Shown here: positions 1 to 64,000 of the stretch, piece by piece | Numbering within the stretch: the first letter of the stretch is position 1 | Layout of the letters: every line of letters begins with the position of its first letter | Assembly (NCBI GenBank): GCA_023664305.1 | Contig: JAMPFT010000005.1 | Coordinates: forward strand, 1-64,000 | Direction: 5' to 3' | DNA: 64,000 nt | Source: a bacterium | GTDB taxonomy: Bacteria; Bacillota; Clostridia; Lachnospirales; Lachnospiraceae | Notes under the pieces: model-generated | What the model was told of the DNA's origin: nothing | The model's input: the letters and a program-made list of their open reading frames with translations, nothing else | The model's database searches: none | Position numbers and translations under genes: made by a program

Positions 1-414
1 AAGCCCAAAACGCAGAGCGGCATCAGACAGATACCAATGAGCGAAAAAGTGTATGGAGCGTTGGGGCGCGTGTTGGAGAACCGCAAGAGAGCGAAAGCGA
101 CCATTATTGACGGTTACAGCAATTTCCTTTTCCTCAACCGGGACGGCAAGCCGAAAACGGCGACGAACTATGATAGTATGTTCCGGGGGCTTGCAAAGAA
201 GTATAACAAGTGCCATGAGGAAGCCTTACCCAAAGTAATGACACCGCACACCTTACGCCATACGTTCTGCACCAACTTAGCCAATGCCGGAATGAACCCG
301 AAAGCGTTACAGTATATCATGGGACATTCCAACATCACCATGACGCTGAACTATTACGCACACGCGACATTCGCTTCCGCAAGGGCTGAAATGGAAAGGC
401 TGATCGCGGCATAG
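1..414 (+). CDS. Tyrosine recombinase (integrase), C-terminal part, 5' end outside window
   Basis: The reading frame is open from base 1, so the gene begins upstream; an internal ATG at 37 is not the true start. The visible 137 residues are the catalytic half of a phage/Tn916-type tyrosine recombinase. Visible are a PKTQSG lysine hairpin, the HTLRHTF box with the second catalytic arginine, the MGHSN histidine box, and a C-terminal NYYAHAT segment carrying the nucleophilic tyrosine. The wording is close to integrases of Tn916/Tn1549-like conjugative transposons in Firmicutes. The gene ends about 145-185 bases before the start of unrelated glycan genes, as expected for an integrase at one end of an element. 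Confidence 0.9.
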   Translation, partial: KPKTQSGIRQIPMSEKVYGALGRVLENRKRAKATIIDGYSNFLFLNRDGKPKTATNYDSMFRGLAKKYNKCHEEALPKVMTPHTLRHTFCTNLANAGMNPKALQYIMGHSNITMTLNYYAHATFASARAEMERLIAA

Positions 415-598
415 CCGCAGACGGATTTACTACTTCTTTTACTACGTTTGAGAGGGAAAACCTAAGAGGTTTTGAGAGTATATGAGAACTTCTCCCCATA
501 TCTAAAATGCCGGGAAAGCCCGAAAATACGGGCTATACCGACATATAAGAACTTCTAAAGAGATAATCTAAATTCACCAATAATTTTCATAATCAAAA
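415..598. mobile_element. End of the integrative element, with likely integrase-binding repeats
   Basis: This stretch between the integrase stop and the acyltransferase remnant has no gene. It holds a 14-base direct repeat, ATATRAGAACTTCT, at 480-493 and 543-556, resembling arm-type integrase sites near the ends of Tn916-like elements. A dyad AGCCCG-AAAATA-CGGGCT lies at 517-534 inside a longer imperfect inverted repeat. The element boundary must lie between about 556 and 598, because coding homology to an acyltransferase starts at 598 while the frame is closed by a stop at 556-558. The exact attachment core cannot be fixed with only one end visible. Confidence 0.55.
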
Positions 599-1639
599 AG
601 GTAAATTATCTGCGTGCAATATGCGCTGTTGCAATTGTAGTGAGCCATTATTCTATGTATTTCAGTGCGAATATATTTCATTGGGGCTTAGCGTTTACAT
701 CGGCGATTTATATGTTTTTTATTTTGTCGGGTTTTTCTATTACATACTTTCATCAGAATGATAATCAAACAGTGGGGAATATGGTGGAGTTTTTAAAAAA
801 GCGTATATTAAAAATTTTTCCAGTGTATTGGATTTATATTGTTATTACATTGTTGCTGGATTATATCTTTGATGGGAAAATATTAACATATCATACAAAG
901 TCTTGGAGAGATATTTTGAAAAGTGCATTTTGCTTTCCGTCAGGTATTTTTTCCGATTATCCGTCCACATTGATACCTCCCGCTTGGTTTCTATCATATG
1001 TTGTCCTTTTTTATCTGGTATATGCTTTTTATCGTTATTTATTGGGTTTAAATGTTTTTAAATGGAGCGGGCGAGTCTGGGGTGTTTTGATATTGCTTAC
1101 TTATTTGGGGGGGTATTTCCGAGATCAAAGGAACAGTATTAGAATATATTTTCAATATAAATCACTTTGCTATATTAATTGGATGCGAGTGTGCAAATCT
1201 CTTGCGGAATACTAAAGTGAGGGCATGTGTTAATAGAAATAGGTTCCTAATGTGGGGCTGGATTGTAATGGCGCTTGCGGCGTGGATTGTTACAGGAAAG
1301 TATATTGATTGGATAAGGTACAATTTAGCAATGCAGTTATTTGGATACATCATCCCATATGCACTGATTCTTTTGTGGGGAATTGTTATAGAGAATAAAA
1401 AGGTATTCTTCGAAAAATTTTTTATTGTAGAGCGATGCTTAGGCTATTTGAGTAAGGCGTCTTATTCTATTTTTTTGACACATTTTATTGCACTGCAGAT
1501 TCTGATGATGGACTGGGGGATCACCGGGAAATTATGGATTCTGTATAAGGCGGTAACCCCTGTGATATTAATTGCAATAGGGTGTCTGGGGTATCAGTTT
1601 ATTGAAAAACCCCTTAATCGGGTTTTCAATAAAAGATAG
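559..1639 (+). pseudogene. Acyltransferase-3 family membrane protein, 5'-truncated and frameshifted
   Basis: The frame from 559 starts mid-family: the conserved opening of acyltransferase-3 proteins (YLRAI...VSHY, with the key histidine) is present from about 601, but no start codon or ribosome site precedes it. The element end sits where the first few codons should be. The frame then breaks at a G7 tract (1107-1113). Reading one G fewer, or two more, joins frame 1 to frame 2, which continues to 1639 and ends in the typical SIFLTHF...FIEKPLNR tail. Intact members are multi-spanning and O-acetylate surface glycans. As it stands the gene should be dead unless an outward promoter and slippage rescue it. 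Confidence 0.8.
1107..1113 (+). repeat. Homopolymeric G7 tract at frameshift point
   Basis: Seven consecutive G lie exactly where the first acyltransferase reading frame breaks. A change of -1 or +2 restores the frame. Confidence 0.85.
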
Positions 1640-1657
1640 AAGTGAGGATAAAGGCAT

Positions 1658-2736
1658 ATGGGAAATGATAGAGAAAAAGCTTGGGACATTCTAAAAGGAT
1701 TTACGATTTGTTGTGTATTAATTGGACATCTTATTCAATATATGTCTTTGGGAAAACTGGATTATACACGGAACCGACTTTATCTTTTGATATATTCTTT
1801 TCATATGCCTTTGTTTATGTTTATGGCAGGATATTTTTTCAAAAAATCAATGCAAAAATATTCCTTTAAAAACTTGCTTATACGGCAGGCAAAAGGGCTG
1901 TTAATACCTCTCTTTGTGTGGAACACCATATTTTATTATTTTTGGTATGCAATTCATATGTTACAGGGGAAAGAAGAGGGTCCTGTTTTAAGAGGCTGGC
2001 TTTATAGCATGAGAGGACTGTGGTTTTTAAGCTCTCTGTTTATTTGCTCTCTGATAGTGCTTGTAGTTCATAAAGCTTTGAGTGATTTGGGGGGGCGATA
2101 CTAATAAAGATATTAATATATGCGGTTGCCTGGGGATGCATGTTGGCGTGTGATGTTTTGAATGCCACAGCGTTTATGTTCCCTTTCTTTATGCTTGGGA
2201 TGCATTTTCCGGACACATTAATGAAAATAGCAATACAAGACGATGACAGGAAAAAGATTTATCTGGGATTGGGTTTTAGCTTTCTTGCCTGGATTGGCTT
2301 GTTTTGCATTTCGGATAAAGCGAGGTGGATTGCCAGAGGGATTGGAAGCGGTGCCTATGCGATTTATGGCAAGGAGGCAATGGCGAGTAGCATCTATAAA
2401 CTAATAATAGGAGTTTTTGGTGTTTTAACAGTGGTGCTAATCAGCAAAGCTTTTCCCGCGCTGATAGAAAAGATCGGAGAAAAACTGCGTTTGGATAAAG
2501 TAGGGCGGCTGACAATGGAGATATATATTATTCAATGTCTGATAGTTGAATCATTTATGCCTACTATTTATAAGCTGATAGTAAACAGGTTGGATAGAAA
2601 TCCGTTGGCGGAGAATGTGTATATATATACCTGTTTTGCCGTAATTGCAGGTTGGGGAGTGTTGTATTTTATCTGTCTTATTTTGGGAATGTTAAAACGC
2701 TTCCCCAGGGTTAAATATATTTTATTCCTAAGGTGA
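1658..2736 (+). pseudogene. Acyltransferase-3 family membrane protein, frameshifted at G7
   Basis: This second acyltransferase-3 gene starts at an ATG 18 bases after the first. It shows the family hallmarks: AWDILKGF followed by the IGHL histidine, and SFHMPLFMFMAGYFF. The frame stops at 2104 just after a G7 tract (2089-2095). Beyond the tract the protein resumes in frame 1 (ILIKILIYAVAWGCM, a membrane helix, then several more) to 2736. One extra G, or two fewer, restores about 360 residues, the normal family length. Expected role: O-acetylation of a surface polysaccharide. It could be a phase-variable gene in the off state, a real mutation, or a homopolymer miscall. Confidence 0.8.
2089..2095 (+). 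repeat. Homopolymeric G7 tract at frameshift point
   Basis: Seven consecutive G lie exactly where the second acyltransferase frame breaks. A change of +1 or -2 restores the frame. Confidence 0.85.
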
Positions 2737-2747
2737 GGGCTTGAAAC

Positions 2748-4160
2748 ATGTTGTTTAGCTCAATGACATTCTTATGGCTGTTTTTGCCTACTGTCTTTAT
2801 TATACATACATTGTTGCCGGATAAAGCGAAAAATTTCTTCCTTCTGGCGGCCAGTCTGTTCTTTTATTCCTGGGGAGAACCGGTTTATATTCTTTTGATG
2901 CTTTCTTCTATTGCGATTAATTATCTGGCGGCTATTGTAATAGATTGCACGAAAACAAAGAAGACAGCACGCAGAATGATATTTATTTTGGATATCTTTA
3001 TCAATATCGGGCTTCTCTGGTACTTTAAATATTATGATTCCTTTGCGGCGCTTACAAATTCATTACTGCATAAAACGGTATTTACAGTAAAGGATATTGC
3101 GCTTCCAATTGGTATTTCATTTTATACATTCCAGATACTGTCTTATGTAATCGATGTATATCTGAACAAATGTGATATACAGAAGAATTTAGTGAAATTT
3201 GCGTTATATGTGAGCTTTTTCCCGCAGCTCATAGCAGGACCCATTGTCAAATACAGAGATGTTGCCGAGCAGATTGAAAACAGAAAGATCGACAGTCGGC
3301 AGATTTTTGCAGGAATAAAAAGGTTTATTTACGGATTAAGTAAAAAAGTGATCCTTTCGAACACCATTGCAGAAGTGGCAGACTCTATTTTTGAGGTATC
3401 TGTCGAGGTGATTGATACGAAATGGCTATGGGTGGGAGCTTTGCTGTATACACTGCAGATATATTACGACTTTTCCGGCTATTCGGATATGGCGATTGGG
3501 TTAGGAAGGATGTTCGGGTTTGAATTTCCTGAAAATTTCAATTATCCGTATGTATCGACATCCATCCGGGAATTTTGGAGAAGATGGCATATTTCTCTTT
3601 CTTCCTGGTTTAAAGAATATATTTATATCCCGTTAGGGGGAAACAGAAAGGGAAAGTATCGTACCTATATTAATCTGGCGATTGTATTTGTAGTTACCGG
3701 AGTGTGGCATGGCGCCACATTGAATTTTCTTTTATGGGGATGCTTTCATGGCTTTTTTATTCTTGTGGAAAAAGCGTTTTTAGGCAAAAAGCTGGAAAGC
3801 AGTAGGTTCAAGCTGTTCAATCATTTATATACGCTCTTCGCTGTTACGGTTGGCTGGGCAATATTCAGGTGCAGCTCTCTGAAGGAAGCGTTGAAGCTTG
3901 TCTTTTATATGTTCAGGTGGCAGAATCATAATTTTTATGTATGGTATGATTTTTTCAGCATCAGGAGTCTTTTTGTTGTAGGCATTGCAGTGGCGCTGAT
4001 TGGGTTTCTACAGGAGCGGTGTAAAAGATTCAGGACAATGCTGTATGATACCGCCCGCATATATTACCCTGAGGCATTGCTACAGGCTGTACTGCTTGTC
4101 TTATGTATCGTTTTGCTGATTGGTGGACAGTATAATCCGTTTATTTATTTCAAGTTTTAG
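2748..4160 (+). CDS. MBOAT family O-acyltransferase, AlgI/DltB-like
   Basis: A 470-residue multi-spanning membrane protein starting 11 bases after the acyltransferase. It has the AlgI-type opening (SSMTFLWLFLP, then FFYSWGEP), the central FWRRWHISLSSWF box and the invariant histidine in GVWHGAT near residue 321. MBOAT proteins of this type move an acyl group, usually acetyl, across the membrane onto a glycan or onto a partner SGNH-like protein. The AlgX/AlgJ-like protein at 7217 is the likely partner. Length and motifs are those of an intact enzyme. Confidence 0.92.
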   Translation: MLFSSMTFLWLFLPTVFIIHTLLPDKAKNFFLLAASLFFYSWGEPVYILLMLSSIAINYLAAIVIDCTKTKKTARRMIFILDIFINIGLLWYFKYYDSFAALTNSLLHKTVFTVKDIALPIGISFYTFQILSYVIDVYLNKCDIQKNLVKFALYVSFFPQLIAGPIVKYRDVAEQIENRKIDSRQIFAGIKRFIYGLSKKVILSNTIAEVADSIFEVSVEVIDTKWLWVGALLYTLQIYYDFSGYSDMAIGLGRMFGFEFPENFNYPYVSTSIREFWRRWHISLSSWFKEYIYIPLGGNRKGKYRTYINLAIVFVVTGVWHGATLNFLLWGCFHGFFILVEKAFLGKKLESSRFKLFNHLYTLFAVTVGWAIFRCSSLKEALKLVFYMFRWQNHNFYVWYDFFSIRSLFVVGIAVALIGFLQERCKRFRTMLYDTARIYYPEALLQAVLLVLCIVLLIGGQYNPFIYFKF

Positions 4161-4178
4161 TATTGGGGAGGGCGTAAG

Positions 4179-7100
4179 ATGAATAGAGTGAAGGAAAAGC
4201 TGGTTGATGTGTTTACAAGAACAGAAAAAGTATTTGATAAAAGGCTGGCGCCGATCTCATTGCTTTTTTTAAGCGTAGTTTTTTATTTCCTGAATCCGTT
4301 TTCGGATCAAAGTATTGACAGCTGGGACGGCGTTGTGGGAAGAGCTTTGATTTCGGGCATATCGGTGCAGCATAGGATAAAAAATTTCAGTATACTGATT
4401 ATACTGATCCCGTGTTGTTTTTTATTGATTTGGCTGTTGTGCTCATGGGTAATGAAGGCGCAGGATGCTGTGGTGGCCTTTTCCGGGAAATATGCAATTC
4501 TTCTTGCTGCGCCGGTGGCAAATGCATATGTGAACAGATATAGAGGATCGACCGATATCGTGGCGGATAATATTTTAATCCTTTCAACGCTGTTTTTCTG
4601 CGTAATCCTGTTGGGGATAACTGTTTTAGATCGAGAAAAGCGTCTGGAAGAACAGGAATATACATTTTATTATCTTTTTTACCTAAATTTGATCATGTCA
4701 GTCAGATTATTATATAAAGCAGGAAATAGCTGGAAGGTTGCAGGTGCCATGGCAGTGACGGTGCTTTTGATTCTTGTAACAGGATTGTTGGCTGACAGAA
4801 AGGGAAAAATTCAGATCGGTTTCTGGAACGCTGTTCTTTCGTGCTTTCAATGGCTCCCGTTCTGCGTTTGCTGTATTCTGGAACTTCTTTACGTTTTGAA
4901 TGCCCGAGGTATCTATTTTAAAAATTATCGCAGAATCATATGTGCGGCGATGTTTGCTGTCGTTCTGCTGCAAATGCTTTGGATAGTTTATAGCAACAGG
5001 AAACAGCAGGCAGGAAATGGGGGGGGCATTCATTTATGGGACATTAACAGAAAATGGGGTTCCCTGTTAAGTCTGGGAGCAATTCTGGGTTACAGCGGTT
5101 ATTATGTTATGAGCGCATATGGGGATAATTATTCTGCGCTATTTGAGATTGGCAACGGTTCGGCATCTATTGATACGTTTTTGAGAGGGAAACTGCCTGT
5201 ATTGGATTATTTTTCGGGACATGCCGTATCGGATGTGTTTTCGCGAATCCCTTTCATGTATGCAAACGGAGAAAGTGCGGCGTCAACTGCAAGTATAATT
5301 TTTTTGGGAGATATTACTTTTTGTATCCTTTTCTATCTCCTTGCACGAAAGCTGTTTGATGAGGACACGGCACTGATTTTGCTTTTTACATACCCGTTAA
5401 TCATAAGCGGATTTATATGGAGCCACCTTTCGTTGATAGCGGTAATAGCTACCCTTTATCTCATCGAAAGGCATACAAAAAAGTCCTATTTTATCTGGTG
5501 GGCGGCCTTAGCGGCTGGAGTCGCCATGCAGTATGACAGGGGTCTGGCTTTGGGGATAGGCTGTATAGCAGCTGTATTTTTACTGTCGCTGGTGAAAAAG
5601 TCGAAGATATCCTTTAAGATGCTCTGTGCTTCCGGTGCGGCTGTCGCGTCTGTCATACTGATTTTTTGTTCTTTATGGTGGCTTCATGAAGGGATATCGC
5701 CGATTTTTCGAATCCGGGAATGGCTGGCTCTAAGCGTGAAGTCTACTTCGACATGGGCTCTTGAGACGGGAATGTTGGGCAGCTCGGCCACGTTTGCGTT
5801 TTGGTATACTTATTTTCTGATACCGTCTTTGGCGGTGCTGCTGGTGTTGTATTCTGTGATTAAGCTTCGCAGCTATGCAAAAAATACGCAAGCGGGGATG
5901 CAGGGTGCAAAGCTGCAAGATATTGCTTTATTAATTACATTTTCTGTTTCGGTATTGTTGTTTATGTCGAGGGAGCTGACCTATCACACGCTTTATAACG
6001 GTTCCGGGGTTACGGGCGTAATTTTAAATTTTGTGCCCTGGATGGTTATGTGTGCCGTTTCTGTTGTTTGCAAGGAAAAGAAGGTTGATCAAACCGTAAG
6101 GTATGCGGTTATGGTTGCTGCACTGGGGTTGGTTCTTTTCAATCACACCTCGAATGTGACAAAGGAGACGCCGCAGGCGTCGGCTTCTTTATTGAATGCC
6201 GCGTATGCGAAGGCGGAAAAAGTCACGGTATCCGGTGATATGAGTTCTATATGGGGAACGGAAAGGGTGATATATTCAACGGCCACACAGGATTTAATTA
6301 ATCCGCTCAGGGAAATATTCGATGTGCTGCTAAAAGAGGATGAGACATTTTGTGATTTTGCGAACGCGACAGGACTGTATGCATATCTGAATCGGGAAAG
6401 ACCGTTTTATGCAGCTCAGTCTCCGAGCATATTGGCGGGTGAGTTTTCGCAGGAATGTTTTCTGGAGGAGCTTTCCTGGTATAATGTCCCGTTAGCGTTA
6501 CTGGGAAACGGGCCGGGCTATATGGAAAACATGAATAATATTGCACTGAATGTCAGATATTGGAAGGTCGCGGAATATATTTATGAAAATTATCGGCCGT
6601 TGATCCAGATTGGGGATTTTGCAGTCTGGTGTCAAAATGGCAGACAGGATGAGTTCAGGGATGAATTATTGACGCATCCGGAATTAGAGGGGAGGTTTGA
6701 CTTTATAGATTACGGATATGATGCAGGAAGCATTGTGGCAGATGAAGAGGGAAATAAGAGCTTTCAGGTTAATGAATATGGCTATCATAACTATGATATA
6801 AATTTGCTGCCGTACATTACGGCACGATATGGGGAATACGATTTGATTGATTCCGGAATTTATGTAAGGGCTGAAACTGACAGGGTGTACCGGATTGAGA
6901 GAGATAAGGCGCTTGACAAAGATACAGGGTACTATTTGCATTTTACAGTAACAAGGACAGAGAATACGAACCGTAACTCTGCAGTTTTGTTGTCAGACAG
7001 CTCGCATGAAAATATTTTGTTCCGATATAACTTTTTTATAACGCCGGAGGAGCTTGTATCTGATAATCTGATCAGGATCAGCGAGGATTATTTTTGGAGT

Positions 7101-7187
7101 GCATTTGACATCGACCGGATACAGTTTTTGGTGTCAGATGACGTGGAAATCTCAAACGTAGAGGTTTTGGCGCTTCCGAATAAGTAG
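4179..7187 (+). CDS. Large membrane protein, possible GT-C glycosyltransferase or polymerase
   Basis: A 1002-residue protein whose first two thirds contain roughly 14-16 hydrophobic segments, followed by a soluble C-terminal third from about residue 670. No catalytic motif is certain. Size, topology and position between acylation genes and glycosyltransferases fit a GT-C type transferase or polymerase of a surface glycan; that is inference. The start ATG at 4179 follows a GGGGAGGG ribosome site. A G8 tract at 5019-5026 is in frame here (encoding Gly-Gly-Gly), so a change of tract length would switch the gene off. Confidence 0.75.
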   Translation: MNRVKEKLVDVFTRTEKVFDKRLAPISLLFLSVVFYFLNPFSDQSIDSWDGVVGRALISGISVQHRIKNFSILIILIPCCFLLIWLLCSWVMKAQDAVVAFSGKYAILLAAPVANAYVNRYRGSTDIVADNILILSTLFFCVILLGITVLDREKRLEEQEYTFYYLFYLNLIMSVRLLYKAGNSWKVAGAMAVTVLLILVTGLLADRKGKIQIGFWNAVLSCFQWLPFCVCCILELLYVLNARGIYFKNYRRIICAAMFAVVLLQMLWIVYSNRKQQAGNGGGIHLWDINRKWGSLLSLGAILGYSGYYVMSAYGDNYSALFEIGNGSASIDTFLRGKLPVLDYFSGHAVSDVFSRIPFMYANGESAASTASIIFLGDITFCILFYLLARKLFDEDTALILLFTYPLIISGFIWSHLSLIAVIATLYLIERHTKKSYFIWWAALAAGVAMQYDRGLALGIGCIAAVFLLSLVKKSKISFKMLCASGAAVASVILIFCSLWWLHEGISPIFRIREWLALSVKSTSTWALETGMLGSSATFAFWYTYFLIPSLAVLLVLYSVIKLRSYAKNTQAGMQGAKLQDIALLITFSVSVLLFMSRELTYHTLYNGSGVTGVILNFVPWMVMCAVSVVCKEKKVDQTVRYAVMVAALGLVLFNHTSNVTKETPQASASLLNAAYAKAEKVTVSGDMSSIWGTERVIYSTATQDLINPLREIFDVLLKEDETFCDFANATGLYAYLNRERPFYAAQSPSILAGEFSQECFLEELSWYNVPLALLGNGPGYMENMNNIALNVRYWKVAEYIYENYRPLIQIGDFAVWCQNGRQDEFRDELLTHPELEGRFDFIDYGYDAGSIVADEEGNKSFQVNEYGYHNYDINLLPYITARYGEYDLIDSGIYVRAETDRVYRIERDKALDKDTGYYLHFTVTRTENTNRNSAVLLSDSSHENILFRYNFFITPEELVSDNLIRISEDYFWSAFDIDRIQFLVSDDVEISNVEVLALPNK
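5019..5026 (+). repeat. Homopolymeric G8 tract inside an intact gene
   Basis: Eight consecutive G in the coding sequence of the 1002-residue membrane protein. The current length keeps the frame open. Confidence 0.85.
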
Positions 7188-7216
7188 GTCATGTGTTCAG
7201 CTGAAAGGGAGATAAA

Positions 7217-8344
7217 ATGAAAAGGGCCTATATAATTTATATTGTATGCTTTGTCGCTATTCTCTTGCTTCCGCTGGTATTTTACCCGTTGGTGGCACAC
7301 CGCCTTGATCATAACAACTATGAAAACCGTGCATTAATGTCATTTGAGGAGTTATCGGAATCCGACTGGAAGACTTTCTTTCCGGATTTGGAGTTGTTAA
7401 TAAAGGATAATATGCCTTACAAGAATGAATGCATAAATTTGATAAATCGGGTAGATGAATATATTTTTCATGATCTGTTTAATCAAAGTGTTATGGTTGG
7501 AAAAGAGAACTGGTTGTTTTACAAGGGAAATGACTGCATTCAGGACTACAGGGGAGGCTATGTATTATCAGATAGAGAACTGCAGGCGTATGCGGCGGCC
7601 GCGGACTCGCTGAAGAAATCCCTTGAGGATCGCGGAATTGATTTTTATATTATGATCACCCCTAATAAAGAAGCTATTTATGGAGATGACTATTTACCGG
7701 ACAGAGTGAAGAGATATTCGACGGAGAGCCGTGCCGATCAAATTGTGTCATATTTGAGCGAAAACACGGATGTGCCAATTATTTATCCGAAACAATCTCT
7801 GCAGGCGGCAGCTTCCGACTATCAGGTGTGGAGGAAGTATGACACACACTGGAATAATGTCGGCGCTTTCATAGCGTCTCAGGAGCTGTTAAAAGAATTG
7901 GGCCTGGAATCGGTTTGGCTGTCAGATGTTGCGATTATGAAAGACGGGACATGTGGGGGAGATCTGGCAGGTATGCTTGGCATGTCCGCACGGTATTCGG
8001 ATGATACCGTATATGTCATTGACGGTTATTATGCGCAGGTTTCTGTTGAAAATACAGAGTCAGTTCCGCAACCTAATTTAAGCTACTCCAAATTCGAATC
8101 TGATGCGGTAAATGAAGTGACAGTTCTGTGCATTGGCGACAGTTTCCTTGGTTCAATGGAGCAGTATCTTTCTAAGAATTTTAAAAAAGCAATGTTTGTA
8201 CACCGCGATAACTATACGTCATTGGAGAGGGATCTGATTGTAGAGGAAAGCCCTGATATAGTGGTTATGCAAATAGCGGAGCGATTTTTAACATATTTCG
8301 ACGACAGCATGTTGAGATACGCCAGGATGTATAGTCAGGAATAA
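7217..8344 (+). CDS. AlgX/AlgJ-like (DHHW) SGNH-fold acetyltransferase partner
   Basis: A 375-residue protein with an N-terminal membrane anchor (about residues 5-28) and an extracytoplasmic domain. Near residue 208 it has DTHWN, the AlgX/AlgJ form of the Asp-His motif, and near residue 307 GDSF, which carries the serine nucleophile. Family members accept acetyl from an MBOAT protein and place it on polysaccharide outside the cell. The pairing with the MBOAT gene at 2748 in the same operon supports that role. ATG at 7217 follows an AAAGGGAGA ribosome site. It appears intact. Confidence 0.85.
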   Translation: MKRAYIIYIVCFVAILLLPLVFYPLVAHRLDHNNYENRALMSFEELSESDWKTFFPDLELLIKDNMPYKNECINLINRVDEYIFHDLFNQSVMVGKENWLFYKGNDCIQDYRGGYVLSDRELQAYAAAADSLKKSLEDRGIDFYIMITPNKEAIYGDDYLPDRVKRYSTESRADQIVSYLSENTDVPIIYPKQSLQAAASDYQVWRKYDTHWNNVGAFIASQELLKELGLESVWLSDVAIMKDGTCGGDLAGMLGMSARYSDDTVYVIDGYYAQVSVENTESVPQPNLSYSKFESDAVNEVTVLCIGDSFLGSMEQYLSKNFKKAMFVHRDNYTSLERDLIVEESPDIVVMQIAERFLTYFDDSMLRYARMYSQE

Positions 8345-8386
8345 GTGGCTTGTCAAATGTCAAGTTACAAACAGGAAAGTGATGAT

Positions 8387-9445
8387 ATGAGAAAAAAGCG
8401 TATTGCAATGGTGGATTTTTGGTCCGTATGTGATGAAAACGGGAAGCCGATCGGACATGGTGAAAAGGTCGGAAACGAATACTATGAGTATATTAAGAGC
8501 AGCTATGATGTTACGCAATATGTGAATAGGGACATGCTGCCATATTTACATAATCCTCAAAAGATCGGCTTTAGAGATTCCCTGCAATATGGAGTAGGGA
8601 AAGTAAAAAGAATTATATCCAATTTCAGATGTCTGAGGGAAGTCTACGGTAAAGAAAAGGATTCGGTTATCTGGTTCTATGTACCGGATATTTATCTCTT
8701 TTTATTTATTCTGTTGACAACAAAAGGAAAGCGTCGCATTGCAGTTAATATTTATGAAGAGTATGCCGGTCATAGAATAAAAAACGGAATATTGAGGTAT
8801 GCGCTGAGAAAAGCAGATAAGATATTTGTAACGAATAGAGTATTGCTTTCAACGATTCCGAAAGGCGTCTTGATTCCCGATTATGCATATAGAGAAGAGG
8901 TGTATGGTAAGTATGCCGTTGCTGAAAAAAAGGAACAGGCGGTATGCCTTGGAACGATGAATGAAAAAAAGCAGTTGATTGATGCGGTAAAAGCTTTTTC
9001 AAAAAACGGATATCCGCTTTATATTGCAGGGCAATTTTCGTCAAAGGAAAGCTATGAGCAGTTATGCAGGATAAAGGGGAAAAATATAACGATTGAAGAC
9101 AGATATATTGACACTGATGAATATTATCAGCTTTTGGCATCCAGCAAATATTGCCTGATACCGTATGATGCTGAATTTTATAAAAACAGAACATCAGGAG
9201 TCATACAGGAGTGCCTTTTTACAAACACGGTTCCCTTGTCAGAAGAAAGCATTCTGAAGTTTTCGCATATTCAGGGAATCGGATATAAAGAAATTGAAGA
9301 GCTGGAGACGTTGAATCTGGAGGATGTAGATGTATGTACCATATGTCAGACATATAAAGCGGAACGGGAATGTTTTTACAGATATGACAACATAAAAAAT
9401 ACAATTATCGATGCTTTGAACAGCCTATCGGAGGATGAGAAATAA
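8387..9445 (+). CDS. Glycosyltransferase, GT4-like (divergent)
   Basis: ATG at 8387 is preferred (MRKKRIAMVDFW) because it follows AGGAAAG and opens with the usual first beta strand; the in-frame GTG at 8345 is poorly placed. The 352-residue protein has a GT-B look: a C-terminal half with CLGTMNEKKQLIDAV, YIAGQF and NRTSGVIQECL, the last resembling the donor-binding loop of GT4 enzymes. Sugar and acceptor cannot be told. It is cytoplasmic and probably adds one residue of the repeat unit. Confidence 0.65.
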   Translation: MRKKRIAMVDFWSVCDENGKPIGHGEKVGNEYYEYIKSSYDVTQYVNRDMLPYLHNPQKIGFRDSLQYGVGKVKRIISNFRCLREVYGKEKDSVIWFYVPDIYLFLFILLTTKGKRRIAVNIYEEYAGHRIKNGILRYALRKADKIFVTNRVLLSTIPKGVLIPDYAYREEVYGKYAVAEKKEQAVCLGTMNEKKQLIDAVKAFSKNGYPLYIAGQFSSKESYEQLCRIKGKNITIEDRYIDTDEYYQLLASSKYCLIPYDAEFYKNRTSGVIQECLFTNTVPLSEESILKFSHIQGIGYKEIEELETLNLEDVDVCTICQTYKAERECFYRYDNIKNTIIDALNSLSEDEK

Positions 9446-9480
9446 AGTGACACCAAGTGAAGCAGACAGGGAGTATAGAA

Positions 9481-10842
9481 ATGAGAATCCTTCACTATTT
9501 TTTGGGGTTTCCGCCATATAGGACAGGCGGCTTGACAAAATATGCATTGGATCTTATGAGAGAACAGGTTGGCGATAAGAATGATGTAATGGCATTGTGG
9601 CCGGGGCGGATAGGGATAGTTGATAAACGGGTAAGAATCCGGCGGGAAATGACAGTTGAAGGAATAACAAGTTATGAATTGATAAATCCCCTTCCGGTTT
9701 CGCTGGATGAAGGGATACGGTGTGTTGATGCGTACATGAAAAAGTGTTGTATGCAGGTTTACGGTGATTTTTTATCAAAACAGAAGCCTGATGTGATTCA
9801 CATTCACACATTAATGGGGGTGCATCGCGAGTTCATTGATGCGGCAGTTAAGCTTGGAATCAGAACTGTTTTTACCACTCATGATTATTTTGGCATTTGT
9901 CCCAGAGTGACCTTGTTTCAAGGAGATCATGTTTGCGAAGACGATCATGACTGTAAGGATTGTGTTCGATGCAACAGCAGAGCGTTGTCGCTGAAAAAGA
10001 TTGCAGTGATGCAGTCGTCCATATACCGTAAGGTGAAAAACAATGTATTTATGAGAATGCTGCGAAAAAGACACCGTTCTCGTTTCTTTTCAGAAGAGAC
10101 TATGCCTCAGGCATCGGAAGATGTTTTGATGTGTGATGCGGACGAGTATTTAAGATTGCGATCGTATTATATCGGGATGCTGGAGAGGATGGATGTAATT
10201 CATTTTAATTCCTCGGTTGCCGAGTTTGTTTACAAAAGGTATTTTACCCCTAAATTCAGCCGGGTTGTCACGATCACACATCGAAATGTAAAGGATCGCA
10301 GAAAAGATAATGTGTGGCAGTACAATAAAGTGCTGAGAATAACCTGTCTGGCGCCTGCAAAGCCATTTAAGGGTTTCACCGTGCTGAAGGATGTATTGGA
10401 CGAGCTTTGGAGAGAAGGATACCGCGAGTTTGAGCTGAAAATGTACAGCACGGTAAATGAGCGAGCGCCTTATATGAGGATTTATGAGAACGGCTTTCAG
10501 GACGGTCAGCTGTGCAGTATTATGGCGGAGACGGATGTGCTGATTGCTCCGAGCATATGGTATGAAACATTTGGTTTTACAGTGTTAGAGGCTGTCAGCT
10601 GCGGTGTCCCGGTTATAATAAGCAATCATGTCGGTGCAAAGGATATCATCGGACAGGGTGGAATTGTGGTTGAAGCCGGAAACCGGGAAGAGTTGAAACA
10701 GGCAATTTTGAGTCTTACAAAGGAGCGGCAAAACGAATTGAGAAGTGCTGTGCTGGAAAGCGCTTTTGTAAAGCCATGGAGGACGCTTGTGGACGAAACA
10801 TATCAGTTGTATACCGGGGAGGAAATGCAATGCTTTATGTAA
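9481..10842 (+). CDS. Glycosyltransferase family 4
   Basis: ATG at 9481 (MRILHYFLGF) is preferred over the upstream GTG at 9457, with AGGGAG upstream. This is a standard GT-B enzyme of about 453 residues: glycine-rich N-terminal loop YRTGGLTKYA, the IHIHTLMG segment, and the E-x7-E donor motif in ETFGFTVLEA followed by CGVPVI. A cysteine-rich insert around residues 145-170 (CPR...CEDDHDCKDCVRC) is shared by a subgroup of GT4 enzymes and may bind metal. It probably builds the lipid-linked repeat unit in the cytoplasm. Confidence 0.88.
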   Translation: MRILHYFLGFPPYRTGGLTKYALDLMREQVGDKNDVMALWPGRIGIVDKRVRIRREMTVEGITSYELINPLPVSLDEGIRCVDAYMKKCCMQVYGDFLSKQKPDVIHIHTLMGVHREFIDAAVKLGIRTVFTTHDYFGICPRVTLFQGDHVCEDDHDCKDCVRCNSRALSLKKIAVMQSSIYRKVKNNVFMRMLRKRHRSRFFSEETMPQASEDVLMCDADEYLRLRSYYIGMLERMDVIHFNSSVAEFVYKRYFTPKFSRVVTITHRNVKDRRKDNVWQYNKVLRITCLAPAKPFKGFTVLKDVLDELWREGYREFELKMYSTVNERAPYMRIYENGFQDGQLCSIMAETDVLIAPSIWYETFGFTVLEAVSCGVPVIISNHVGAKDIIGQGGIVVEAGNREELKQAILSLTKERQNELRSAVLESAFVKPWRTLVDETYQLYTGEEMQCFM

Positions 10843-12689
10843 TAATGAACTGGATATACATGGCGCTTATTATGGCTGTCCTGGGGACAGCGGTATTACA
10901 TGCACTACAGGTGTGGTTCCTCGGGGAGAAGGACACGGATATTTCGCTGTATTACGCGTTGATGTGCGGATATGTCGTATGTACGGTCTATGCGGAAACG
11001 GTTAGTTTGTTTATGAAGGTAAGTACCGCCGCAAATGGGATTTTGATTTTAATAACCGTTTGTACCGGGATATTATGCAGAAAAGAGCTGTCTCGCATGA
11101 TCGCCTGCTTTTTGAGACAAAGAAAGCGGGACATTGTGCTGGGTGTGGGTCTTACAGTCGCAGTATTTGGCTTTTTTCTATCGGTTTCGGGGACTCCTAT
11201 TTTACTTTTAGCCAGTGGAGATACAGGTTTTTATCATTCTCAGGCGGTTCGGTGGATAGAGGAGTACGGGTGCGTTCCCGGTCTGGCGAACCTGAACCTG
11301 AGATTTGGATTTAATAATGCCAATTTTTGTCTGGCAGCGCTATTCAGCATGTATGGCCTTTTAGGAGTTTCCATACGGGGAACCGTCACTTTCTTTATTA
11401 GTATTGTGTTGATCAAAGCACTGTATGATCTTCTGCACATTGCCAGCCATCGGTATTATGTGGGAGATGGTGTGAGGATACTTCTCCTAATTTATACGTT
11501 GTACAGAACTATATGGATGGACGGATATTCCACGGAATGTCTGGCTGTTGTTTTGGTATTTGCAATGGTATTGGCATACTGTGATCTCCAGGAAAGAGAG
11601 AAGGAGGAACCGTTTTATTATGGATTAATATGTCTTTTTATCATATATGGGGCAACAGTCAAGTTGAATCTTGCGCCTTTGGGAATTGCAATCGTTTTGA
11701 TGATTGTTTGGCTCGTAAGAAGAAAGAAAGCTTCAGATATCTTAAAATATATAATTTGCGGATTGGCTATTGTCATACCGTGGATTATAAGAAATGTGGT
11801 TTTGACAGGGTATTTGTTATACCCGTTTTCGAAGTTGGATGTTTTCTCTTTTGACTGGAAGGTGCCTGTTGAAACGGTTGAAAGGTTGGAGCTGATAACA
11901 TATCAGTTTGCGAAAGCAATCTGGTATTTGGGTGTTTCCTATGATGAGGCTGTAAATTACGGCTTTTTACAGTGGTTTCCCAAGATGCTCCATTATTTAT
12001 TTCATTCATTTGACTATGAGAAATCATGTGGCATTATGCTGATTATAACAATTTTTACTTTAGGTGTCAGTGCCCTGGTCCGTATCGTGTTGCTAATGCG
12101 GGGAAATAGATCCGACAGACGGTGGTTTCCGCTGAAATTATGTCTGATTACAGGCTTTGTATATTGCATGCTGGCAGGGCCGGATGCGAGATTTATTGCA
12201 TATGCGGTATTTACGCTGCCTGCAGTAATGATACTCCAATATATAGACAGGAATATGTTTGTTCGTTTGAAAAACAATAATTTTATGATATATAGATGTG
12301 TTCTCACGGTTTTTGCAGGAGGATTGCTGTTTATCTGTTATTTGTGCAAGGGTGCCGTAGCATCAAATCTTTGTTATATACAGTGGCATGATTATAAACA
12401 GTTTTTGGCAAATCCGGGTTATGCATATACAGATGCAAACCCTTCTCAGTATACTTTACGAATGCCGTCGAACGGATGTGTATTGAAAGAGGATGGTTAC
12501 GCAGAGGCTGATGTGGACGGATTAAAAATTTTTTATCAGACAACAACGACATCATACCATTTTGTATTTTATGATCCGTTTCCCGCGGTTTATCAGGAGG
12601 GCTGTTTGGATCAGCAATACGGCGAACGTGTACATGCAAGGGGAACAGATTACAAAGACGGATTCTGGGGTGAATTTGTCGGGTATTGA
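10830..12689 (+). CDS. Multi-spanning membrane protein, LIC_10190/GT-C-like
   Basis: ATG at 10830 is chosen because GGGGAGG lies 8 bases upstream; it overlaps the end of the GT4 gene by 13 bases, so translation is probably coupled. The 619-residue protein has about a dozen membrane helices. An extracytoplasmic loop with GDTGFYHSQAVRW and FGFNNANF, and a later RNVVLTGYLLYP, resemble GT-C-like membrane proteins of the LIC_10190 type in surface-glycan loci. A short extracytoplasmic tail follows the last helix. Likely a sugar transferase acting outside; substrate unknown. Confidence 0.7.
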   Translation: MLYVIMNWIYMALIMAVLGTAVLHALQVWFLGEKDTDISLYYALMCGYVVCTVYAETVSLFMKVSTAANGILILITVCTGILCRKELSRMIACFLRQRKRDIVLGVGLTVAVFGFFLSVSGTPILLLASGDTGFYHSQAVRWIEEYGCVPGLANLNLRFGFNNANFCLAALFSMYGLLGVSIRGTVTFFISIVLIKALYDLLHIASHRYYVGDGVRILLLIYTLYRTIWMDGYSTECLAVVLVFAMVLAYCDLQEREKEEPFYYGLICLFIIYGATVKLNLAPLGIAIVLMIVWLVRRKKASDILKYIICGLAIVIPWIIRNVVLTGYLLYPFSKLDVFSFDWKVPVETVERLELITYQFAKAIWYLGVSYDEAVNYGFLQWFPKMLHYLFHSFDYEKSCGIMLIITIFTLGVSALVRIVLLMRGNRSDRRWFPLKLCLITGFVYCMLAGPDARFIAYAVFTLPAVMILQYIDRNMFVRLKNNNFMIYRCVLTVFAGGLLFICYLCKGAVASNLCYIQWHDYKQFLANPGYAYTDANPSQYTLRMPSNGCVLKEDGYAEADVDGLKIFYQTTTTSYHFVFYDPFPAVYQEGCLDQQYGERVHARGTDYKDGFWGEFVGY

Positions 12690-12714
12690 AGGAAGAAAGG
12701 GGTAATGTTATCAA

Positions 12715-13852
12715 ATGAAAATAACCATACTGATGCCTTGCCTAAATGAAGAAAAAACCTTACCGGGCTGTATTCGGAAAGCAAAAAGTTTTCTTACAAA
12801 CAGCAATTATGATGGTGAAGTTTTGGTCAGCGACAATGGAAGCACGGATCGTTCAGTTCAAATCGCGAAAGAAGCCGGTGCCCGCGTGATTCATGTCCCG
12901 ACCAGGGGCTATGGAAGCGCGTTGTGGGGCGGGATCCTTGCGGCAGAAGGGGACTATATCATCATGGGTGATGCAGATGAAAGCTATGACTTCTCAGCAC
13001 TGCAGCCTTTTATTGAAAAATTGGATGCAGGATATGAGCTTGTGATGGGAAATCGTTTCAAAGGAGGAATAAAGCCGGGGGCAATGCCTTTCTTACACAG
13101 ATACATAGGGAATCCATTACTCTCCGGTCTGGGCAGGATATTTTATAAAACGAATGTAGGAGATTTCCACTGCGGACTTCGTGCCTTTAAGAGGGACAGC
13201 ATACGGGAACTGAATTTGTGTACTACAGGAATGGAGTTTGCCAGCGAGATGGTGGTCAAAGCAGTTCTGTTCGGACTTAAGATTGCGGAAGTACCGGTTA
13301 CCTTGTCTCCTGACGGGCGGGATAGGGCGCCGCATCTGAGGAGTTTTCGCGATGGATGGAGACACCTGAAGTTCCTTTTGCTGTACAGCCCCAATTGGCT
13401 ATTTCTGTACCCGGGGATTTTTTTCTTTATCATCGGAGCTCTATGCATGACGTGGCTGTCTTTTGCCCCGATATCTATAGGCGGCGTATCTTTTGAAATT
13501 ACTACGATGTTTTACTGCGCCATGTTGACGATTCTCGGCCTGTCAACGGCGATGTTCTCGCTGTATACTAAGATATATGCTGCACAGATCGGACAGATAC
13601 CGCAAAATTCAAAGATTAATACCTTTTTTGAGAAGATAGCTTATGATTATGGGATTGCGTTGGGGTTAGCATGCCTGTTGATTGGAATGGGGGGGGTATT
13701 TGTCACATTGCTGTTATGGGGGAAGGCGGGCTTTGGCAGCCTGGAATAAGATTGCAATGCTGTCAGGTACTTTAGTGATTTGGGGATTCCAGTTGGTTTT
13801 CGGGAGTTTTTTTGTAGGTGTTTTGCAGATGAACGACAGAAAGGAGCGCTAA
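12715..13852 (+). pseudogene. Polyprenyl-phosphate GT2 glycosyltransferase (DPM1/GtrB-like), 3' frameshift
   Basis: The open frame runs from ATG 12715 to a stop at 13749 (344 residues). The catalytic GT2 domain is complete: MPCLNEEKTL, DNGSTDRS, GDADESYD and GNRFKGG. Two membrane helices follow, as in enzymes that load sugars onto undecaprenyl phosphate. The stop is premature: frame 2 from 13745 to 13852 encodes the expected last helix (SGTLVIWGFQLVFGSFF) and ends just before the next gene. A one-base excess between about 13697 and 13750 explains this. The catalytic domain is untouched, so partial activity is possible. A G8 tract lies at 13689-13696. Confidence 0.8.
13689..13696 (+). repeat. 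Homopolymeric G8 tract near the GT2 3' end
   Basis: Eight consecutive G within the C-terminal membrane region. Losing one G would let the frame read through to 13852, although the intervening residues would then be less membrane-like. Confidence 0.8.
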
Positions 13853-13853
13853 G

Positions 13854-14798
13854 ATGTCGATACAGATAAGGTCATTTATGGGAAGGCTGGGGTTTAATCT
13901 GAGAAAGTATCTGCCGCGGCTAAGCAGCAGCCTTTATATTCGGCTACAGTCGCTGCAACGCAGCGATACCAGCAGACGCTTTATCGAAAAGGCGCTGAAA
14001 GAATCGGAAGAAAACAGGCTGTATCCTACTTATATTGCCGTAGAAACGGTGAACAGATGCAACGGGACGTGTCCTTTTTGCCCTGCCAATATTAACAGTG
14101 AAACACGTCCCTACCGGAAAATGGCGGATGAACTGTTTGAAAAAATATTGGATGAGATTGCCGGATGGGGTAAGTGGGATGGGGTGTTCAGTTTGTATGT
14201 GAATAATGAACCTTTTATAGATAGCAGAATGGTTCATATGCTTCGGGAGGCAAGACGCAGACTGCCATATGCCCGGATGTTGGTTTTTACTAACGGGTCT
14301 CTATTGACACCGGAGAAATTGGAGGCGATAGCGGATTCAGTTGACCTTCTGATAATAAATAATTATTCTGCGAAGTACCGGCTCAATGATCCTATACAAA
14401 AGATATATGACCATGTAAGGGCATACCCGCAAAGGTTCAAAGACATCAAGATTGTTATTCAAAAGCGATATGCAAACGAATATCTTACGAACCGCGCAGG
14501 AACTGCCCCGAATAAGAAACGGGCCATAAAAGGGATCAGTCTTCCTTGCATTGTCCCATACACAGACCTGACTATCTATCCAACCGGACAGGTGGGATTA
14601 TGCTGCAGCGATGTTCTGGAAACAGTCAATTTTGGAAATGTCTGGGAAGATAGTATCTTGGATATATATCATTGCAAAGAATGGAAAGAGATCAGAAGGA
14701 AGATGCAGAGCGGTAGAAAAAATATAGGAATATGCTCTACTTGTGATTTCATTGATTCAGGTATCCGGTTGGAAATGATTGACAGGACAATGGTTTAG
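13854..14798 (+). CDS. Radical SAM protein with SPASM-like C-terminus
   Basis: A 314-residue protein with ATG at 13854 after AAGGAG. It carries the CNGTCPFC radical-SAM cluster motif near residues 69-76 and a cysteine-rich C-terminal region (CIVPYTD...GLCC...CSTCDF) that should bind a further iron-sulfur cluster, as in SPASM/twitch proteins. Such proteins occur in glycan clusters, where some modify sugars or lipids, but the substrate here is unknown. Last gene of the left-hand glycan block, before the promoter of the SIR2 gene. Confidence 0.85.
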   Translation: MSIQIRSFMGRLGFNLRKYLPRLSSSLYIRLQSLQRSDTSRRFIEKALKESEENRLYPTYIAVETVNRCNGTCPFCPANINSETRPYRKMADELFEKILDEIAGWGKWDGVFSLYVNNEPFIDSRMVHMLREARRRLPYARMLVFTNGSLLTPEKLEAIADSVDLLIINNYSAKYRLNDPIQKIYDHVRAYPQRFKDIKIVIQKRYANEYLTNRAGTAPNKKRAIKGISLPCIVPYTDLTIYPTGQVGLCCSDVLETVNFGNVWEDSILDIYHCKEWKEIRRKMQSGRKNIGICSTCDFIDSGIRLEMIDRTMV

Positions 14799-14804
14799 AT
14801 TTTG

Positions 14805-14833
14805 TTGACACGCTTCAACAGTTGCTTTATAAT
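14805..14833 (+). promoter_or_regulatory. Perfect sigma-A type promoter of the SIR2 gene
   Basis: TTGACA (14805-14810), 17-base spacer, TATAAT (14828-14833). Both boxes are consensus. The downstream gene starts at 14888 with AGGAGA at 14875-14880. It shows the SIR2 gene is a separate transcription unit rather than part of the glycan operon. Confidence 0.88.
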
Positions 14834-14887
14834 AAAAGGCAACAATAAATAACCACAAAAAGATAACGCAGATCAGGAGAAGCACAC

Positions 14888-17386
14888 ATGAATGAATTAA
14901 AAATCGATGACATCATGACAAAAAAATTTTTTGTTACTGCTTTTAAAGACAGCAATATTGTTCCTATATTGGGTGCCGGTTTTACAGCAGGAATGCCAGC
15001 AAGGGGTATTAATACCGTACCCAGCGGGTCAGCCTTGAAAAAATATATGATAGGGCGGATCGTAAAGGTTCAGCCGGAAATCAGCGAGGAGGAGCTTGCA
15101 GGAGAAACTTTCAGCTCAGTTGCTGATTTGTTTGAAAATGTGTACAGCGATGTCAAGGCGACAGGAGTGTCGCGTTATTTTGACGATCACTTTATGGGAG
15201 TAAAAATAAAGGGAGAATTTAAGCTGGGATTTCTGAATAGTATTGATTGGGATTACATTTATACTTTGAATATCGATAACGGAATCGAAAACACAAACCG
15301 TGACAGATGGGAGGCGATTTACCCAAACAAGGATTTTGATGAGCGCGCTGATTTTGGGGGGAAGAAAAAGCTTTACAAGATTCACGGAGATGCGGGACAG
15401 TTTATTAAAACGCTGGATTACGACGAGATGATTTTAACAGAAAGCCAGTATATACGGAGTCTTGACCGGAATAAAAAATTCCATGACATGCTGGCCTCTG
15501 ACTGCGAGAGCAAAAATATATTATATATCGGCTGCAGTCTTGACGATGAGATTGATATCAAATATTCAGTGCTGTCTGATAAAAACAGGAATTTCAGCGA
15601 AAGGGAGACTTATCGGATTTATGTTACCGCGGAGTCCCTGTCTGAGCTGAAAAAGAGAAAGCTGGAGGGCTTTAATATTTCGCATTACATCCAGCTTCAG
15701 TCTCTTTCCGATTATGAACTTTTTTATGAGTTTCTGATTCGGTGCTATCAGGAAAGTCTTGCGGAAAAGACCAGTGGAATCAGCAGCCTGGAATATCATC
15801 CCCTTGGAATTATGGCTCCCGATAAGAATGAAAACATAAAATATTTGGCTGATATCTGGAAGGACAACAAGGTGCTTCCGTATTATTATATTGAGAGGGA
15901 TCTCCTCGATGACCTGAAACTCAGTGCAGAGAAGATCAATGTAATTGCGGGACGGCGTTTTTCCGGGAAAACGATGTTGGCTTATAATATCCTGGATCAT
16001 TATCAGAATTACAGCCGCTATTTTGTCGGCGGTCAGAACAGCATCGATACACAGACGATTCGTCAATTGATGGAGCTGAGAAATGCGCTGATCGTCTTTG
16101 ACAGCGATTCTCTTGAAGACTGGAGTTTTACGGATATTATGAATTCCTTTCAGGCTGAACATAAAAATATTGTGTGTGTGCTTATTAATTCTTATGATGA
16201 CGTATTTAACCTGGTGAGCTATCATGAGAGGGAGATCAGTCAGCCTTTTGACCATACCCTGAACGGGATGATATCCTCAACGGATATCGTTGAAATTAAT
16301 GAAAAACTGGATGAAATGGGGATATCCATGTTTGACGAAAAGAACAATTTTCTGGATAATACGTTAAGGATTGCGAATGTTTACCGGGAGAATATCGTAT
16401 CCGGCTACTCCATTGCCGATAAGAACGAGCTTGTGGTAATTATTTGGATGTTAGTGCAGAACAGGATGTATTATGAAGAAATCGTATCTCTGGGACTGGC
16501 TCGCCAATATCGGGATATCGTCGAAAAATTTATGCCTTTTTTGCAGGAGGAAAAATGTAAAAAAGGAGAATGGCGGAAGCATTCTTCGACGAAGATAGTA
16601 TGCAATGGCAAGTTGGGACTTCTGCAGATTCTGAACAGTTTTGTCTATCCTCAGGGAACCAGAATGGGGAACGCGCTGATTCAGCAACGGCATCAGGATA
16701 TTTGCGACAGTATTTATCATATCATCTATTCCTTCTCCCGAATAGACGAGGATATTGTAAAGAAATTTACGATGTTCGATACGCTGAATGATATTTTCTC
16801 CCGGAAATATTCGTGGGAAAGTATTGAATATGTGGAATCCGAAGGACGCCGCGGAAAAAACGCAAGCGGAGCGGCAGGATTGATCCAGATGATATTCAGC
16901 GATGAGAAGATCAAAAAGCTAAAGGCCTCCGACCCGAATTATTGGCTGCAGAGAGCTAAAAGTATTTATTTTACTTACCGAAAGGAGACGGATATCAAAA
17001 TCTTATATGATGGGATAGACTGGGCATTGAAGGCAGAGCAGGATTCTGCCATCCTGACTCAGCAGGGAAAAAAACAATATTATCGAACTATGAGCAATGC
17101 GATTATCCAAACTGCAATGCTGTTAGGCCGGGTCGCAAAGCTGAATCATTATAAAAATGCAGCGGAAAACAACAGGGCCGTGGAATATTATTACAAGGGG
17201 CTGTCCGACAATAACAATGTAGAAGCGGCAAAAAGCCTGATCAGCCACAGTCGGGGAAAAGACGATTTCGATAAACTGGTAAAATATCTTGTCGAAAATT
17301 GGAGTCAGGTTGATTCCGAGTGGCAGGCAGAAAGCAATTTCCTGATTAATATCAGGCTTAATGGTGACACGATCTATTCCGCGTAA
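14888..17386 (+). CDS. SIR2-domain and P-loop NTPase protein, probable antiphage defence effector
   Basis: An 832-residue soluble protein. The N-terminal SIR2-like domain shows the NAD-binding GAGFTAG (29-35), TLNIDNG (126-132, with the sirtuin-type Asn and Asp), HGDAG with the catalytic histidine (166) and an IGCSLDD strand near 214. A P-loop GRRFSGKT follows at 355-362 and a Walker B-like LIVFDSD near 401. The C-terminal half is helical with no recognised domain and may be the sensor. Known SIR2-NTPase and SIR2-STAND proteins deplete NAD during phage infection. It is a single gene with a consensus promoter and a strong dyad downstream, inside a glycan locus. Assignment to a named system is not possible from sequence alone. 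Confidence 0.75.
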   Translation: MNELKIDDIMTKKFFVTAFKDSNIVPILGAGFTAGMPARGINTVPSGSALKKYMIGRIVKVQPEISEEELAGETFSSVADLFENVYSDVKATGVSRYFDDHFMGVKIKGEFKLGFLNSIDWDYIYTLNIDNGIENTNRDRWEAIYPNKDFDERADFGGKKKLYKIHGDAGQFIKTLDYDEMILTESQYIRSLDRNKKFHDMLASDCESKNILYIGCSLDDEIDIKYSVLSDKNRNFSERETYRIYVTAESLSELKKRKLEGFNISHYIQLQSLSDYELFYEFLIRCYQESLAEKTSGISSLEYHPLGIMAPDKNENIKYLADIWKDNKVLPYYYIERDLLDDLKLSAEKINVIAGRRFSGKTMLAYNILDHYQNYSRYFVGGQNSIDTQTIRQLMELRNALIVFDSDSLEDWSFTDIMNSFQAEHKNIVCVLINSYDDVFNLVSYHEREISQPFDHTLNGMISSTDIVEINEKLDEMGISMFDEKNNFLDNTLRIANVYRENIVSGYSIADKNELVVIIWMLVQNRMYYEEIVSLGLARQYRDIVEKFMPFLQEEKCKKGEWRKHSSTKIVCNGKLGLLQILNSFVYPQGTRMGNALIQQRHQDICDSIYHIIYSFSRIDEDIVKKFTMFDTLNDIFSRKYSWESIEYVESEGRRGKNASGAAGLIQMIFSDEKIKKLKASDPNYWLQRAKSIYFTYRKETDIKILYDGIDWALKAEQDSAILTQQGKKQYYRTMSNAIIQTAMLLGRVAKLNHYKNAAENNRAVEYYYKGLSDNNNVEAAKSLISHSRGKDDFDKLVKYLVENWSQVDSEWQAESNFLINIRLNGDTIYSA

Positions 17387-17391
17387 TATCA

Positions 17392-17426
17392 ACAATAGAA
17401 TTTACACTTTGCGAAAATTCTATTGT
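17392..17426. repeat. 12-base perfect inverted repeat after the SIR2 gene
   Basis: ACAATAGAATTT (17392-17403) and AAATTCTATTGT (17415-17426) form a perfect dyad with an 11-base loop, 6 bases after the stop. It may be part of the transcript end. Confidence 0.7.
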
Positions 17427-17430
17427 CATA

Positions 17431-17487
17431 AATAATAGAACCCGACACGCCTCTCAACGATGCGCGCATGTCGGGTTCTGTTATTTA
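17431..17487. terminator. Long stem-loop, probable terminator of the SIR2 gene
   Basis: AATAATAGAACCCGAC (17431-17446) pairs with GTCGGGTTCTGTTATT (17470-17485), a 16-base stem with one wobble around a 23-base loop, followed by a T-rich run. The A-rich 5' side would allow termination in both directions. Confidence 0.6.
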
Positions 17488-17515
17488 GCTGTTATTTATG
17501 CGAAAAAGAATTATA

Positions 17516-17544
17516 TTGCTTTTGCTACTAAAAACGGATATATT
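17516..17544 (+). promoter_or_regulatory. Putative promoter of first HTH copy
   Basis: TTGCTT (17516-17521), 17-base spacer, TATATT (17539-17544), 46 bases before the ATG at 17591. Both boxes are near consensus. Confidence 0.5.
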
Positions 17545-17590
17545 ATAGTTGTGGGAAAGAAAAACACGAAAGTGAAACGGCGGAAAAACT

Positions 17591-18130
17591 ATGGCGGGAA
17601 TGAAGAAACACATTGTAAGATTAAACGATGAGGAAGTCGCTATGCTGGAAAGAATAGCAGCCGATAAAAACACGCGGAAGTTTGCGGTGCAAAGATGCAG
17701 AATTTTACTTGACCTGGACGAAAACCATGGTGAACCTTTTTCGCATAACCAGATCGCCGAGAAACACGCGGTCTCTCCTGCAACCGTTTCGGTCCTTGCC
17801 CGGTTTTACAACGAAAATGGGATTCATGCCGTCACTCGGACAGACGAAGAAGGCAATCCGGTCAGAGCTGCCCGCAAAATAGACAAAAATGTGGAGGAGA
17901 CCGTGGTCCGTCTGGCGAAAGGGCCTCTTCCGGAAGGACATTGCAGATGGACGATCAGACTGCTCGCGAAAGTAGCAAGCCGGGAACTGGAGATGGATAT
18001 CAGCAGAGAGGCGGTGCGCAAGATATTGAAGAGGGCAAACTTTGATCTGGCAGACACATTCATCGCATCGGAGTTGGTCAAACAAATCGTAATTTCTGAT
18101 CAGAAAAAGGCATGCCGTTCAAACAGATAG
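17591..18130 (+). CDS. IS630-type helix-turn-helix protein (transposase N-terminal part), copy 1
   Basis: 179 residues with the N-terminal DNA-binding part of IS630-family transposases: an initial MKKHIVRL strand, the FSHNQIAEKHAVSPATVS helix-turn-helix and a second winged-helix-like part. The DDE catalytic domain that should follow (about 170 residues) is missing, so it cannot transpose by itself. A near copy lies at 20247: the last 110 or so residues are identical, the first 65 differ at about nine positions. The gene tail contains ATGCCGTTCAAACAGATA, which in the second copy is the start of an ATPase reading frame, so an ATPase gene probably once followed here too. Confidence 0.75.
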   Translation: MAGMKKHIVRLNDEEVAMLERIAADKNTRKFAVQRCRILLDLDENHGEPFSHNQIAEKHAVSPATVSVLARFYNENGIHAVTRTDEEGNPVRAARKIDKNVEETVVRLAKGPLPEGHCRWTIRLLAKVASRELEMDISREAVRKILKRANFDLADTFIASELVKQIVISDQKKACRSNR

Positions 18131-18526
18131 GAGGCCTTTTAACGCTTTATACCGCGCTACAAATATATTCTTCCGCCTCATCTTCTGTGAGATTATACCT
18201 CTTTATAATTACTTTTTTGATTTCTTGATCCGTCTGTTGTAAGCGCTTAATTTAGGGGTGGATTTCAATTCGTTTTTCTTTATGAGATAATGGCTATAAT
18301 GCAAGCATTTTGCTGCTCACTGAGCTGTATAAGCTGATGACAACAAAGTTTGGAGAGGTGTAAAGGACAGCCGGAAGAAGCACCTTTGTAAACTTTTTTG
18401 TATTTACGGCGTAGCTCTTGCAATTTCTCTTGACTGTTGTTATAATATACTTGCATAATTTCTTTGGAAATATGCAATCATAACTTTGAAATCTTATAGG
18501 AGAAGAAAGAATACGGAGGTGCTTTT
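18131..18526. other. Gene-poor junction with a small minus-strand coding remnant
   Basis: No intact gene is seen in these 396 bases. On the minus strand 18251-18147 encodes about 34 residues including NLTEDEAEEY before a stop, without a start codon; this looks like the decayed 3' end of an unidentified gene. Sequence similarity to the second HTH copy stops abruptly at about 18129, marking a recombination junction. The promoter for the next ATPase gene lies at 18418-18446. Confidence 0.4.
18418..18446 (+). promoter_or_regulatory. Putative promoter of the DUF4143 ATPase gene
   Basis: TTGCAA (18418-18423), 17-base spacer, TATAAT (18441-18446), followed by a 5' leader of about 70 bases and a GGAGGTG ribosome site before the ATG at 18527. 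Confidence 0.6.
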
Positions 18527-19987
18527 ATGGCTATCGTAAGCGATGAACAGGTCATTAAGGTTTTACGGCAGTATAATCCGTGGTGGCGTAATCCGTCTGC
18601 AATCAAAGAAGAAAGCAAGCCGCAGAAAAGGCTTGCCTATTATGAAGCACTCAAAATGATAAAGCATAAGACGCTCAGACGGTTTGCGGTGCTGTCTGGT
18701 GCAAGGCGTGTCGGCAAGACAACGATAATGTATCAGATGATAGACAATCTGATTGATGAGGGCATAAATCCGAAAAATATTCTGTATGTGTCCTTTGACA
18801 ACCCGATTGTGAAGCTCGTCAATGTAGAGAGCGTGCTTTCCATCTATGAGTCGCTGTATCCAATCGAGGGAACACGCTATATTTTCCTTGATGAAATCCA
18901 ATATACGGATAATTGGGAGCTATGGATGAAGGTTATCTATGACAGCAGAAAAGATATTCGGTTGACCGCCACAGGCTCGGCAAGCCCGATACTCGAAAAA
19001 GGTGCGACAGACAGCGGTACGGGCAGATGGAGCGTCTTAAAGATACCCACGATGTCCTTTTACGAGTATTGCCGCCTGCTTGAGCTTGACGAGCCGATGC
19101 TGCCAGATAATATAAAGCTGACAAAGCTCGTGAAGTTTAACAATGCGGAGCTTGGCGATTTAATGGATAAGTTTGCACCGCTTGAAGGGCATTTTAACCG
19201 CTATCTTATGATTGGCGGTTTTCCAGAGCTTGTGTTGTCCGATGACGATATTTACGCCCAAAGAATGCTGCGTGAAGATGTGGTTGACAAGGTTATCAAA
19301 CGAGATGTGCTGACCCTGTTCAATATCCGCAGTCCGCTTCTGATGGAAAAGCTGTTCCTATATCTCTGTATGAACTCTACAGAGATTTTCAGCGTTACCA
19401 CGGCGGCAAAGGAATTGGGAAATACCTCTGTCAGCACGATTGACAGTTATATCGAAGCTCTGGAAATGTCAAATCTGATTTATCTTGCAAAGCCGATGGA
19501 TGTCGGCAGCAAGGGAGCGTTGAAAGGCAAGCCCAAAATATTTATTGCCGACGCCGCTATCCGTAATGCGGTGCTGATGATTGACGATGTTCTTTCAGAC
19601 GAAAGAGAGCTCGGCGCAATGGCGGAAACGACTGTTTACAAGCATATCGTGTCGTTCTGTCAAGGCAGTACGGCACAGCTCGGATATTTCAGAAAGGCTA
19701 AGGACAATCAAAAAGAGGTCGATGTGGTAATTGAGCTGCCCCGTGAAAAAATCCTGTGCGAGGTCAAATACCGCAGCAACTCTCATATTCCCGCTTCGGA
19801 CGCCATCGTGGAGCTTTGTAAAGACGGGAACTCAAAAGTGACAAGTGCATTTCTTGTTACGAAGCAATTAGAGGACTTTGGACTGTCAAAGCACGAAACA
19901 AAAGTCCCGATTTTACGGATACCCGCCATTGCTTTTCTGTATCTCTTGGGAAAGGCAGAAGCAGACGGGCAAAACGGAAAAATGTAA
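18527..19987 (+). CDS. AAA family ATPase with DUF4143 and PD-(D/E)XK-like C-terminus
   Basis: A 486-residue protein. Walker A is GARRVGKTT (about residues 58-66); Walker B is RYIFLDEIQY; a sensor strand LTATGSAS follows. This is the AAA_14/DUF4143 family, very common in anaerobic Firmicutes and Bacteroidetes and often on mobile DNA. The C-terminal part has EVDVVIE...ILCEVKY, the Asp and Glu-x-Lys of a PD-(D/E)XK nuclease-like fold. The biological role of the family is not established. It sits between the two HTH copies, where an ATPase of another family sits behind copy 2. Confidence 0.85.
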   Translation: MAIVSDEQVIKVLRQYNPWWRNPSAIKEESKPQKRLAYYEALKMIKHKTLRRFAVLSGARRVGKTTIMYQMIDNLIDEGINPKNILYVSFDNPIVKLVNVESVLSIYESLYPIEGTRYIFLDEIQYTDNWELWMKVIYDSRKDIRLTATGSASPILEKGATDSGTGRWSVLKIPTMSFYEYCRLLELDEPMLPDNIKLTKLVKFNNAELGDLMDKFAPLEGHFNRYLMIGGFPELVLSDDDIYAQRMLREDVVDKVIKRDVLTLFNIRSPLLMEKLFLYLCMNSTEIFSVTTAAKELGNTSVSTIDSYIEALEMSNLIYLAKPMDVGSKGALKGKPKIFIADAAIRNAVLMIDDVLSDERELGAMAETTVYKHIVSFCQGSTAQLGYFRKAKDNQKEVDVVIELPREKILCEVKYRSNSHIPASDAIVELCKDGNSKVTSAFLVTKQLEDFGLSKHETKVPILRIPAIAFLYLLGKAEADGQNGKM

Positions 19988-20119
19988 TTCAATATAGTAT
20001 TTACAGGCAGGCGTTGGCTGAATGATGATGGCTATATTGACTTGGAAATTGTTGCAACAAACGGGGTGGAAGCTGTTGATTACTATAAATCTGACGACTG
20101 GATCTTTATAGAAGAATAA
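19988..20119 (+). pseudogene. 3' fragment of an unidentified gene
   Basis: An open stretch of 43 codons with no start, ending at 20119, encodes protein-like sequence (DGYIDLEIVATNG, then YYKSDDWIFIEE). It begins immediately after the DUF4143 stop and probably is the tail of a gene lost when the module was inserted. No family recognised. The rest of the 260-base gap up to 20246 shows nothing further. Confidence 0.35.
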
Positions 20120-20246
20120 GAGATCTATATACTCAGTTAAGGATTTTTCAATTTTTTACCGTTTCCTATTGATTGCCCGACAATATTCATCTACAATAAT
20201 ATACATGTCATCAAAAAATATACGAAAGAGAAACGGCGGAAAAACT

Positions 20247-20786
20247 ATGGCGGGAATGAAGAAACACATTGTAAGATTGAGCGATGATGAAGTCGCTATG
20301 CTGGAAAGAATGGCGGCCGATAAAAGCACACGGAAGGTTGTGACGCAAAGGTGCAGAATTTTACTTGACCTGGACGAAAACCATGGCGAACCTTTTTCGC
20401 ATAACCAGATCGCCGAGAAATACGCGGTCTCTCCCGCGACCGTTTCGGTCCTTGCCCGGTTTTACAACGAAAACGGGATTCATGCCGTCACTCGGACAGA
20501 CGAAGAAGGCAATCCGGTCAGAGCTGCCCGCAAAATAGACAAAAATGTGGAGGAGACCGTGGTCCGTCTGGCGAAAGGGCCTCTTCCGGAAGGACATTGC
20601 AGATGGACGATCAGACTGCTCGCGAAAGTAGCAAGCCGGGAACTGGAGATGGATATCAGCAGAGAGGCGGTGCGCAAGATATTGAAGAGGGCAAACTTTG
20701 ATCTGGCAGACACATTCATCGCATCGGAGTTGGTCAAACAAATCGTAATTTCTGATCAGAAAAAGGCATGCCGTTCAAACAGATAA
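20247..20786 (+). CDS. IS630-type helix-turn-helix protein, copy 2
   Basis: The start at 20247 is chosen by alignment with copy 1, where the upstream GGCGGAAAAACT is also shared; the frame extends further upstream without support. It encodes 179 residues with the same helix-turn-helix and no DDE domain. The 3' half is identical in bases to copy 1 as far as I can compare, and the 5' half is about 90% alike, which points to recent recombination or gene conversion. Its last codons overlap, in another frame, an upstream ATG of the AAA-ATPase gene, so the two are physically fused as a unit. Confidence 0.75.
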   Translation: MAGMKKHIVRLSDDEVAMLERMAADKSTRKVVTQRCRILLDLDENHGEPFSHNQIAEKYAVSPATVSVLARFYNENGIHAVTRTDEEGNPVRAARKIDKNVEETVVRLAKGPLPEGHCRWTIRLLAKVASRELEMDISREAVRKILKRANFDLADTFIASELVKQIVISDQKKACRSNR

Positions 20787-20803
20787 CAAAAGGAAGGTAT
20801 CCC

Positions 20804-22381
20804 ATGGGTTTTTATCTGAATCCGAACAATAAAGGTTTTCAGGAATCTGTCAGTTCCAGGATATATGTGGACAAGACGGGACTGATCGCCTGTACCAACA
20901 GGCTTATCAACACGAAAGAAAAATTCATTTGTGTCAGCAGACCCAGACGGTTTGGGAAGTCAATGGCTCTTGAAATGCTGGCGGCTTACTACAGCCGCGG
21001 CTGCTCCTCTCTGGAGCTGTTTAAAGGGATGAAAATAGAAAAAACGGAAACTTTCCGGGAACATCTGAACCGGTACGATGTGATTTTCCTGAATATGCAG
21101 CAGTTTTTGAGCAGGGCAGGAACACTGGGGATGGTTGAGTATCTGGAGTCGGCTGTGCTGGGAGAGCTTCGGGAAGTATATGGAGAGCTGTTTTCAGAAG
21201 GAACGACGATTTTGGCGGAAGCCCTCGAAAAAATATTTGCCCGGACAGAAAAGCAGTTCATCTTCCTGATCGATGAATGGGATTGCGTGATGCGTGAAAG
21301 GCAGGAGGCGGAGGAGCTGCAGAGACATTATCTGGATTTTCTGCGGAATCTCCTGAAGGATCAGCCCTATGTGGCGCTGGCATATATGACAGGGATTCTT
21401 CCTGTGAAGAAGTACGGCACCCATTCCGCCCTGAACATGTTCTATGAATATTCCATGACGGATCAGAAGGAACTGGAGGAATACACGGGATTCACGGAGG
21501 AAGAGGTGAAAGAACTGTGTGAGCGGTTTGATATGGATTTCCAGGAAACCAGCAGCTGGTATGACGGATACCGGTTCAGGAAATTCCGGCATATCTACAA
21601 TCCCCGCTCTGTAGTGGAGGCGATATACTCCCATGATTTCTCCGGCTACTGGGTATCCACCGAGACTTATGAAGCGCTAAAGGTCTACATGGATATGGAC
21701 TTTGACGGATTACGGAAAGATATCGTGCAGATGCTGGGCGGAGGATCTGTCAAAGTAAACACCCGCAGCTTTCAGAATGATATGCGTACTTTTCATACAA
21801 AGGATGACATACTGACACTGCTGATCCATCTGGGATATCTTGCTTACGATCCCATAGAGAAGAAGGCTTTCATCCCCAACAGGGAGATCATCGGGGAATT
21901 TGAGACGGCCATGAGTATCAGTGGCTGGGCGGAGGTCATGCGCATCCTGAAAGCGTCAGAGGAACTGTTGGAAGATACCCTCTCCTGCAACGCGGAAAAG
22001 GTGGCGGAGGGACTGGATAAGGCCCATACGGAAGCTGCGTCCATACTGACCTATAATGATGAGAACAGTTTAGGGTGCGCCATCGGCCTTGCGTACTACA
22101 GTGCCCGGAAGGATTATAGGCTCATTCGGGAGCTGCCGTCCGGGAAAGGCTTTGCGGATGTGGTATTTCTGCCGCTGCCGGCCAGCGGGAAACCTGCGTT
22201 GGTGGTAGAGCTGAAATACGATAAGACGGCGGATACTGCTATACAGCAGATCAAGGACCGGAGATACACACAGGCGTTGGAAAGGTACGCCGGGGAGATC
22301 CTGCTGGTAGGGATCAACTATGACAGGGATAATAAGGATAAGCCCCACAGCTGTGTGATAGAGAGGGTTGAGAAGAAGTAA
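20804..22381 (+). CDS. AAA-ATPase-like and PD-(D/E)XK nuclease superfamily protein
   Basis: ATG at 20804 follows AAGGAAGG; an upstream in-frame ATG at 20768 is also open. The 525-residue protein matches the widespread AAA-ATPase-like/PDDEXK_9 family: opening DKTGLI, Walker A RPRRFGKSM, Walker B FIFLIDEWD, and at the C-terminus FADVVFLP followed by PALVVELKY, the nuclease-like Asp and Glu-x-Lys. Hundreds of paralogs occur in gut Clostridia and Bacteroidetes; their role is unknown, with suggestions of mobile or toxin-like behaviour. The N-terminal half is complete. Confidence 0.85.
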   Translation: MGFYLNPNNKGFQESVSSRIYVDKTGLIACTNRLINTKEKFICVSRPRRFGKSMALEMLAAYYSRGCSSLELFKGMKIEKTETFREHLNRYDVIFLNMQQFLSRAGTLGMVEYLESAVLGELREVYGELFSEGTTILAEALEKIFARTEKQFIFLIDEWDCVMRERQEAEELQRHYLDFLRNLLKDQPYVALAYMTGILPVKKYGTHSALNMFYEYSMTDQKELEEYTGFTEEEVKELCERFDMDFQETSSWYDGYRFRKFRHIYNPRSVVEAIYSHDFSGYWVSTETYEALKVYMDMDFDGLRKDIVQMLGGGSVKVNTRSFQNDMRTFHTKDDILTLLIHLGYLAYDPIEKKAFIPNREIIGEFETAMSISGWAEVMRILKASEELLEDTLSCNAEKVAEGLDKAHTEAASILTYNDENSLGCAIGLAYYSARKDYRLIRELPSGKGFADVVFLPLPASGKPALVVELKYDKTADTAIQQIKDRRYTQALERYAGEILLVGINYDRDNKDKPHSCVIERVEKK

Positions 22382-22400
22382 AAAACTATGGCGGATGAAG
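22381..22400 (+). repeat. Short remnant of the HTH gene 5' region
   Basis: AAAAACTATGGCGG-ATGAAG here matches the start region of both HTH copies (17584-17605 and 20240-20261) apart from a 2-base gap. It lies right behind the AAA-ATPase stop, suggesting that a further HTH copy once began here. Confidence 0.5.
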
Positions 22401-22409
22401 GGACATAAG

Positions 22410-23708
22410 ATGAATTTGAGAGCAGACAATTATAAGATTGTTACGGATACAAATGTTCTGCTGCACATATATGGTTATTCGCCTGAGTTCTCAGAGTTTG
22501 CAGTGGAGTGCCTAAATGCGGTGAAGGACAGATTGGTACTGCCGTCCACGGTGGCGGTAGAATATAAGCGGCATCAGCATCGGGAATTTTCCAGGATGAG
22601 GAGCCGCATCTCTTCTGTGGAGGAAAGGCTGTGCAAACAAATTACGAATGTTGACAGCGCGATTATGTCAGTATGCGATGAACTGGATAAACTGCAATAT
22701 TCCGAGGTTGCCGAATTGAAAGCCGGCGCCCTGCTGAAGAGCGGGGAGCTCAAAAAGATATTTGAAGACTTTTTTGCGGACAGAAAGAGTACATTGGAAT
22801 TATTGGCTGGAGCGTGGGGGCCGGATGACCGTGTATTGCGGCTGTTTCAGGATCTTAAGGCATTGGGGAATATTATGCCGGCGATCACGCAGGAAGAATT
22901 ATATTGTCAATGTGACGAAGCAGAAAAGCGTTATGAGAAGAAAATTTCTCCGGGGTATCGGGATGCAAATAAGAAAGGCAGCGGATTACGGAAATACGGA
23001 GACTATTTGCTTTGGTGGGAGATGATGCGGTATGCGAAGAAAACGTCTACGGATATCATCTGGGTCTCGGACGATGTAAAGCCGGATTGGTGCGAAGTAG
23101 TGGAAGGAAAAAAGCAGCTGCTGCCTGAGTTGATTAGTGAGTTTCAAAAGAAGACCGGGCAGCAGATTGTATTTTTGGATTCTAAGGAGTGTTTTAGAGA
23201 GATATCCGATCAGTTCGGTATTCATCAGTCTGATGCGGTAGGATATGCGCTTAGGCTTACGGATCGGGATTTTTGCGAGGCAATTGCCGACGAGGTCTTT
23301 GAAAGGGTGGCAGACGATCTGGCGTATAGCGGCACGGATTGTATTGATTTGGAATCTTCTCATGTGGGCGATCTGGGAATGGATGGTGTGCTGGATATAG
23401 AAGGGATCGGATTTATTTCCGGCGAGCAGACAGCGAGGGAAAATGATAAGATATATTATGTGCTGAAATATGAGGTGACGCTTAGCGGATATTCGTCAGA
23501 ATATTGGGGAAGAGATGATGATACAAGGGAGGTTATTGCTTCGCCTTCTTCTTATCATGAGTTTAGCGGAGAGATAGAGGTCGCTGTCACGCGAACGGCC
23601 AATTTATTTATGGATTTTGAAGGGGACACGGATTTCGACGATGCGGAAATCGTGGAAGGTAACCTTACAGAAACAGTATTTATTCCCTGGTCAGACGGAG
23701 AAGAATAG
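22410..23708 (+). CDS. PIN-like domain protein (probable RNase)
   Basis: ATG at 22410 has AAGGGA 6 bases upstream. The 432-residue protein begins with a PIN-type nuclease fold: KIVTDTNVLLHIY (first acidic residue), then VEYKRH, and near residue 210 IIWVSDDVKPDW with further acidic residues. This is the layout of the PIN_8/DUF4935 group of large PIN proteins found in defence islands. The acidic C-terminal region (about 310-432) is unrecognised. It is not a small VapC toxin and has no antitoxin partner. Neighbouring ATPase/nuclease and SIR2 genes support a defence or mobile-island context. Confidence 0.7.
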   Translation: MNLRADNYKIVTDTNVLLHIYGYSPEFSEFAVECLNAVKDRLVLPSTVAVEYKRHQHREFSRMRSRISSVEERLCKQITNVDSAIMSVCDELDKLQYSEVAELKAGALLKSGELKKIFEDFFADRKSTLELLAGAWGPDDRVLRLFQDLKALGNIMPAITQEELYCQCDEAEKRYEKKISPGYRDANKKGSGLRKYGDYLLWWEMMRYAKKTSTDIIWVSDDVKPDWCEVVEGKKQLLPELISEFQKKTGQQIVFLDSKECFREISDQFGIHQSDAVGYALRLTDRDFCEAIADEVFERVADDLAYSGTDCIDLESSHVGDLGMDGVLDIEGIGFISGEQTARENDKIYYVLKYEVTLSGYSSEYWGRDDDTREVIASPSSYHEFSGEIEVAVTRTANLFMDFEGDTDFDDAEIVEGNLTETVFIPWSDGEE

Positions 23709-23894
23709 GTGAAGCAAAAAAGTGTTGAAATGTCCTGTGGATATACAGTATAATGATAAATAATGCCGGTAAGGAATGATGCGGCTGAGGTAGAATTGCG
23801 GTTGAGAGGCCGGAAATACGAAGTGGAGAAATGCGGTCGGGAAACAGGAAGCACAGCCGGAACCGAGATTGCGCTATGGAGTGACAGAAAGATT

Positions 23895-25382
23895 ATGGAA
23901 GAAAGAGAAATTGATTTGGTCGATTTGCTGGCGGACATTTTGTCTCACTGGCGTGGAATACTGATATCCGCGTTGGCCGGGGCGGTCTTGCTGGGGGCTT
24001 TCAGTTATGGGAAAGCCTGCTTTGAAGCGAAGAAGGGAAACGAAGGGAATCAGAATGCTGCGCTGCAGGGTGGAGGGACTCAAAGTTCCGGAGTGCAGGG
24101 AATCGATGATTTGTCAAAGGAAGAGCGTCTTGCAGAGTTGGAAAAGTCGTTGACGGAAGCTGAAAAAGCCGCCGTAAAAATACTGATCGACGATGAGAAG
24201 GAAAACATTATGATCCGGCAGTATGGCGAGACGTCAGTGCTGATGCATATGGATCCTTACAGCATCCCTAAGCTTGAACTGATTTTTCAGATTCAGGCGG
24301 ATGACACGGAGCAGGGAAATATACTCGGCTTTGTCTATAAGGATTTGTTCGAGGGCGTCGGATTATTTCAATGGGCGGAGGAGCAGACAGGGATTTCTGC
24401 CGCTGTAGCAAGTGAGTTAATATCTGCGCAGGTAAGATCGAATGAGGCGGCGTCAAACGGAGCGCAGGAGACAGGGAACTGCACTCTGAAGGTGGAGATC
24501 ATCCATTCTGATGCGGCGGAATGTGAGCGGCTGGCTCAGTGTGTGAAGACATATGCCGGTCAGCAGCAGAAGCAGCTGACGCAGGAGTTGGGAGAGCATG
24601 AAATCGTCTTGTTGTCTGAGACATCCGGAGTGGTGACGGATATGGCAGTGTGGGACAGTCAGATTTCCTATGCCGAAAGAGCCGTCAGCTTTCTTTTCGA
24701 CTGTGCGAGAGCGCGGGGAGTTTTTTCGGAGAATCAAGGCGCTTATTACGATCTACTGAAGGCAGAGGACGCCATTCAGGAGAGCGCAGTTCAGGAAAGT
24801 GATACGGCAGATGAACCTTCTGTCAGTATGAAATATGTAATACTGGGGGCGTTTTTATTTGCTGTTGTTTATGCGGGTGTGATTTTTGTCCGTTACCTTT
24901 TAAACGGCAGGATTCGTGCCACAGACGAATTACAGAGGCTTTACCGTATCCCGCAATTGGGGCTGATTGCAAAGGAAGAGGAAAAGAAGAAATTCTTTGT
25001 GGACAGATGGATAGTGGCCCTGAGAAGTCGAAACAAACGTCGGTTTACCGGGCAGAAGTCGCTGGAGCTTGCGGCTGCGGCAGTCAGGATTTCCGCAAAA
25101 AAGTATAAGCAGGACACAGTATTCTTAATCGGCTGTGATTTAAATGCCGGAGCGGGCGCAGTATGCGGGGAACTGAAGGAACGATTAGCAAAGGAAAATA
25201 TCCGTGTCAGGGTTTTGGACAACGTGCTTTATGATGCCGATGCGATGCAGGAATTTGGAGATGCTAAGTGCGTGGTCCTTGCTGAAAAAGCAATGTCAAC
25301 GACGTATGATGAGATTGCGCGCGAACTGGAGTTGATTTCACGTCAGGACACTGTTATTTTGGGCGGAATCATAGTGGAATAA
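23895..25382 (+). CDS. Polysaccharide co-polymerase (Wzz/CapA-like) with degenerate kinase-like domain
   Basis: Start ATG 23895 (MEEREIDLVDLLADIL) is preferred over 23763 because the Wzz domain opens there and GGAG lies upstream. Of 495 residues, helix 1 is at about 18-38, followed by an extracytoplasmic coiled region, helix 2 at about 316-336, then a cytoplasmic domain. That domain resembles the Wzc-type BY-kinase fold, but where Walker A should be there is IGCDLNAGAGAVCGEL, without the GK[ST] core, so it should not bind ATP normally. It likely controls chain length of the surface glycan. The first gene of the pseB block. Confidence 0.7.
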   Translation: MEEREIDLVDLLADILSHWRGILISALAGAVLLGAFSYGKACFEAKKGNEGNQNAALQGGGTQSSGVQGIDDLSKEERLAELEKSLTEAEKAAVKILIDDEKENIMIRQYGETSVLMHMDPYSIPKLELIFQIQADDTEQGNILGFVYKDLFEGVGLFQWAEEQTGISAAVASELISAQVRSNEAASNGAQETGNCTLKVEIIHSDAAECERLAQCVKTYAGQQQKQLTQELGEHEIVLLSETSGVVTDMAVWDSQISYAERAVSFLFDCARARGVFSENQGAYYDLLKAEDAIQESAVQESDTADEPSVSMKYVILGAFLFAVVYAGVIFVRYLLNGRIRATDELQRLYRIPQLGLIAKEEEKKKFFVDRWIVALRSRNKRRFTGQKSLELAAAAVRISAKKYKQDTVFLIGCDLNAGAGAVCGELKERLAKENIRVRVLDNVLYDADAMQEFGDAKCVVLAEKAMSTTYDEIARELELISRQDTVILGGIIVE

Positions 25383-25410
25383 AATTATTCTTGAGAAATG
25401 AGGGCGATTC

Positions 25411-26406
25411 ATGTTAAATCACAAAGCAATTTTGGTGACAGGCGGGACAGGAAGCTTTGGGAAAGCGTTTACCAGATATGTGCTGGAGAATTATGATCCT
25501 AAAAAAATCATTATTTATTCGCGTGACGAATTTAAGCAGTTTATCATGCAGAATGAATTTAAAGAGTACAAGGATAAGCTTCGGTTTTTTATCGGGGATG
25601 TTCGGGATAAAGAGCGTTTGAAAAGGGCGTTCGAGGGAGTGGATTATGTGATTCACGCAGCGGCGCTGAAGCAGGTGCCTGCTTGTGAATACAATCCTGC
25701 GGAAGCGATCAAGACGAATATTAACGGCGCACAGAATGTCATTGACGCCGCACTGGATACAGGCGTTCGGAAGGTGGTGGCGTTATCTACGGATAAGGCA
25801 GTCAACCCGGTTAATCTTTACGGCGGGACAAAGCTTGTATCGGACAAGCTGTTTATCGCGGCTAACGCTTATGGCGGAAACAAGGATATCTGTTTTTCTA
25901 TTGTCAGGTACGGAAACGTTGCGGGCAGCCGCGGATCTGTCATTCCGTTTTTTAACAGCATCATTCGAAATGGCGGGACTGAGCTGCCGATTACGGATTA
26001 CAGAATGACGAGGTTCTGGATCAGCCTGAAGCAAGGGGTGGAGCTGGTCATCAAAGCGCTGGAGGAGGCGAAAGGCGGCGAGACCTTTATCTCTAAGATT
26101 CCGTCTTTTAAAATTACGGATTTGGCGGAGGCGATGCTCCCCGGCTGCAGCACGAAGGAAGTGGGTATCCGCGAGGGAGAGAAGCTGCATGAGATTATGG
26201 TAACGGTGGAGGATTCTTTGAATACCTACGAATACGATAAACATTTTATCGTATATCCGCAGATGGTGTGGAGCGAAAGCAGAAGAGCGGTTCCCACCGG
26301 AAAGAAAGTGGAGCCGGGATTTTCCTACAGCTCCGGTAATAATACGGAATGGCTCAGCGTAGAGGAGATCAGAGAGCTGTTGGAAACGGTCGCGTTGGAG
26401 AAGTAA
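25411..26406 (+). CDS. pseB: UDP-N-acetylglucosamine 4,6-dehydratase (5-inverting), PseB
   Basis: A 331-residue extended SDR enzyme, first step of pseudaminic acid synthesis: UDP-GlcNAc to UDP-4-keto-6-deoxy-L-AltNAc-type sugar. Visible are the NADP-binding TGGTGSFG (11-18), the YSRDEFKQ segment typical of PseB/FlaA1, STDKAVNPVNLYGGTK with the catalytic tyrosine and lysine, and the TRFWISL box. Length matches Helicobacter/Campylobacter PseB. It follows the co-polymerase by 28 bases and is closed by a terminator, so the pathway is not in one transcript: pseC lies beyond an oppositely oriented locus. Confidence 0.95.
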   Translation: MLNHKAILVTGGTGSFGKAFTRYVLENYDPKKIIIYSRDEFKQFIMQNEFKEYKDKLRFFIGDVRDKERLKRAFEGVDYVIHAAALKQVPACEYNPAEAIKTNINGAQNVIDAALDTGVRKVVALSTDKAVNPVNLYGGTKLVSDKLFIAANAYGGNKDICFSIVRYGNVAGSRGSVIPFFNSIIRNGGTELPITDYRMTRFWISLKQGVELVIKALEEAKGGETFISKIPSFKITDLAEAMLPGCSTKEVGIREGEKLHEIMVTVEDSLNTYEYDKHFIVYPQMVWSESRRAVPTGKKVEPGFSYSSGNNTEWLSVEEIRELLETVALEK

Positions 26407-26479
26407 TAACGGTTGCAGCAGGCTATACAGGATAGCGGAAGAAGGCTCGCATACAAAGGTGTAAAGTCGTATAACGGCG

Positions 26480-26517
26480 AGAGGCTGTAGCAAAAGCTAC
26501 AGCCTCTTTCCTCTTTT
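26480..26517 (+). terminator. Rho-independent terminator after pseB
   Basis: GAGGCTGTAG (26481-26490), 6-base loop CAAAAG, CTACAGCCTC (26497-26506), then TTTCCTCTTTT. A perfect 10-base stem with a T-rich tail. Confidence 0.9.
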
Positions 26518-26710
26518 GTAAAAATAAGTACAGCGAATATAAGTCAGGCCGATAGAACAGGCCTATGATGCGGTTTTAATCTAAAATAAGGCTTAATTTT
26601 CCGCTGCTTGTAGCGCAACAAACTATTGACGAACAAAGTAAGTCTCAAGCTGATACCCTGTAGCTTGCTGCTGGAAGTTTCGCTGGCGATAAACTGCTCT
26701 ATCGCTGAAA
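26518..26710. other. Intergenic region between pseB terminator and minus-strand locus
   Basis: No supported coding region, RNA gene or repeat is seen here. It is the convergent junction of pseB and the secreted-protein gene. Confidence 0.5.
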
Positions 26711-26980
26711 TTAGGGTTCAAAGCCCTCGGGCACATCGCCGAGACAAATCCAATCTCCAATCCAGTTACAGGTGGAGTAATTGTAAAGGCGTTTATAGAA
26801 TTTGTTATCCATAATGGTAAGACGCCAGCGAATATCGTCCTTTTGCGGCTGAGCAATAGTGCCGGGAGACGTTGCCGCCTGGACGGGCAGATTGGAGGCG
26901 GGGCAGAAAAATACGGAAAGCGCAAATCCTGCGGCGCCCAGAAGAAAGAGTAACCGGGAATTTCTTTTTTTGTTGATCAT
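26711..26980 (-). CDS. Small secreted protein linked to BlaR1-like peptidase
   Basis: 89 residues with a clear signal peptide: KKRNSR, a hydrophobic core LLFLLGAAGFALSVFF, and a likely cut after VQA. The mature part of about 55 residues has two cysteines and the pattern IRWR...YKRLYNYSTCNWIGDW, seen in small secreted proteins of Lachnospiraceae. ATG at 26980 follows AAGGAGAG. It lies 42 bases behind the BlaR1-like gene and is probably cotranscribed. A role as ligand, substrate or regulated product of the membrane peptidase is plausible but unproven. Confidence 0.65.
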   Translation of the reverse strand: MINKKRNSRLLFLLGAAGFALSVFFCPASNLPVQAATSPGTIAQPQKDDIRWRLTIMDNKFYKRLYNYSTCNWIGDWICLGDVPEGFEP

Positions 26981-27022
26981 GATAATCTCTCCTTTGTATA
27001 TTTTTTGATTAATTACATTGTA

Positions 27023-28168
27023 TTATTCCAAATTGATAACAGGAATGTTAATGTAATAATCTATGGAATCAGTGTTCTCGACCCAAGCACCATTCCAGTA
27101 AATATCATAAGTTCCGTCGTCCAGCAGAACCGCATATATTTCGGTAGATTGTGCTTCAGGTGTCTCCAAATAATCTCTTTCCGGCAAATAGTGCGCCTCA
27201 AGCGTAAAGCAGTAGGAACAGACAAACAAGGAAACAACAAAGGCTAACAGCACCAGGAATAACGGCTTGGATGCCTCGTCAGCGTGAAGAACCAGAGTGG
27301 CACGTTTTGTCAGGTCTTCAGCGCTGCCCACAGCCCGAGGGGTTTCCAGGTAGGAAGGCAGATTGGGCTCGGAAGCTTTATTCTCCGCAGACATCTTGTC
27401 GCCGATGTGCAGCAGAGCGTTATAATAATGGACTTTTGTATCCGGATCCTGATGAGTCACCTTGTGATCAACCTTTACCTCCAGAAGAACATCCAGCTGA
27501 TGGTTCAAAATGTGGCACAGAGGATTCCACCAGTAGATCGCGGTAAGAAGATTCATGCCCTGTTTGATCAGAAAATCGTGGTGCCAGTAGTGGATGGCTT
27601 CATGGTATAAGGTAAAATAAGTTTCCTCCTCAGTCATCTGCAGCCCTGCCGGAAGCAGGATGCGGGGACGGAAAGCACCGCTTTGACGGGGTGTATCCAG
27701 TCCGGGTACTCGGATGATGCGAAAATTCGTTTTGTGACTGTCGCATATCTCATTTAATAAACCTCTATAAAACGGATCATTTGTAACGTCCATACCGTAT
27801 CTGTCTGTAAAATTTCGAAACGTCACATGCGAGAACACGATAGTTACCAATTTGTAAACCGTTCCGCAAATCCAAATGAATCCCAGCAGGAACCATATTG
27901 AAAAATCAATCGGTCCGACAGAGAAGAATGTATGACGAATGACAGTAATGATAACTGACAACGATTTTGGCAGAAGAACGGTTCTTGCAAGCGGTATCTC
28001 AAACGGAAAGATAAACCGCAGGAGAGACAGCAGAATGAGAATCGCCAGCAATTTATCTCCGATTGAAATAAGTATCTTATCGCATTGAAAGCATATGGCA
28101 ATTATTCCGATTAATACGGTGCTCGTTAAGACAGTCATCAGGACGGTAGAAAACGAGTAGTTAATCAT
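27023..28168 (-). CDS. BlaR1/MecR1-like M56 membrane metallopeptidase
   Basis: 381 residues with four N-terminal helices, the zinc-peptidase motif HEAIHYWH (HExxH) near residue 190 with FTLYHEAIH context, and WWNPL downstream, as in peptidase M56. A last helix near 300-325 is followed by only about 50 extracytoplasmic residues. The penicillin-binding sensor domain of true BlaR1 is absent, so the signal is not likely a beta-lactam bound in that way. It presumably cleaves or inactivates the BlaI-like repressor encoded 21 bases upstream. Confidence 0.88.
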   Translation of the reverse strand: MINYSFSTVLMTVLTSTVLIGIIAICFQCDKILISIGDKLLAILILLSLLRFIFPFEIPLARTVLLPKSLSVIITVIRHTFFSVGPIDFSIWFLLGFIWICGTVYKLVTIVFSHVTFRNFTDRYGMDVTNDPFYRGLLNEICDSHKTNFRIIRVPGLDTPRQSGAFRPRILLPAGLQMTEEETYFTLYHEAIHYWHHDFLIKQGMNLLTAIYWWNPLCHILNHQLDVLLEVKVDHKVTHQDPDTKVHYYNALLHIGDKMSAENKASEPNLPSYLETPRAVGSAEDLTKRATLVLHADEASKPLFLVLLAFVVSLFVCSYCFTLEAHYLPERDYLETPEAQSTEIYAVLLDDGTYDIYWNGAWVENTDSIDYYINIPVINLE

Positions 28169-28189
28169 AATTACCTTTTTTGTATGAAT

Positions 28190-28582
28190 TTATAATGAGC
28201 TTTCGTAATCTGCAATAATGTCCTTGAGCTTTGTAAGCTCCTTTTTCATTTTATCCGGCTTCTGTTCTACATGAAGGATAGCAGCACAGATATCGGATTT
28301 GGAAATGACGTTTCTGAAGTTTGCATAGTCGGTAGCAAAGTTATTCAGAATAACTTCTCTGGATGCCTCGGTGGGCCGGTATGTTCTGCTTAATACCTTC
28401 CCGCTGTGTGTCACACCGCAAACCTCTACAAGGTCGTCCTTTAAAAGCTTTCTTAAGACGGCAATCACAGTGCTTTGAGTCAAACCTCTCATCTCGTTTA
28501 CGATGTCGGTAGAAGTCATAGCTTCTTCGGATTTCCACAGTATATTCAGAACGTCAAGCTCCCGCGGATTTAATTGTGCCAT
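28190..28582 (-). CDS. BlaI/MecI/CopY family transcriptional repressor
   Basis: Start ATG 28582 (MAQLNPRELDVLNILW) is chosen by homology and an AGGAGGGG site; the frame upstream is noncoding. The 130-residue protein has the winged helix of the family: TSTDIVNEM, then LTQSTVIAVLRKLLKDDLVE as recognition helix, and a C-terminal dimerisation region. Such repressors bind paired TACA/TGTA half-sites and are released by cleavage by the partner M56 peptidase. Its divergent promoter region is shared with the upstream side of pseC, which could therefore be a target. Confidence 0.9.
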   Translation of the reverse strand: MAQLNPRELDVLNILWKSEEAMTSTDIVNEMRGLTQSTVIAVLRKLLKDDLVEVCGVTHSGKVLSRTYRPTEASREVILNNFATDYANFRNVISKSDICAAILHVEQKPDKMKKELTKLKDIIADYESSL

Positions 28583-28606
28583 GAGTATCCCCTCCTTTAT
28601 TAAGCA

Positions 28607-28636
28607 ATTATATATCAGAATAAACGTACAAGTCAA
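28607..28636 (-). promoter_or_regulatory. Promoter of the BlaI-like operon
   Basis: On the minus strand TTGACT (28636-28631), 18-base spacer, TATAAT (28612-28607), then AAGGAGG (28597-28591) and the start at 28582. Confidence 0.75.
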
Positions 28637-28653
28637 TAGTATTTTCCCTTGTA
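28627..28653. promoter_or_regulatory. Candidate operator dyad TACAAG-N15-CTTGTA
   Basis: TACAAG (28627-28632) and CTTGTA (28648-28653) are perfect inverted half-sites overlapping the -35 box of the BlaI promoter. BlaI-type repressors recognise TACA/TGTA elements, so this may be the autoregulatory site and may also affect pseC. The 15-base gap is wider than in classic operators. Confidence 0.4.
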
Positions 28654-28741
28654 TCGGAAAAGGTTTCCTGTTAAACTGTTATTTAGAGAAAAAAGACAGC
28701 CTGTGTACAGGTGTGTCCGAAGCAGGAAGGCGGATTTGATT

Positions 28742-29935
28742 ATGGAAAAACCGGCAATTGCAGGCGGAATCCCGGTCAGGGAGAACCCGCTGTCTTATGG
28801 CAGACAATATATTGACGAGGAGGATATCCGGGCGGTAACAGAAACCCTGCGGGGGGATTATCTCACCGGCGGTCCAAAGATTGCGGAGCTGGAGCGGCGG
28901 CTCTGCGAGGTGACGGGAGCAAAATATGCGGTTGCCGTATCCAACGGCACGGCAGCGCTTCACCTTGCGGCGCTTACCGCCGGTTTCGGGGAGGGGGATG
29001 AGGTGATTGTCAGCTCTATCACCTTTGCGGCCTCCGCAAACTGCGTGCTTTACTGCGGCGCAAAGCCGGTTTTTGCGGATATCCGGCCAGACACTTATAA
29101 TATCGATCCTGATTCTGTCAGAAAGCTGATTACACCGCGTACCAAAGGAATTATCGCGGTAGATTTTACGGGACAGGCGGTGGAACACGACGCGCTGGAG
29201 GCAATCTGCAGGGAGCATAATCTGGTGCTGATCGAAGATGCCGCTCATGCCATCGGTACAAAGTATGAGGGGCAGCCGGTGGGCAGTATCGCGGATATGA
29301 CCTGTTTCAGCTTTCACCCGGTTAAGACGGTCACAGGCGGCGAGGGAGGCGCAGTCACTACAAATAACGAAAAAATGTACCGCAGACTGCTGCGCCTGCG
29401 TACCCACGGAATCACGCGTGACCGGGAGGAGATGGTTCATCCCACGGATGCGGGATGGTATAACGAGCAGGTTGAGCTTGGCTATAATTATCGGATCACA
29501 GATTTTCAGGCGGCGCTTCTGTTAAGTCAGCTGAATAAGCTGCCTCGGTTTGCGGCTCGCAGAAAAGAACTGGTAGAAAAATATAATCAGGTCTTTTCCG
29601 AAATACCTGAGCTGTTCGTTCAGAAAGAGATTCCGGAATCCGATACTACGAGACATCTGTATATTCTGCGGATTAAACTGGAGAAGCTGACCTGTGACAG
29701 AAGGCAGTTTTTCGACGCACTATGCGCGGAGGGAATCTGTCCGCAGGTTCATTATCTGCCGGTGTATTGGCATTCCTATTATGAAAAGCTGGGATACGAA
29801 AAAGGGCTTTGCCCCCAGGCGGAAAGGTATTATGAAGAGGTGTTGAGCATTCCTTTGTATTACGCGCTGACAGATGCGGATGCGGAGGATGTGATACATG
29901 CGGTAAGGAAAATTGTGGAATATTATCGAAGGTAA
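28742..29935 (+). CDS. pseC: UDP-4-amino-4,6-dideoxy-N-acetyl-L-altrosamine transaminase, PseC
   Basis: Start ATG 28742 (MEKPAIAGGIPVRENPL) with GGAAGGCGG upstream is preferred over the frame opening at 28649. The 397-residue PLP enzyme of the DegT/DnrJ/EryC1 group carries out the second step of pseudaminic acid synthesis. Visible are SNGTAALHLAAL, the IEDAAHAIG aspartate, and the PLP lysine in SFHPVKTVTGGEGG. The opening SYGRQYIDEEDI and FTGQAVEHD are characteristic of PseC. Separated from pseB by the divergent BlaI/BlaR1 locus. Confidence 0.93.
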   Translation: MEKPAIAGGIPVRENPLSYGRQYIDEEDIRAVTETLRGDYLTGGPKIAELERRLCEVTGAKYAVAVSNGTAALHLAALTAGFGEGDEVIVSSITFAASANCVLYCGAKPVFADIRPDTYNIDPDSVRKLITPRTKGIIAVDFTGQAVEHDALEAICREHNLVLIEDAAHAIGTKYEGQPVGSIADMTCFSFHPVKTVTGGEGGAVTTNNEKMYRRLLRLRTHGITRDREEMVHPTDAGWYNEQVELGYNYRITDFQAALLLSQLNKLPRFAARRKELVEKYNQVFSEIPELFVQKEIPESDTTRHLYILRIKLEKLTCDRRQFFDALCAEGICPQVHYLPVYWHSYYEKLGYEKGLCPQAERYYEEVLSIPLYYALTDADAEDVIHAVRKIVEYYRR

Positions 29936-30095
29936 TTCCTTTTATTAAGCGGAATCCGGACGCAGAGTTTGGTGTTTTTCGCTCTACAGCAGGTCAAGGT
30001 TTTCTGCGGGAAAGGCTGGAAATCATTCTGAAAGAGGTAATCTGCAATATATGATTTTGCGCTGGAGTACCATTATGAGAGCTACTGGCGTTGAG

Positions 30096-31700
30096 CTATT
30101 TTTTGGCTACGGGAAAGCGTTTCGCCAGCCATTGCAGTAAAACTCGGATGCCTCGGGCGGAAAAAGGAAGCATCATAAGGCCGTAAAGAAGAATATAGCG
30201 GGAGTTGGCTTCCCAGAAGGTGTGGAAAAGGAAACCGCCCAGAACGCCGATCAGACCTGTCCATACCGGAAGATCTGACAACGGGTCCTGTGGCTGTGTT
30301 GCAGCGACGCCCGCATCGCGTCGAAAATGCCGGTATTGAAACAGGCAGAAGGACAGGAATCCGAGATAAAGAATGTTTTGATAGAGATTGCTGTATTCAA
30401 TAAAAGGGCGGCTGTAGGTTCCTTCGTACAGTTCCACGAAGAAACGGGCTCTTGGTTTTTCTCCCTCATAGGTGGCAAGAGTGGCCTGCCTGGAGGCGTA
30501 GGTGCCGTCCGCCCACTGGGACAGATGTTTTTTCAGGTAAAAGGAGACGGCATATCCGGGATTTTCCCGAAAAGTTTCCAGGCGTTCACGAATAGCCTGA
30601 CGGCTGGCGAAAGCTGTTGCTTCCTGATCCATACCGGTTTCGGCGTAGGTGTTGAAATTAAAGCCGTTGTACCAGCCGCCGCAGCGCGTGCCGGGTACAT
30701 CCTGCATTCCCATGGCAAGATAGGAAATTGCGGGAACGCCGGGATCCAGTTTGCTGCAAGCCCGCAGCTCATAATACTTTTGAATACCCGGAAGGATCAG
30801 AAAAGAGCAGAAGGCGCATAACAGACAGAACAGCAACAGTCTAAGTTTCAAATCCCGCAGATACTGCAGAAAGACTACAATAAGAACCGCGATGACAAAG
30901 ATCAGATTATTCTTACGCAGGGCAACGCCGAGAGAAAGCGCCGCAATACTGCACAGGCCGAATGGGAGGTTCCGGCGCGACCCCGGAGACTGCAGAAACC
31001 GAAAGAGGAAGTAGAGCCCTGCACTGATACAGGTAAAGGAGGGAACTTCCCCATATACAAACGAGGTGTACATTATAAAAGGAAGATGCATGGCGGCCAG
31101 AACCAGATAGCAGCAATCTGTCTGTTCATCTTTCCAGAGCAGTTTAACAGTCTTTAACTGAAAGAAGAGAATGAAACAGGACAGAAGAACATTGACGATT
31201 TTAATAAAGTGGAAGGCGACAAAGTCTGTCGGAAGCACTTTCCAGAGCCGGACCAGAAGCTCGTAAAAGGCGGTCAGCCCCACCTGCTGGGGGTAATAGG
31301 ACAAATAGGAGGCGTTCGGGGAAATGACGGCGGTGTTTCCGCCAGCCAGTTCTTCCGCAGTTAGATACACGGACATGGAATCGGCAGCGGGCACTGTTTT
31401 GCCAAAGAGAATCAGTATGAAACCGACCGCAGCGTACCAAAGCGCTACAATAATGAAGAGGCGTCGGGGGTGTAGCTCTTTTCTGTGAAAAATCCAAAGA
31501 AACAGGATTCCCGGAAGAATCAGTCCAAGCAGATTCCAAAGGGGATTATCCAAGCGAAACAGAACCGTTTGGGAGGCCATATCGGTGCTGTATGCAGTGG
31601 TAAGGAAGCCGCCTGCAAAAAGGAAGGCGGACAAAGCCAGGCAAAGCACTGCGGCGCAGCAGTGGCAAAAGATATAAAAGCGGCGGAAAAAAGAATGCAT
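30096..31700 (-). CDS. Multi-spanning glycosyltransferase, GT39/GT-C-like
   Basis: A 534-residue protein on the minus strand, with ATG at 31700 after AGGAGGAC. About eleven helices are visible. The first large outer loop contains PAADSMSVYLTAEEL and the conserved YYPQQVGLTAFYELL, typical of bacterial PMT/GT39-like transferases that use polyprenyl-phosphate sugars. A later soluble loop carries MGMQDVPGTRCGGWYNGFN. Likely adds a sugar outside the membrane; acceptor unknown. Divergent from the GT2 gene at 31903, which could supply its lipid-linked donor. Confidence 0.78.
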   Translation of the reverse strand: MHSFFRRFYIFCHCCAAVLCLALSAFLFAGGFLTTAYSTDMASQTVLFRLDNPLWNLLGLILPGILFLWIFHRKELHPRRLFIIVALWYAAVGFILILFGKTVPAADSMSVYLTAEELAGGNTAVISPNASYLSYYPQQVGLTAFYELLVRLWKVLPTDFVAFHFIKIVNVLLSCFILFFQLKTVKLLWKDEQTDCCYLVLAAMHLPFIMYTSFVYGEVPSFTCISAGLYFLFRFLQSPGSRRNLPFGLCSIAALSLGVALRKNNLIFVIAVLIVVFLQYLRDLKLRLLLFCLLCAFCSFLILPGIQKYYELRACSKLDPGVPAISYLAMGMQDVPGTRCGGWYNGFNFNTYAETGMDQEATAFASRQAIRERLETFRENPGYAVSFYLKKHLSQWADGTYASRQATLATYEGEKPRARFFVELYEGTYSRPFIEYSNLYQNILYLGFLSFCLFQYRHFRRDAGVAATQPQDPLSDLPVWTGLIGVLGGFLFHTFWEANSRYILLYGLMMLPFSARGIRVLLQWLAKRFPVAKK

Positions 31701-31902
31701 GAAAAGTCCTCCTGTGACGGTGGTTTCCCGCCGATTTGGGACAGACGGGAAGTTAATAAGATTATAACATATATATTTTAAGAAAAACAGTGGTTGAGGA
31801 GAACCGTTCGTGGTAAAATAAATTATAATTGGCGTGAATGAAGCGAATAGTGATGAGAATCAGCGCGAATCACAGATGAGAGAACCGGGAGGTGGTGCCG
31901 AA

Positions 31903-32853
31903 GTGGACAAAATAGCTGTATTGATTCCCTGCTATAATGAAGAGCAGACGATAGAAAAGGTGGTCGGCGATGTAAAAAAAGCATTGCCGGACGCGTCAGT
32001 TTATGTCTATGACAATAATTCCACGGACAGAACGGCTGAACTTGCATCCGGGGCGGGAGCTATTGTGCGCCGGGAATACAGGCGGGGCAAGGGAAATGTG
32101 ATCCGCAGGATGTTCCGTGAGATTGACGCGGAGTGTTATCTTATGATCGATGGAGACGACACATATCCGCTGGAGAGCGCCCCGGAGCTTGTAGGCAGAG
32201 TGCTTGAACATAACGCCGATATGGTGGTGGGAGACAGGCTCTCCTCCACATATTTTACGGAGAATAAGCGGCCTTTTCATAATTTTGGGAACAGCCTGAT
32301 GCGAACCGGCATCAACAGACTGTTTTACACGGATATCAAGGATATCATGACGGGTTACAGGGCGTTCAGTTATGAATTTGTAAAAACATTTCCCGTTTTC
32401 TCCGCGGGCTTCGAGATTGAGACGGAGATGACGATTCATGCGGTAAATTACAATATGCAGGTCGAAAATGTAGTGGTAGAATACAGAGACAGACCGGAGG
32501 GGAGCGTTTCCAAGCTTAACACCTATCGGGATGGAATGCGGGTAATTCATAAGATGCTGCAGCTTTATAAAAATTACAGGCCGCTTCAGTTTTTCGGCGG
32601 ACTGTGCCTTTTTTTGATGCTGGCGGCGTTTCTCATGATGCTGCCGATTTTGAAAGTGTATTTTGACACGGGGCTTGTGCCGCGTTTCCCGACCCTGATT
32701 GTCTGCGGGTTTATGGCGCTGGCGGGGCTGCAGTCCTTTTTTGCGGGGATGATCCTGCAGGTTATAAACGCGAAGGACAGGCGTGATTTTGAGTACAGGC
32801 TGGGAAGGATCAACGCCCAAAAACGGCAAAAGAAGGAAATGAACAAAGTATGA
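31903..32853 (+). CDS. Polyprenyl-phosphate glycosyltransferase, GT2 DPM1-like
   Basis: GTG at 31903 is preferred, with GGGAGGT 9 bases upstream and the catalytic domain starting at once (DKIAVLIPCYNEEQTI); an ATG-less longer frame from 31834 is open. About 316 residues. GT2 motifs YDNNSTDRT, DGDDTYP and VVGDRL are visible, then two C-terminal helices. Enzymes of this shape transfer a sugar from a nucleotide donor to undecaprenyl or dolichyl phosphate. Overlaps the next gene by 4 bases (ATGA), so the pair is translationally coupled. Confidence 0.85.
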   Translation: MDKIAVLIPCYNEEQTIEKVVGDVKKALPDASVYVYDNNSTDRTAELASGAGAIVRREYRRGKGNVIRRMFREIDAECYLMIDGDDTYPLESAPELVGRVLEHNADMVVGDRLSSTYFTENKRPFHNFGNSLMRTGINRLFYTDIKDIMTGYRAFSYEFVKTFPVFSAGFEIETEMTIHAVNYNMQVENVVVEYRDRPEGSVSKLNTYRDGMRVIHKMLQLYKNYRPLQFFGGLCLFLMLAAFLMMLPILKVYFDTGLVPRFPTLIVCGFMALAGLQSFFAGMILQVINAKDRRDFEYRLGRINAQKRQKKEMNKV

Positions 32854-34589
32854 AGGGCGAAGGGCTTTTGTCGAAAAAAATCGCATATCCGTTGTTTGCG
32901 GCCATAGGTGTTTTGTTTTTGTTCTTTTCCCTGACAGAGCGAAAGCTGGCGGAGGAAGGTAATATTGTTTGGACAAGTTCTTATACCCTAAGGACTCTGG
33001 CAATCAGCCTCATCGCCGGATTGCTGCTGGGAGCGGCAGTCTGCCGGGGACTATACCGAATGGCGGGAAAAGCTGCCGATACTCAAAGGGCGAAAAAAGA
33101 CGGGCAGGAAGAAGAGAGAAAAGAACAGAGAAGCTGGGCGGATGCCGCGAGGCAGTGGCATGACATACCGCCGGGTAAAGCTTATACCGTAAGTCTTATT
33201 TTGATCCTTGCAGCATGGGTACCGTGCTATCTGGCTTATTATCCGGGAATCTGTGCCTATGATATGCCGGTTCAGACGGGACAGCTCCTGACTGCAGAGT
33301 TCAATGAGCACCATCCGATTGCGCATACGCTCTTGATTGGACTGGCCATGAAACTGGGAGACAGGCTTTTTCAAAGCGTCAATACGGGGATCGGGCTTTT
33401 GACCTTTTTGCAAATGCTGTTTTTGGCGGCTGTTTTCGCGTATGCAATCGTGCTTCTGAAAAAAAGAGGTCTCGGCATTGGCTTTATGGTTGTCGCTCAG
33501 ATATACTGTATGTTGTATCCGTTTCACTTTTATATGGGGGTCAGTCTGACAAAGGATACGATATTTACAGGATTCTTTATGCTACAACTGATGAGTCTGG
33601 CAGAGCTTTCTGCAGGAGAGGACAATGGGCGCGGAATACCAATTCTTTTCTTTTTGAGCTCTGTAGGAATGGTATTGTTTCGAAATAACGGAAAGTATGC
33701 TCTTCTGGCGTTGCTGTTTGTATTTTTTTTGACGGTGATATTCTGCAGGAAGGGAAGACGGAGGACAGGAAAGCTTTTTGTGCTTGGAATGTGTGCATTC
33801 CTGACAGGCATTTTTGCGCTGAAGCTGTTGTCGGCGGCCACAGAGGCGGTGCAGGGCGATAAAAGAGAGATGCTCAGCATGCCGATCCAGCAGCTTGCGA
33901 GGGTTATGATATATCATGGCGGCGTCGGCGTGCAGCCGGAGGACGATAACACGCTTGAGGATGCGCAGAAGGCATTGATAAACGAATTTATACTGAATGA
34001 AGCGTACCGCGAATATGACGCACATATCTCGGATCCGGTAAAACGTCATACCAATACCTATGTAGTGAGATACCGAACTGTTGATTTTATGAGGGTTTAC
34101 CTACAGCTGCTCAAAAAGTATCCCGGCGATTTTGTGAACGCAGTACTGGAGCTTAACGCCGGTTATCTTTCTCCGTGGGATGTAAGCCACGCTCATGTAA
34201 ATGAGGTAGAGGGCGTAAAGGGCAAGGGATATGTCCAAACCAGATGGGATGAACAGACGCTGCAGGAAAGAGGAATATACAAAGACTCTCTTTGGAGCGG
34301 ATTGCATGAGCGGCTGGAGAAATGGGCGGATGAAAACGCTTATTTGAAGCTGCCAATTCTGAAATATTTGTTTGTACCGGGAGTCTGGCTTTGGCTTTAT
34401 CTGTTGCTTTTTGGTTTTCTGCTGCTGCGGCGGGAGTTTGCGGCATGTCTGCCTTTGGCCCTTGTGGCGGGATATTATGTGACATTGTTTCTGGGTCCGA
34501 CGGTGCAGCTAAGATATATTTATCCTGTCATGGCGGCATTCCCGTTTTTGGCTTTACTTCTGTTAAAACGGGAAAGAGAAGAAGCCTGA
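32850..34589 (+). CDS. DUF6020-like integral membrane protein
   Basis: A 579-residue protein with about twelve helices. The outer loop PCYLAYYPGICAYDMP followed by EFNEHHPIAHTLLIG is the signature of the DUF6020 group, found with polyprenyl-phosphate GT2 genes in Clostridia; GT-C fold is likely. A charged insert near residues 75-100 (KKDGQEEERKEQR) is cytoplasmic. Coupled by ATGA overlap with the GT2 gene, which suggests it uses the lipid-linked sugar made by that enzyme. Confidence 0.75.
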   Translation: MKGEGLLSKKIAYPLFAAIGVLFLFFSLTERKLAEEGNIVWTSSYTLRTLAISLIAGLLLGAAVCRGLYRMAGKAADTQRAKKDGQEEERKEQRSWADAARQWHDIPPGKAYTVSLILILAAWVPCYLAYYPGICAYDMPVQTGQLLTAEFNEHHPIAHTLLIGLAMKLGDRLFQSVNTGIGLLTFLQMLFLAAVFAYAIVLLKKRGLGIGFMVVAQIYCMLYPFHFYMGVSLTKDTIFTGFFMLQLMSLAELSAGEDNGRGIPILFFLSSVGMVLFRNNGKYALLALLFVFFLTVIFCRKGRRRTGKLFVLGMCAFLTGIFALKLLSAATEAVQGDKREMLSMPIQQLARVMIYHGGVGVQPEDDNTLEDAQKALINEFILNEAYREYDAHISDPVKRHTNTYVVRYRTVDFMRVYLQLLKKYPGDFVNAVLELNAGYLSPWDVSHAHVNEVEGVKGKGYVQTRWDEQTLQERGIYKDSLWSGLHERLEKWADENAYLKLPILKYLFVPGVWLWLYLLLFGFLLLRREFAACLPLALVAGYYVTLFLGPTVQLRYIYPVMAAFPFLALLLLKREREEA

Positions 34590-34655
34590 TCCTTCGAATG
34601 CTTATCATGCTGCATTCGGAAACAGAAACAATTCATGAAAGGAACGGATACATCG

Positions 34656-35189
34656 ATGAAGGATTACACGGACCGGGAAACCGGCATTTATCTGCGCCTC
34701 ATGACGTATGAGGATACGGATTCCATTGTGGACTGGCGGAACAGCGACGCTGTGAGAAAGCGATTTATCTATCAGGAGCTTTTCACCAGAGAAGGGCATG
34801 AGAACTGGATCAGGACCATGGTGGAAACGGGGCGTGTGGTGCAGATGATGATCTGCAGCCTGGAATCGGACGCGCCGCTGGGAACTGTATATATCAGGGA
34901 TATCGACAGACAACATAACAAGGCGGAGTACGGTATCTTTATCGGAGAGCCTCAGGCCAGAGGCTGGGGGATCGGCACGGCGGCGGCCAGACTTATGCTG
35001 AAATACTGTTTTGAAGAGGAAAAACTGCACAGGGTATTCCTGCGTGTCTTCGCAGATAATCTGCAGGCCGTCCGCAGTTATGAAAAGGCGGGCTTTCAAA
35101 AGGAGGGGCTGCTTCGGGACGATGTCTGTATAGAAGGACGGTATTATGATATTGTATGGATGGCGGCGGTCAACCCGGAGAATTGCTGA
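34656..35189 (+). CDS. GNAT family N-acetyltransferase
   Basis: About 177 residues with a GNAT fold: N-terminal LRLMTYEDTDSIVDWRN, the acetyl-CoA loop EPQARGWGIGTAA, and the C-terminal FADNLQAVRSYEKAGFQ. Start at 34656 or 34635; both are in frame, with AAAGGAA best placed for 34656. The WRN box and length are shared with enzymes that acetylate amino-sugar nucleotides. It could acetylate dTDP-4-amino-4,6-dideoxygalactose made by WecE, since PseH is encoded elsewhere; this is inference. It could also be a RimJ/RimL-type protein acetyltransferase. Confidence 0.75.
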   Translation: MKDYTDRETGIYLRLMTYEDTDSIVDWRNSDAVRKRFIYQELFTREGHENWIRTMVETGRVVQMMICSLESDAPLGTVYIRDIDRQHNKAEYGIFIGEPQARGWGIGTAAARLMLKYCFEEEKLHRVFLRVFADNLQAVRSYEKAGFQKEGLLRDDVCIEGRYYDIVWMAAVNPENC

Positions 35190-35333
35190 GGGCCTGCGAT
35201 GCCGATGTGTGTCACGGGAGAAGAGATTTCCCGCCCGTAATTTACATTTGTGTCGGGTTTTGACTACATGGAAGCGGAGCCTGATACGGAAATATGCGCT
35301 CCGGTTTTCGGACTGCGCGGAATGGAGAATGAT

Positions 35334-36338
35334 ATGAAAAAGATTACGTTTGTGATTCCCTGTTACCGTTCGGAGCATACGCTGCCCCGTGTGGTAGAAG
35401 AGATTCGGGAAAAGATGAAGGATATGGAGCGATATGACTATAATATTCTCCTGGTCAACGACTGTTCTCCGGACGGCACGGCGGAAACGATCCGAAATCT
35501 GTGCGGCAGATATGAGAATGTCAAAGGTGTCAGCTTTGCAAAGAATTTCGGGCAGCACGCCGCTCTTATGGCTGGACTTCGGCATTCGGACGGGGATTAT
35601 GTGGTCTGTCTGGACGACGACGGCCAGACGCCCGCGGATGAGGCGGATAAGCTGATCGCAAAGTTGGAGGAGGGATATGACGCCGTCTATGCGAAATATG
35701 AGCATAAACAGCATTCTCTTTTCCGCAATCTGGGCAGCAAGGTGAATGAATACATGACCAGAATTATGCTCGGGAAGCCGGCAGCTCTCTATCTTTCCAG
35801 CTATTTTGCGGTAAAGCGTTTTGTGGTGGAGGATATGATCCGATATGAAAACTCTTACCCTTATGTGATCGGACTTGTTTTGCGCGCTACCGGCAACATC
35901 GCCAATGTCACGGTTAATCACAGGGAGCGAGAGGAAGGGACGTCCGGTTACACGCTGAAAAAACTGCTCGGTCTGTGGTTTAACGGATTTACGGCATTCT
36001 CGGTGAAGCCTCTTCGGATCGCCACAGGTCTGGGGGCATTCAGCGCTTTAGTCGGCTTTCTGTACGGTATCTACACGGTTGTCAAGCGGATTCTGAACCC
36101 TGATGTGCCGGTGGGATTCAGTTCTACCATGGCGGCTATCGTGTTCTTTGGCGGAATGATCATGGTGCTGTTGGGAATGATCGGGGAGTATATCGGACGG
36201 ATTTACATCAGCCTGAATAATTCTCCCCAGTATGTGATCCGGGAGACGATGAATATCGGTTCAAAGAAGGATGAAGAGCGAGCGGAACAAAGGGAAAAAA
36301 CCGAAGCGCAAAAAGAAGGGCGGCCGCCGGAGGAATGA
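35334..36338 (+). CDS. Undecaprenyl-phosphate glycosyltransferase, GT2 ArnC/GtrB-like
   Basis: ATG at 35334 with GGAGA just upstream is preferred over 35322 and 35250. The 334-residue protein has the ArnC-like motifs VNDCSPDGT, FAKNFGQHAALMAGL, CLDDDGQTP and the acceptor-loop region, then two helices and a short tail (GEYIGRIY). It should load a sugar, for example an amino-deoxy sugar, onto undecaprenyl phosphate at the inner face. The C-terminus beyond 300 is strongly charged (EERAEQREKTEAQKE). Third of four such enzymes in the window. Confidence 0.88.
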   Translation: MKKITFVIPCYRSEHTLPRVVEEIREKMKDMERYDYNILLVNDCSPDGTAETIRNLCGRYENVKGVSFAKNFGQHAALMAGLRHSDGDYVVCLDDDGQTPADEADKLIAKLEEGYDAVYAKYEHKQHSLFRNLGSKVNEYMTRIMLGKPAALYLSSYFAVKRFVVEDMIRYENSYPYVIGLVLRATGNIANVTVNHREREEGTSGYTLKKLLGLWFNGFTAFSVKPLRIATGLGAFSALVGFLYGIYTVVKRILNPDVPVGFSSTMAAIVFFGGMIMVLLGMIGEYIGRIYISLNNSPQYVIRETMNIGSKKDEERAEQREKTEAQKEGRPPEE

Positions 36339-36420
36339 CGGGGAGGAATGCTGCGGTAATACGGAATCCGACAGAAGAGAAGGCTATGAACGGTCGAAAT
36401 TCAATGCTGCAGGAAAGAAA

Positions 36421-37815
36421 TTACCGGATCATGGTAATGATCTTCCGGGCGATCAGGAAACGTCCGTTGGCGTTTGGATGGACCAGATCGGGGACAAGGT
36501 AACTCTCATAGTTTTCACCGGTGATGCCCAACGTATAGAAAAAGTCCAATACATCCACATCCAATTCTTCAGCCAGCGCGAAAACGCAGTCCGCATAGTC
36601 GTGTAAATGGGTGTCGTTTGGATCGTCGGATTCCCGCAGCACATAGGCAGAATAAGAAGGGGTACAGAGAATGATCTGCGAATCGGCGGATCTTTTTCTT
36701 ATTTCTGCAACAGCGGTGCGGATGGCTCCGGAATAGGTGGTGATATCCATCGGATCTGCGGAAGAAATCGCAAATTCCCTGAAGTAGTCGTTCAGGCCGT
36801 AGTTGATGATGAAACATGTTTTCTGACCGGAATGGGAGGCATTGAAATAGTCCGTAAAACCCTGATAAGTCTGTTGCACGGTGGGAATCAGGGAAAGATC
36901 CTCTTCAAAAAAAGCTTTTGCGATGCCGGGAAGAGAGATGGGGATGTCTTCCGCCATAGCGGCGCTGTTGCCGCCGTAGCCGCAGTTATATACCGTAGCG
37001 CCGGTCAGGGCGTGTACCACGCCCGGAATCGACATATCGTCTGTGTAATTGCCGAAAACGCTGTCTCCGAAAAATATCAGATCGTAATCTGAGAGATTCG
37101 GGTAGACAGGTGCGTTGTCGCGGAGGGATGCGGTCAGTTCATCCAGAGAACGGCTCAGATCGGCGGCATTATCCGCGGTTACCATGTAAGGATGCGCATA
37201 ATCGCTGTTCGTGAAAAGAACCCTTGCCGTGTCCGCGTTGACAGAAAAGAAATCATCATAAAGCAAGGGATTGGCAACGAGCCATTTCTCGGCGGCATAA
37301 AAATAAGTTCTTGCACCGGATATTTCGGCGGCTTCTGCGAGAAAGTGCTGATAGCTTTTCAGGACGCGGCTGTATTCGGATTCCGAGAGAGACTGCCAAT
37401 AAGCGGCGGAGGGATAGGAAAGAATCAATTCAAAGGTCGTGGACGGGTAACGCTGCAGCAAGGAGGTAAGCTGTTCCGCGGAAATCCGGTCAGGACGGAT
37501 TCCCAGATAGACGTTTGCGGCGGTCTGCCCGGAAGCGTCGATCCGATTCAGATATTTCTTCAGCTGAGAAAAACCGGTGATTACATTATCTGCTTTCAGA
37601 GCGGTCATGCCGCGGTAATACGAAAAATCAGATACGGAATAATTGTCAATGGGATACATGGATAAAAATACGGTATCATATTCTTCCGAAGAGATGCGGC
37701 AAAAGTCGCTGCGCTGCTGCGCGCTGCCGCGGAATATCAGCATAAATGCAGCGACGGTCAGAAGAGCAAAGCATGCGGAGACAACAATCAAAACGGTTCT
37801 TTTTTTCTTTGCCAT
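36421..37815 (-). CDS. Membrane-anchored SGNH hydrolase (paralog 1, intact)
   Basis: Start ATG 37815 (MAKKKRTVLIVV) is the first after the promoter; the open frame upstream to 37950 overlaps that promoter. A 464-residue protein with a signal anchor at about 6-26. Catalytic blocks are complete: FFGDSVFGN with the nucleophile serine (about 228), the oxyanion glycine/asparagine in NYGLNDYF, and DLVHPN for the Asp-His pair near the C-terminus. SGNH proteins near acyltransferases add or remove O-acyl groups on surface glycans. Related to the proteins at 46685 and 56349. Confidence 0.85.
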   Translation of the reverse strand: MAKKKRTVLIVVSACFALLTVAAFMLIFRGSAQQRSDFCRISSEEYDTVFLSMYPIDNYSVSDFSYYRGMTALKADNVITGFSQLKKYLNRIDASGQTAANVYLGIRPDRISAEQLTSLLQRYPSTTFELILSYPSAAYWQSLSESEYSRVLKSYQHFLAEAAEISGARTYFYAAEKWLVANPLLYDDFFSVNADTARVLFTNSDYAHPYMVTADNAADLSRSLDELTASLRDNAPVYPNLSDYDLIFFGDSVFGNYTDDMSIPGVVHALTGATVYNCGYGGNSAAMAEDIPISLPGIAKAFFEEDLSLIPTVQQTYQGFTDYFNASHSGQKTCFIINYGLNDYFREFAISSADPMDITTYSGAIRTAVAEIRKRSADSQIILCTPSYSAYVLRESDDPNDTHLHDYADCVFALAEELDVDVLDFFYTLGITGENYESYLVPDLVHPNANGRFLIARKIITMIR

Positions 37816-37921
37816 GATGGTTCCATCCTTTTTGATTATTTCGGAACGGCAGTCTACACGGAAAAAACAGAGTGACAACCGTGGCGGGAAGAAGTAAAAT
37901 AGTGAAAAGCTTTCGGATAAC

Positions 37922-37950
37922 ATTATATCATGTCGGTGAAAGTTTGCCAA
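37922..37950 (-). promoter_or_regulatory. Promoter of the SGNH hydrolase gene
   Basis: On the minus strand TTGGCA (37950-37945), 17-base spacer, TATAAT (37927-37922). Predicts a leader of about 100 bases before the ATG at 37815. Confidence 0.75.
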
Positions 37951-38014
37951 GGCGGGGGCGATCGTGGAAATTATGATGTTTTCCTTAAATTTTCTTTAAA
38001 GCTTTGCGCTGTAT

Positions 38015-38043
38015 TTTACGGAATCGGAAAAATGTGGTAGAAT
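38015..38043 (+). promoter_or_regulatory. Putative promoter of the 38-56 kb glycan operon
   Basis: TTTACG (38015-38020), 17-base spacer, TAGAAT (38038-38043), 68 bases before the first gene start. Divergent from the SGNH promoter. This is the only promoter-like site I see before the long run of plus-strand genes. Confidence 0.5.
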
Positions 38044-38111
38044 GTTTTTGGCGCGGGCGGTTTGGGGCAAGGGAACATGAGTTCAGGAACTGTCGCGCAC
38101 AGGGAGACAGG

Positions 38112-39203
38112 ATGAATAACAGACAGGGGAAAAAGAAGCCCAGGATTTATGTGTGCCACACCTATTATCATGTGTATGTAACTTTTTTAAAGGAGCTTAG
38201 TCTTCCGAAAGAACAGCAGGGACAGGCAGTGTTGGTGCTCTCGTCTCTTTCCATCGATTTTGAGAATCTGAAGGAACGGGTGGAGAGTACGGGGCTGTTT
38301 CGCGAGGTAATTGAATTTGATGAAAAACGGGAGGAGTTTTTTCCGGAGCTTGCGCGGTATCGAAAGGATACGGGCAGCTTTTGGGGAAATCTGAGAAACC
38401 GTATCCGTTTTACCAGAAGATATGCCGAATTGGAGGCGCCTTATGTGCCTGTAGATTTCCGGGAATATGAGGATATCTATGTTTACTGTGACTCCGATCC
38501 CATCGGTTATTATTTGAATCAGAACAGAATCCGCTATCACGCGCTGGAAGACGGACTGAACTGCCTGAAAAATTTTGACGCGGCCCGATATGACAACAGA
38601 GGAAATTTTCAACTTAAAAAGATTCTTTCTATGTATTTTAATCTTATCTTTGTTCAGAACGGATACGGCAAATACTGTCTGGATATGGAAGTCAACGATA
38701 TTTCAGCAATTCGTTATCCCTGTCCGCGGTATATCGAGCAGCCCCGCCAGAAATTGGCGGACAGGCTGACGCAGGAAGACAGGCAGATTATCCTACGGGC
38801 ATTTATCCGGGACAAGGAGCGGCTGGAGCGGCAGATCGCAGAGATGGGCCGGGAGAGCGATAAGATTTTAATTCTTACGGATCCGTTGTGTACGCTGGAG
38901 GTAAGGGAGAAGATTTTTCGGGATATCATCAGAATGTATGAGCAGGAGGGGAGGATCTTTTTGAAACCGCATCCCAGAGACAGTCTGGATTATCGCAGGC
39001 TGTTTTCGGAGTATCCTCAGTTTGATGCGACGGTTCCCATGGAGATGCTGAATTTTTTTCCGGGGCTGCGCTTTAAAAAGGCGGTGGCTGTGTTGACGGA
39101 GATTAAGGCAATACGGTTTGCGGATGAAGTAGTGAGGCTGGGCGAGGATTTTATGGATGCCTACGAAGATCCGCTGATCCATCGGCAGAACGAACAGATA
39201 TAA
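38112..39203 (+). CDS. GT52/polysialyltransferase-like glycosyltransferase
   Basis: ATG at 38112 with GGGAGACAGG upstream is preferred over the frame opening at 38004. The 363-residue protein resembles the GT52 sialyltransferase superfamily: an opening strand IYVCHTYYHVYV, a middle LEDGLNC acidic loop and a C-terminal FLKPHPRDSLDY, the His-Pro motif of bacterial sialyl- and polysialyltransferases. As first gene of the operon that makes CMP-pseudaminic acid, it is the best candidate for the enzyme that transfers the nonulosonic acid. The family link is moderate, the substrate is inference. Confidence 0.65.
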   Translation: MNNRQGKKKPRIYVCHTYYHVYVTFLKELSLPKEQQGQAVLVLSSLSIDFENLKERVESTGLFREVIEFDEKREEFFPELARYRKDTGSFWGNLRNRIRFTRRYAELEAPYVPVDFREYEDIYVYCDSDPIGYYLNQNRIRYHALEDGLNCLKNFDAARYDNRGNFQLKKILSMYFNLIFVQNGYGKYCLDMEVNDISAIRYPCPRYIEQPRQKLADRLTQEDRQIILRAFIRDKERLERQIAEMGRESDKILILTDPLCTLEVREKIFRDIIRMYEQEGRIFLKPHPRDSLDYRRLFSEYPQFDATVPMEMLNFFPGLRFKKAVAVLTEIKAIRFADEVVRLGEDFMDAYEDPLIHRQNEQI

Positions 39204-39224
39204 GCGGTTACAAGGACGGACGGA

Positions 39225-40961
39225 ATGGGAAAGATATTAAAAAAGCTGAATCTTTTATTGGATAAAAAACAGAAGAGAACTATGGGCGGGCTGATAGTGC
39301 TGATGGTCATCGGCGCGGCGCTGCAGACCGCCGGCGTAGGAATGTTGGTGCAGGTGGTGACGGTGGTCATTGATCCCGGGGCGGCGGAGAAGAGCGGGAT
39401 CGTCAAAAGCGTTTACGAGATGCTTGGCTTCACGAACTACGGCAGCTTTTCCATCCTGGTGATGGCGATGCTGATTGCGGTCTTTGCGGTGAAAAATATT
39501 TTTCTCTTTGTGCAGCAGAAGCTGACCTATGCCTTTGTATATACCAATCAGTTCCGTACGTCGGAGCGGATGATGCGCAATTATCTGCGCCGGAGCTATG
39601 AGTTTTACCTCAATGCGGATACGGCGGTGGTGCAGAGGAGCATCACGGCGGATGTAAACAATATGTACGCGCTGATTTTGTCGTTGCTACAGTTGATGTC
39701 GGACTGTGTGGTATCGCTGTTCGTAGTGTGCTACTGTCTTTCGAAAAGCGGCGTTATGACGGTTCTGCTGGCGGTGGCGATGCTTCTTTTGATGTATGTG
39801 ATCAAGAAGGTCTTAAAGCCGGTGATGTATCGGGCGGGCAAGGATAATCAGGATTATTACAGCAGACTTTTTAAGTGGATATCCCAGACGGTGCAGGGAA
39901 TCAAGGAGGTAAAGGTAGCCTGCAAGGAGCAGTATTTTGTCAGCGAGTACCAAAAATGCGGGAAGGGTTATGTGGACGCGGTGCAAAGGTACAGTCTTTA
40001 CAATAATATTCCCAAGCTGCTGATTGAAACGGCCTGCGTTGCCGTCATGATGGGGTACATGATTTTTTTGACGGCGGCGGGAAAATCCACCGGGGATATG
40101 CTGGAGATTTTTAGTACTCTGGCGGCTGCGGCCTTTGTGCTGCTTCCCTGTGTCAATCGAATCAACAATCAGATCAATTCCATGGCATATTTCGAGCCGT
40201 TTTTTATGGGAGTCAGCGATAATCTTCAGGACGAGATCACGGGGGAAAAGGTGGATCTGTCTTTTGCGTCCGAGGATGAGGAAAAGCTGCCGGTGACAAA
40301 GTGTGTGGAACTGAAAAACATCACATATGCGTATCCCAACACGGAGAAGCTTATTTTTGACCATGCCGATATGACGATTCCGATCGGCGCGTCTGTGGGG
40401 ATTGTGGGAACTTCGGGAGCCGGGAAGAGTACCCTGGTGGATATTCTGCTGGGGCTGTTGGAGGTGAGAGAGGGAACGGTATATGCGGACGGCGTGGATG
40501 TACGGCAGAATTACAGAAGATGGCTGAAGAATATCGGATATATTCCCCAGATGATTTTCATGTTGGATGATACGATCCGTAGGAATGTGGCTTTCGGCGT
40601 GCCTGAGGATAGAGCCGACGAGGAACGGATCTGGGAGGTGCTGCGGGAAGCTCAGCTGGACGAATTTGTAAAGGGTCTTCCGGAGGGGCTGGATACCGGC
40701 ATCGGAGAGCGGGGAATCCGGCTCTCCGGCGGTCAGCGGCAGCGGATCGGTATCGCCAGGGCGTTGTATCATGACCCGGAGGTGCTGGTGCTGGATGAGG
40801 CGACCTCGGCGTTGGATAACGATACGGAGAAGGCGATCATGGAAGCGATCAACAGACTGCACGGCAGAAAGACGCTGATTATCATTGCACACAGGCTGCA
40901 GACCATTGAGCAGTGCGATATTGTGTACCGTGTGGAGGACGGCAAAGTGTATACGGAATGA
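39225..40961 (+). CDS. ABC transporter, fused permease and ATPase (PglK/MsbA-like flippase)
   Basis: A 578-residue half-transporter: six helices in the first 310 residues, then an ATPase with Walker A GTSGAGKST (near 400), signature LSGGQRQR, Walker B VLVLDEATSALD and the switch histidine IIIAHRL. Close in layout to PglK, which flips lipid-linked oligosaccharides. Its place between the GT52-like gene and pseF suggests that it exports a lipid-linked saccharide carrying nonulosonic acid. Works as a homodimer by family precedent. Confidence 0.9.
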   Translation: MGKILKKLNLLLDKKQKRTMGGLIVLMVIGAALQTAGVGMLVQVVTVVIDPGAAEKSGIVKSVYEMLGFTNYGSFSILVMAMLIAVFAVKNIFLFVQQKLTYAFVYTNQFRTSERMMRNYLRRSYEFYLNADTAVVQRSITADVNNMYALILSLLQLMSDCVVSLFVVCYCLSKSGVMTVLLAVAMLLLMYVIKKVLKPVMYRAGKDNQDYYSRLFKWISQTVQGIKEVKVACKEQYFVSEYQKCGKGYVDAVQRYSLYNNIPKLLIETACVAVMMGYMIFLTAAGKSTGDMLEIFSTLAAAAFVLLPCVNRINNQINSMAYFEPFFMGVSDNLQDEITGEKVDLSFASEDEEKLPVTKCVELKNITYAYPNTEKLIFDHADMTIPIGASVGIVGTSGAGKSTLVDILLGLLEVREGTVYADGVDVRQNYRRWLKNIGYIPQMIFMLDDTIRRNVAFGVPEDRADEERIWEVLREAQLDEFVKGLPEGLDTGIGERGIRLSGGQRQRIGIARALYHDPEVLVLDEATSALDNDTEKAIMEAINRLHGRKTLIIIAHRLQTIEQCDIVYRVEDGKVYTE

Positions 40962-41060
40962 AGATTTTTCAAGACGGTCAGAAGGCGCCGTTTTCCGCTT
41001 CGCACGTCGGTCAGGAAAATGGAAGTCATTTTCGGAAGAATTGCAGGGACGGCGAATCTT
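40962..41060 (+). repeat. Left flanking repeat of the pseF-fkbH-acp-pseH-pseI cassette
   Basis: This noncoding stretch after the ABC gene shares patches with 45419-45510, in the same orientation and also directly behind a stop codon. The best patch is GTCATTTTCGGAAGAAT here and GTCATTTCCGGAAGAAT there, with TGAAGA and CGGT at the left edge. Alignment is gapped. Confidence 0.4.
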
Positions 41061-41117
41061 CCGGGGTGCAGCATGGCAGAGAGTGTGTAGAGTGGAGAAA
41101 GAGCGGGAGGGTATTGG

Positions 41118-41822
41118 ATGAAAAGGATAGCGATTATTACGGCACGGGGAGGCAGCAAGCGGATTCCCCGAAAGAATATCCGCGAGTTCTGCGGGAAGCC
41201 GATACTGGCGTATTCTGTCGAAGCTGCAGTGCAGTCGGGGCTGTTTGACGAAGTGATGGTTTCCACGGATGATGAGAGGATTGCAAAGATAGGGGAGCAG
41301 TATGGCGCGAAGGTGCCGTTTTTCCGAAGCGAACAGACGGCCAATGATTTTGCGACCACGAACGACGTCCTCTTAGAAGTGCTGGAAGAGTATGAAAAAC
41401 GGGGGATCTGTTTTGACGTGGGATGCTGCCTTTATCCGACGGCCCCCTTTGTGACGGTGGAAAAATTAAGATACGCGATGGAACAGCTGCTTGCTTCGGA
41501 TGCGGATACGCTGATTCCGGTAGTTTCCTTTTCCTATCCGCCCCAGCGGGCCATGGTGATCCGGGAGGGCAGGCTGGTATTTGAGTATCCGGAATATATG
41601 GATTCCAGATCCCAGGACCTGACGACTCATTATCATGACGCAGGACAGTTTTACTGCTTCAGGGTAGAGCCTTATAAGATTAACCGGAAGTTGATGCTGG
41701 GCAATATACTGCCGATGGTGATTCCGGAGACGGAGGTCCAGGATATCGACAACCTGACGGACTGGGAGATCGCGGAGATAAAATACCGGCTGATGAATAC
41801 CGAAACGGGAAATGAGAGGTGA
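41118..41822 (+). CDS. pseF: CMP-pseudaminic acid cytidylyltransferase, PseF
   Basis: 234 residues, the normal length. It activates pseudaminic acid with CTP as last step of the pathway. Visible are the nucleotide-binding ARGGSKRIPRKN (9-20), KPILAYSVEAA, VSTDDERIA, and LYPTAPFV; SRSQDLTTHYHDAGQFY near 155 is typical of PseF rather than NeuA. The stop overlaps the GTG start of the next gene (GTGA), so translation is coupled to the FkbH-like protein, binding the two functionally. Confidence 0.93.
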   Translation: MKRIAIITARGGSKRIPRKNIREFCGKPILAYSVEAAVQSGLFDEVMVSTDDERIAKIGEQYGAKVPFFRSEQTANDFATTNDVLLEVLEEYEKRGICFDVGCCLYPTAPFVTVEKLRYAMEQLLASDADTLIPVVSFSYPPQRAMVIREGRLVFEYPEYMDSRSQDLTTHYHDAGQFYCFRVEPYKINRKLMLGNILPMVIPETEVQDIDNLTDWEIAEIKYRLMNTETGNER

Positions 41823-43513
41823 AGGACTTGCCGAGGATTGCGCTTCTGTCGAACGTCAATATGAATATGGTGATCCGTCTGCTACAGCGGGAGGTGACAG
41901 TCTGGCAGACAGAAGGATACGGAAACGAGTTGGGTATTCTTATGAACCCCGGCTCCTCCTATGCAGAGTTTCAACCGGAATATACGTTTCTGGTTATAGA
42001 TCTTATGGAGTTTTTGGAACACGATCCGGAACCGGAAACTGCAAAACAAAGGATAGACGCGTGGTTTGACAGCCTGGAAAGTGTGTTGAAGCCGGAGACC
42101 GTTTATTATGTCTCAGATGTCTGGCTCTGGGGAACGGAACTTTCCGTTTTCTCTGACACGGGACGGAAGAGTCTTTTGGAGGGACTGTGGCAGAGCCGGC
42201 TGGACCGGCTGAGAAAGGTTCGCGGTAATGTGCGGATCCTGCCTTACCGTCAGATCCCGGAGAGGCTGGGTGAGGAAAATGCTTTTTCTCTTAAAATGTG
42301 GTATCTGGGGAAGATTCTTTTGAGCAATGAGGCGCAGAAGAGGCTGGCGGGATTGATCCTGGATCAGCTTAGGATCGAGGAAAGAATCCCGAAAAAGGTA
42401 CTGCTGTTGGATCTGGATAACACGCTGTGGGGCGGGCTTGCGGGGGAAAACGATTTGACGCCTGTGGAGCTTTCCGAGGAGCACACTGGTCTTGCCTATA
42501 AGAATCTGCAGCGGGTGCTGTTTCGGATGGAGAACCAGGGTGTTCTTCTGGCAGTGGTTTCGAAAAACAATGAACAAGACGCCATGGAGATTCTGGAAAA
42601 GCATCCGCATATGGTGTTGAGGCCGCAGGATTTTGCCGCCATGCGGATTAATTGGAAGCCGAAACATGAGAATATCCGGGAAATTGCCGAAGAGCTGAAC
42701 CTTGGTACGGATTCCTTTGTGTTTTGGGACGATAGTCCCTCCGAAAGGCAGCTTGTCAGAGAGATGCTGCCGGAGGTGGAGGTTCCGGATTTTCCGGCGA
42801 ATCCGGAGGAACTTGCGTCGGCCATGGCCGAGGTGTACCGCCTTTTTTTTCAGAAACCGACGGTGACGGAGGAGGACAGGGAAAAGACGGCGCAGTATGT
42901 ATCCAACGCCGCCAGAAAACAGCTGGAGCAAAGCGCCGGCAGTTTTGAGGAATATCTGGAGAGCCTGCAGATCGTTGTGACACGGGTGGAACCCGGGGAA
43001 CATGTGGAGCGGCTGACGCAGCTTGTGAACAAGACCAATCAGTTTAATCTGACCACAAAACGTTATACCCGGGGACAGATCGAGATGCTGCTTCAGGACA
43101 GCCGCAGGCAGGTCTATCTGTACGCGGTGACGGATCGGTTCGGCGACAGCGGAATCGTAGCGGCGGTTGTGGCGGAGCTTAACGCCGATACGGCGGTGTT
43201 GGAGGAATTTGTGATGAGCTGCAGAGTCATGGGGAAAAATATTGAATATGCGATTCTGGACGATGTGGAAAGGGATCTGACAGACAGAGGCGTAAAAAGG
43301 ATCCAGGGAATTTATATTCCCACAGAAAAGAATAAGCCGGTGGAAAAGCTGTACGGGCAGTTGGGTTACAGGCGGACGGAAAGCGGGAGAGAACAGGAAA
43401 ACCCGGTGCAGTCCGCGGGACAGGCGGCGGTTTATGAGCTTTTGACGGGAGAGAAGCCTGAAAGAAGATATCATGTGTGTTTTCGTCATAGAGCGGCCGG
43501 AACCATATTTTGA
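41819..43513 (+). CDS. FkbH-like HAD-IIIC enzyme (probable glyceryl-ACP synthase)
   Basis: GTG start overlapping pseF by 4 bases. The 564-residue protein has three parts: an N-terminal SGNH-like region (about 1-190), a HAD-IIIC phosphatase-like core with LLLDLDNTLWGG (nucleophile Asp, about 198-209), VVSKNNEQDA and FWDDSPSERQ, and a C-terminal GNAT-like part with VNKTNQFNLTTKRY and EFVMSCRVMGKNIE. This is the long form of FkbH proteins. In polyketide and tetronate pathways they turn 1,3-bisphosphoglycerate into glyceryl-S-ACP. The acyl carrier protein follows after 28 bases. Finding this pair inside a pseudaminic acid cassette is unusual; the product in this cell is inference. Confidence 0.88.
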   Translation: MKDLPRIALLSNVNMNMVIRLLQREVTVWQTEGYGNELGILMNPGSSYAEFQPEYTFLVIDLMEFLEHDPEPETAKQRIDAWFDSLESVLKPETVYYVSDVWLWGTELSVFSDTGRKSLLEGLWQSRLDRLRKVRGNVRILPYRQIPERLGEENAFSLKMWYLGKILLSNEAQKRLAGLILDQLRIEERIPKKVLLLDLDNTLWGGLAGENDLTPVELSEEHTGLAYKNLQRVLFRMENQGVLLAVVSKNNEQDAMEILEKHPHMVLRPQDFAAMRINWKPKHENIREIAEELNLGTDSFVFWDDSPSERQLVREMLPEVEVPDFPANPEELASAMAEVYRLFFQKPTVTEEDREKTAQYVSNAARKQLEQSAGSFEEYLESLQIVVTRVEPGEHVERLTQLVNKTNQFNLTTKRYTRGQIEMLLQDSRRQVYLYAVTDRFGDSGIVAAVVAELNADTAVLEEFVMSCRVMGKNIEYAILDDVERDLTDRGVKRIQGIYIPTEKNKPVEKLYGQLGYRRTESGREQENPVQSAGQAAVYELLTGEKPERRYHVCFRHRAAGTIF

Positions 43514-43541
43514 GATCCGTGTAAGGTGGAGAGGAGCGAGA

Positions 43542-43775
43542 ATGGAGGAAAAAATAATCGCGCTGATTGAGGAGGCATTGAATGTGCCTGCGGGAACAGT
43601 CACAGAAGATACCGCTGCGGCGGATGTGGAGCAGTGGGATTCCCTGGCCCATGTGATGATCATCGGGGAACTGGAGGAAAAGCTGGGGATTTCCATTCCG
43701 TTGGAGGAAGCGGTGGAATTGACAGGGATGAAGGATTTGTTGGAAGCCTGCAGGAGATATGGGGAAAAGGAATGA
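43542..43775 (+). CDS. Acyl carrier protein (dedicated)
   Basis: 77 residues from ATG 43542 after GGAGAGGAGCG. Four-helix ACP pattern with the phosphopantetheine serine in EQWDSLAHV (about residue 38) and acidic helices typical of carrier proteins. Its stop overlaps the start of pseH (ATGA), and it directly follows the FkbH-like gene. It is therefore not the fatty-acid ACP but a carrier for the FkbH product, and the natural donor for the next enzyme, a GNAT. Confidence 0.9.
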   Translation: MEEKIIALIEEALNVPAGTVTEDTAAADVEQWDSLAHVMIIGELEEKLGISIPLEEAVELTGMKDLLEACRRYGEKE

Positions 43776-44317
43776 GTGTAACGCTGAGAGAGCTTCGGGA
43801 AGAGGATCTGGAGAGGGTCATGCGATGGCGCATGGATCCTGATATTACAAGATATATGAACACGGATCCGAAACTGACCCTGGAGGGACAGAAAAAATGG
43901 TTTGCTGCAGTACAGGGAAACAGGGATGTCCGCTACTGGATGATATTGGTGGAGGGGGAGCCTGCGGGGGTCATCAATCTGACAGGTCTTGAGAATCCTG
44001 AAGGTGACCTGGGCTGGGCCTATTATATGGGAGAAAAGCGCCTGCGCAGCATAAAGACCGCGCTGTCCCTGGAGATGAGTCTGTACGACTATGTGTTTGA
44101 CGTGCTGAAAAAGCGGGCGGTATACGGGGATGTTTTCAGTCTGAACCGGGGAGTAATCCAGCTTCATAAGCTTTGCGGCTGTGAGGTCGTGGAGGAGAAA
44201 AAAGGGCATGTCAGCAAGGGCGGGGTCAGTTACGATGTGACTTTTCTGCGGATGACGGACAGGCTTTGGCAGCGTGTCCGTGCCGGAAAAAATTACGAAA
44301 AAATAGAGTTTGTCTGA
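43772..44317 (+). CDS. pseH: PseH-like GNAT acyltransferase
   Basis: ATG 43772 (MSVTLRELREEDLERVMRWR), coupled to the ACP stop by a 4-base overlap. 181 residues. The WRMDPDITRYMNTDP region and the AYYMGEKRLRS loop match PseH, which acylates the 4-amino group of UDP-4-amino-4,6-dideoxy-L-AltNAc (the N-7 acyl group of pseudaminic acid). Normal PseH uses acetyl-CoA. Because the gene is fused in translation to a dedicated ACP, this one may take a glyceryl or other acyl group from ACP; that is inference. The usual Q/RxxGxG/A loop is not clear (MGEKRLRSIKTA). Confidence 0.78.
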   Translation: MSVTLRELREEDLERVMRWRMDPDITRYMNTDPKLTLEGQKKWFAAVQGNRDVRYWMILVEGEPAGVINLTGLENPEGDLGWAYYMGEKRLRSIKTALSLEMSLYDYVFDVLKKRAVYGDVFSLNRGVIQLHKLCGCEVVEEKKGHVSKGGVSYDVTFLRMTDRLWQRVRAGKNYEKIEFV

Positions 44318-44353
44318 ACCCGGGAGAATAACCGGAGCCGGAAAGGAAAGAGC

Positions 44354-45418
44354 ATGAACAAGCAGATTAAAATCGGAAATCATCTCATCGGAGAAGATTC
44401 GCCCACATTTATTGTGGCGGAGATGTCGGCCAATCATAACATGGATTTTGACAGAGCTGTGGCTATTATGAAAGCCGCGAAGGATGCGGGAGCGGATGCG
44501 GTCAAGATCCAGACCTATACGGCGGATACCATTACCCTGGACTGTGACGATCCCTGCTTTCAGATCACTCAGGGGACTCTTTGGGACGGCATGACCCTTC
44601 ACAGGCTGTATGAAACCGCTTATACGCCATGGGAATGGCAGCCGAAGCTGCAGGAGATTGCAAAGGAGCTGGGATTGGAGTTCTTCTCTTCTCCTTTTGA
44701 CTTGACGGCGGTGGACTTTCTGGAGGAGATGAACGTGCCTGCGTATAAGATCGCCTCTTTTGAGATCAACGATATTCCGTTGATCAGAAAGGTTGCCCGG
44801 TTGGGGAAACCGATCATTTTTGCCACCGGTATCGCCCACTTGTCGGATATTGAGCTTGCGCTGCAGACATGCAGGGAAGAGGGTAATGAGGATGTGGCGG
44901 TCCTGAAATGCACGTCCGCGTATCCGGCACCCTATGAGGATGTCAACCTGAGGACGATTCCTTCCCTGGCGGAAACCTTTGACTGTATTGCCGGTCTGTC
45001 CGACCATACGATGGGAAGCGCCGTTGCCGGGGCGGCGGTGGCACTGGGAGCCAAAATAGTAGAAAAGCATCTGACGTTACGGAGAGCCGACGGCGGCGCG
45101 GATTCCGCGTTTTCCATGGAGCCGGAGGAATTTAAGGAGATGGCGGACAATATCCGAAAAATTGAGCTTGCCTTGGGAAGGGTTACCTATGAACTGTCTC
45201 CCAAAGCGGCAAGGGAGAGGGAGCATTCCCGGTCATTATTCGTGGCTGAGGATATGAAGGCGGGAGAAATTTTTACGCCGGAAAATCTCCGTTCCGTGCG
45301 TCCCGGCAATGGGCTGCACACGAAATATTACGAGGAAATTCTGGGAAAACGGATCGCCAGGGACGCGAAGAAGGGGACTCCCATGAGCTGGGATCTTGTA
45401 CAGTCCTGCAAGGACTGA
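44354..45418 (+). CDS. pseI: Pseudaminic acid synthase, PseI
   Basis: 354 residues of the NeuB family: an N-terminal TIM barrel with EMSANHNMDFDRA, AVKIQTYTADTITLD, FFSSPFDLTAVDFLE and KIASFEIND, and a C-terminal antifreeze-like SAF domain from about residue 290 (AGEIFTPENLRSVRPGNGL). It condenses 2,4-diacylamido-2,4,6-trideoxy-L-altrose with phosphoenolpyruvate. The bulky acyl group proposed here would sit at N-4 of that substrate. ATG preceded by GGAAAGGA. Confidence 0.94.
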   Translation: MNKQIKIGNHLIGEDSPTFIVAEMSANHNMDFDRAVAIMKAAKDAGADAVKIQTYTADTITLDCDDPCFQITQGTLWDGMTLHRLYETAYTPWEWQPKLQEIAKELGLEFFSSPFDLTAVDFLEEMNVPAYKIASFEINDIPLIRKVARLGKPIIFATGIAHLSDIELALQTCREEGNEDVAVLKCTSAYPAPYEDVNLRTIPSLAETFDCIAGLSDHTMGSAVAGAAVALGAKIVEKHLTLRRADGGADSAFSMEPEEFKEMADNIRKIELALGRVTYELSPKAAREREHSRSLFVAEDMKAGEIFTPENLRSVRPGNGLHTKYYEEILGKRIARDAKKGTPMSWDLVQSCKD

Positions 45419-45510
45419 AGACTTTCGAAAGCGGTAAATGCGCTGCCTGAGAAAACACGCGTCATTTCCGGAAGAATCCGCAAGGCGGAGTCTTTTGAGA
45501 CTGTAAGCAT
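45419..45510 (+). repeat. Right flanking repeat of the pse cassette
   Basis: Gapped copy of the stretch at 40962-41060, again directly after a stop codon. The pair brackets pseF to pseI. The remainder to 45557 has no gene; AGAGGAAGGAAG precedes pseG. Confidence 0.4.
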
Positions 45511-45557
45511 GATCTGTGCTGTCGGCAGCGGGACGGGAAGAGTAAGAGGAAGGAAGA

Positions 45558-46688
45558 ATGTATATTTTCCGGGCGGACGGAAACGCAAGAACGGGAGCGG
45601 GGCATATCATGCGCTGTATGACGATAGCTGACGCGCTGGCGCGGCTGGAAGGCGGCAAGGAGGAGATTGTTTTTTTCTGCGGGGAAGAGCAGGCCGTTCG
45701 AATGGCGTCATCCGGAGGCTTTTGGGCCAAACGGCTGGAAGCGCGGGAGCCGTGGACTGAAGCCGAGCTGACGGAATGGGAGCGTATCCTGAGATCGGAA
45801 GAAGGGGATCAATGGAGATTCCGAGGATCTTTTGGCGATAACGGTTTTGAATCCGATGCAGCATACCCAGGGAAGAAAAATGTGATTCTCGCGGACAGCT
45901 ATCTGGTGACGGACCTTTATTTGGAGAAACTTGAAAAATATGGCGCGGTGGCGCTTTTGGACGATTTCGGCAGACATCGTTTTCCGGTAGACTGTATTAT
46001 TAACTATAACGCACCTGCTCAAAGAACCGTCTATAGGGATCTTTATAAGGGCTGCCGTACCCGTCTGGCTGTGGGCCGTGAATATATTCCTGTCCGGGCG
46101 CAGTTCGTGGGACGGGAATACAGGGTCCGCCGGGAGGTGAGAAATGTGTTGATCACCACCGGAGGCGGAGATATTGACAATATCGCCCGCAGGATCTTTG
46201 AGCGGATTGACCGGAAAGACAGAGAATACTATGTGGTTGTCGGCAGATTCAGTCCTCATCTTGCAGAAATGAAGGGCTTGGAGAGGGAGCGGCGTAATCT
46301 GCATGTCCTGTATGATGTTACGGCAATGGGCGAGTTGATGGAGAAATGCGACGTAGCTGTCACAGCGGGAGGGACCACCGTTTATGAGCTTGCAGCGGTG
46401 GGCGTGCCCCTGATCTGCTTTTCTTACGCGGAGAATCAGGAGGTATTGACGGAATATATCGGGACAATGGGCGTCGCGGGATATGCGGGAGCTTATCACA
46501 GAGAGCCGGAGGAGACTCTGAACCGGCTGGAGGAGTTGTTTGACGGGCTAAACGGCAGCAATGAGCTGCGGCGGAGCTTTTACGAGGCAGAGCGGCGGCT
46601 GGCCGACGGCAGAGGGGCCGAAAGGCTTGCCAGGGTTTTGTGGGAGCTTAAAAGAGGCATCGAGCGGAAAGACGGAGAGGACGCATGA
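45558..46688 (+). CDS. pseG: UDP-2,4-diacylamido-2,4,6-trideoxy-altropyranose hydrolase, PseG
   Basis: 376 residues, GT-B fold related to MurG. The opening FRADGNARTGAGHIMRCMTIADAL carries the invariant histidine that activates water to cut UDP from the sugar. C-terminal VTAGGTTVYELAAVGVPLICFSYAENQ is the UDP-binding part. Longer than Campylobacter PseG (about 274) by an insert around residues 45-110. With this gene all six Pse enzymes are present. Confidence 0.9.
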   Translation: MYIFRADGNARTGAGHIMRCMTIADALARLEGGKEEIVFFCGEEQAVRMASSGGFWAKRLEAREPWTEAELTEWERILRSEEGDQWRFRGSFGDNGFESDAAYPGKKNVILADSYLVTDLYLEKLEKYGAVALLDDFGRHRFPVDCIINYNAPAQRTVYRDLYKGCRTRLAVGREYIPVRAQFVGREYRVRREVRNVLITTGGGDIDNIARRIFERIDRKDREYYVVVGRFSPHLAEMKGLERERRNLHVLYDVTAMGELMEKCDVAVTAGGTTVYELAAVGVPLICFSYAENQEVLTEYIGTMGVAGYAGAYHREPEETLNRLEELFDGLNGSNELRRSFYEAERRLADGRGAERLARVLWELKRGIERKDGEDA

Positions 46689-47536
46689 CGGAGAAGAAGC
46701 GGAGAGAGAAAATCGGATTAATGCTGATATCTGCTTTGTTGTTTTGCATTTTGCTTTTTCTTTTTGGCGGTAACGGAACGGCTAAGGAAAAGCACACAGT
46801 CCAGATCGTTGTCTTTGGGGACAGCGCCTATGGAAACGTTCGGGATGAGTCGGCAATTTCGGCACAGCTGGGCAGACTTTTGGGGAAGACGGCTTACAAT
46901 GCCGGATTCGGCGGCACCTGCGTCGGTCGGATTTCGTGGGATACGCGTCTTGATTTTTCCGGAAGCTCTCTTTCCATGGTGGCGCTGGCGAAAGCTGTCT
47001 ACGCGGATGATTTCAGCGTGCAGCAGACGATCAAGCCGGTTCCGGATATCACGTTCTATTTCGGGGAGACGATTGAAGGGCTGACGGCGATTGATTTTTC
47101 CGCGGTGGAGGCGGTGCTGATCGGCCACGGCAGCAACGATTATACCACGGGGATCCCTTTGGAGAACAAGGGGGACGCCATGGACGAATACACCTTTGCG
47201 GGGGCGCTGCGAAAGTCGGTGACGATGCTGAGAAAGGCGAATCCCGGGATGCGGATTGTTCTGTTGACGCCTACCTACAGCTGGCTGCTGGGCCGCAATA
47301 TGACCTGCGAGGAATATGACACAGGGGAAGGCATTTTGGAGGATTATGTGCTGAAGGAGCTGGAAGTGGCCGAGGAACTGGATGTGGAGGTGATCGATCT
47401 GTATCACGATTTTTTTCCCCATGAGAAATGGGAAGACTGGGAGCTTTACACCATGGACGGTCTTCACCCGAACGAGGCAGGAAGAGCGTGGATTGCGGAA
47501 AAAATAGCAGAATATCTGGGAGGAGAGGCAAAATGA
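46685..47536 (+). CDS. Membrane-anchored SGNH hydrolase (paralog 2, intact)
   Basis: Starts at the ATGA overlap with pseG. 283 residues: a signal anchor at 9-28, GDSAYGN with the serine (about 42), GHGSNDY for the oxyanion hole and DGLHPNEAG for the Asp-His pair. Shares the YNAGFGG segment with the 36421 paralog. Position in the operon between pseG and the GtrII-like gene suggests that it edits or places acyl groups on the exported glycan. Confidence 0.82.
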   Translation: MTEKKRREKIGLMLISALLFCILLFLFGGNGTAKEKHTVQIVVFGDSAYGNVRDESAISAQLGRLLGKTAYNAGFGGTCVGRISWDTRLDFSGSSLSMVALAKAVYADDFSVQQTIKPVPDITFYFGETIEGLTAIDFSAVEAVLIGHGSNDYTTGIPLENKGDAMDEYTFAGALRKSVTMLRKANPGMRIVLLTPTYSWLLGRNMTCEEYDTGEGILEDYVLKELEVAEELDVEVIDLYHDFFPHEKWEDWELYTMDGLHPNEAGRAWIAEKIAEYLGGEAK

Positions 47537-49119
47537 TGTCTCCTGAAGAGTTGTTTCGAAAAATAAGGAAAAAAATAAAAAAGGAGTGGAAGGCGGCTTT
47601 TTTTTCCGCGGTTATCATCGGATTGCTGGTACATATGCCGGTAATGACTGCCGATATTCCCAATCATGACGGCCTTGACAGTCTGTACTTTGATCAGAAT
47701 ATGATTACCTCGGGCAGATGGTTTTTGATGGCGGCCTGCAGCCTCTCTTCTTTTTATACGGTTCCGTGGCTGATCGGGCTGATCGGGATTTTTTTCCTGG
47801 GACTGACGGCGGCGGCGCTGACGGAGCTGTTAGAGGTAAACAGGGTTTGGGCGGCATCGGCGGTCGGCGGTCTGTTGGCGGCGTTTCCCGCGCTGGCGTC
47901 TACCTTTGCCTATGTGTTTACTCTGGACGGATATATGCTTGCCATGCTGTTAGCGGTGCTCGCGGTGCTTTTTACAAAACAAAAAAGCCGCGGGTTTCTT
48001 CCCGGGGCGGTCTGCCTGGCATTCAGTCTGGGAATTTACCAGGGGTATCTGTCCTTTGCCACGGTTTTGTCGGTCTTTGCGATTTTGATACTGGCGGCGG
48101 AGCAGGGAGAGCGGAAGGCAAAGGTGCGGCAGGGACTGCGCTATCTTTATATGGGGGCGCTGGGCGTGGCGCTTTATTACGGCATTCTTCAGATCCTGCT
48201 GCGGCTGCAGGGCAAAGAGCTGGCGGACTATCAGGGGATAGACGGGATGGCTGCGGGAACCGCGGCGTCGGGAGGAATATTTCGGAGCATAGGACGGATG
48301 TACAGAGATTTTGCCGGTTTCAGCCTGAAAGGGAATGTACTTTTTCAGAACGGAATTTCCCTGGCGGCCTGTATCGTGCTGGCGCTTTCGGCGCTTTCGG
48401 TGTTGGCGGCGCTGGCTGTAAAAAGAAAATGGTGGAAGAATCCGTGCTTTTTCGTTATAATAGGGATGGCGGCCGTCCTGCTCCCTCCGGCTACCAATAT
48501 TATTCTGTTGGTTTCTCCGAATGTGACCTATCATCTGCTGATGAGATATCAGTGGGTGTTGTATCCGATCGGGGCGGTGGCGCTGGCAGGCGGCCGTTTG
48601 GGACAGGCCTCTGAAAAAAGTGATCCCAACGGGAGACCGTCAAAAGGGTATGTCGCGGAATGGGCGGCTTTGGCAGCCGCTTTTGTGCTGGTGTTTTTCT
48701 ATGGCGTCACGGACAATATAGGCTACAGCAATCTGCAGAAGCGTTATGAAAAGACTTATGCCTACTGTGTGCGTCTGCTTGACCGCATCGAGCAGACCCC
48801 CGGGTATTATCAGGGCATTCCCATCGCCATGATCGGAGTGGTGGGGGACGTGGAATTTCCGCCCACGGATCTCACCGCCTCCGTCACCTCCAATATGATC
48901 GGCCTGAACGGAGATGTGCTGCTGTACACAGGAGAGAACTATAAAAAATTCATCCAAAGCTATCTGGGCGCAACCCTGAACATACTGCCCCCGGAGGCCA
49001 TGGGGGAGATGTATTATGACGGGGAATATATTGCCATGGACAGCTTTCCGGGGGAAAATTCCATCCGGATTATCGACGGGATTATGTATATCAAGACGGA
49101 AAATAAGACGACGGATTAG
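47533..49119 (+). CDS. GtrII-like glucosyltransferase membrane protein
   Basis: ATG 47533 overlaps the SGNH stop; AGGAGAG precedes it. 528 residues with about eleven helices. The outer loop with PNHDGLDSLYFDQNMITSGR, followed by FTLDGYMLAMLLAVLAVLF, is characteristic of Glucos_trans_II (GtrII), which uses undecaprenyl-phosphate-glucose to decorate O-antigen outside the membrane. The next gene encodes the matching GtrB-type enzyme. A soluble C-terminal domain of about 130 residues follows the last helix. Confidence 0.85.
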   Translation: MMSPEELFRKIRKKIKKEWKAAFFSAVIIGLLVHMPVMTADIPNHDGLDSLYFDQNMITSGRWFLMAACSLSSFYTVPWLIGLIGIFFLGLTAAALTELLEVNRVWAASAVGGLLAAFPALASTFAYVFTLDGYMLAMLLAVLAVLFTKQKSRGFLPGAVCLAFSLGIYQGYLSFATVLSVFAILILAAEQGERKAKVRQGLRYLYMGALGVALYYGILQILLRLQGKELADYQGIDGMAAGTAASGGIFRSIGRMYRDFAGFSLKGNVLFQNGISLAACIVLALSALSVLAALAVKRKWWKNPCFFVIIGMAAVLLPPATNIILLVSPNVTYHLLMRYQWVLYPIGAVALAGGRLGQASEKSDPNGRPSKGYVAEWAALAAAFVLVFFYGVTDNIGYSNLQKRYEKTYAYCVRLLDRIEQTPGYYQGIPIAMIGVVGDVEFPPTDLTASVTSNMIGLNGDVLLYTGENYKKFIQSYLGATLNILPPEAMGEMYYDGEYIAMDSFPGENSIRIIDGIMYIKTENKTTD

Positions 49120-49140
49120 CGGGAGAAAGGAAGAAGCAGT

Positions 49141-50097
49141 ATGGCGCTATTGTCAATTGTTTTACCGGCCTATAACGAAGAACAGAATATAGCGAATACG
49201 GCGGATGTGCTTTCGAGGCTGCTCTCGGAAAATGAGATTGATTATGAGCTGATTTTTATCAGCGACGGCTCCCGGGACGGCACCTACGGCGAGATCCTTC
49301 GGGCCAGCAAAGCAAATCTTAGGATCAAGGGTGCGGAATTTAGCCGCAACTTTGGGAAGGAAGCCGGAATTTTTGCCGGGCTGGAGCTGGCGTCGGGAGA
49401 TGCCGTGATTGTGATGGACTGCGATCTGCAGCACCCGCCGCAGGTGATTCCAAAGATGTGGAAGCTTTGGAAAGAAGGGGCCGAGGTGGTGGAAGGGATT
49501 AAATCCAGCCGCGGCAGGGAGAGCCTGGGATATAAGCTGTCCGCGGGTCTGTTTTACAGGATTATGAGCAGGCTGATCCGGATGGATATGTGCGCCTCTT
49601 CGGACTTTAAGCTGTTGGATCGAAGGGTAGTGGATGTGCTTTTGTCCCTGCCGGAGCGGAACACTTTTTTCAGAGCGCTGAGCTTTTGGGCGGGATTTCG
49701 GACGGAAAAGGTGGAGTACGAGGTACAGGAGAGGAAATACGGGGAGAGTAAGTGGTCTTTTGGCAGCCTGATGCGGTATGCGGTTTCCAATGCAACGTCC
49801 TTCAGCACCATGCCTCTGCAGCTGGTTACCGTGATGGGACTGATCTCCATTTTGTTCAGCCTGATACTGGCGGTTCAGACGCTTGTGAGGTTTCTTATGG
49901 GAAATTCGGTGGAGGGATTTACCACGGTGATCCTGCTGATTCTGATCATCGGAGGGTTTCTGATGCTGAGTCTGGGGATCATCGGACATTATATTGCAAG
50001 AATTTACGAGGAAGTGAAGGGGAGGCCCAAGTATATTATCAGTAAGGTCACGGATAACGTACAGGGACAGGCTCTGGGAAGCTGGAAAAAAAGATAA
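49141..50097 (+). CDS. Undecaprenyl-phosphate glycosyltransferase, GtrB-like GT2
   Basis: 318 residues with VLPAYNEEQNI, ISDGSRDGT, FSRNFGKEAGIFAGL and DCDLQHPP (first Asp of the usual DDD replaced in context by Met-Asp-Cys-Asp), the ERKYGESKWS acceptor box, and two C-terminal helices with GIIGHYIARIYEEVKGRP. Makes undecaprenyl-phosphate glucose or a like donor for the GtrII-type protein encoded just upstream. Start ATG follows GGGAGAAAGGAAG. Confidence 0.92.
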   Translation: MALLSIVLPAYNEEQNIANTADVLSRLLSENEIDYELIFISDGSRDGTYGEILRASKANLRIKGAEFSRNFGKEAGIFAGLELASGDAVIVMDCDLQHPPQVIPKMWKLWKEGAEVVEGIKSSRGRESLGYKLSAGLFYRIMSRLIRMDMCASSDFKLLDRRVVDVLLSLPERNTFFRALSFWAGFRTEKVEYEVQERKYGESKWSFGSLMRYAVSNATSFSTMPLQLVTVMGLISILFSLILAVQTLVRFLMGNSVEGFTTVILLILIIGGFLMLSLGIIGHYIARIYEEVKGRPKYIISKVTDNVQGQALGSWKKR

Positions 50098-50134
50098 GAA
50101 GGAAGATCCGCCAAAGCGGGTAAGGAGGTAGGAA

Positions 50135-51256
50135 ATGATTAACTTTAATGTGCCGCCCTGCGGGGAAAAGGCGATGGAGTATATCCGGGAATGCGTAAAA
50201 AACCAGAAGATCTGCGGAGACGGCGCATATACCAAAAAGTGCAGCGAGTGGTTTGAAAAGAGGACGGGCACCGCAAAGTGCCTGATGACCACCTCCTGTA
50301 CCCATGCGACGGAGCTGGCGGCGCTGTTGTGTGATATTCAGCCCGGGGACGAGGTTATCATGCCGGCCTATACCTTTGTTTCTACGGCGGACGCCTTTGT
50401 GCTGAGGGGGGCGGTGCCCGTATTTGTGGATATCAGGCCGGATACCATGAATATTGACGAGAAGCTCATAGAGGATGCGGTGACGGACAAAACGCGGGCT
50501 ATCGTCCCCGTCCATTATGCGGGCGTAGCCTGCGAGATGGATGTGATTACGGATATCGCAAAGCGGTACGGCCTGAAGGTCATCGAGGACGCGGCTCAGG
50601 GCGTTATGGCCTCCTATAAGGGGAGAGCGCTGGGAACCATAGGCGATTTCGGCGCGTACAGCTTTCATGAGACCAAGAATTACAGTATGGGAGAGGGCGG
50701 CGCATTGCTGATCCGCGATCAGAAGGATGTGGAGAACGCGGAGATCATCCGGGAAAAGGGGACGAACCGAAGTAAGTTTTACAGGGGGCAGATCGATAAA
50801 TATACTTGGGTGAATTACGGTTCTTCCTATCTGCCCAGCGATATGAACGCGGCTTACCTCTACGCGCAGCTGGAGATCGCCGATGAAATCAACGAGGCCA
50901 GGCTTTCGATCTGGAACCGGTATTATGAGAGACTGTTTCCGCTGGCAGAGGCGGGGAAGATCGAACTGCCCTTCGTGCCGGAGGGCTGTGAGCACAATGC
51001 GCACATGTTTTATATCAAGGCCGGGGATATCGAAGAGAGAACGGCACGGATCGCGCAGCTGAAGGAGAACGGTATACTGTCCGTTTTCCATTATATACCG
51101 CTGCATACGGCGCCGGCAGGATTGAAATTCGGCCGCTTCCACGGGGAGGACAAATATACTACGGCGGAGAGCGAGAGGCTGATGCGTCTGCCGATGTATT
51201 ACGGGCTGACTTCGGAGGAAGTGGACTATATCTGTGACACGATCATGAGATTTTAA
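50135..51256 (+). CDS. wecE: dTDP-4-amino-4,6-dideoxygalactose transaminase, WecE
   Basis: 373 residues, strikingly close to enterobacterial WecE/RffA over the whole length: NVPPCGEKAMEYI, SCTHATELAALL, VIMPAYTFVSTADAFVLRG, PVHYAGVACEMD, and the PLP lysine in SFHETKNYSMGEGG. It converts dTDP-4-keto-6-deoxyglucose, the product of RmlA and RmlB encoded at 61-63 kb, into dTDP-Fuc4N. N-acetylation would give dTDP-Fuc4NAc. Ribosome site AAGGAGG is strong. Confidence 0.93.
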   Translation: MINFNVPPCGEKAMEYIRECVKNQKICGDGAYTKKCSEWFEKRTGTAKCLMTTSCTHATELAALLCDIQPGDEVIMPAYTFVSTADAFVLRGAVPVFVDIRPDTMNIDEKLIEDAVTDKTRAIVPVHYAGVACEMDVITDIAKRYGLKVIEDAAQGVMASYKGRALGTIGDFGAYSFHETKNYSMGEGGALLIRDQKDVENAEIIREKGTNRSKFYRGQIDKYTWVNYGSSYLPSDMNAAYLYAQLEIADEINEARLSIWNRYYERLFPLAEAGKIELPFVPEGCEHNAHMFYIKAGDIEERTARIAQLKENGILSVFHYIPLHTAPAGLKFGRFHGEDKYTTAESERLMRLPMYYGLTSEEVDYICDTIMRF

Positions 51257-51268
51257 GGAGTGGAGCCC

Positions 51269-52738
51269 ATGAAAAAAGCGGCCGGAGCCGCAGTATCGGT
51301 TTTAAAGGGAATATTATTCACAGGGTTCAGCCTTCAGATTATTTTCGGCATTGTATGGATGTGTCTCAATGTGGCGCATCCACAGAGATTTGCGGGGAAC
51401 TGGGGCAGCCTTTACCGCGGAATAAGCGGTCTGGCGGGAAAACAGGTCTGGCTTCTGTATACGGCGCAGCTAACTGCGGCGTATTATGCCGCGCACCGGT
51501 TTCTGGGGCGTTTCTGCCGCCGGGGCGGAATCCGGGATGTCTGGAGGTGTCTGGCGTTTCTGACGTTCCCGACGGCGATGCAGTGCCATCTGGCGGTTTC
51601 CCCGCATTCTTTTGTCAGTTCTCTTTTTTTGCTGGAGCTGGCGGCGGTGCTCCCCGAAGGGAGGATGCCGGACGGAAAAGCCGAGAGAGAGGTCGGGGAA
51701 GATTCCGGAGGAGAAATCGGGGAGGCATTGGAAGGATCGGGAAAAGAGCCTGCGTCAGAAGAAGGAAAAAAGTTTTATAGCCATGAAAAGAAAAAGACGG
51801 TCCGGCAGATGGGAAACGGTCTTGCGGCGCGTCTGGCGCAGGCAGGAGCTTACTGGCTTTTCCTGGCTCTGTTGGAGTCGGAATATGTGATTTTGGGGGC
51901 CGTGCCGCTTGTTTTGGCGCTTTTGGCCGGTCTTAGGAGGCTTTGGAAGCAGCCTCGCAGCCTGTGCGGGTGCCTGCTGCTTTTTCTGGCTTTTGGAGGA
52001 ATGATAACGGGAATCTGCACGCTGACAGAGGGACAGGATTATCTGCCGGATCGGGAGTCGGCGGCTTTTGGGCTGTTTCACAGGGCAGCATGGCCGACGC
52101 TTTGGCAGGATCACGAGGGCTGGCCGGAGGAAGTAAGGCAGGAGACGGATGAATATGTCTGGGCCGCGTCGTTCCATGCGAACGATCCGGAAGAGTATAT
52201 CCGGCCGGTGATGCTGGAAAAATTCGGCGAAGAACAGGCAGTCCGATATTACCTGAAAATGGCGGTGATTTCCTGGAAGAAGCATAGTTTCTGGACGGTT
52301 CGACAGGTGGGGTGGGATGTCCTCGGATACGGCGTCACGCTTCTGATTCTGCCGTGGCAGCTGTCGGGCGTGGGGTATGCGTCCTATTCCGGAAGAAATT
52401 ATGAGATGATGCTGATGCATACGCCGCGGCTGACGAAGTATTACATGGATTATGGCTGCAGATGGTTTGCCATGATGTTTTTTGCGGCAGCGCTTCTGTG
52501 GGCAGCCATGACGCTGCAAAACCCTGAGCGGCTGAAAGGCCGGAAGCCTGTGAGACCGCTGTACTGTCTTCTGTGGGCGGGAGCAATAACGGCAGTGTAT
52601 ACCATGCGGGGAGCAGGAGTCATGGACTATAAGTACACGGTCGGGGTAAATCTTTTATGGCTCGCGGCGGCGCTTGTGCTTCAGGATAGGGGGACGGCGG
52701 ATGGAGAAACAGAAAAGATTAAGGTTTTGGAAAAGTAA
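51269..52738 (+). CDS. Integral membrane protein of unknown function
   Basis: ATG 51269 is preferred, with AAGGAG 8 bases upstream. 489 residues, nine to eleven helices, with a charged cytoplasmic insert near 135-180 (rich in Glu, Lys, Gly) that looks like low-complexity expansion. An outer loop holds WQDHEGWPEEVRQE and FHANDPEEYIRP. No family is recognised with confidence; the layout suggests a GT-C-like protein acting on the same glycan. The end overlaps the next gene. Confidence 0.65.
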   Translation: MKKAAGAAVSVLKGILFTGFSLQIIFGIVWMCLNVAHPQRFAGNWGSLYRGISGLAGKQVWLLYTAQLTAAYYAAHRFLGRFCRRGGIRDVWRCLAFLTFPTAMQCHLAVSPHSFVSSLFLLELAAVLPEGRMPDGKAEREVGEDSGGEIGEALEGSGKEPASEEGKKFYSHEKKKTVRQMGNGLAARLAQAGAYWLFLALLESEYVILGAVPLVLALLAGLRRLWKQPRSLCGCLLLFLAFGGMITGICTLTEGQDYLPDRESAAFGLFHRAAWPTLWQDHEGWPEEVRQETDEYVWAASFHANDPEEYIRPVMLEKFGEEQAVRYYLKMAVISWKKHSFWTVRQVGWDVLGYGVTLLILPWQLSGVGYASYSGRNYEMMLMHTPRLTKYYMDYGCRWFAMMFFAAALLWAAMTLQNPERLKGRKPVRPLYCLLWAGAITAVYTMRGAGVMDYKYTVGVNLLWLAAALVLQDRGTADGETEKIKVLEK

Positions 52739-54479
52739 ATTCTGGTTTTTGGCCGGGAGCCTGGCGGTTCTGTGTACGGTTCTGCCGTATTTTTTACTGG
52801 GAGAGGACAGTATTTTTGCCGTGACGGATCAGCTGGACGGAGAGATGATCGCATATATTCTGCAGGCCAGACATTTGTTTCAGAAAGGCGGTTTTGCGGA
52901 ATTTATGAACGGAGCGTCTAAAACGGCGCTGACAGTACCGGCGCCGTTTGCGGTACTTTTGTTTTTGTCAGGACATTATTGTGGCGCCTTGATTACCATG
53001 GCTGTCACGGGGAAGCTTTGCGGGTTTGTGGGAATGTATCTGCTGGTGAGAGAAATTACGGAACGCAGGGAAATAGCGGCGGCCGCCGGCTTCCTTTACA
53101 GCTGTATTCCTTTTTTGCCTGTGTACGGGTTGGCGGAATTTGGACTTCCTCTTTTGATTTGGAGCGCATGGCAGCTAAAGAAAGGAAGGCATTTGATTTT
53201 TGTATATTGCTACACGGCAGTTTACGCTTTGTCTTCTTCACTGGTGCTGGTAGGATTCGCGGTATTGGGAGTCGGTTTGCTGTGGATTTTGTGGGCGTTG
53301 ATTCGTGTAAGGAGAGAAAAGGCTGACAGGGCCGGTGTTTGGAGAGTGAGCATGGCGTGGGTACTGATGCTCATCCTTTATATCGTAGAGAATATCGGTT
53401 TATTTGCCCAACTCTTTGGATCGGATCCGGACAGCGTCACGCATAAGTCTGCTTATGTACACTCATCCGCGGGTCCCTTTTGGAATGTATTTCTGGAAAA
53501 TCTGTTGAAAGGGGATCAACACAGTCAAGGGTATCAGCTGTTGCTGCAGGTGTCTACGGCGGCAGCGTTTGTTGTAGGAGTTTTTTTCCTGAAAGGACGC
53601 AAAAAGGATGCATCCGGGCCGGTTGAAAGGAAGATTCGGTGCTTTCTGCGGGTGATTGCCTGTTGTTTTGCCTGGAATTTGTTTTTTGCTTCGACGGCGG
53701 CTGTCTGGAGAACGTCCATCGGAGTAGAATTTCGGTCCCGCCTGTCTTTTTTGGGAACTTTTCAGCTGAACAGGCTGTTGTGGCTGGCGCCGTGCCTGTG
53801 GTATGTAGCGGCGGCGTGCGGGATGGCTGTATTTTGGGAAATGTGCCTTGTAAAAAAACGGTATTGTATTATCCTGCTCTTTACCTGGGCGTTGTGGATG
53901 ACCACGGCGCTGTGGATGTTGTGGGCCGGCGATTTTAAACTGAATCTGCAGAAGCTGAGAAATCCTGATTACGGGATGTTGAGCTATCGGGATTATTATG
54001 CCCTTGGCGTGATGGAACAGGTGCGGGATTATCTGGATCAGTATACCGGGCAGGATGTGAGCGAATACCGAGTGGTCAGTCTTGGGATTGATCCGGTGGC
54101 AGCGCTGTACCACGGCTTTTACTGCCTTGACGGGTATTCCAATAATTATTCCCTGGAATATAAGAAAAGCTTTCGGAGAATCATTGCCCCGGAGTTGGAT
54201 AAAAGCGATTATCTCAAACAATATTTTGATGACTGGGGGAATCGGTGTTATCTGTTCAGTTCCGAGGTGCCGGGGTACTTTACCATAGAGAAATACACTT
54301 CTTACTTTTTAAATTATGAGATAGACAAGGAAGCCCTGTATGAAATGGGCGGAAGATATATTCTTTCGGCGGTTTATATTGCCAATGCAAAAGAGCAGGG
54401 GCTGATACTGCTGAATGAGACGCCTATTGAGGCTGCGGGCAGCTATTACCTTATTTATATTTATGAGGTGGAGCATTAG
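52701..54479 (+). CDS. DUF6044-like integral membrane protein
   Basis: ATG 52701 overlaps the previous gene by 38 bases, with AGGGGGACGG upstream. 592 residues. The first outer loop GEDSIFAVTDQLDGEMIAYI with following FAEFMNGAS is typical of DUF6044 proteins of Firmicutes glycan loci. About eleven helices and a C-terminal extracytoplasmic domain of about 160 residues (YRVVSLGIDPVAALYHGFY). GT-C-like; role inferred from context. Confidence 0.75.
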   Translation: MEKQKRLRFWKSKFWFLAGSLAVLCTVLPYFLLGEDSIFAVTDQLDGEMIAYILQARHLFQKGGFAEFMNGASKTALTVPAPFAVLLFLSGHYCGALITMAVTGKLCGFVGMYLLVREITERREIAAAAGFLYSCIPFLPVYGLAEFGLPLLIWSAWQLKKGRHLIFVYCYTAVYALSSSLVLVGFAVLGVGLLWILWALIRVRREKADRAGVWRVSMAWVLMLILYIVENIGLFAQLFGSDPDSVTHKSAYVHSSAGPFWNVFLENLLKGDQHSQGYQLLLQVSTAAAFVVGVFFLKGRKKDASGPVERKIRCFLRVIACCFAWNLFFASTAAVWRTSIGVEFRSRLSFLGTFQLNRLLWLAPCLWYVAAACGMAVFWEMCLVKKRYCIILLFTWALWMTTALWMLWAGDFKLNLQKLRNPDYGMLSYRDYYALGVMEQVRDYLDQYTGQDVSEYRVVSLGIDPVAALYHGFYCLDGYSNNYSLEYKKSFRRIIAPELDKSDYLKQYFDDWGNRCYLFSSEVPGYFTIEKYTSYFLNYEIDKEALYEMGGRYILSAVYIANAKEQGLILLNETPIEAAGSYYLIYIYEVEH

Positions 54480-54499
54480 AACCGGAGGAGAACGATTTT

Positions 54500-55567
54500 A
54501 TGGTATTGCAGATTTTAATCCTATTTATGATCCTGTTTGTTCTTCCGACGCTTGTGGGAGGCATTTTTGCCGCTGCGGCGGAGAGAGGAAACAGGCTTTT
54601 GTTCCGGTGGGTGAGCGGACAGTTTTGTCTCTGGGCAGGATTTTTGCTGATCTGCGTGCCTGTGATTCTGATACGGCAGGGTGACGGATTTACCGATGTG
54701 ATAAAAATGAACGCCGTGTTTGCGGCGGCTATGCTGCTGTTTTCCGCAGGGGTGGAGGTTAAGAGGCGCGTGACCGCGGGGAGGAGGATCCCTGTCGAGG
54801 GAAGCGGCCGCAGAGTCGATCTTCCGGCGGCTGCGCTCTGGGTCTTAGTGTTGGGGCTGTTGATTTTGCAGCTGATCATGGCGGTGACGCTGGCCTATGA
54901 GGAGGGGGATGACGCCTTTTATGTGGCGACAGCTTCTATCACTGCGGAATCTGAAACCATGTATAAGATACTGCCCTATACCGGAGGAGCTACCGGGTTT
55001 GACGCACGGCACGGGCTGGCGCCCTTTCCGATCTGGGTAGCTATGCTGGGCTGGCTCTCCGGGATGCATCCGGCGGCGGTGGCACACGTTGTTTTGCCGG
55101 TGGTGCTGATTTTGATGGCATATGCCGTTTTCTATATGCTGGGAAAACATTTATTTCGGGAGGGTGGGCGTAAGCTGCCCCTGTTTCTGCTCTTTTTGGA
55201 GCTTTTGATATTGTGCGGCGGTCAGTCCCTTTACACGGCGGAGAATTTTCTGCTGGTGAGAACGGCGCAGGGGAAGGCGGTTCTGGCTCAGATTGTGATT
55301 CCTTTTCTGATACTTCTTCTGGCGGTTCTTCTTGAGAAGCTGCAGCAGGGCGGCAGGGTGAAGCCTGCATATTGGCTGCTGTTGGGTCTGACTGCGCTGT
55401 CAGGCAGTCTGTGCAGCACGCAGGGGGTATTGTTGACGGTTATGCTTTTGGGAGGGGTATCCGCGTGCGCGGCGCTCTGCTATCACAGATGGAAGGTGCT
55501 GCTGCCGACGGCGGCCTGCTGTGTCGTGCCGACTGTCCTGGCGTTCCTTTATTTTTTTGTGAACTGA
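54500..55567 (+). CDS. DUF6077-like membrane protein, N-terminal part
   Basis: 355 residues with about nine helices. The outer loop EEGDDAFYVATASI, and RHGLAPFPIWVAMLGWLSG, is the DUF6077 signature with the acidic pair expected for a GT-C active site. The usual family length is well over 500, and the next gene (55581) supplies the missing helices and soluble tail, so the protein seems split in two by a frame change near 55567. An apparent ribosome site GAGAGGAAG before the second start could make it a genuine two-chain protein. Confidence 0.7.
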   Translation: MVLQILILFMILFVLPTLVGGIFAAAAERGNRLLFRWVSGQFCLWAGFLLICVPVILIRQGDGFTDVIKMNAVFAAAMLLFSAGVEVKRRVTAGRRIPVEGSGRRVDLPAAALWVLVLGLLILQLIMAVTLAYEEGDDAFYVATASITAESETMYKILPYTGGATGFDARHGLAPFPIWVAMLGWLSGMHPAAVAHVVLPVVLILMAYAVFYMLGKHLFREGGRKLPLFLLFLELLILCGGQSLYTAENFLLVRTAQGKAVLAQIVIPFLILLLAVLLEKLQQGGRVKPAYWLLLGLTALSGSLCSTQGVLLTVMLLGGVSACAALCYHRWKVLLPTAACCVVPTVLAFLYFFVN

Positions 55568-55580
55568 GAGGAAGCGTTGT

Positions 55581-56333
55581 ATGTGGGAAGATGTGGTGTG
55601 GACTTTTCGAAATTATATGGGGACGGGGCTGGTCGTGATATGGTTTCTGGCGGCGCTGATCTATCTGTTCCTCTGTGAGAAGCGCAAGGATCGGAGGATT
55701 CTTTTCGTATATTTTCCGACTGTTGTTCTTGCGTTTTTTTTCAATCCGCTGTTTATGAGAGCGGTTTTTGTGACCATTGGCGGAGAGGTGTATTTCCGTA
55801 TCTGCTGGATCCTGCCGGTTATTTTGGTGATTGCCTATGCTGCCGTAAAGATCTGGGAGAAGCTTAGCGGGGCCGCACAGGCGCTCTTTGCGGCAGCGGC
55901 GGCAGTGCTCATCGTTCTGTCCGGGAAGCCGGTGTATGAGAATAGCTTATACAGCAGAGCGGAAAATATCTATCATGTGCCGGAGAGCGTAGTACAGATC
56001 TGCGACGCGATCACGGTGCCGGGGATAGAGGTGAAGGCCGTTTTCCCGCAGGAGATGCTGCTTTATGTCAGACAGTACGCGCCGCGTGTCTATATGCCCT
56101 ACGGCAGAAATACTTTCGACGAGGAGCTCAACAATTTCCTGCTTGCCATGGAGCGCGATACGGTGGATTTGGAGGAGCTGGCGCCGTATGTCGATGCTAA
56201 GAGATGCCATTATGTTATTTTGCGCGAAACCCAGGAAATTTTGCAGGATCCGGAGGATTACGGATGGGAGCTGTTCGGACAGACGGACGGCTATATCATT
56301 TACCGAAACCAAAAAGTACCGTTTGCCTTATAG
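55581..56333 (+). CDS. DUF6077-like membrane protein, C-terminal part
   Basis: 250 residues: about four helices, then an outer domain of about 110 residues (YHVPESVVQICDAI, PRVYMPYGRNTFDEE). It begins 13 bases after the preceding stop in another frame and completes the DUF6077-like architecture. The last codons and stop lie inside the terminator at 56311-56349. End of the long operon. Confidence 0.65.
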   Translation: MWEDVVWTFRNYMGTGLVVIWFLAALIYLFLCEKRKDRRILFVYFPTVVLAFFFNPLFMRAVFVTIGGEVYFRICWILPVILVIAYAAVKIWEKLSGAAQALFAAAAAVLIVLSGKPVYENSLYSRAENIYHVPESVVQICDAITVPGIEVKAVFPQEMLLYVRQYAPRVYMPYGRNTFDEELNNFLLAMERDTVDLEELAPYVDAKRCHYVILRETQEILQDPEDYGWELFGQTDGYIIYRNQKVPFAL

Positions 56334-56349
56334 ACAAACGGTACTTTTT
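56311..56349. terminator. Bidirectional terminator between convergent genes
   Basis: AAAAAGTACCGTTTG (56311-56325) and CAAACGGTACTTTTT (56335-56349) form a perfect 15-base stem with A and T tails on both sides. It closes the 38-56 kb operon and the minus-strand SGNH gene, and overlaps the stop region of the former. Confidence 0.93.
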
Positions 56350-57365
56350 CAGTCGTCCTCTTCGTAGTAGTTCAGCGCGTACACAAAGCGTTCGGCCACC
56401 AGCCTTCGCCCCTCCACGTTCAGGTGTCTGTTATCGATCAGATAATCCTTTGCGTTGTCTTCCGTGACGGTGCCGTACAGGTTATCTATAAAGGAGACCT
56501 GTCTGGCGGAACAGGAAGAGCCTTCCATAATAGAGTAGGTAGATAACACATCTCTGCCGTAACGAACCTGATCGCTGCTGACATACTCGCCGTCTCTGAT
56601 TTCGTTGGAAAACGAGTAAGTGGGCGACATGACAATGATGCGTATGTGGGGGTAAACAGATTGCAGATACTCGATGCCTGCTTCCAGATTACCGGTAAAG
56701 GTGGTAATGTCAGTGGAGTCGTCGTCGTTGTACATGGGGTGCCCGATCAGATAATCGTAGGCATCGTACATGACGGCAATCACATCCACGGTGCTGAAAT
56801 CGACAGAAGCAAGCGTATCCAGGGCCTCCTGTGCGTCTTCCGGAATATTCTCTCCAAGCACATCGGCCGCACGCTCAAATGTGATGGCTTTTCCGGCGCC
56901 GCCGGCGTAAACGGCTAACCAGTAAAATGTATAGGCATCCATTGGCCGCTCAGTCCAGATGAGGGGGTTCCGCTCGGCTGCCAGATAGCTCTTTCCGATA
57001 GAGCAATTGTATACGGTTGCGCCGGTCATCTCGCCGATCATGGCGACAAGGTTGTCTTGTGAGTCCCTGTCGTCGGCCAGGGGAGCATTTCCGAAAAATA
57101 CGATGGAAAGACCGTCCTCGGTATTGAGAGGAATAGGCATACCGTCTTCGTCTGTGAGAGGAACCATGAGATCCAGGTTGTCTTCGTAGGTTCCCTCTAT
57201 GTTGTCGCGTATATCATCCTGACTGATAAATTCTCCCCAGTTCCTGAAGCGGAAAAGGATTGTGAATAATACCAGGAGCACGCTGGCGATCAGAACCATG
57301 TGAAGATTGATGCGAAAGCGTTTTTTTTGCGGTTTTTCCTGATCTGTCATTTTATCATTTTCCAT
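56349..57365 (-). CDS. SGNH-like membrane-anchored protein (paralog 3, degenerate)
   Basis: ATG 57365 is chosen because GGAGG lies just upstream; the frame reaches 57410. 338 residues with a signal anchor at about 21-43. It aligns with the SGNH proteins at 36421 and 46685 (SIVFFGNAPLADDRDSQ against FFGDSVFGN; ATVYNCSIGKSY; final DNRHLNVEGRR), but the nucleophile motif GDS reads GNA and the GxND block reads MYDAYDYL. The Asp-His motif remains. It is therefore probably inactive as hydrolase and may bind ligand or partner. A TATAAT lies upstream on the minus strand. Confidence 0.75.
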   Translation of the reverse strand: MENDKMTDQEKPQKKRFRINLHMVLIASVLLVLFTILFRFRNWGEFISQDDIRDNIEGTYEDNLDLMVPLTDEDGMPIPLNTEDGLSIVFFGNAPLADDRDSQDNLVAMIGEMTGATVYNCSIGKSYLAAERNPLIWTERPMDAYTFYWLAVYAGGAGKAITFERAADVLGENIPEDAQEALDTLASVDFSTVDVIAVMYDAYDYLIGHPMYNDDDSTDITTFTGNLEAGIEYLQSVYPHIRIIVMSPTYSFSNEIRDGEYVSSDQVRYGRDVLSTYSIMEGSSCSARQVSFIDNLYGTVTEDNAKDYLIDNRHLNVEGRRLVAERFVYALNYYEEDD

Positions 57366-57493
57366 GTCAACCTCCATGCCGCCGCGCGGCAGTTTTCTTT
57401 CTTGTTCCATTTTACTATTATAAATTGAGAAAGTCCATTTTATTAAACAGAATTAAAAAGATTTAAGAAATTATGAAGAAATGACATAAAAGC

Positions 57494-57522
57494 TTGAAGC
57501 GGATTCGGCTCGATGCTATAAT
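57494..57522 (+). promoter_or_regulatory. Promoter of the GH25 wall protein
   Basis: TTGAAG (57494-57499), 17-base spacer, TATAAT (57517-57522), 70 bases before the ATG at 57592. Confidence 0.8.
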
Positions 57523-57591
57523 GTTACAGAATTGTTAAATTGGGGATGTTATGTCATTCTGCTGACAGTCGGACGGAAGGAGTTTACAGGG

Positions 57592-60500
57592 ATGAAAAAG
57601 CTTTTTAATCATACAAAGAGGCCTGTGAATGAGTGGGCAGGTTACGAAGAGGAAGATTATGATTATGACCGGGAGAGCGGCGAGGATGCTTATTCGGCGG
57701 AGATAGAAGAGGACGCGGAAGGATACGGGGACGAGACCGCGTACGAGGATGAGGAAGGGTACGGAGATGAGACCGCGTATGAAGACGCGGAGGGATATGG
57801 GGACGAGACCGTGTATGAGGACGGAACCGCATATGCGAAAGAGTATGGGGATGAGGACGCGGAAGGATACGGAGACGAGACCGTATATGAGGATGTGGAA
57901 GGGTACGGAGACGCGGCCGCATATGAAGGGGCAGAAGGGTACGGAGACGCGGCCGTATACGAAGATGCGGAAGAGTACGGAGACGAGACCGTGTATGAGG
58001 ACGCGGACGGATATGAGGGCGTGGCCGCATATGAAGATGTGGAAGGGTATGCTGCAGGCGCTTCCTTCGCCGGAGACGCTGCGGACAACGGTGAAATATA
58101 TTATGAGGACGATTTCCTCTATGATGCAGAGTACGCGGAGGAAGAGGACGACGAGGAGGAACCGGAGAGAAAAGGATTCTGGGCGGCGGTTCGCGGCATG
58201 ACGGTTTTGGACCGGGTGATTGCGGTTACCGGCGCGGCGGTGCTGGTTCTTATCCTGATTACGGGCGGCATATTTATAAACTCCAGAATCGTACAGAACC
58301 AGGTATCCGATTTCGTCAGCGTAGGAGCACAGCTGGAAGATATCTCCGTGATCGGCGAGGTGGGGCTGCTTGCCGTTGCCGACGCGCAGATGGCAAAGAT
58401 TTCCGCGTCGGTGATGGTAGAGGAGGAACCGGACGGAAACGACGACTGGAGATGGGACGAGGATTATGAGGAGAAGGATTATTCCAGTCAGGTGACGGTG
58501 GCGCTGAATATGACATCTATCCAGAAGGATCTGAAGATCAAATTTATCAACCAGAAAACGGGAAAGCTTATTGCAAATGTCCCGTTTGCCGTGACGATAA
58601 AGGATCCTGACGGTAAGACAAGCATCTGGTCGGACGACGATATGGACGGTATCATCTATAAGAAGGACATTACGCCCGGAAATTATGAAGTGGCAATGGA
58701 AGACTTGACAGACGAAAAATACGATAAGTATTTGATCTCCACAGAAAAAAGGACGGTGGCCGTCAAAAAGGATATTTCCTATCAGAAGGTGGATGTGGCC
58801 AACGAAGTGAAGTCGGAGAATGAGATCGACGTAAGCAAGGAGGATACCGCAAAAAACGAGGTTGCGGTGGAGTCCGTGCTGCAGGATACGGTAGCCTGGG
58901 TGGAGAGTAAGGCGATCGAGAATATTTACAGCGAGGTGAAAAAGGACACCATCCCCAATCCGCTTACGCTGGCTTCGGTGTCAAAGAGCTTTCTGCGGAT
59001 AGACGAGACGGCAGCGATTTCCCCGGCGGCGCTGGAGCTGGAGATCGGAAAGATGGGCCGTCTTACGGTGGGAAGCTTCACTCCTGCGTTGAATGAGGGT
59101 GAAACTTTCGGAGGAGAGGTCAGCAGGACGGATGTTAAATGGGAATCAAGCGACTCTGCCGTTGCCACGGTTGACGGGAACGGAACGGTGACCGCGGTGG
59201 CGGCGGGAACCGCGACAGTGACCTATACCGCAACGGTAACTTATAAAGTGCAGTGGGATGAGGCTGATCCCACGGAACCGAGCACCGATCCTGATCCGAG
59301 CACCGACCCCGATCCGAGCACCGACCCCGACCCGAGCACGGAGCCGAGTGAGACAACGGAACCGAGCGGGACAACAGAGCCCGACCCTTCCAACACACCG
59401 GAGCCTTCCTCCGAGATGCCCTCTTCCGAAGCGGCAGAATCCGCGGCTGCGGGAGTGCCTGCGCCTATGTCTTTGCGTGAAGAGGAAAGGAAAGAGACAA
59501 TCAGCGGAACCTGTACCGTGACGGTGAAGGCAGCTGTGGCCGGGGGAACCCTGACGGTGGATAAATCGGACGTGACGGCGGTAATAAAAGGCACGGCGGT
59601 GGTTCAGGCGAAGGCGGAAGGCTTTACCGAGGGCCGGGAACTGGTTTATACGGCAAAGTCCGACAAGGAGACGGTTGCCACCGTGACGGCGGACGCCGCG
59701 GGTAAGATTACGGTAACGGGCGTGGCTGCCGGCACGGCAAAGATCCGGGTGACGGTGAATTATAAGGACGGCACGGCGGAGACGGAAGCGACGGCGGAGA
59801 TTACCGTGATGGTGGGAGCGAACAAGGCGATTACCCTGGAGAAGACTACCTGCACGGTTTATATGGCAAATCCGATCGTGTTGACGGCAAAGATCAGCAA
59901 CACGTCCGCCCCCACAGTGACGGCTGTGTCCTCGGATACCAACGTGTTGAAGGTGACGCTGGGGGCGCTGAAGACGGAGAACGGCGTTACCACGGCGCCT
60001 GTCACTCTGGAGGGCCTGAAGGAAGGAAGCGCCAAACTGACAGTGAAATGTGTGGAAAACGGCGAGGAAGTCCAGGCAGAGTGTGTGATCACGGTTAAGC
60101 CGAACCCCAAGGAAAACAAAACGACGGAGCTTAAGGATCAGAACGGAGAGCAGATTTACGTTTTTGAAAATAATCAGTACCGAAAGGCTGTTCACGCGGA
60201 TTATTATACCTTTGACAAGTTTTATAAAAAGTCGGGGGTAAAGTATACCGGCTGGCAGACGATCGACGGTAAGGTTTATTTCTTTAATGCGGATGGCAAC
60301 AAGGTGACGGGAGAGCAGGTCATCCAGGGCGCAAAGTATAATTTCGGAAGCGACGGCGCGCGCATCAACGGAAACGGCCTGATGGGAATCGATGTCTCCA
60401 AGTGGAACGGAACGATAGACTGGGCGGCGGTAAAAAATTCCGGCGTCAATTATGTGATTATACGCTGCGGATACAGAGGCTCTTCTCAGGGTAAACTGGT

Positions 60501-60969
60501 AGAGGATCCCAAGTTTGTCTCCAATATCAAGGGGGCAACGGCAGCAGGGCTCAAGGTAGGCGTCTATTTCTTCACACAGGCGATGGACGAGAGAGAAGCG
60601 GTGGAAGAGGCGTCCATGGTGCTGGAGCAGATTAAGAACTATAAGATTTCCTATCCGGTATTCCTGGACGTGGAATCCAGCGGCGGCCGGGCGGACGCAA
60701 TCAGCAGGGAGACCAGAACGGCAGTCTGCAAGGCATTCTGCCAGACAATCCAGAATGCAAATTATACCGCGGGCATCTACGCCAACAAGAACTGGTTTGA
60801 AAACAAGATCAACGCCAGTGAGCTGAGCGCCTATAAAATATGGCTTGCACAGTATGCTTCGACGCCCACCTATACAGGGAAATATGATCTCTGGCAGTAC
60901 AGGTCTACCGGTAAGGTAACGGGGATCAGCGGAAACGTGGATCTGAACCTGAGTTATATGGGATATTAG
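57592..60969 (+). CDS. GH25 lysozyme-like wall protein with acidic repeats and Ig-like domains
   Basis: ATG 57592 follows AAGGAG; the frame from 57532 is too close to the promoter. 1125 residues. Order: acidic Tyr/Gly-rich repeats (about 40-160); one helix (about 209-229); a prealbumin-like region (IKFINQKTGKLIA...NYEVAMED); a Big_2 Ig-like domain; a Thr/Pro/Asp linker with STDPDP repeats; two more Ig-like regions; a choline-binding-like repeat (GWQTIDGKVYFF); and a GH25 domain from about 930 with GIDVSKWNG and the catalytic DVES. GH25 enzymes cut peptidoglycan. The N-terminus should be cytoplasmic, so the repeats face inside. Confidence 0.88.
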   Translation: MKKLFNHTKRPVNEWAGYEEEDYDYDRESGEDAYSAEIEEDAEGYGDETAYEDEEGYGDETAYEDAEGYGDETVYEDGTAYAKEYGDEDAEGYGDETVYEDVEGYGDAAAYEGAEGYGDAAVYEDAEEYGDETVYEDADGYEGVAAYEDVEGYAAGASFAGDAADNGEIYYEDDFLYDAEYAEEEDDEEEPERKGFWAAVRGMTVLDRVIAVTGAAVLVLILITGGIFINSRIVQNQVSDFVSVGAQLEDISVIGEVGLLAVADAQMAKISASVMVEEEPDGNDDWRWDEDYEEKDYSSQVTVALNMTSIQKDLKIKFINQKTGKLIANVPFAVTIKDPDGKTSIWSDDDMDGIIYKKDITPGNYEVAMEDLTDEKYDKYLISTEKRTVAVKKDISYQKVDVANEVKSENEIDVSKEDTAKNEVAVESVLQDTVAWVESKAIENIYSEVKKDTIPNPLTLASVSKSFLRIDETAAISPAALELEIGKMGRLTVGSFTPALNEGETFGGEVSRTDVKWESSDSAVATVDGNGTVTAVAAGTATVTYTATVTYKVQWDEADPTEPSTDPDPSTDPDPSTDPDPSTEPSETTEPSGTTEPDPSNTPEPSSEMPSSEAAESAAAGVPAPMSLREEERKETISGTCTVTVKAAVAGGTLTVDKSDVTAVIKGTAVVQAKAEGFTEGRELVYTAKSDKETVATVTADAAGKITVTGVAAGTAKIRVTVNYKDGTAETEATAEITVMVGANKAITLEKTTCTVYMANPIVLTAKISNTSAPTVTAVSSDTNVLKVTLGALKTENGVTTAPVTLEGLKEGSAKLTVKCVENGEEVQAECVITVKPNPKENKTTELKDQNGEQIYVFENNQYRKAVHADYYTFDKFYKKSGVKYTGWQTIDGKVYFFNADGNKVTGEQVIQGAKYNFGSDGARINGNGLMGIDVSKWNGTIDWAAVKNSGVNYVIIRCGYRGSSQGKLVEDPKFVSNIKGATAAGLKVGVYFFTQAMDEREAVEEASMVLEQIKNYKISYPVFLDVESSGGRADAISRETRTAVCKAFCQTIQNANYTAGIYANKNWFENKINASELSAYKIWLAQYASTPTYTGKYDLWQYRSTGKVTGISGNVDLNLSYMGY
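57709..58060 (+). repeat. Degenerate 33-base tandem repeat coding EGYGDETVYED
   Basis: About nine imperfect copies of an 11-residue unit [ED]-[AVE]-EGYGDE-T-[AV]-YED, with spacers, within the GH25 gene. Strongly acidic with two tyrosines per unit. Confidence 0.85.
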
Positions 60970-60977
60970 CGAGCAAA

Positions 60978-61036
60978 GATTTTCTGAGACTGCAAGAGGG
61001 TGTACACACCTCTTTAGTACAAAGCCTAAGAAAATC
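60978..61036. repeat. Nested inverted repeats after the GH25 gene
   Basis: GATTTTCTGAG (60978-60988) pairs with CTAAGAAAATC (61026-61036), enclosing a second hairpin AAGAGGGTGTACACACCTCTT (60994-61014). May be part of the GH25 transcript end. Confidence 0.6.
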
Positions 61037-61068
61037 CAAGCTGCACAAAGCGAAAAGCTCGCCTGGAA

Positions 61069-61100
61069 GGATGCCCGAAGAAAGGGCATTCTTCTGTTTT
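61069..61100 (+). terminator. Rho-independent terminator before rmlB
   Basis: GGATGCCC (61069-61076), loop GAAGAAA, GGGCATTC (61084-61091), then TTCTGTTTT. Eight-base stem with one wobble. Isolates rmlB-rmlA from the GH25 gene. Confidence 0.75.
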
Positions 61101-61151
61101 GAGGGGGCGATTGCTTAAGAAGCATACAAATTTTTTTAAGAATAAAAGTGT

Positions 61152-61180
61152 TTGGAAATGCGTGGAAAGTGTGATATGAT
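61152..61180 (+). promoter_or_regulatory. Promoter of rmlB-rmlA
   Basis: TTGGAA (61152-61157), 17-base spacer, TATGAT (61175-61180), 94 bases before the rmlB start. The rest of the 304-base gap holds the two hairpins listed and no gene. Confidence 0.65.
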
Positions 61181-61273
61181 AGAAACAACCGCATCCGGCT
61201 CCCGTCGGCGGAGGCAATTTCGGCGGGAAAAAGGCGGATAATACGGAAATACAGCTTAAGAGAGGATTTTTCT

Positions 61274-62356
61274 ATGAGAACTTATCTGGTGACAGGGGGA
61301 GCGGGGTTTATCGGCTCCAACTACATTCACTACATGTTCAGAAAATACGGCGGCGATATCCGCATTATCAACGTGGATGCGCTGACTTATGCGGGCAATC
61401 TGGAGAATCTGAAGGATATTGAAAACCGTCCGAATTATTCTTTTATCAGGGCGGACGTCTGCGACAAGGCGGCGATTTCTGCGATCTTTGCAGGGAACGA
61501 TATCGACAGGGTAGTTCACTTTGCGGCGGAGAGCCATGTGGACCGGAGTATCCGTGAGCCGGAGGTCTTTGTCAGAACCAATGTGCTGGGGACGGCGGTT
61601 ATGCTTAACTGTGCCAGGGAAGCGTGGGAGCTGCCGGACGGAACATATCCGGCGGACAAGAAATTTCTTCATGTTTCCACGGACGAGGTGTACGGGTCCC
61701 TGCCTGAGGATGACAGCGCCTTTTTTTACGAGACAACGCCTTATGCGCCGCACAGCCCTTATTCGGCCAGCAAGGCGGGATCGGACATGCTGGTGAAGGC
61801 ATATATGGATACTTACCGTTTCCCGGCGAATATCACCAACTGCTCCAACAATTACGGACCTTACCAGTTCCCGGAGAAGCTGATTCCGCTGATTATCAAC
61901 AATGCGCTTCAGGGGAAAAAGCTTCCGGTTTACGGCGACGGAAAGAACGTCCGGGACTGGCTTTTTGTGGAGGATCATGCAAAAGCAATCGACATGGTAC
62001 AGGAGCAGGGACGGCTGTTCGAAACCTACAATATCGGCGGGCACAATGAGAAGCAGAACATAGAGATCATTCAGACGATTCTGGAGGTTTTACAGGAGAT
62101 GCTGCCGGAGGGGGATCCCAGAAAGGCTTATGTCAACGGGGATCTGATCACCTATGTGGAGGACCGCAAGGGACACGACAGAAGATACGCCATCGCGCCG
62201 GATAAGATCAGGAGGGAGATCGGATGGGAGCCGGAGACGATGTTCCGGGAGGGAATCCGCAAAACAATCCGTTGGTATTTTGAGAACGAGGAATGGATGA
62301 AAAATATGACCAGCGGCGATTACCAGAAATATTACAGTGAGATGTACGAAAAATAA
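61274..62356 (+). CDS. rmlB: dTDP-glucose 4,6-dehydratase, RmlB
   Basis: 360 residues. NAD-binding GGAGFIGSNYIHYM (8-21), FAAESHVDRSI, STDEVYGSL, catalytic tyrosine and lysine in SPYSASKAGSD, and the sugar-binding NNYGPYQFPEKLIPL are all present. It turns dTDP-glucose into dTDP-4-keto-6-deoxyglucose, which feeds WecE (50135) and any rhamnose pathway encoded elsewhere. First gene of a short operon with rmlA and a GH25 gene. Confidence 0.96.
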   Translation: MRTYLVTGGAGFIGSNYIHYMFRKYGGDIRIINVDALTYAGNLENLKDIENRPNYSFIRADVCDKAAISAIFAGNDIDRVVHFAAESHVDRSIREPEVFVRTNVLGTAVMLNCAREAWELPDGTYPADKKFLHVSTDEVYGSLPEDDSAFFYETTPYAPHSPYSASKAGSDMLVKAYMDTYRFPANITNCSNNYGPYQFPEKLIPLIINNALQGKKLPVYGDGKNVRDWLFVEDHAKAIDMVQEQGRLFETYNIGGHNEKQNIEIIQTILEVLQEMLPEGDPRKAYVNGDLITYVEDRKGHDRRYAIAPDKIRREIGWEPETMFREGIRKTIRWYFENEEWMKNMTSGDYQKYYSEMYEK

Positions 62357-62443
62357 AAAGTAACCGTAAAATGGGAACGATAGACGTCGTTCCCATTCGG
62401 CGCGCAAAGAGGGCTGTCTTTCAGGGCCCCAAAAGGAGGAGTT

Positions 62444-63313
62444 ATGAAGGGAATTATTCTGGCCGGGGGCTCGGGAACAAGGCTGTATCCGTTGACAAAA
62501 GCGATTTCCAAGCAGATTATGCCGGTATATGACAAGCCGATGATTTATTATCCGCTTTCCATCCTGATGCTGGCGGGTATCCGGGAAGTGCTGGTTATTT
62601 CCACACCCAGAGATCTGCCGGTATTTGAGGAGCTTTTGGGCGACGGTCATCAGCTGGGAATGCAGTTTTCCTACGCCGTGCAGGAAAGCCCCAGAGGGTT
62701 GGCGGACGCTTTTATCATCGGGGCGGATTTTATCGGCGACGACAGAGTGGCGCTGGTGTTGGGCGACAATATTTTTTACGGACAGAGCTTTTCCAGGGTG
62801 CTGAGAGAGGTGGCGCTGCGGGAAAAGGGAGCGACTATTTTCGGCTATTATGTGCGGGATCCCAGAGAGTACGGCGTTGTAGAGTTTGACGAAAGCGGAA
62901 AGGCTGTTTCCATCGAGGAGAAGCCGGAAAATCCCAAAAGTAACTACGCGGTGCCAGGCCTGTATTTTTACGATAACGACGTGGTGGAGATCGCCCGGAA
63001 CGTGAAGCCCTCCGCCAGGGGCGAGATCGAGATCACGGCGGTAAACAACGAATATCTGCGCAGGGGGGATCTTTATGTGGAAACCCTGGGGAGAGGCTTT
63101 GCATGGCTTGACACGGGCAACCATGACGCGTTATTGGATGCCTCGGATTTTGTGGCGGCTTTCCAGAAGAGGCAGGGACTTTATATCTCCTGTATCGAGG
63201 AGATTGCCTATAAGAGGGGATTTATCGACAAGGAACAGCTGATCAGACTGGCGGAGCCGCTGATGAAAACAAATTACGGAAAATATTTGGTTGAGGTAGC
63301 AAATGGACTCTAA
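62444..63313 (+). CDS. rmlA: Glucose-1-phosphate thymidylyltransferase, RmlA
   Basis: 289 residues, the standard length. [17 protein letters not shown] (8-24), [18 protein letters not shown] and the [20 protein letters not shown] segment are diagnostic. It makes dTDP-glucose from glucose-1-phosphate and dTTP. AAAGGAGGAG precedes the ATG. rmlC and rmlD are not in the window, so in this locus the product is most simply explained by WecE. The last 11 bases overlap the next gene. Confidence 0.96.
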
Positions 63314-64000
63314 GCTGCGCTGGATAACGATTCTTTCTTCCATGGCGGTAATTCTTCTGGTGGCCGTTCTCGTCCTTTTCACCAATCGGACGGACGGCGG
63401 AAGGCCGGCGGAATCCGAGACAGAGACTTCGGAGCAGGCGCCGGAGGAGACGGAGGAAGGAAACAACGGACAGATCGGTAATGATCTCTCCGCATTTTTA
63501 AAGGATAATACTTTTTTTGACCGGGAAATCAATCCGATCTTGGAGGCCGCCAGGGATGAGTCGTCAAGACTGTCCCTGATCGTCACCTCTGTCGAGAAGG
63601 ATCTTCGTATCCAGATTGTCAACATAGACGGGGAGCCGGTGACCGGAGAGAGCTTCTTTGTCAGGCTGGACGGCGAAGGGGAGTATAAGGATCTGGATAA
63701 GGATGGCGTCATCTACATCGGAGATCTGGCGGCCGGCGAGTATTATGTGGAGCTGCTGCCGATTTCCGGCTATCGGGTGCCGGTCAACGAGACACGGGTG
63801 AAGGTAAAGGATAAGGTAGAGTATCTTGCCATCGACGATATCTCGCTGCTCATCAAAACGGAGGCGGACATCGACGCGGAGGCGGAGGATACCGCCGTGG
63901 CGGACGCGCTGTCCGACGCGGACAAGTCGGAAATCAAGAAGCTGCAGAATACTACGGGAAACACGAAAGTCGGCATAGACGTTTCCAAATGGAACGGCGA
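63303..64000 (+). CDS. GH25 wall protein, second paralog, 3' end outside window
   Basis: ATG 63303 lies within the rmlA 3' end, so translation is probably coupled. The visible 232 residues hold a signal anchor (about 6-26), an acidic spacer ([16 protein letters not shown]), a prealbumin-like region matching that of the first GH25 protein ([15 protein letters not shown] and [13 protein letters not shown]), and at the very edge [11 protein letters not shown], the start of a GH25 domain. It lacks the cytoplasmic repeats and the Ig-like domains of the first paralog. Confidence 0.85.

Follow-up and report, generated by a model that had tools for sequence, protein, structure and literature searches.

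Pseudaminic acid is a sialic-acid-like surface sugar found on flagella, S-layers and other glycans, and its acyl groups vary between strains. The S-layer glycan of Tannerella forsythia bears Pse5Am7Gra, with the glyceroyl group at C-7, a position decided by the PseH step, and the available excerpts of the two papers name no candidate gene (PMC6388019, PMC6120980). The gene behind the C-7 glyceroyl group is described as elusive in PMC6120980, and PMC6388019 regards the basis of this group as a major challenge. Pseudaminic acid with a glyceric acid group is also carried by the flagellin of C. jejuni, whose flagellar glycosylation locus contains cj1302, a gene with an fkbH domain; however, the phenotype that was published concerns Cj1295 rather than cj1302, and the excerpts give no attachment site (PMC3068675, PMC7099621). 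In Aeromonas and Enterobacteriaceae, islands for flagellin glycosylation have carrier and acyl-activation genes (ACP, FabG, AMP-ligase, LuxE, LuxC) beside or among the pse genes, whereas no FkbH is mentioned in the excerpts of these papers and the supply chemistry is different (PMC7874193, PMC4875605). FdhC transfers a 3-hydroxybutanoyl group to an amino sugar, but since its structure (5ktc) was solved with coenzyme A, its donor is CoA-bound. FkbH together with a stand-alone acyl carrier protein (ACP) is described, in the excerpt of PMC7489565, as yielding glyceryl-ACP. Our literature search found no paper joining FkbH to PseH, and PMC7099621, as far as its excerpt goes, was alone in having FkbH and pseudaminic acid together.

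In contrast to the acetyl-CoA-dependent PseH pathway of Helicobacter and Campylobacter, the locus described here has FkbH and a dedicated ACP preceding a PseH whose pyrophosphate-loop glycines are gone. Within the window, i.e. the whole stretch of 64,000 nucleotides that was analysed, pseF, fkbH, the ACP gene, a PseH-like GNAT gene and pseI follow each other in that order at 41118-45418, among the following features:

25411..26406, + strand, pseB, UDP-GlcNAc 4,6-dehydratase (inverting); NCBIfam PseB 541.7 bits, cut-off 407.75
28649..29935, + strand, pseC, aminotransferase; NCBIfam PseC 467.4 bits, cut-off 423.5
38106..39203, + strand, GT52 / polysialyltransferase-like glycosyltransferase, candidate transferase for pseudaminic acid; PF07922 39 bits and PF07388 33 bits, both above cut-off
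39225..40961, + strand, ABC transporter, candidate glycan exporter; best model NCBIfam PglK 352 bits, far below its cut-off of 1000; Pfam ABC_tran 102 bits
41118..41822, + strand, pseF, CMP-pseudaminic acid synthetase; NCBIfam PseF 286 bits, cut-off 206
41819..43513, + strand, fkbH, HAD-IIIC phosphatase half and C-terminal GNAT-fold part; FkbH 309.5 bits
43542..43775, + strand, stand-alone acyl carrier protein with DSL serine; PF00550 30.1 bits, cut-off 20.8
43772..44317, + strand, PseH-like GNAT with eroded CoA loop R-S-I-K-T-A; TIGR03585 86.7 bits, below the cut-off of 93.1
44354..45418, + strand, pseI, pseudaminic acid synthase; NCBIfam PseI 495 bits, cut-off 340
45558..46688, + strand, pseG, UDP-sugar hydrolase; NCBIfam PseG 159.3 bits, cut-off 153.55
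46685..47536, + strand, SGNH/GDSL protein, start overlapping the pseG stop, possible O-acylation or esterase partner; Pfam Lipase_GDSL_2 60 bits

Profile matches upheld the gene set, order and coordinates given in the earlier note, and the two 4-base overlaps that it claimed were read in the DNA: GTGA at 41819-41822, where the fkbH start sits on the pseF stop, and ATGA at 43772-43775, where the pseH start sits on the acp stop. Beyond that note, we located pseG downstream of pseI, pseB and pseC upstream, and a second PseH-like GNAT gene at 34635-35189. PseB, PseC, PseG, PseI and PseF of the window all score above their NCBIfam cut-offs. The TTG start of pseC was taken from the ORF list, and as the model match begins at residue 48, the real start may be later. 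As in tetronate and methoxymalonyl-ACP pathways, FkbH is above cut-off, an ACP adjoins it, and the HAD aspartates and the Ser-Cys-Arg motif are conserved. Unlike in those pathways, the neighbouring genes make nonulosonic acid, and a polyketide or tetronate cluster was rejected, as no polyketide synthase or FabH-like gene was present among the window proteins scanned (a subset of the ORFs).

We propose that the cassette makes an N-acylated pseudaminic acid variant from a carrier-bound donor, with glyceryl-ACP formed by FkbH being used by PseH to give a 7-N-glyceroyl group, and we assign this reading a probability of roughly 0.55. The substrate of FkbH would be a three-carbon acid in phosphorylated form, which for described relatives is 1,3-bisphosphoglycerate; the enzyme would strip the phosphate and load glyceryl onto the neighbouring ACP. 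The PseH-like GNAT, with its eroded CoA loop, would then dock this ACP and transfer the acyl group to the amino group at C-4 of the UDP-sugar from PseB and PseC. PseG, PseI and PseF would then yield CMP-pseudaminic acid with the acyl group on N-7, probably Pse5Ac7Gra. The gene set, its linkage, a mostly pse-specific FkbH clade, the loop erosion and the folds are observed; we infer the glyceryl identity, the direct transfer from ACP to sugar and the N-7 position. That the acyl group may be glyceroyl rests on the described FkbH chemistry and on the 7-N-glyceroyl group of Tannerella.

The genome search for fkbH-acp-pseH neighbourhoods called for in the earlier note recovered the linkage widely. 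FkbH and ACP were present in 70 of 80 loci with this PseH type (the best 80 of 110 relatives), 67 of these 70 also had PseI, and the order FkbH-ACP-PseH-PseI was kept in 60 of the 80; the scan used two short patterns taken from FkbH-linked PseH and thus favours that type, as does taking the best 80. The 80 sequences represent 76 distinct loci (L064/L154, L065/L211, L066/L197 and L068/L199 are duplicates), include four loci without FkbH (L181, L190, L195 and L215), and comprise two, L174 and L177, from one genome. Cultured carriers of such cassettes include the strains Acetatifactor muris DSM 23669, with L145, and Mobilisporobacter senegalensis DSM 26537, with L199. The PseI loci numbered 45, with wide flanks for all except G146 and G092. 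In an even sample of 392 genomes from one order, chosen independently of FkbH, 69 had FkbH above cut-off, and it lay within 3 kb of PseH in 11 of the 12 genomes with PseH above 230 bits (Fisher p 2.6e-8, kinship ignored; several of the 392 genomes also contributed to the 80 loci). Since the gene order recurs across loci and in the even sample, chance adjacency of fkbH, acp and pseH was ruled out. The cassette is a conserved unit.

FkbH of the window scores 309.5 bits against a TIGR01686 cut-off of 146.65 and has the HAD D-x-D motif. In the alignment of 110 FkbH proteins from pse and other contexts, D198, D200, D304, D305 and S467-C468-R469 are invariant, and fold comparison matched residues 385-545 to GNAT structures. 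The invariance of Ser-Cys-Arg across contexts fits a general carrier-loading role of this GNAT part, and by analogy we propose FkbH as a putative glyceryl-ACP synthase. The alternative raised in the earlier note, that the C-terminal GNAT part of FkbH is itself the sugar acyltransferase, is disfavoured, because the same part is conserved in FkbH proteins whose loci show no PseH-like GNAT. The ACP exceeds the PF00550 cut-off and its serine is conserved in the alignment, while the genome holds one phosphopantetheinyl transferase gene (PF01648). In the FkbH tree, 26 of the 29 pse-labelled proteins fall inside one clade of 29 rows, and in the L065/L211 cassette this PseH type is accompanied by an FkbH that groups in a different clade. 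On the tree, the clade of 29 rows is mostly pse-specific, i.e. a dedicated partner, with L065/L211 as a second FkbH recruitment.

The PseH-like GNAT of the window has a GNAT fold like solved PseH and lies in a pseudaminic acid operon. It fails the curated PseH cut-off, which GNATs of the same clade in G209, G210, G211, G212 and G213 exceed (95-118 bits). Its loop departs from the pyrophosphate loop consensus of acetyl-CoA GNATs, Gln/Arg-x-x-Gly-x-Gly/Ala. By aligned motif count, none of the 80 clade members retained the glycine pair of this loop, whereas all five relatives with neither FkbH nor ACP in the neighbourhood did; 26 of 113 GNATs were left out as they did not match the pattern. Five of the 80, including L145 of Acetatifactor muris, have Gly at the fourth motif position and conform to the formal consensus. 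The loop glycines are also retained in the ACP-linked L122 and L127 and in L281, which adjoins an AMP-ligase. On the tree, loop state and ACP linkage shift together in about three of six independent pairs and never oppositely, a correlation that is not significant (sign test p about 0.25), and as the clade with intact loops sits within the eroded-loop clade, the tree does not fix the direction of loop change. For this comparison ACP linkage was assigned by hand, as present for L211 and L281 and as absent for a single GNAT in each of L280 and L209; L145 was scored intact, and L276 was left out as beyond the distance limit. On these sequence features, we propose the window GNAT as a putative acyl-ACP-dependent N-acyltransferase.

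Loop drift in a normal acetyl-CoA PseH is another explanation, in which FkbH and ACP would make glyceryl-ACP for a different glycan use, such as MBOAT/SGNH O-acylation, and be merely carried in the pse operon. CoA-using GNATs with atypical loops do exist, as H. pylori PseH and AAC(2')-Ic of M. tuberculosis both use acetyl-CoA, and MBOAT is frequent at FkbH loci outside pse (21 of 43 FkbH loci, the window counted). The window itself holds genes for an MBOAT (2748-4160) and an AlgX-like protein (7217-8344), both at a distance of over 33 kb from fkbH, and an SGNH gene follows pseG here and is found in 38 of the 70 FkbH-ACP loci. However, this explanation accounts neither for the loss of the glycine pair in the ACP-linked PseH clade nor for the ACP immediately preceding PseH (in 63 of the 72 loci measured, it lies no more than 60 bases from the PseH frame), it leaves unexplained three loci with the same loop and another acyl supply (L325-L327), and the cassettes of L199, L207 and L211 had no MBOAT or SGNH match within the stretch fetched. 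We consider it unlikely.

It could also be speculated that the FkbH-linked GNAT acylates another amino sugar, e.g. dTDP-Fuc4N, and that the role of PseH in the window belongs to the GNAT at 34635-35189 instead. Both window GNATs score alike on the PseH model (87.9 and 86.5 bits), L209 carries two PseH-like genes, and the window holds WecE (623 bits, above cut-off), RmlB and a nucleotidyltransferase at 62444. In G209, G210 and G213, however, the FkbH-linked GNAT is the sole good PseH match of the genome (118, 100 and 111 bits, the next-best matches reaching 46, 33 and 27) and lies in cassettes with pseI, and L130 and L123, the two nearest homologues found for the 34635 GNAT, occur in the vicinity of a WecE-like DegT gene, which suggests that this GNAT serves Fuc4N. 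Hence, we regard a swap of roles between the two GNATs as highly improbable.

With PseH as the transferase of a carrier-bound donor, the acyl group might still be other than plain glyceroyl, being epimerised, methylated or reduced on the carrier before or after transfer, e.g. to dimethylglyceroyl or lactoyl. A VOC protein occurs at 7 of 80 loci, fused to PseH in L198 and L203 and, in L211, nearest to the methylmalonyl-CoA epimerase model although below its cut-off; two methyltransferases each are found in L199/L068 and L211/L065; and C. jejuni flagellin is described as carrying di-O-methylglyceric pseudaminic acid (PMC3068675, in excerpt). Nevertheless, with the models tried no such modifying gene was matched in the window or in most of the 80 loci, for which plain glyceroyl is thus the simplest assignment, and a modified group seems rather improbable.

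Relatives of this PseH are associated with other acyl supplies. L325, L326 and L327 have the eroded loop seen in FkbH-linked PseH beside AMP-ligase and LuxE genes and contain no complete FkbH, and L205 has the same loop beside ACP-like, AMP-ligase, LuxE, LuxC and FabG-like reductase genes, its carrier-like protein being recognised by a model of our own and a DSV serine. L205, L325 and L327 resemble the Aeromonas and Enterobacteriaceae islands as excerpted (PMC7874193, PMC4875605). Pfam yielded no match for the small carrier-like proteins encoded at L276, L281, L325 and L327, and no such protein was found in L326. L327 also holds a LuxC-sized gene. PseH is fused to a MaoC hydratase in L214 and adjoins one in L217 and in L216, a relative with an intact loop, and for the carrier reading these three may count as non-acetyl relatives of PseH. 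At close to even odds, we suggest a carrier-dependent PseH subfamily without the CoA pyrophosphate loop and with exchangeable acyl modules, mostly FkbH-ACP and elsewhere AMP-ligase/LuxE/LuxC with a small carrier, in which the module sets the N-7 acid and the FkbH branch gives 7-N-glyceroyl.

Carrier-dependent acylation with PseH as the transferase, as the earlier note envisaged, thus draws support from the linkage, the second FkbH recruitment and the loop erosion, and stops short of proof. We predict that Tannerella would share the FkbH-ACP-PseH route; in T. forsythia ATCC 43037 the pse cluster is interrupted by hypothetical genes (PMC6120980). The cassette offers a testable gene pair and a donor for the C-7 glyceroyl group of pseudaminic acid. 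If the proposed pathway is true, a sugar N-acyltransferase would have exchanged CoA for ACP, and gut bacteria would be using the chemistry of FkbH outside polyketides. The FkbH-ACP-PseH module may explain unusually decorated forms of pseudaminic acid in bacteria.

The five genes of the cassette (pseF, fkbH, the gene of an acyl carrier protein (ACP), a PseH-like GNAT and pseI; 41118..45418) stand as the earlier note described them, and both 4-base overlaps are present in the DNA. PseF, FkbH, ACP and PseI each scored above their own family-model cut-off, and the GNAT reached 86.7 bits against the PseH model, below the cut-off of 93.1. Family models located three further pathway genes:

pseB, at 25411
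pseC, at 28649
pseG, starting at 45558, after the cassette

Thus, the whole pathway is contained in the window. The genome (3.58 Mb, 44 contigs) has a single gene each for FkbH and phosphopantetheinyl transferase, along with three PF00550 genes. Distant from fkbH, the window also carries an MBOAT O-acyltransferase (2748-4160) and an AlgX-like SGNH protein (7217-8344). Interspersed among its glycan genes are SIR2-like (14888-17386), AAA-ATPase/PD-DExK-like (20768-22381) and PIN-like (22368-23708) genes, possibly a defence insert.

Two GNATs of the window score alike against the PseH model, the one in the cassette and another at 34635-35189, which has an intact CoA loop (R-G-W-G-I-G). Both of the closest homologues found of the latter (L130, L123) lie near a WecE-like gene, and the window itself encodes:

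WecE, 50135-51256
RmlB, 61274-62356
a nucleotidyltransferase, 62444-63313

Because of these homologues and the WecE and RmlB of the window, the 34635 GNAT probably acetylates Fuc4N, and together with WecE, RmlB and the nucleotidyltransferase it probably forms a dTDP-Fuc4NAc branch of the same glycan. In three genomes, the FkbH-linked GNAT was the sole good PseH candidate.

To establish how widely the arrangement is shared, 200 genomes of the window's family were scored against the FkbH and PseI models, giving FkbH above cut-off in 42 and PseI in 45. Wider DNA was taken around all above-cut-off FkbH matches and 43 of the 45 PseI loci, some clipped by contig ends. Within this DNA, FkbH, ACP, window-type PseH and PseI occurred together in six loci, the window among them. 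A search at one genome per species, with the six PseH aligned as query, yielded 110 relatives, and among the best 80 of them the fkbH-acp-pseH neighbourhood described in the earlier note recurred, with FkbH and ACP in 70 loci and PseI also in 67 of these. Ten loci had no FkbH: L215 is clipped by a contig end, L190 has an FkbH fragment at a contig edge, L195, L181 and L208 have FkbH at another site in their genomes, the genome of L217 has two, each away from the PseH contig, and for L205, L214, L216 and L220 no FkbH was found at the locus or elsewhere in the genome. In L181 (1037-1996) and L190 (583-1461), where FkbH is missing, an unknown domain of ~200 residues runs in frame into the ACP ahead of PseH. 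One FkbH-ACP-PseH cassette (L196) comes from a record titled Muribaculum sp., its relatives lying in the window's order; this record is probably mislabelled or a mixed assembly.

The linkage was also assessed in 392 genomes drawn evenly, and not by FkbH, from the order of genome G612, which takes in the window's family as judged by shared genomes. FkbH exceeded the cut-off in 69 genomes, and PseH model A2 gave >120 bits in 15 and >230 bits in 12 of those 15. FkbH lay within 3 kb of PseH in 11 of these 12 (Fisher p = 2.6e-8, kinship ignored), and the two glycines of the CoA pyrophosphate loop were absent as a pair from all 11 FkbH-linked PseH. Among the other four of the 15 genomes, the pair was likewise absent from PseH in G797 (L325), G884 (L326) and G791 (L327), where PseH adjoins an AMP-ligase and LuxE. 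LuxC was confirmed at L325 and L326; a model made for this analysis matched a carrier-like protein at L325 and L327 and none at L326. G791 has a partial FkbH, cut by the contig end, ~12 kb from PseH. The PseH of G998 (L328), which scored 124 bits, retains the glycine pair (R-G-K-G-I-F), with none of these neighbours seen around it. The FkbH domains of G710 and G751 lie within open frames of >3,000 residues, as would be expected of large synthases.

The GNAT loop for CoA pyrophosphate is described as Gln/Arg-x-x-Gly-x-Gly/Ala (PMC4964394). In a gap-free alignment with its relatives, the cassette GNAT reads R-S-I-K-T-A, and among 80 sequences of the FkbH-linked PseH clade the first glycine occurs in 3, the second in 5 and both in 0. 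Both are present in 5/5 relatives around which neither FkbH nor ACP was found (L214, L216, L217, L220, L275; R-G-x-G-x-A/G). Neither is present in L205, which adjoins a reductase, an ACP-like protein, an AMP-ligase, LuxE and LuxC, or in L208, which adjoins a FabG-like reductase. However, several points count against an argument from the loop: H. pylori PseH and AAC(2')-Ic are described as using acetyl-CoA despite atypical loops, 5 of the 80 clade members meet the formal consensus, and loop glycines are retained in the ACP-linked L122 and L127 and in L281, which has an AMP-ligase neighbour. On the PseH tree, loop state and ACP linkage shift together in ~3 of 6 independent pairs and never oppositely (p ~0.25, not significant). 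Since the intact-loop clade is nested within the eroded-loop clade (92/84), loss of FkbH-ACP may have been accompanied by regain of the loop.

When 66 FkbH were placed on a quick tree, 26 of the 29 labelled pse-linked grouped in a single clade with SH-aLRT 100. This clade has 29 rows, of which the remaining three are L089, L097 and L289; L289 is the FkbH that has been relocated in the L181 genome. The three pse-labelled FkbH outside the clade were L070, L280 and L065. In L065 (locus L211), FkbH belongs to a clade otherwise outside pse, yet the PseH loop is eroded, which on this tree is a second pairing of FkbH with an eroded-loop PseH. In L280, the FkbH-ACP pair is closer to a second GNAT, which has a glycine-free loop, and the PseI-linked PseH retains loop glycines. 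Judged by phylogeny, pse-linked FkbH is mostly dedicated to pse, and replaceable. Among FkbH loci outside pse (within L067-L105), MBOAT is frequent (21 of 43 FkbH loci, window counted), possibly as a Dlt-like O-acylation system using glyceryl-ACP. In L067, L070, L077, L082, L087 and L093, genes of MaoC-like dehydratase and SDR type come after FkbH-ACP and might convert glyceryl-ACP to another acyl.

Fusions and neighbours give hints of the chemistry. The intact-loop PseH relative of L214 is fused to a MaoC hydratase, and those of L216 and L217 adjoin one, which would fit a hydroxyacyl-CoA donor. In L198 and L203 (about 8001-9010), the FkbH-linked PseH carries a fused VOC (Glyoxalase_4) domain, and L195 has a PseF-PseH fusion. 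Two methyltransferases lie inside the Mobilisporobacter cassette L199, and upstream of it are a 608 aa MptE-like protein, putatively Maf, and genes that by eye look like fliS and flagellin, names that are likewise putative. This setting recalls the di-O-methylglyceric pseudaminic acid described on C. jejuni flagellin (PMC3068675), where the fkbH-domain gene cj1302 is placed in the flagellin glycosylation locus (PMC7099621).

The analysis shows the genes, their linkage, the loop and the folds, and the genomic comparison supports the main proposal of the earlier note, a carrier-protein-dependent branch of nonulosonate synthesis in which PseH would take an acyl group from ACP; the acyl group, its donor and the acylated position are inferences. 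In the established pathway, the N-4 of the PseH substrate becomes N-7 in the nine-carbon sugar, and the predicted product would be 7-N-glyceroyl pseudaminic acid. PseH is described as acting on the N-4 amine (PMC6388019). The predicted product would share its C-7 glyceroyl substituent with Tannerella pseudaminic acid, for which the candidate gene is described as elusive (PMC6120980). In conclusion, the cassette is a genuine variant of pseudaminic acid synthesis, one that is conserved and linked to a carrier protein.
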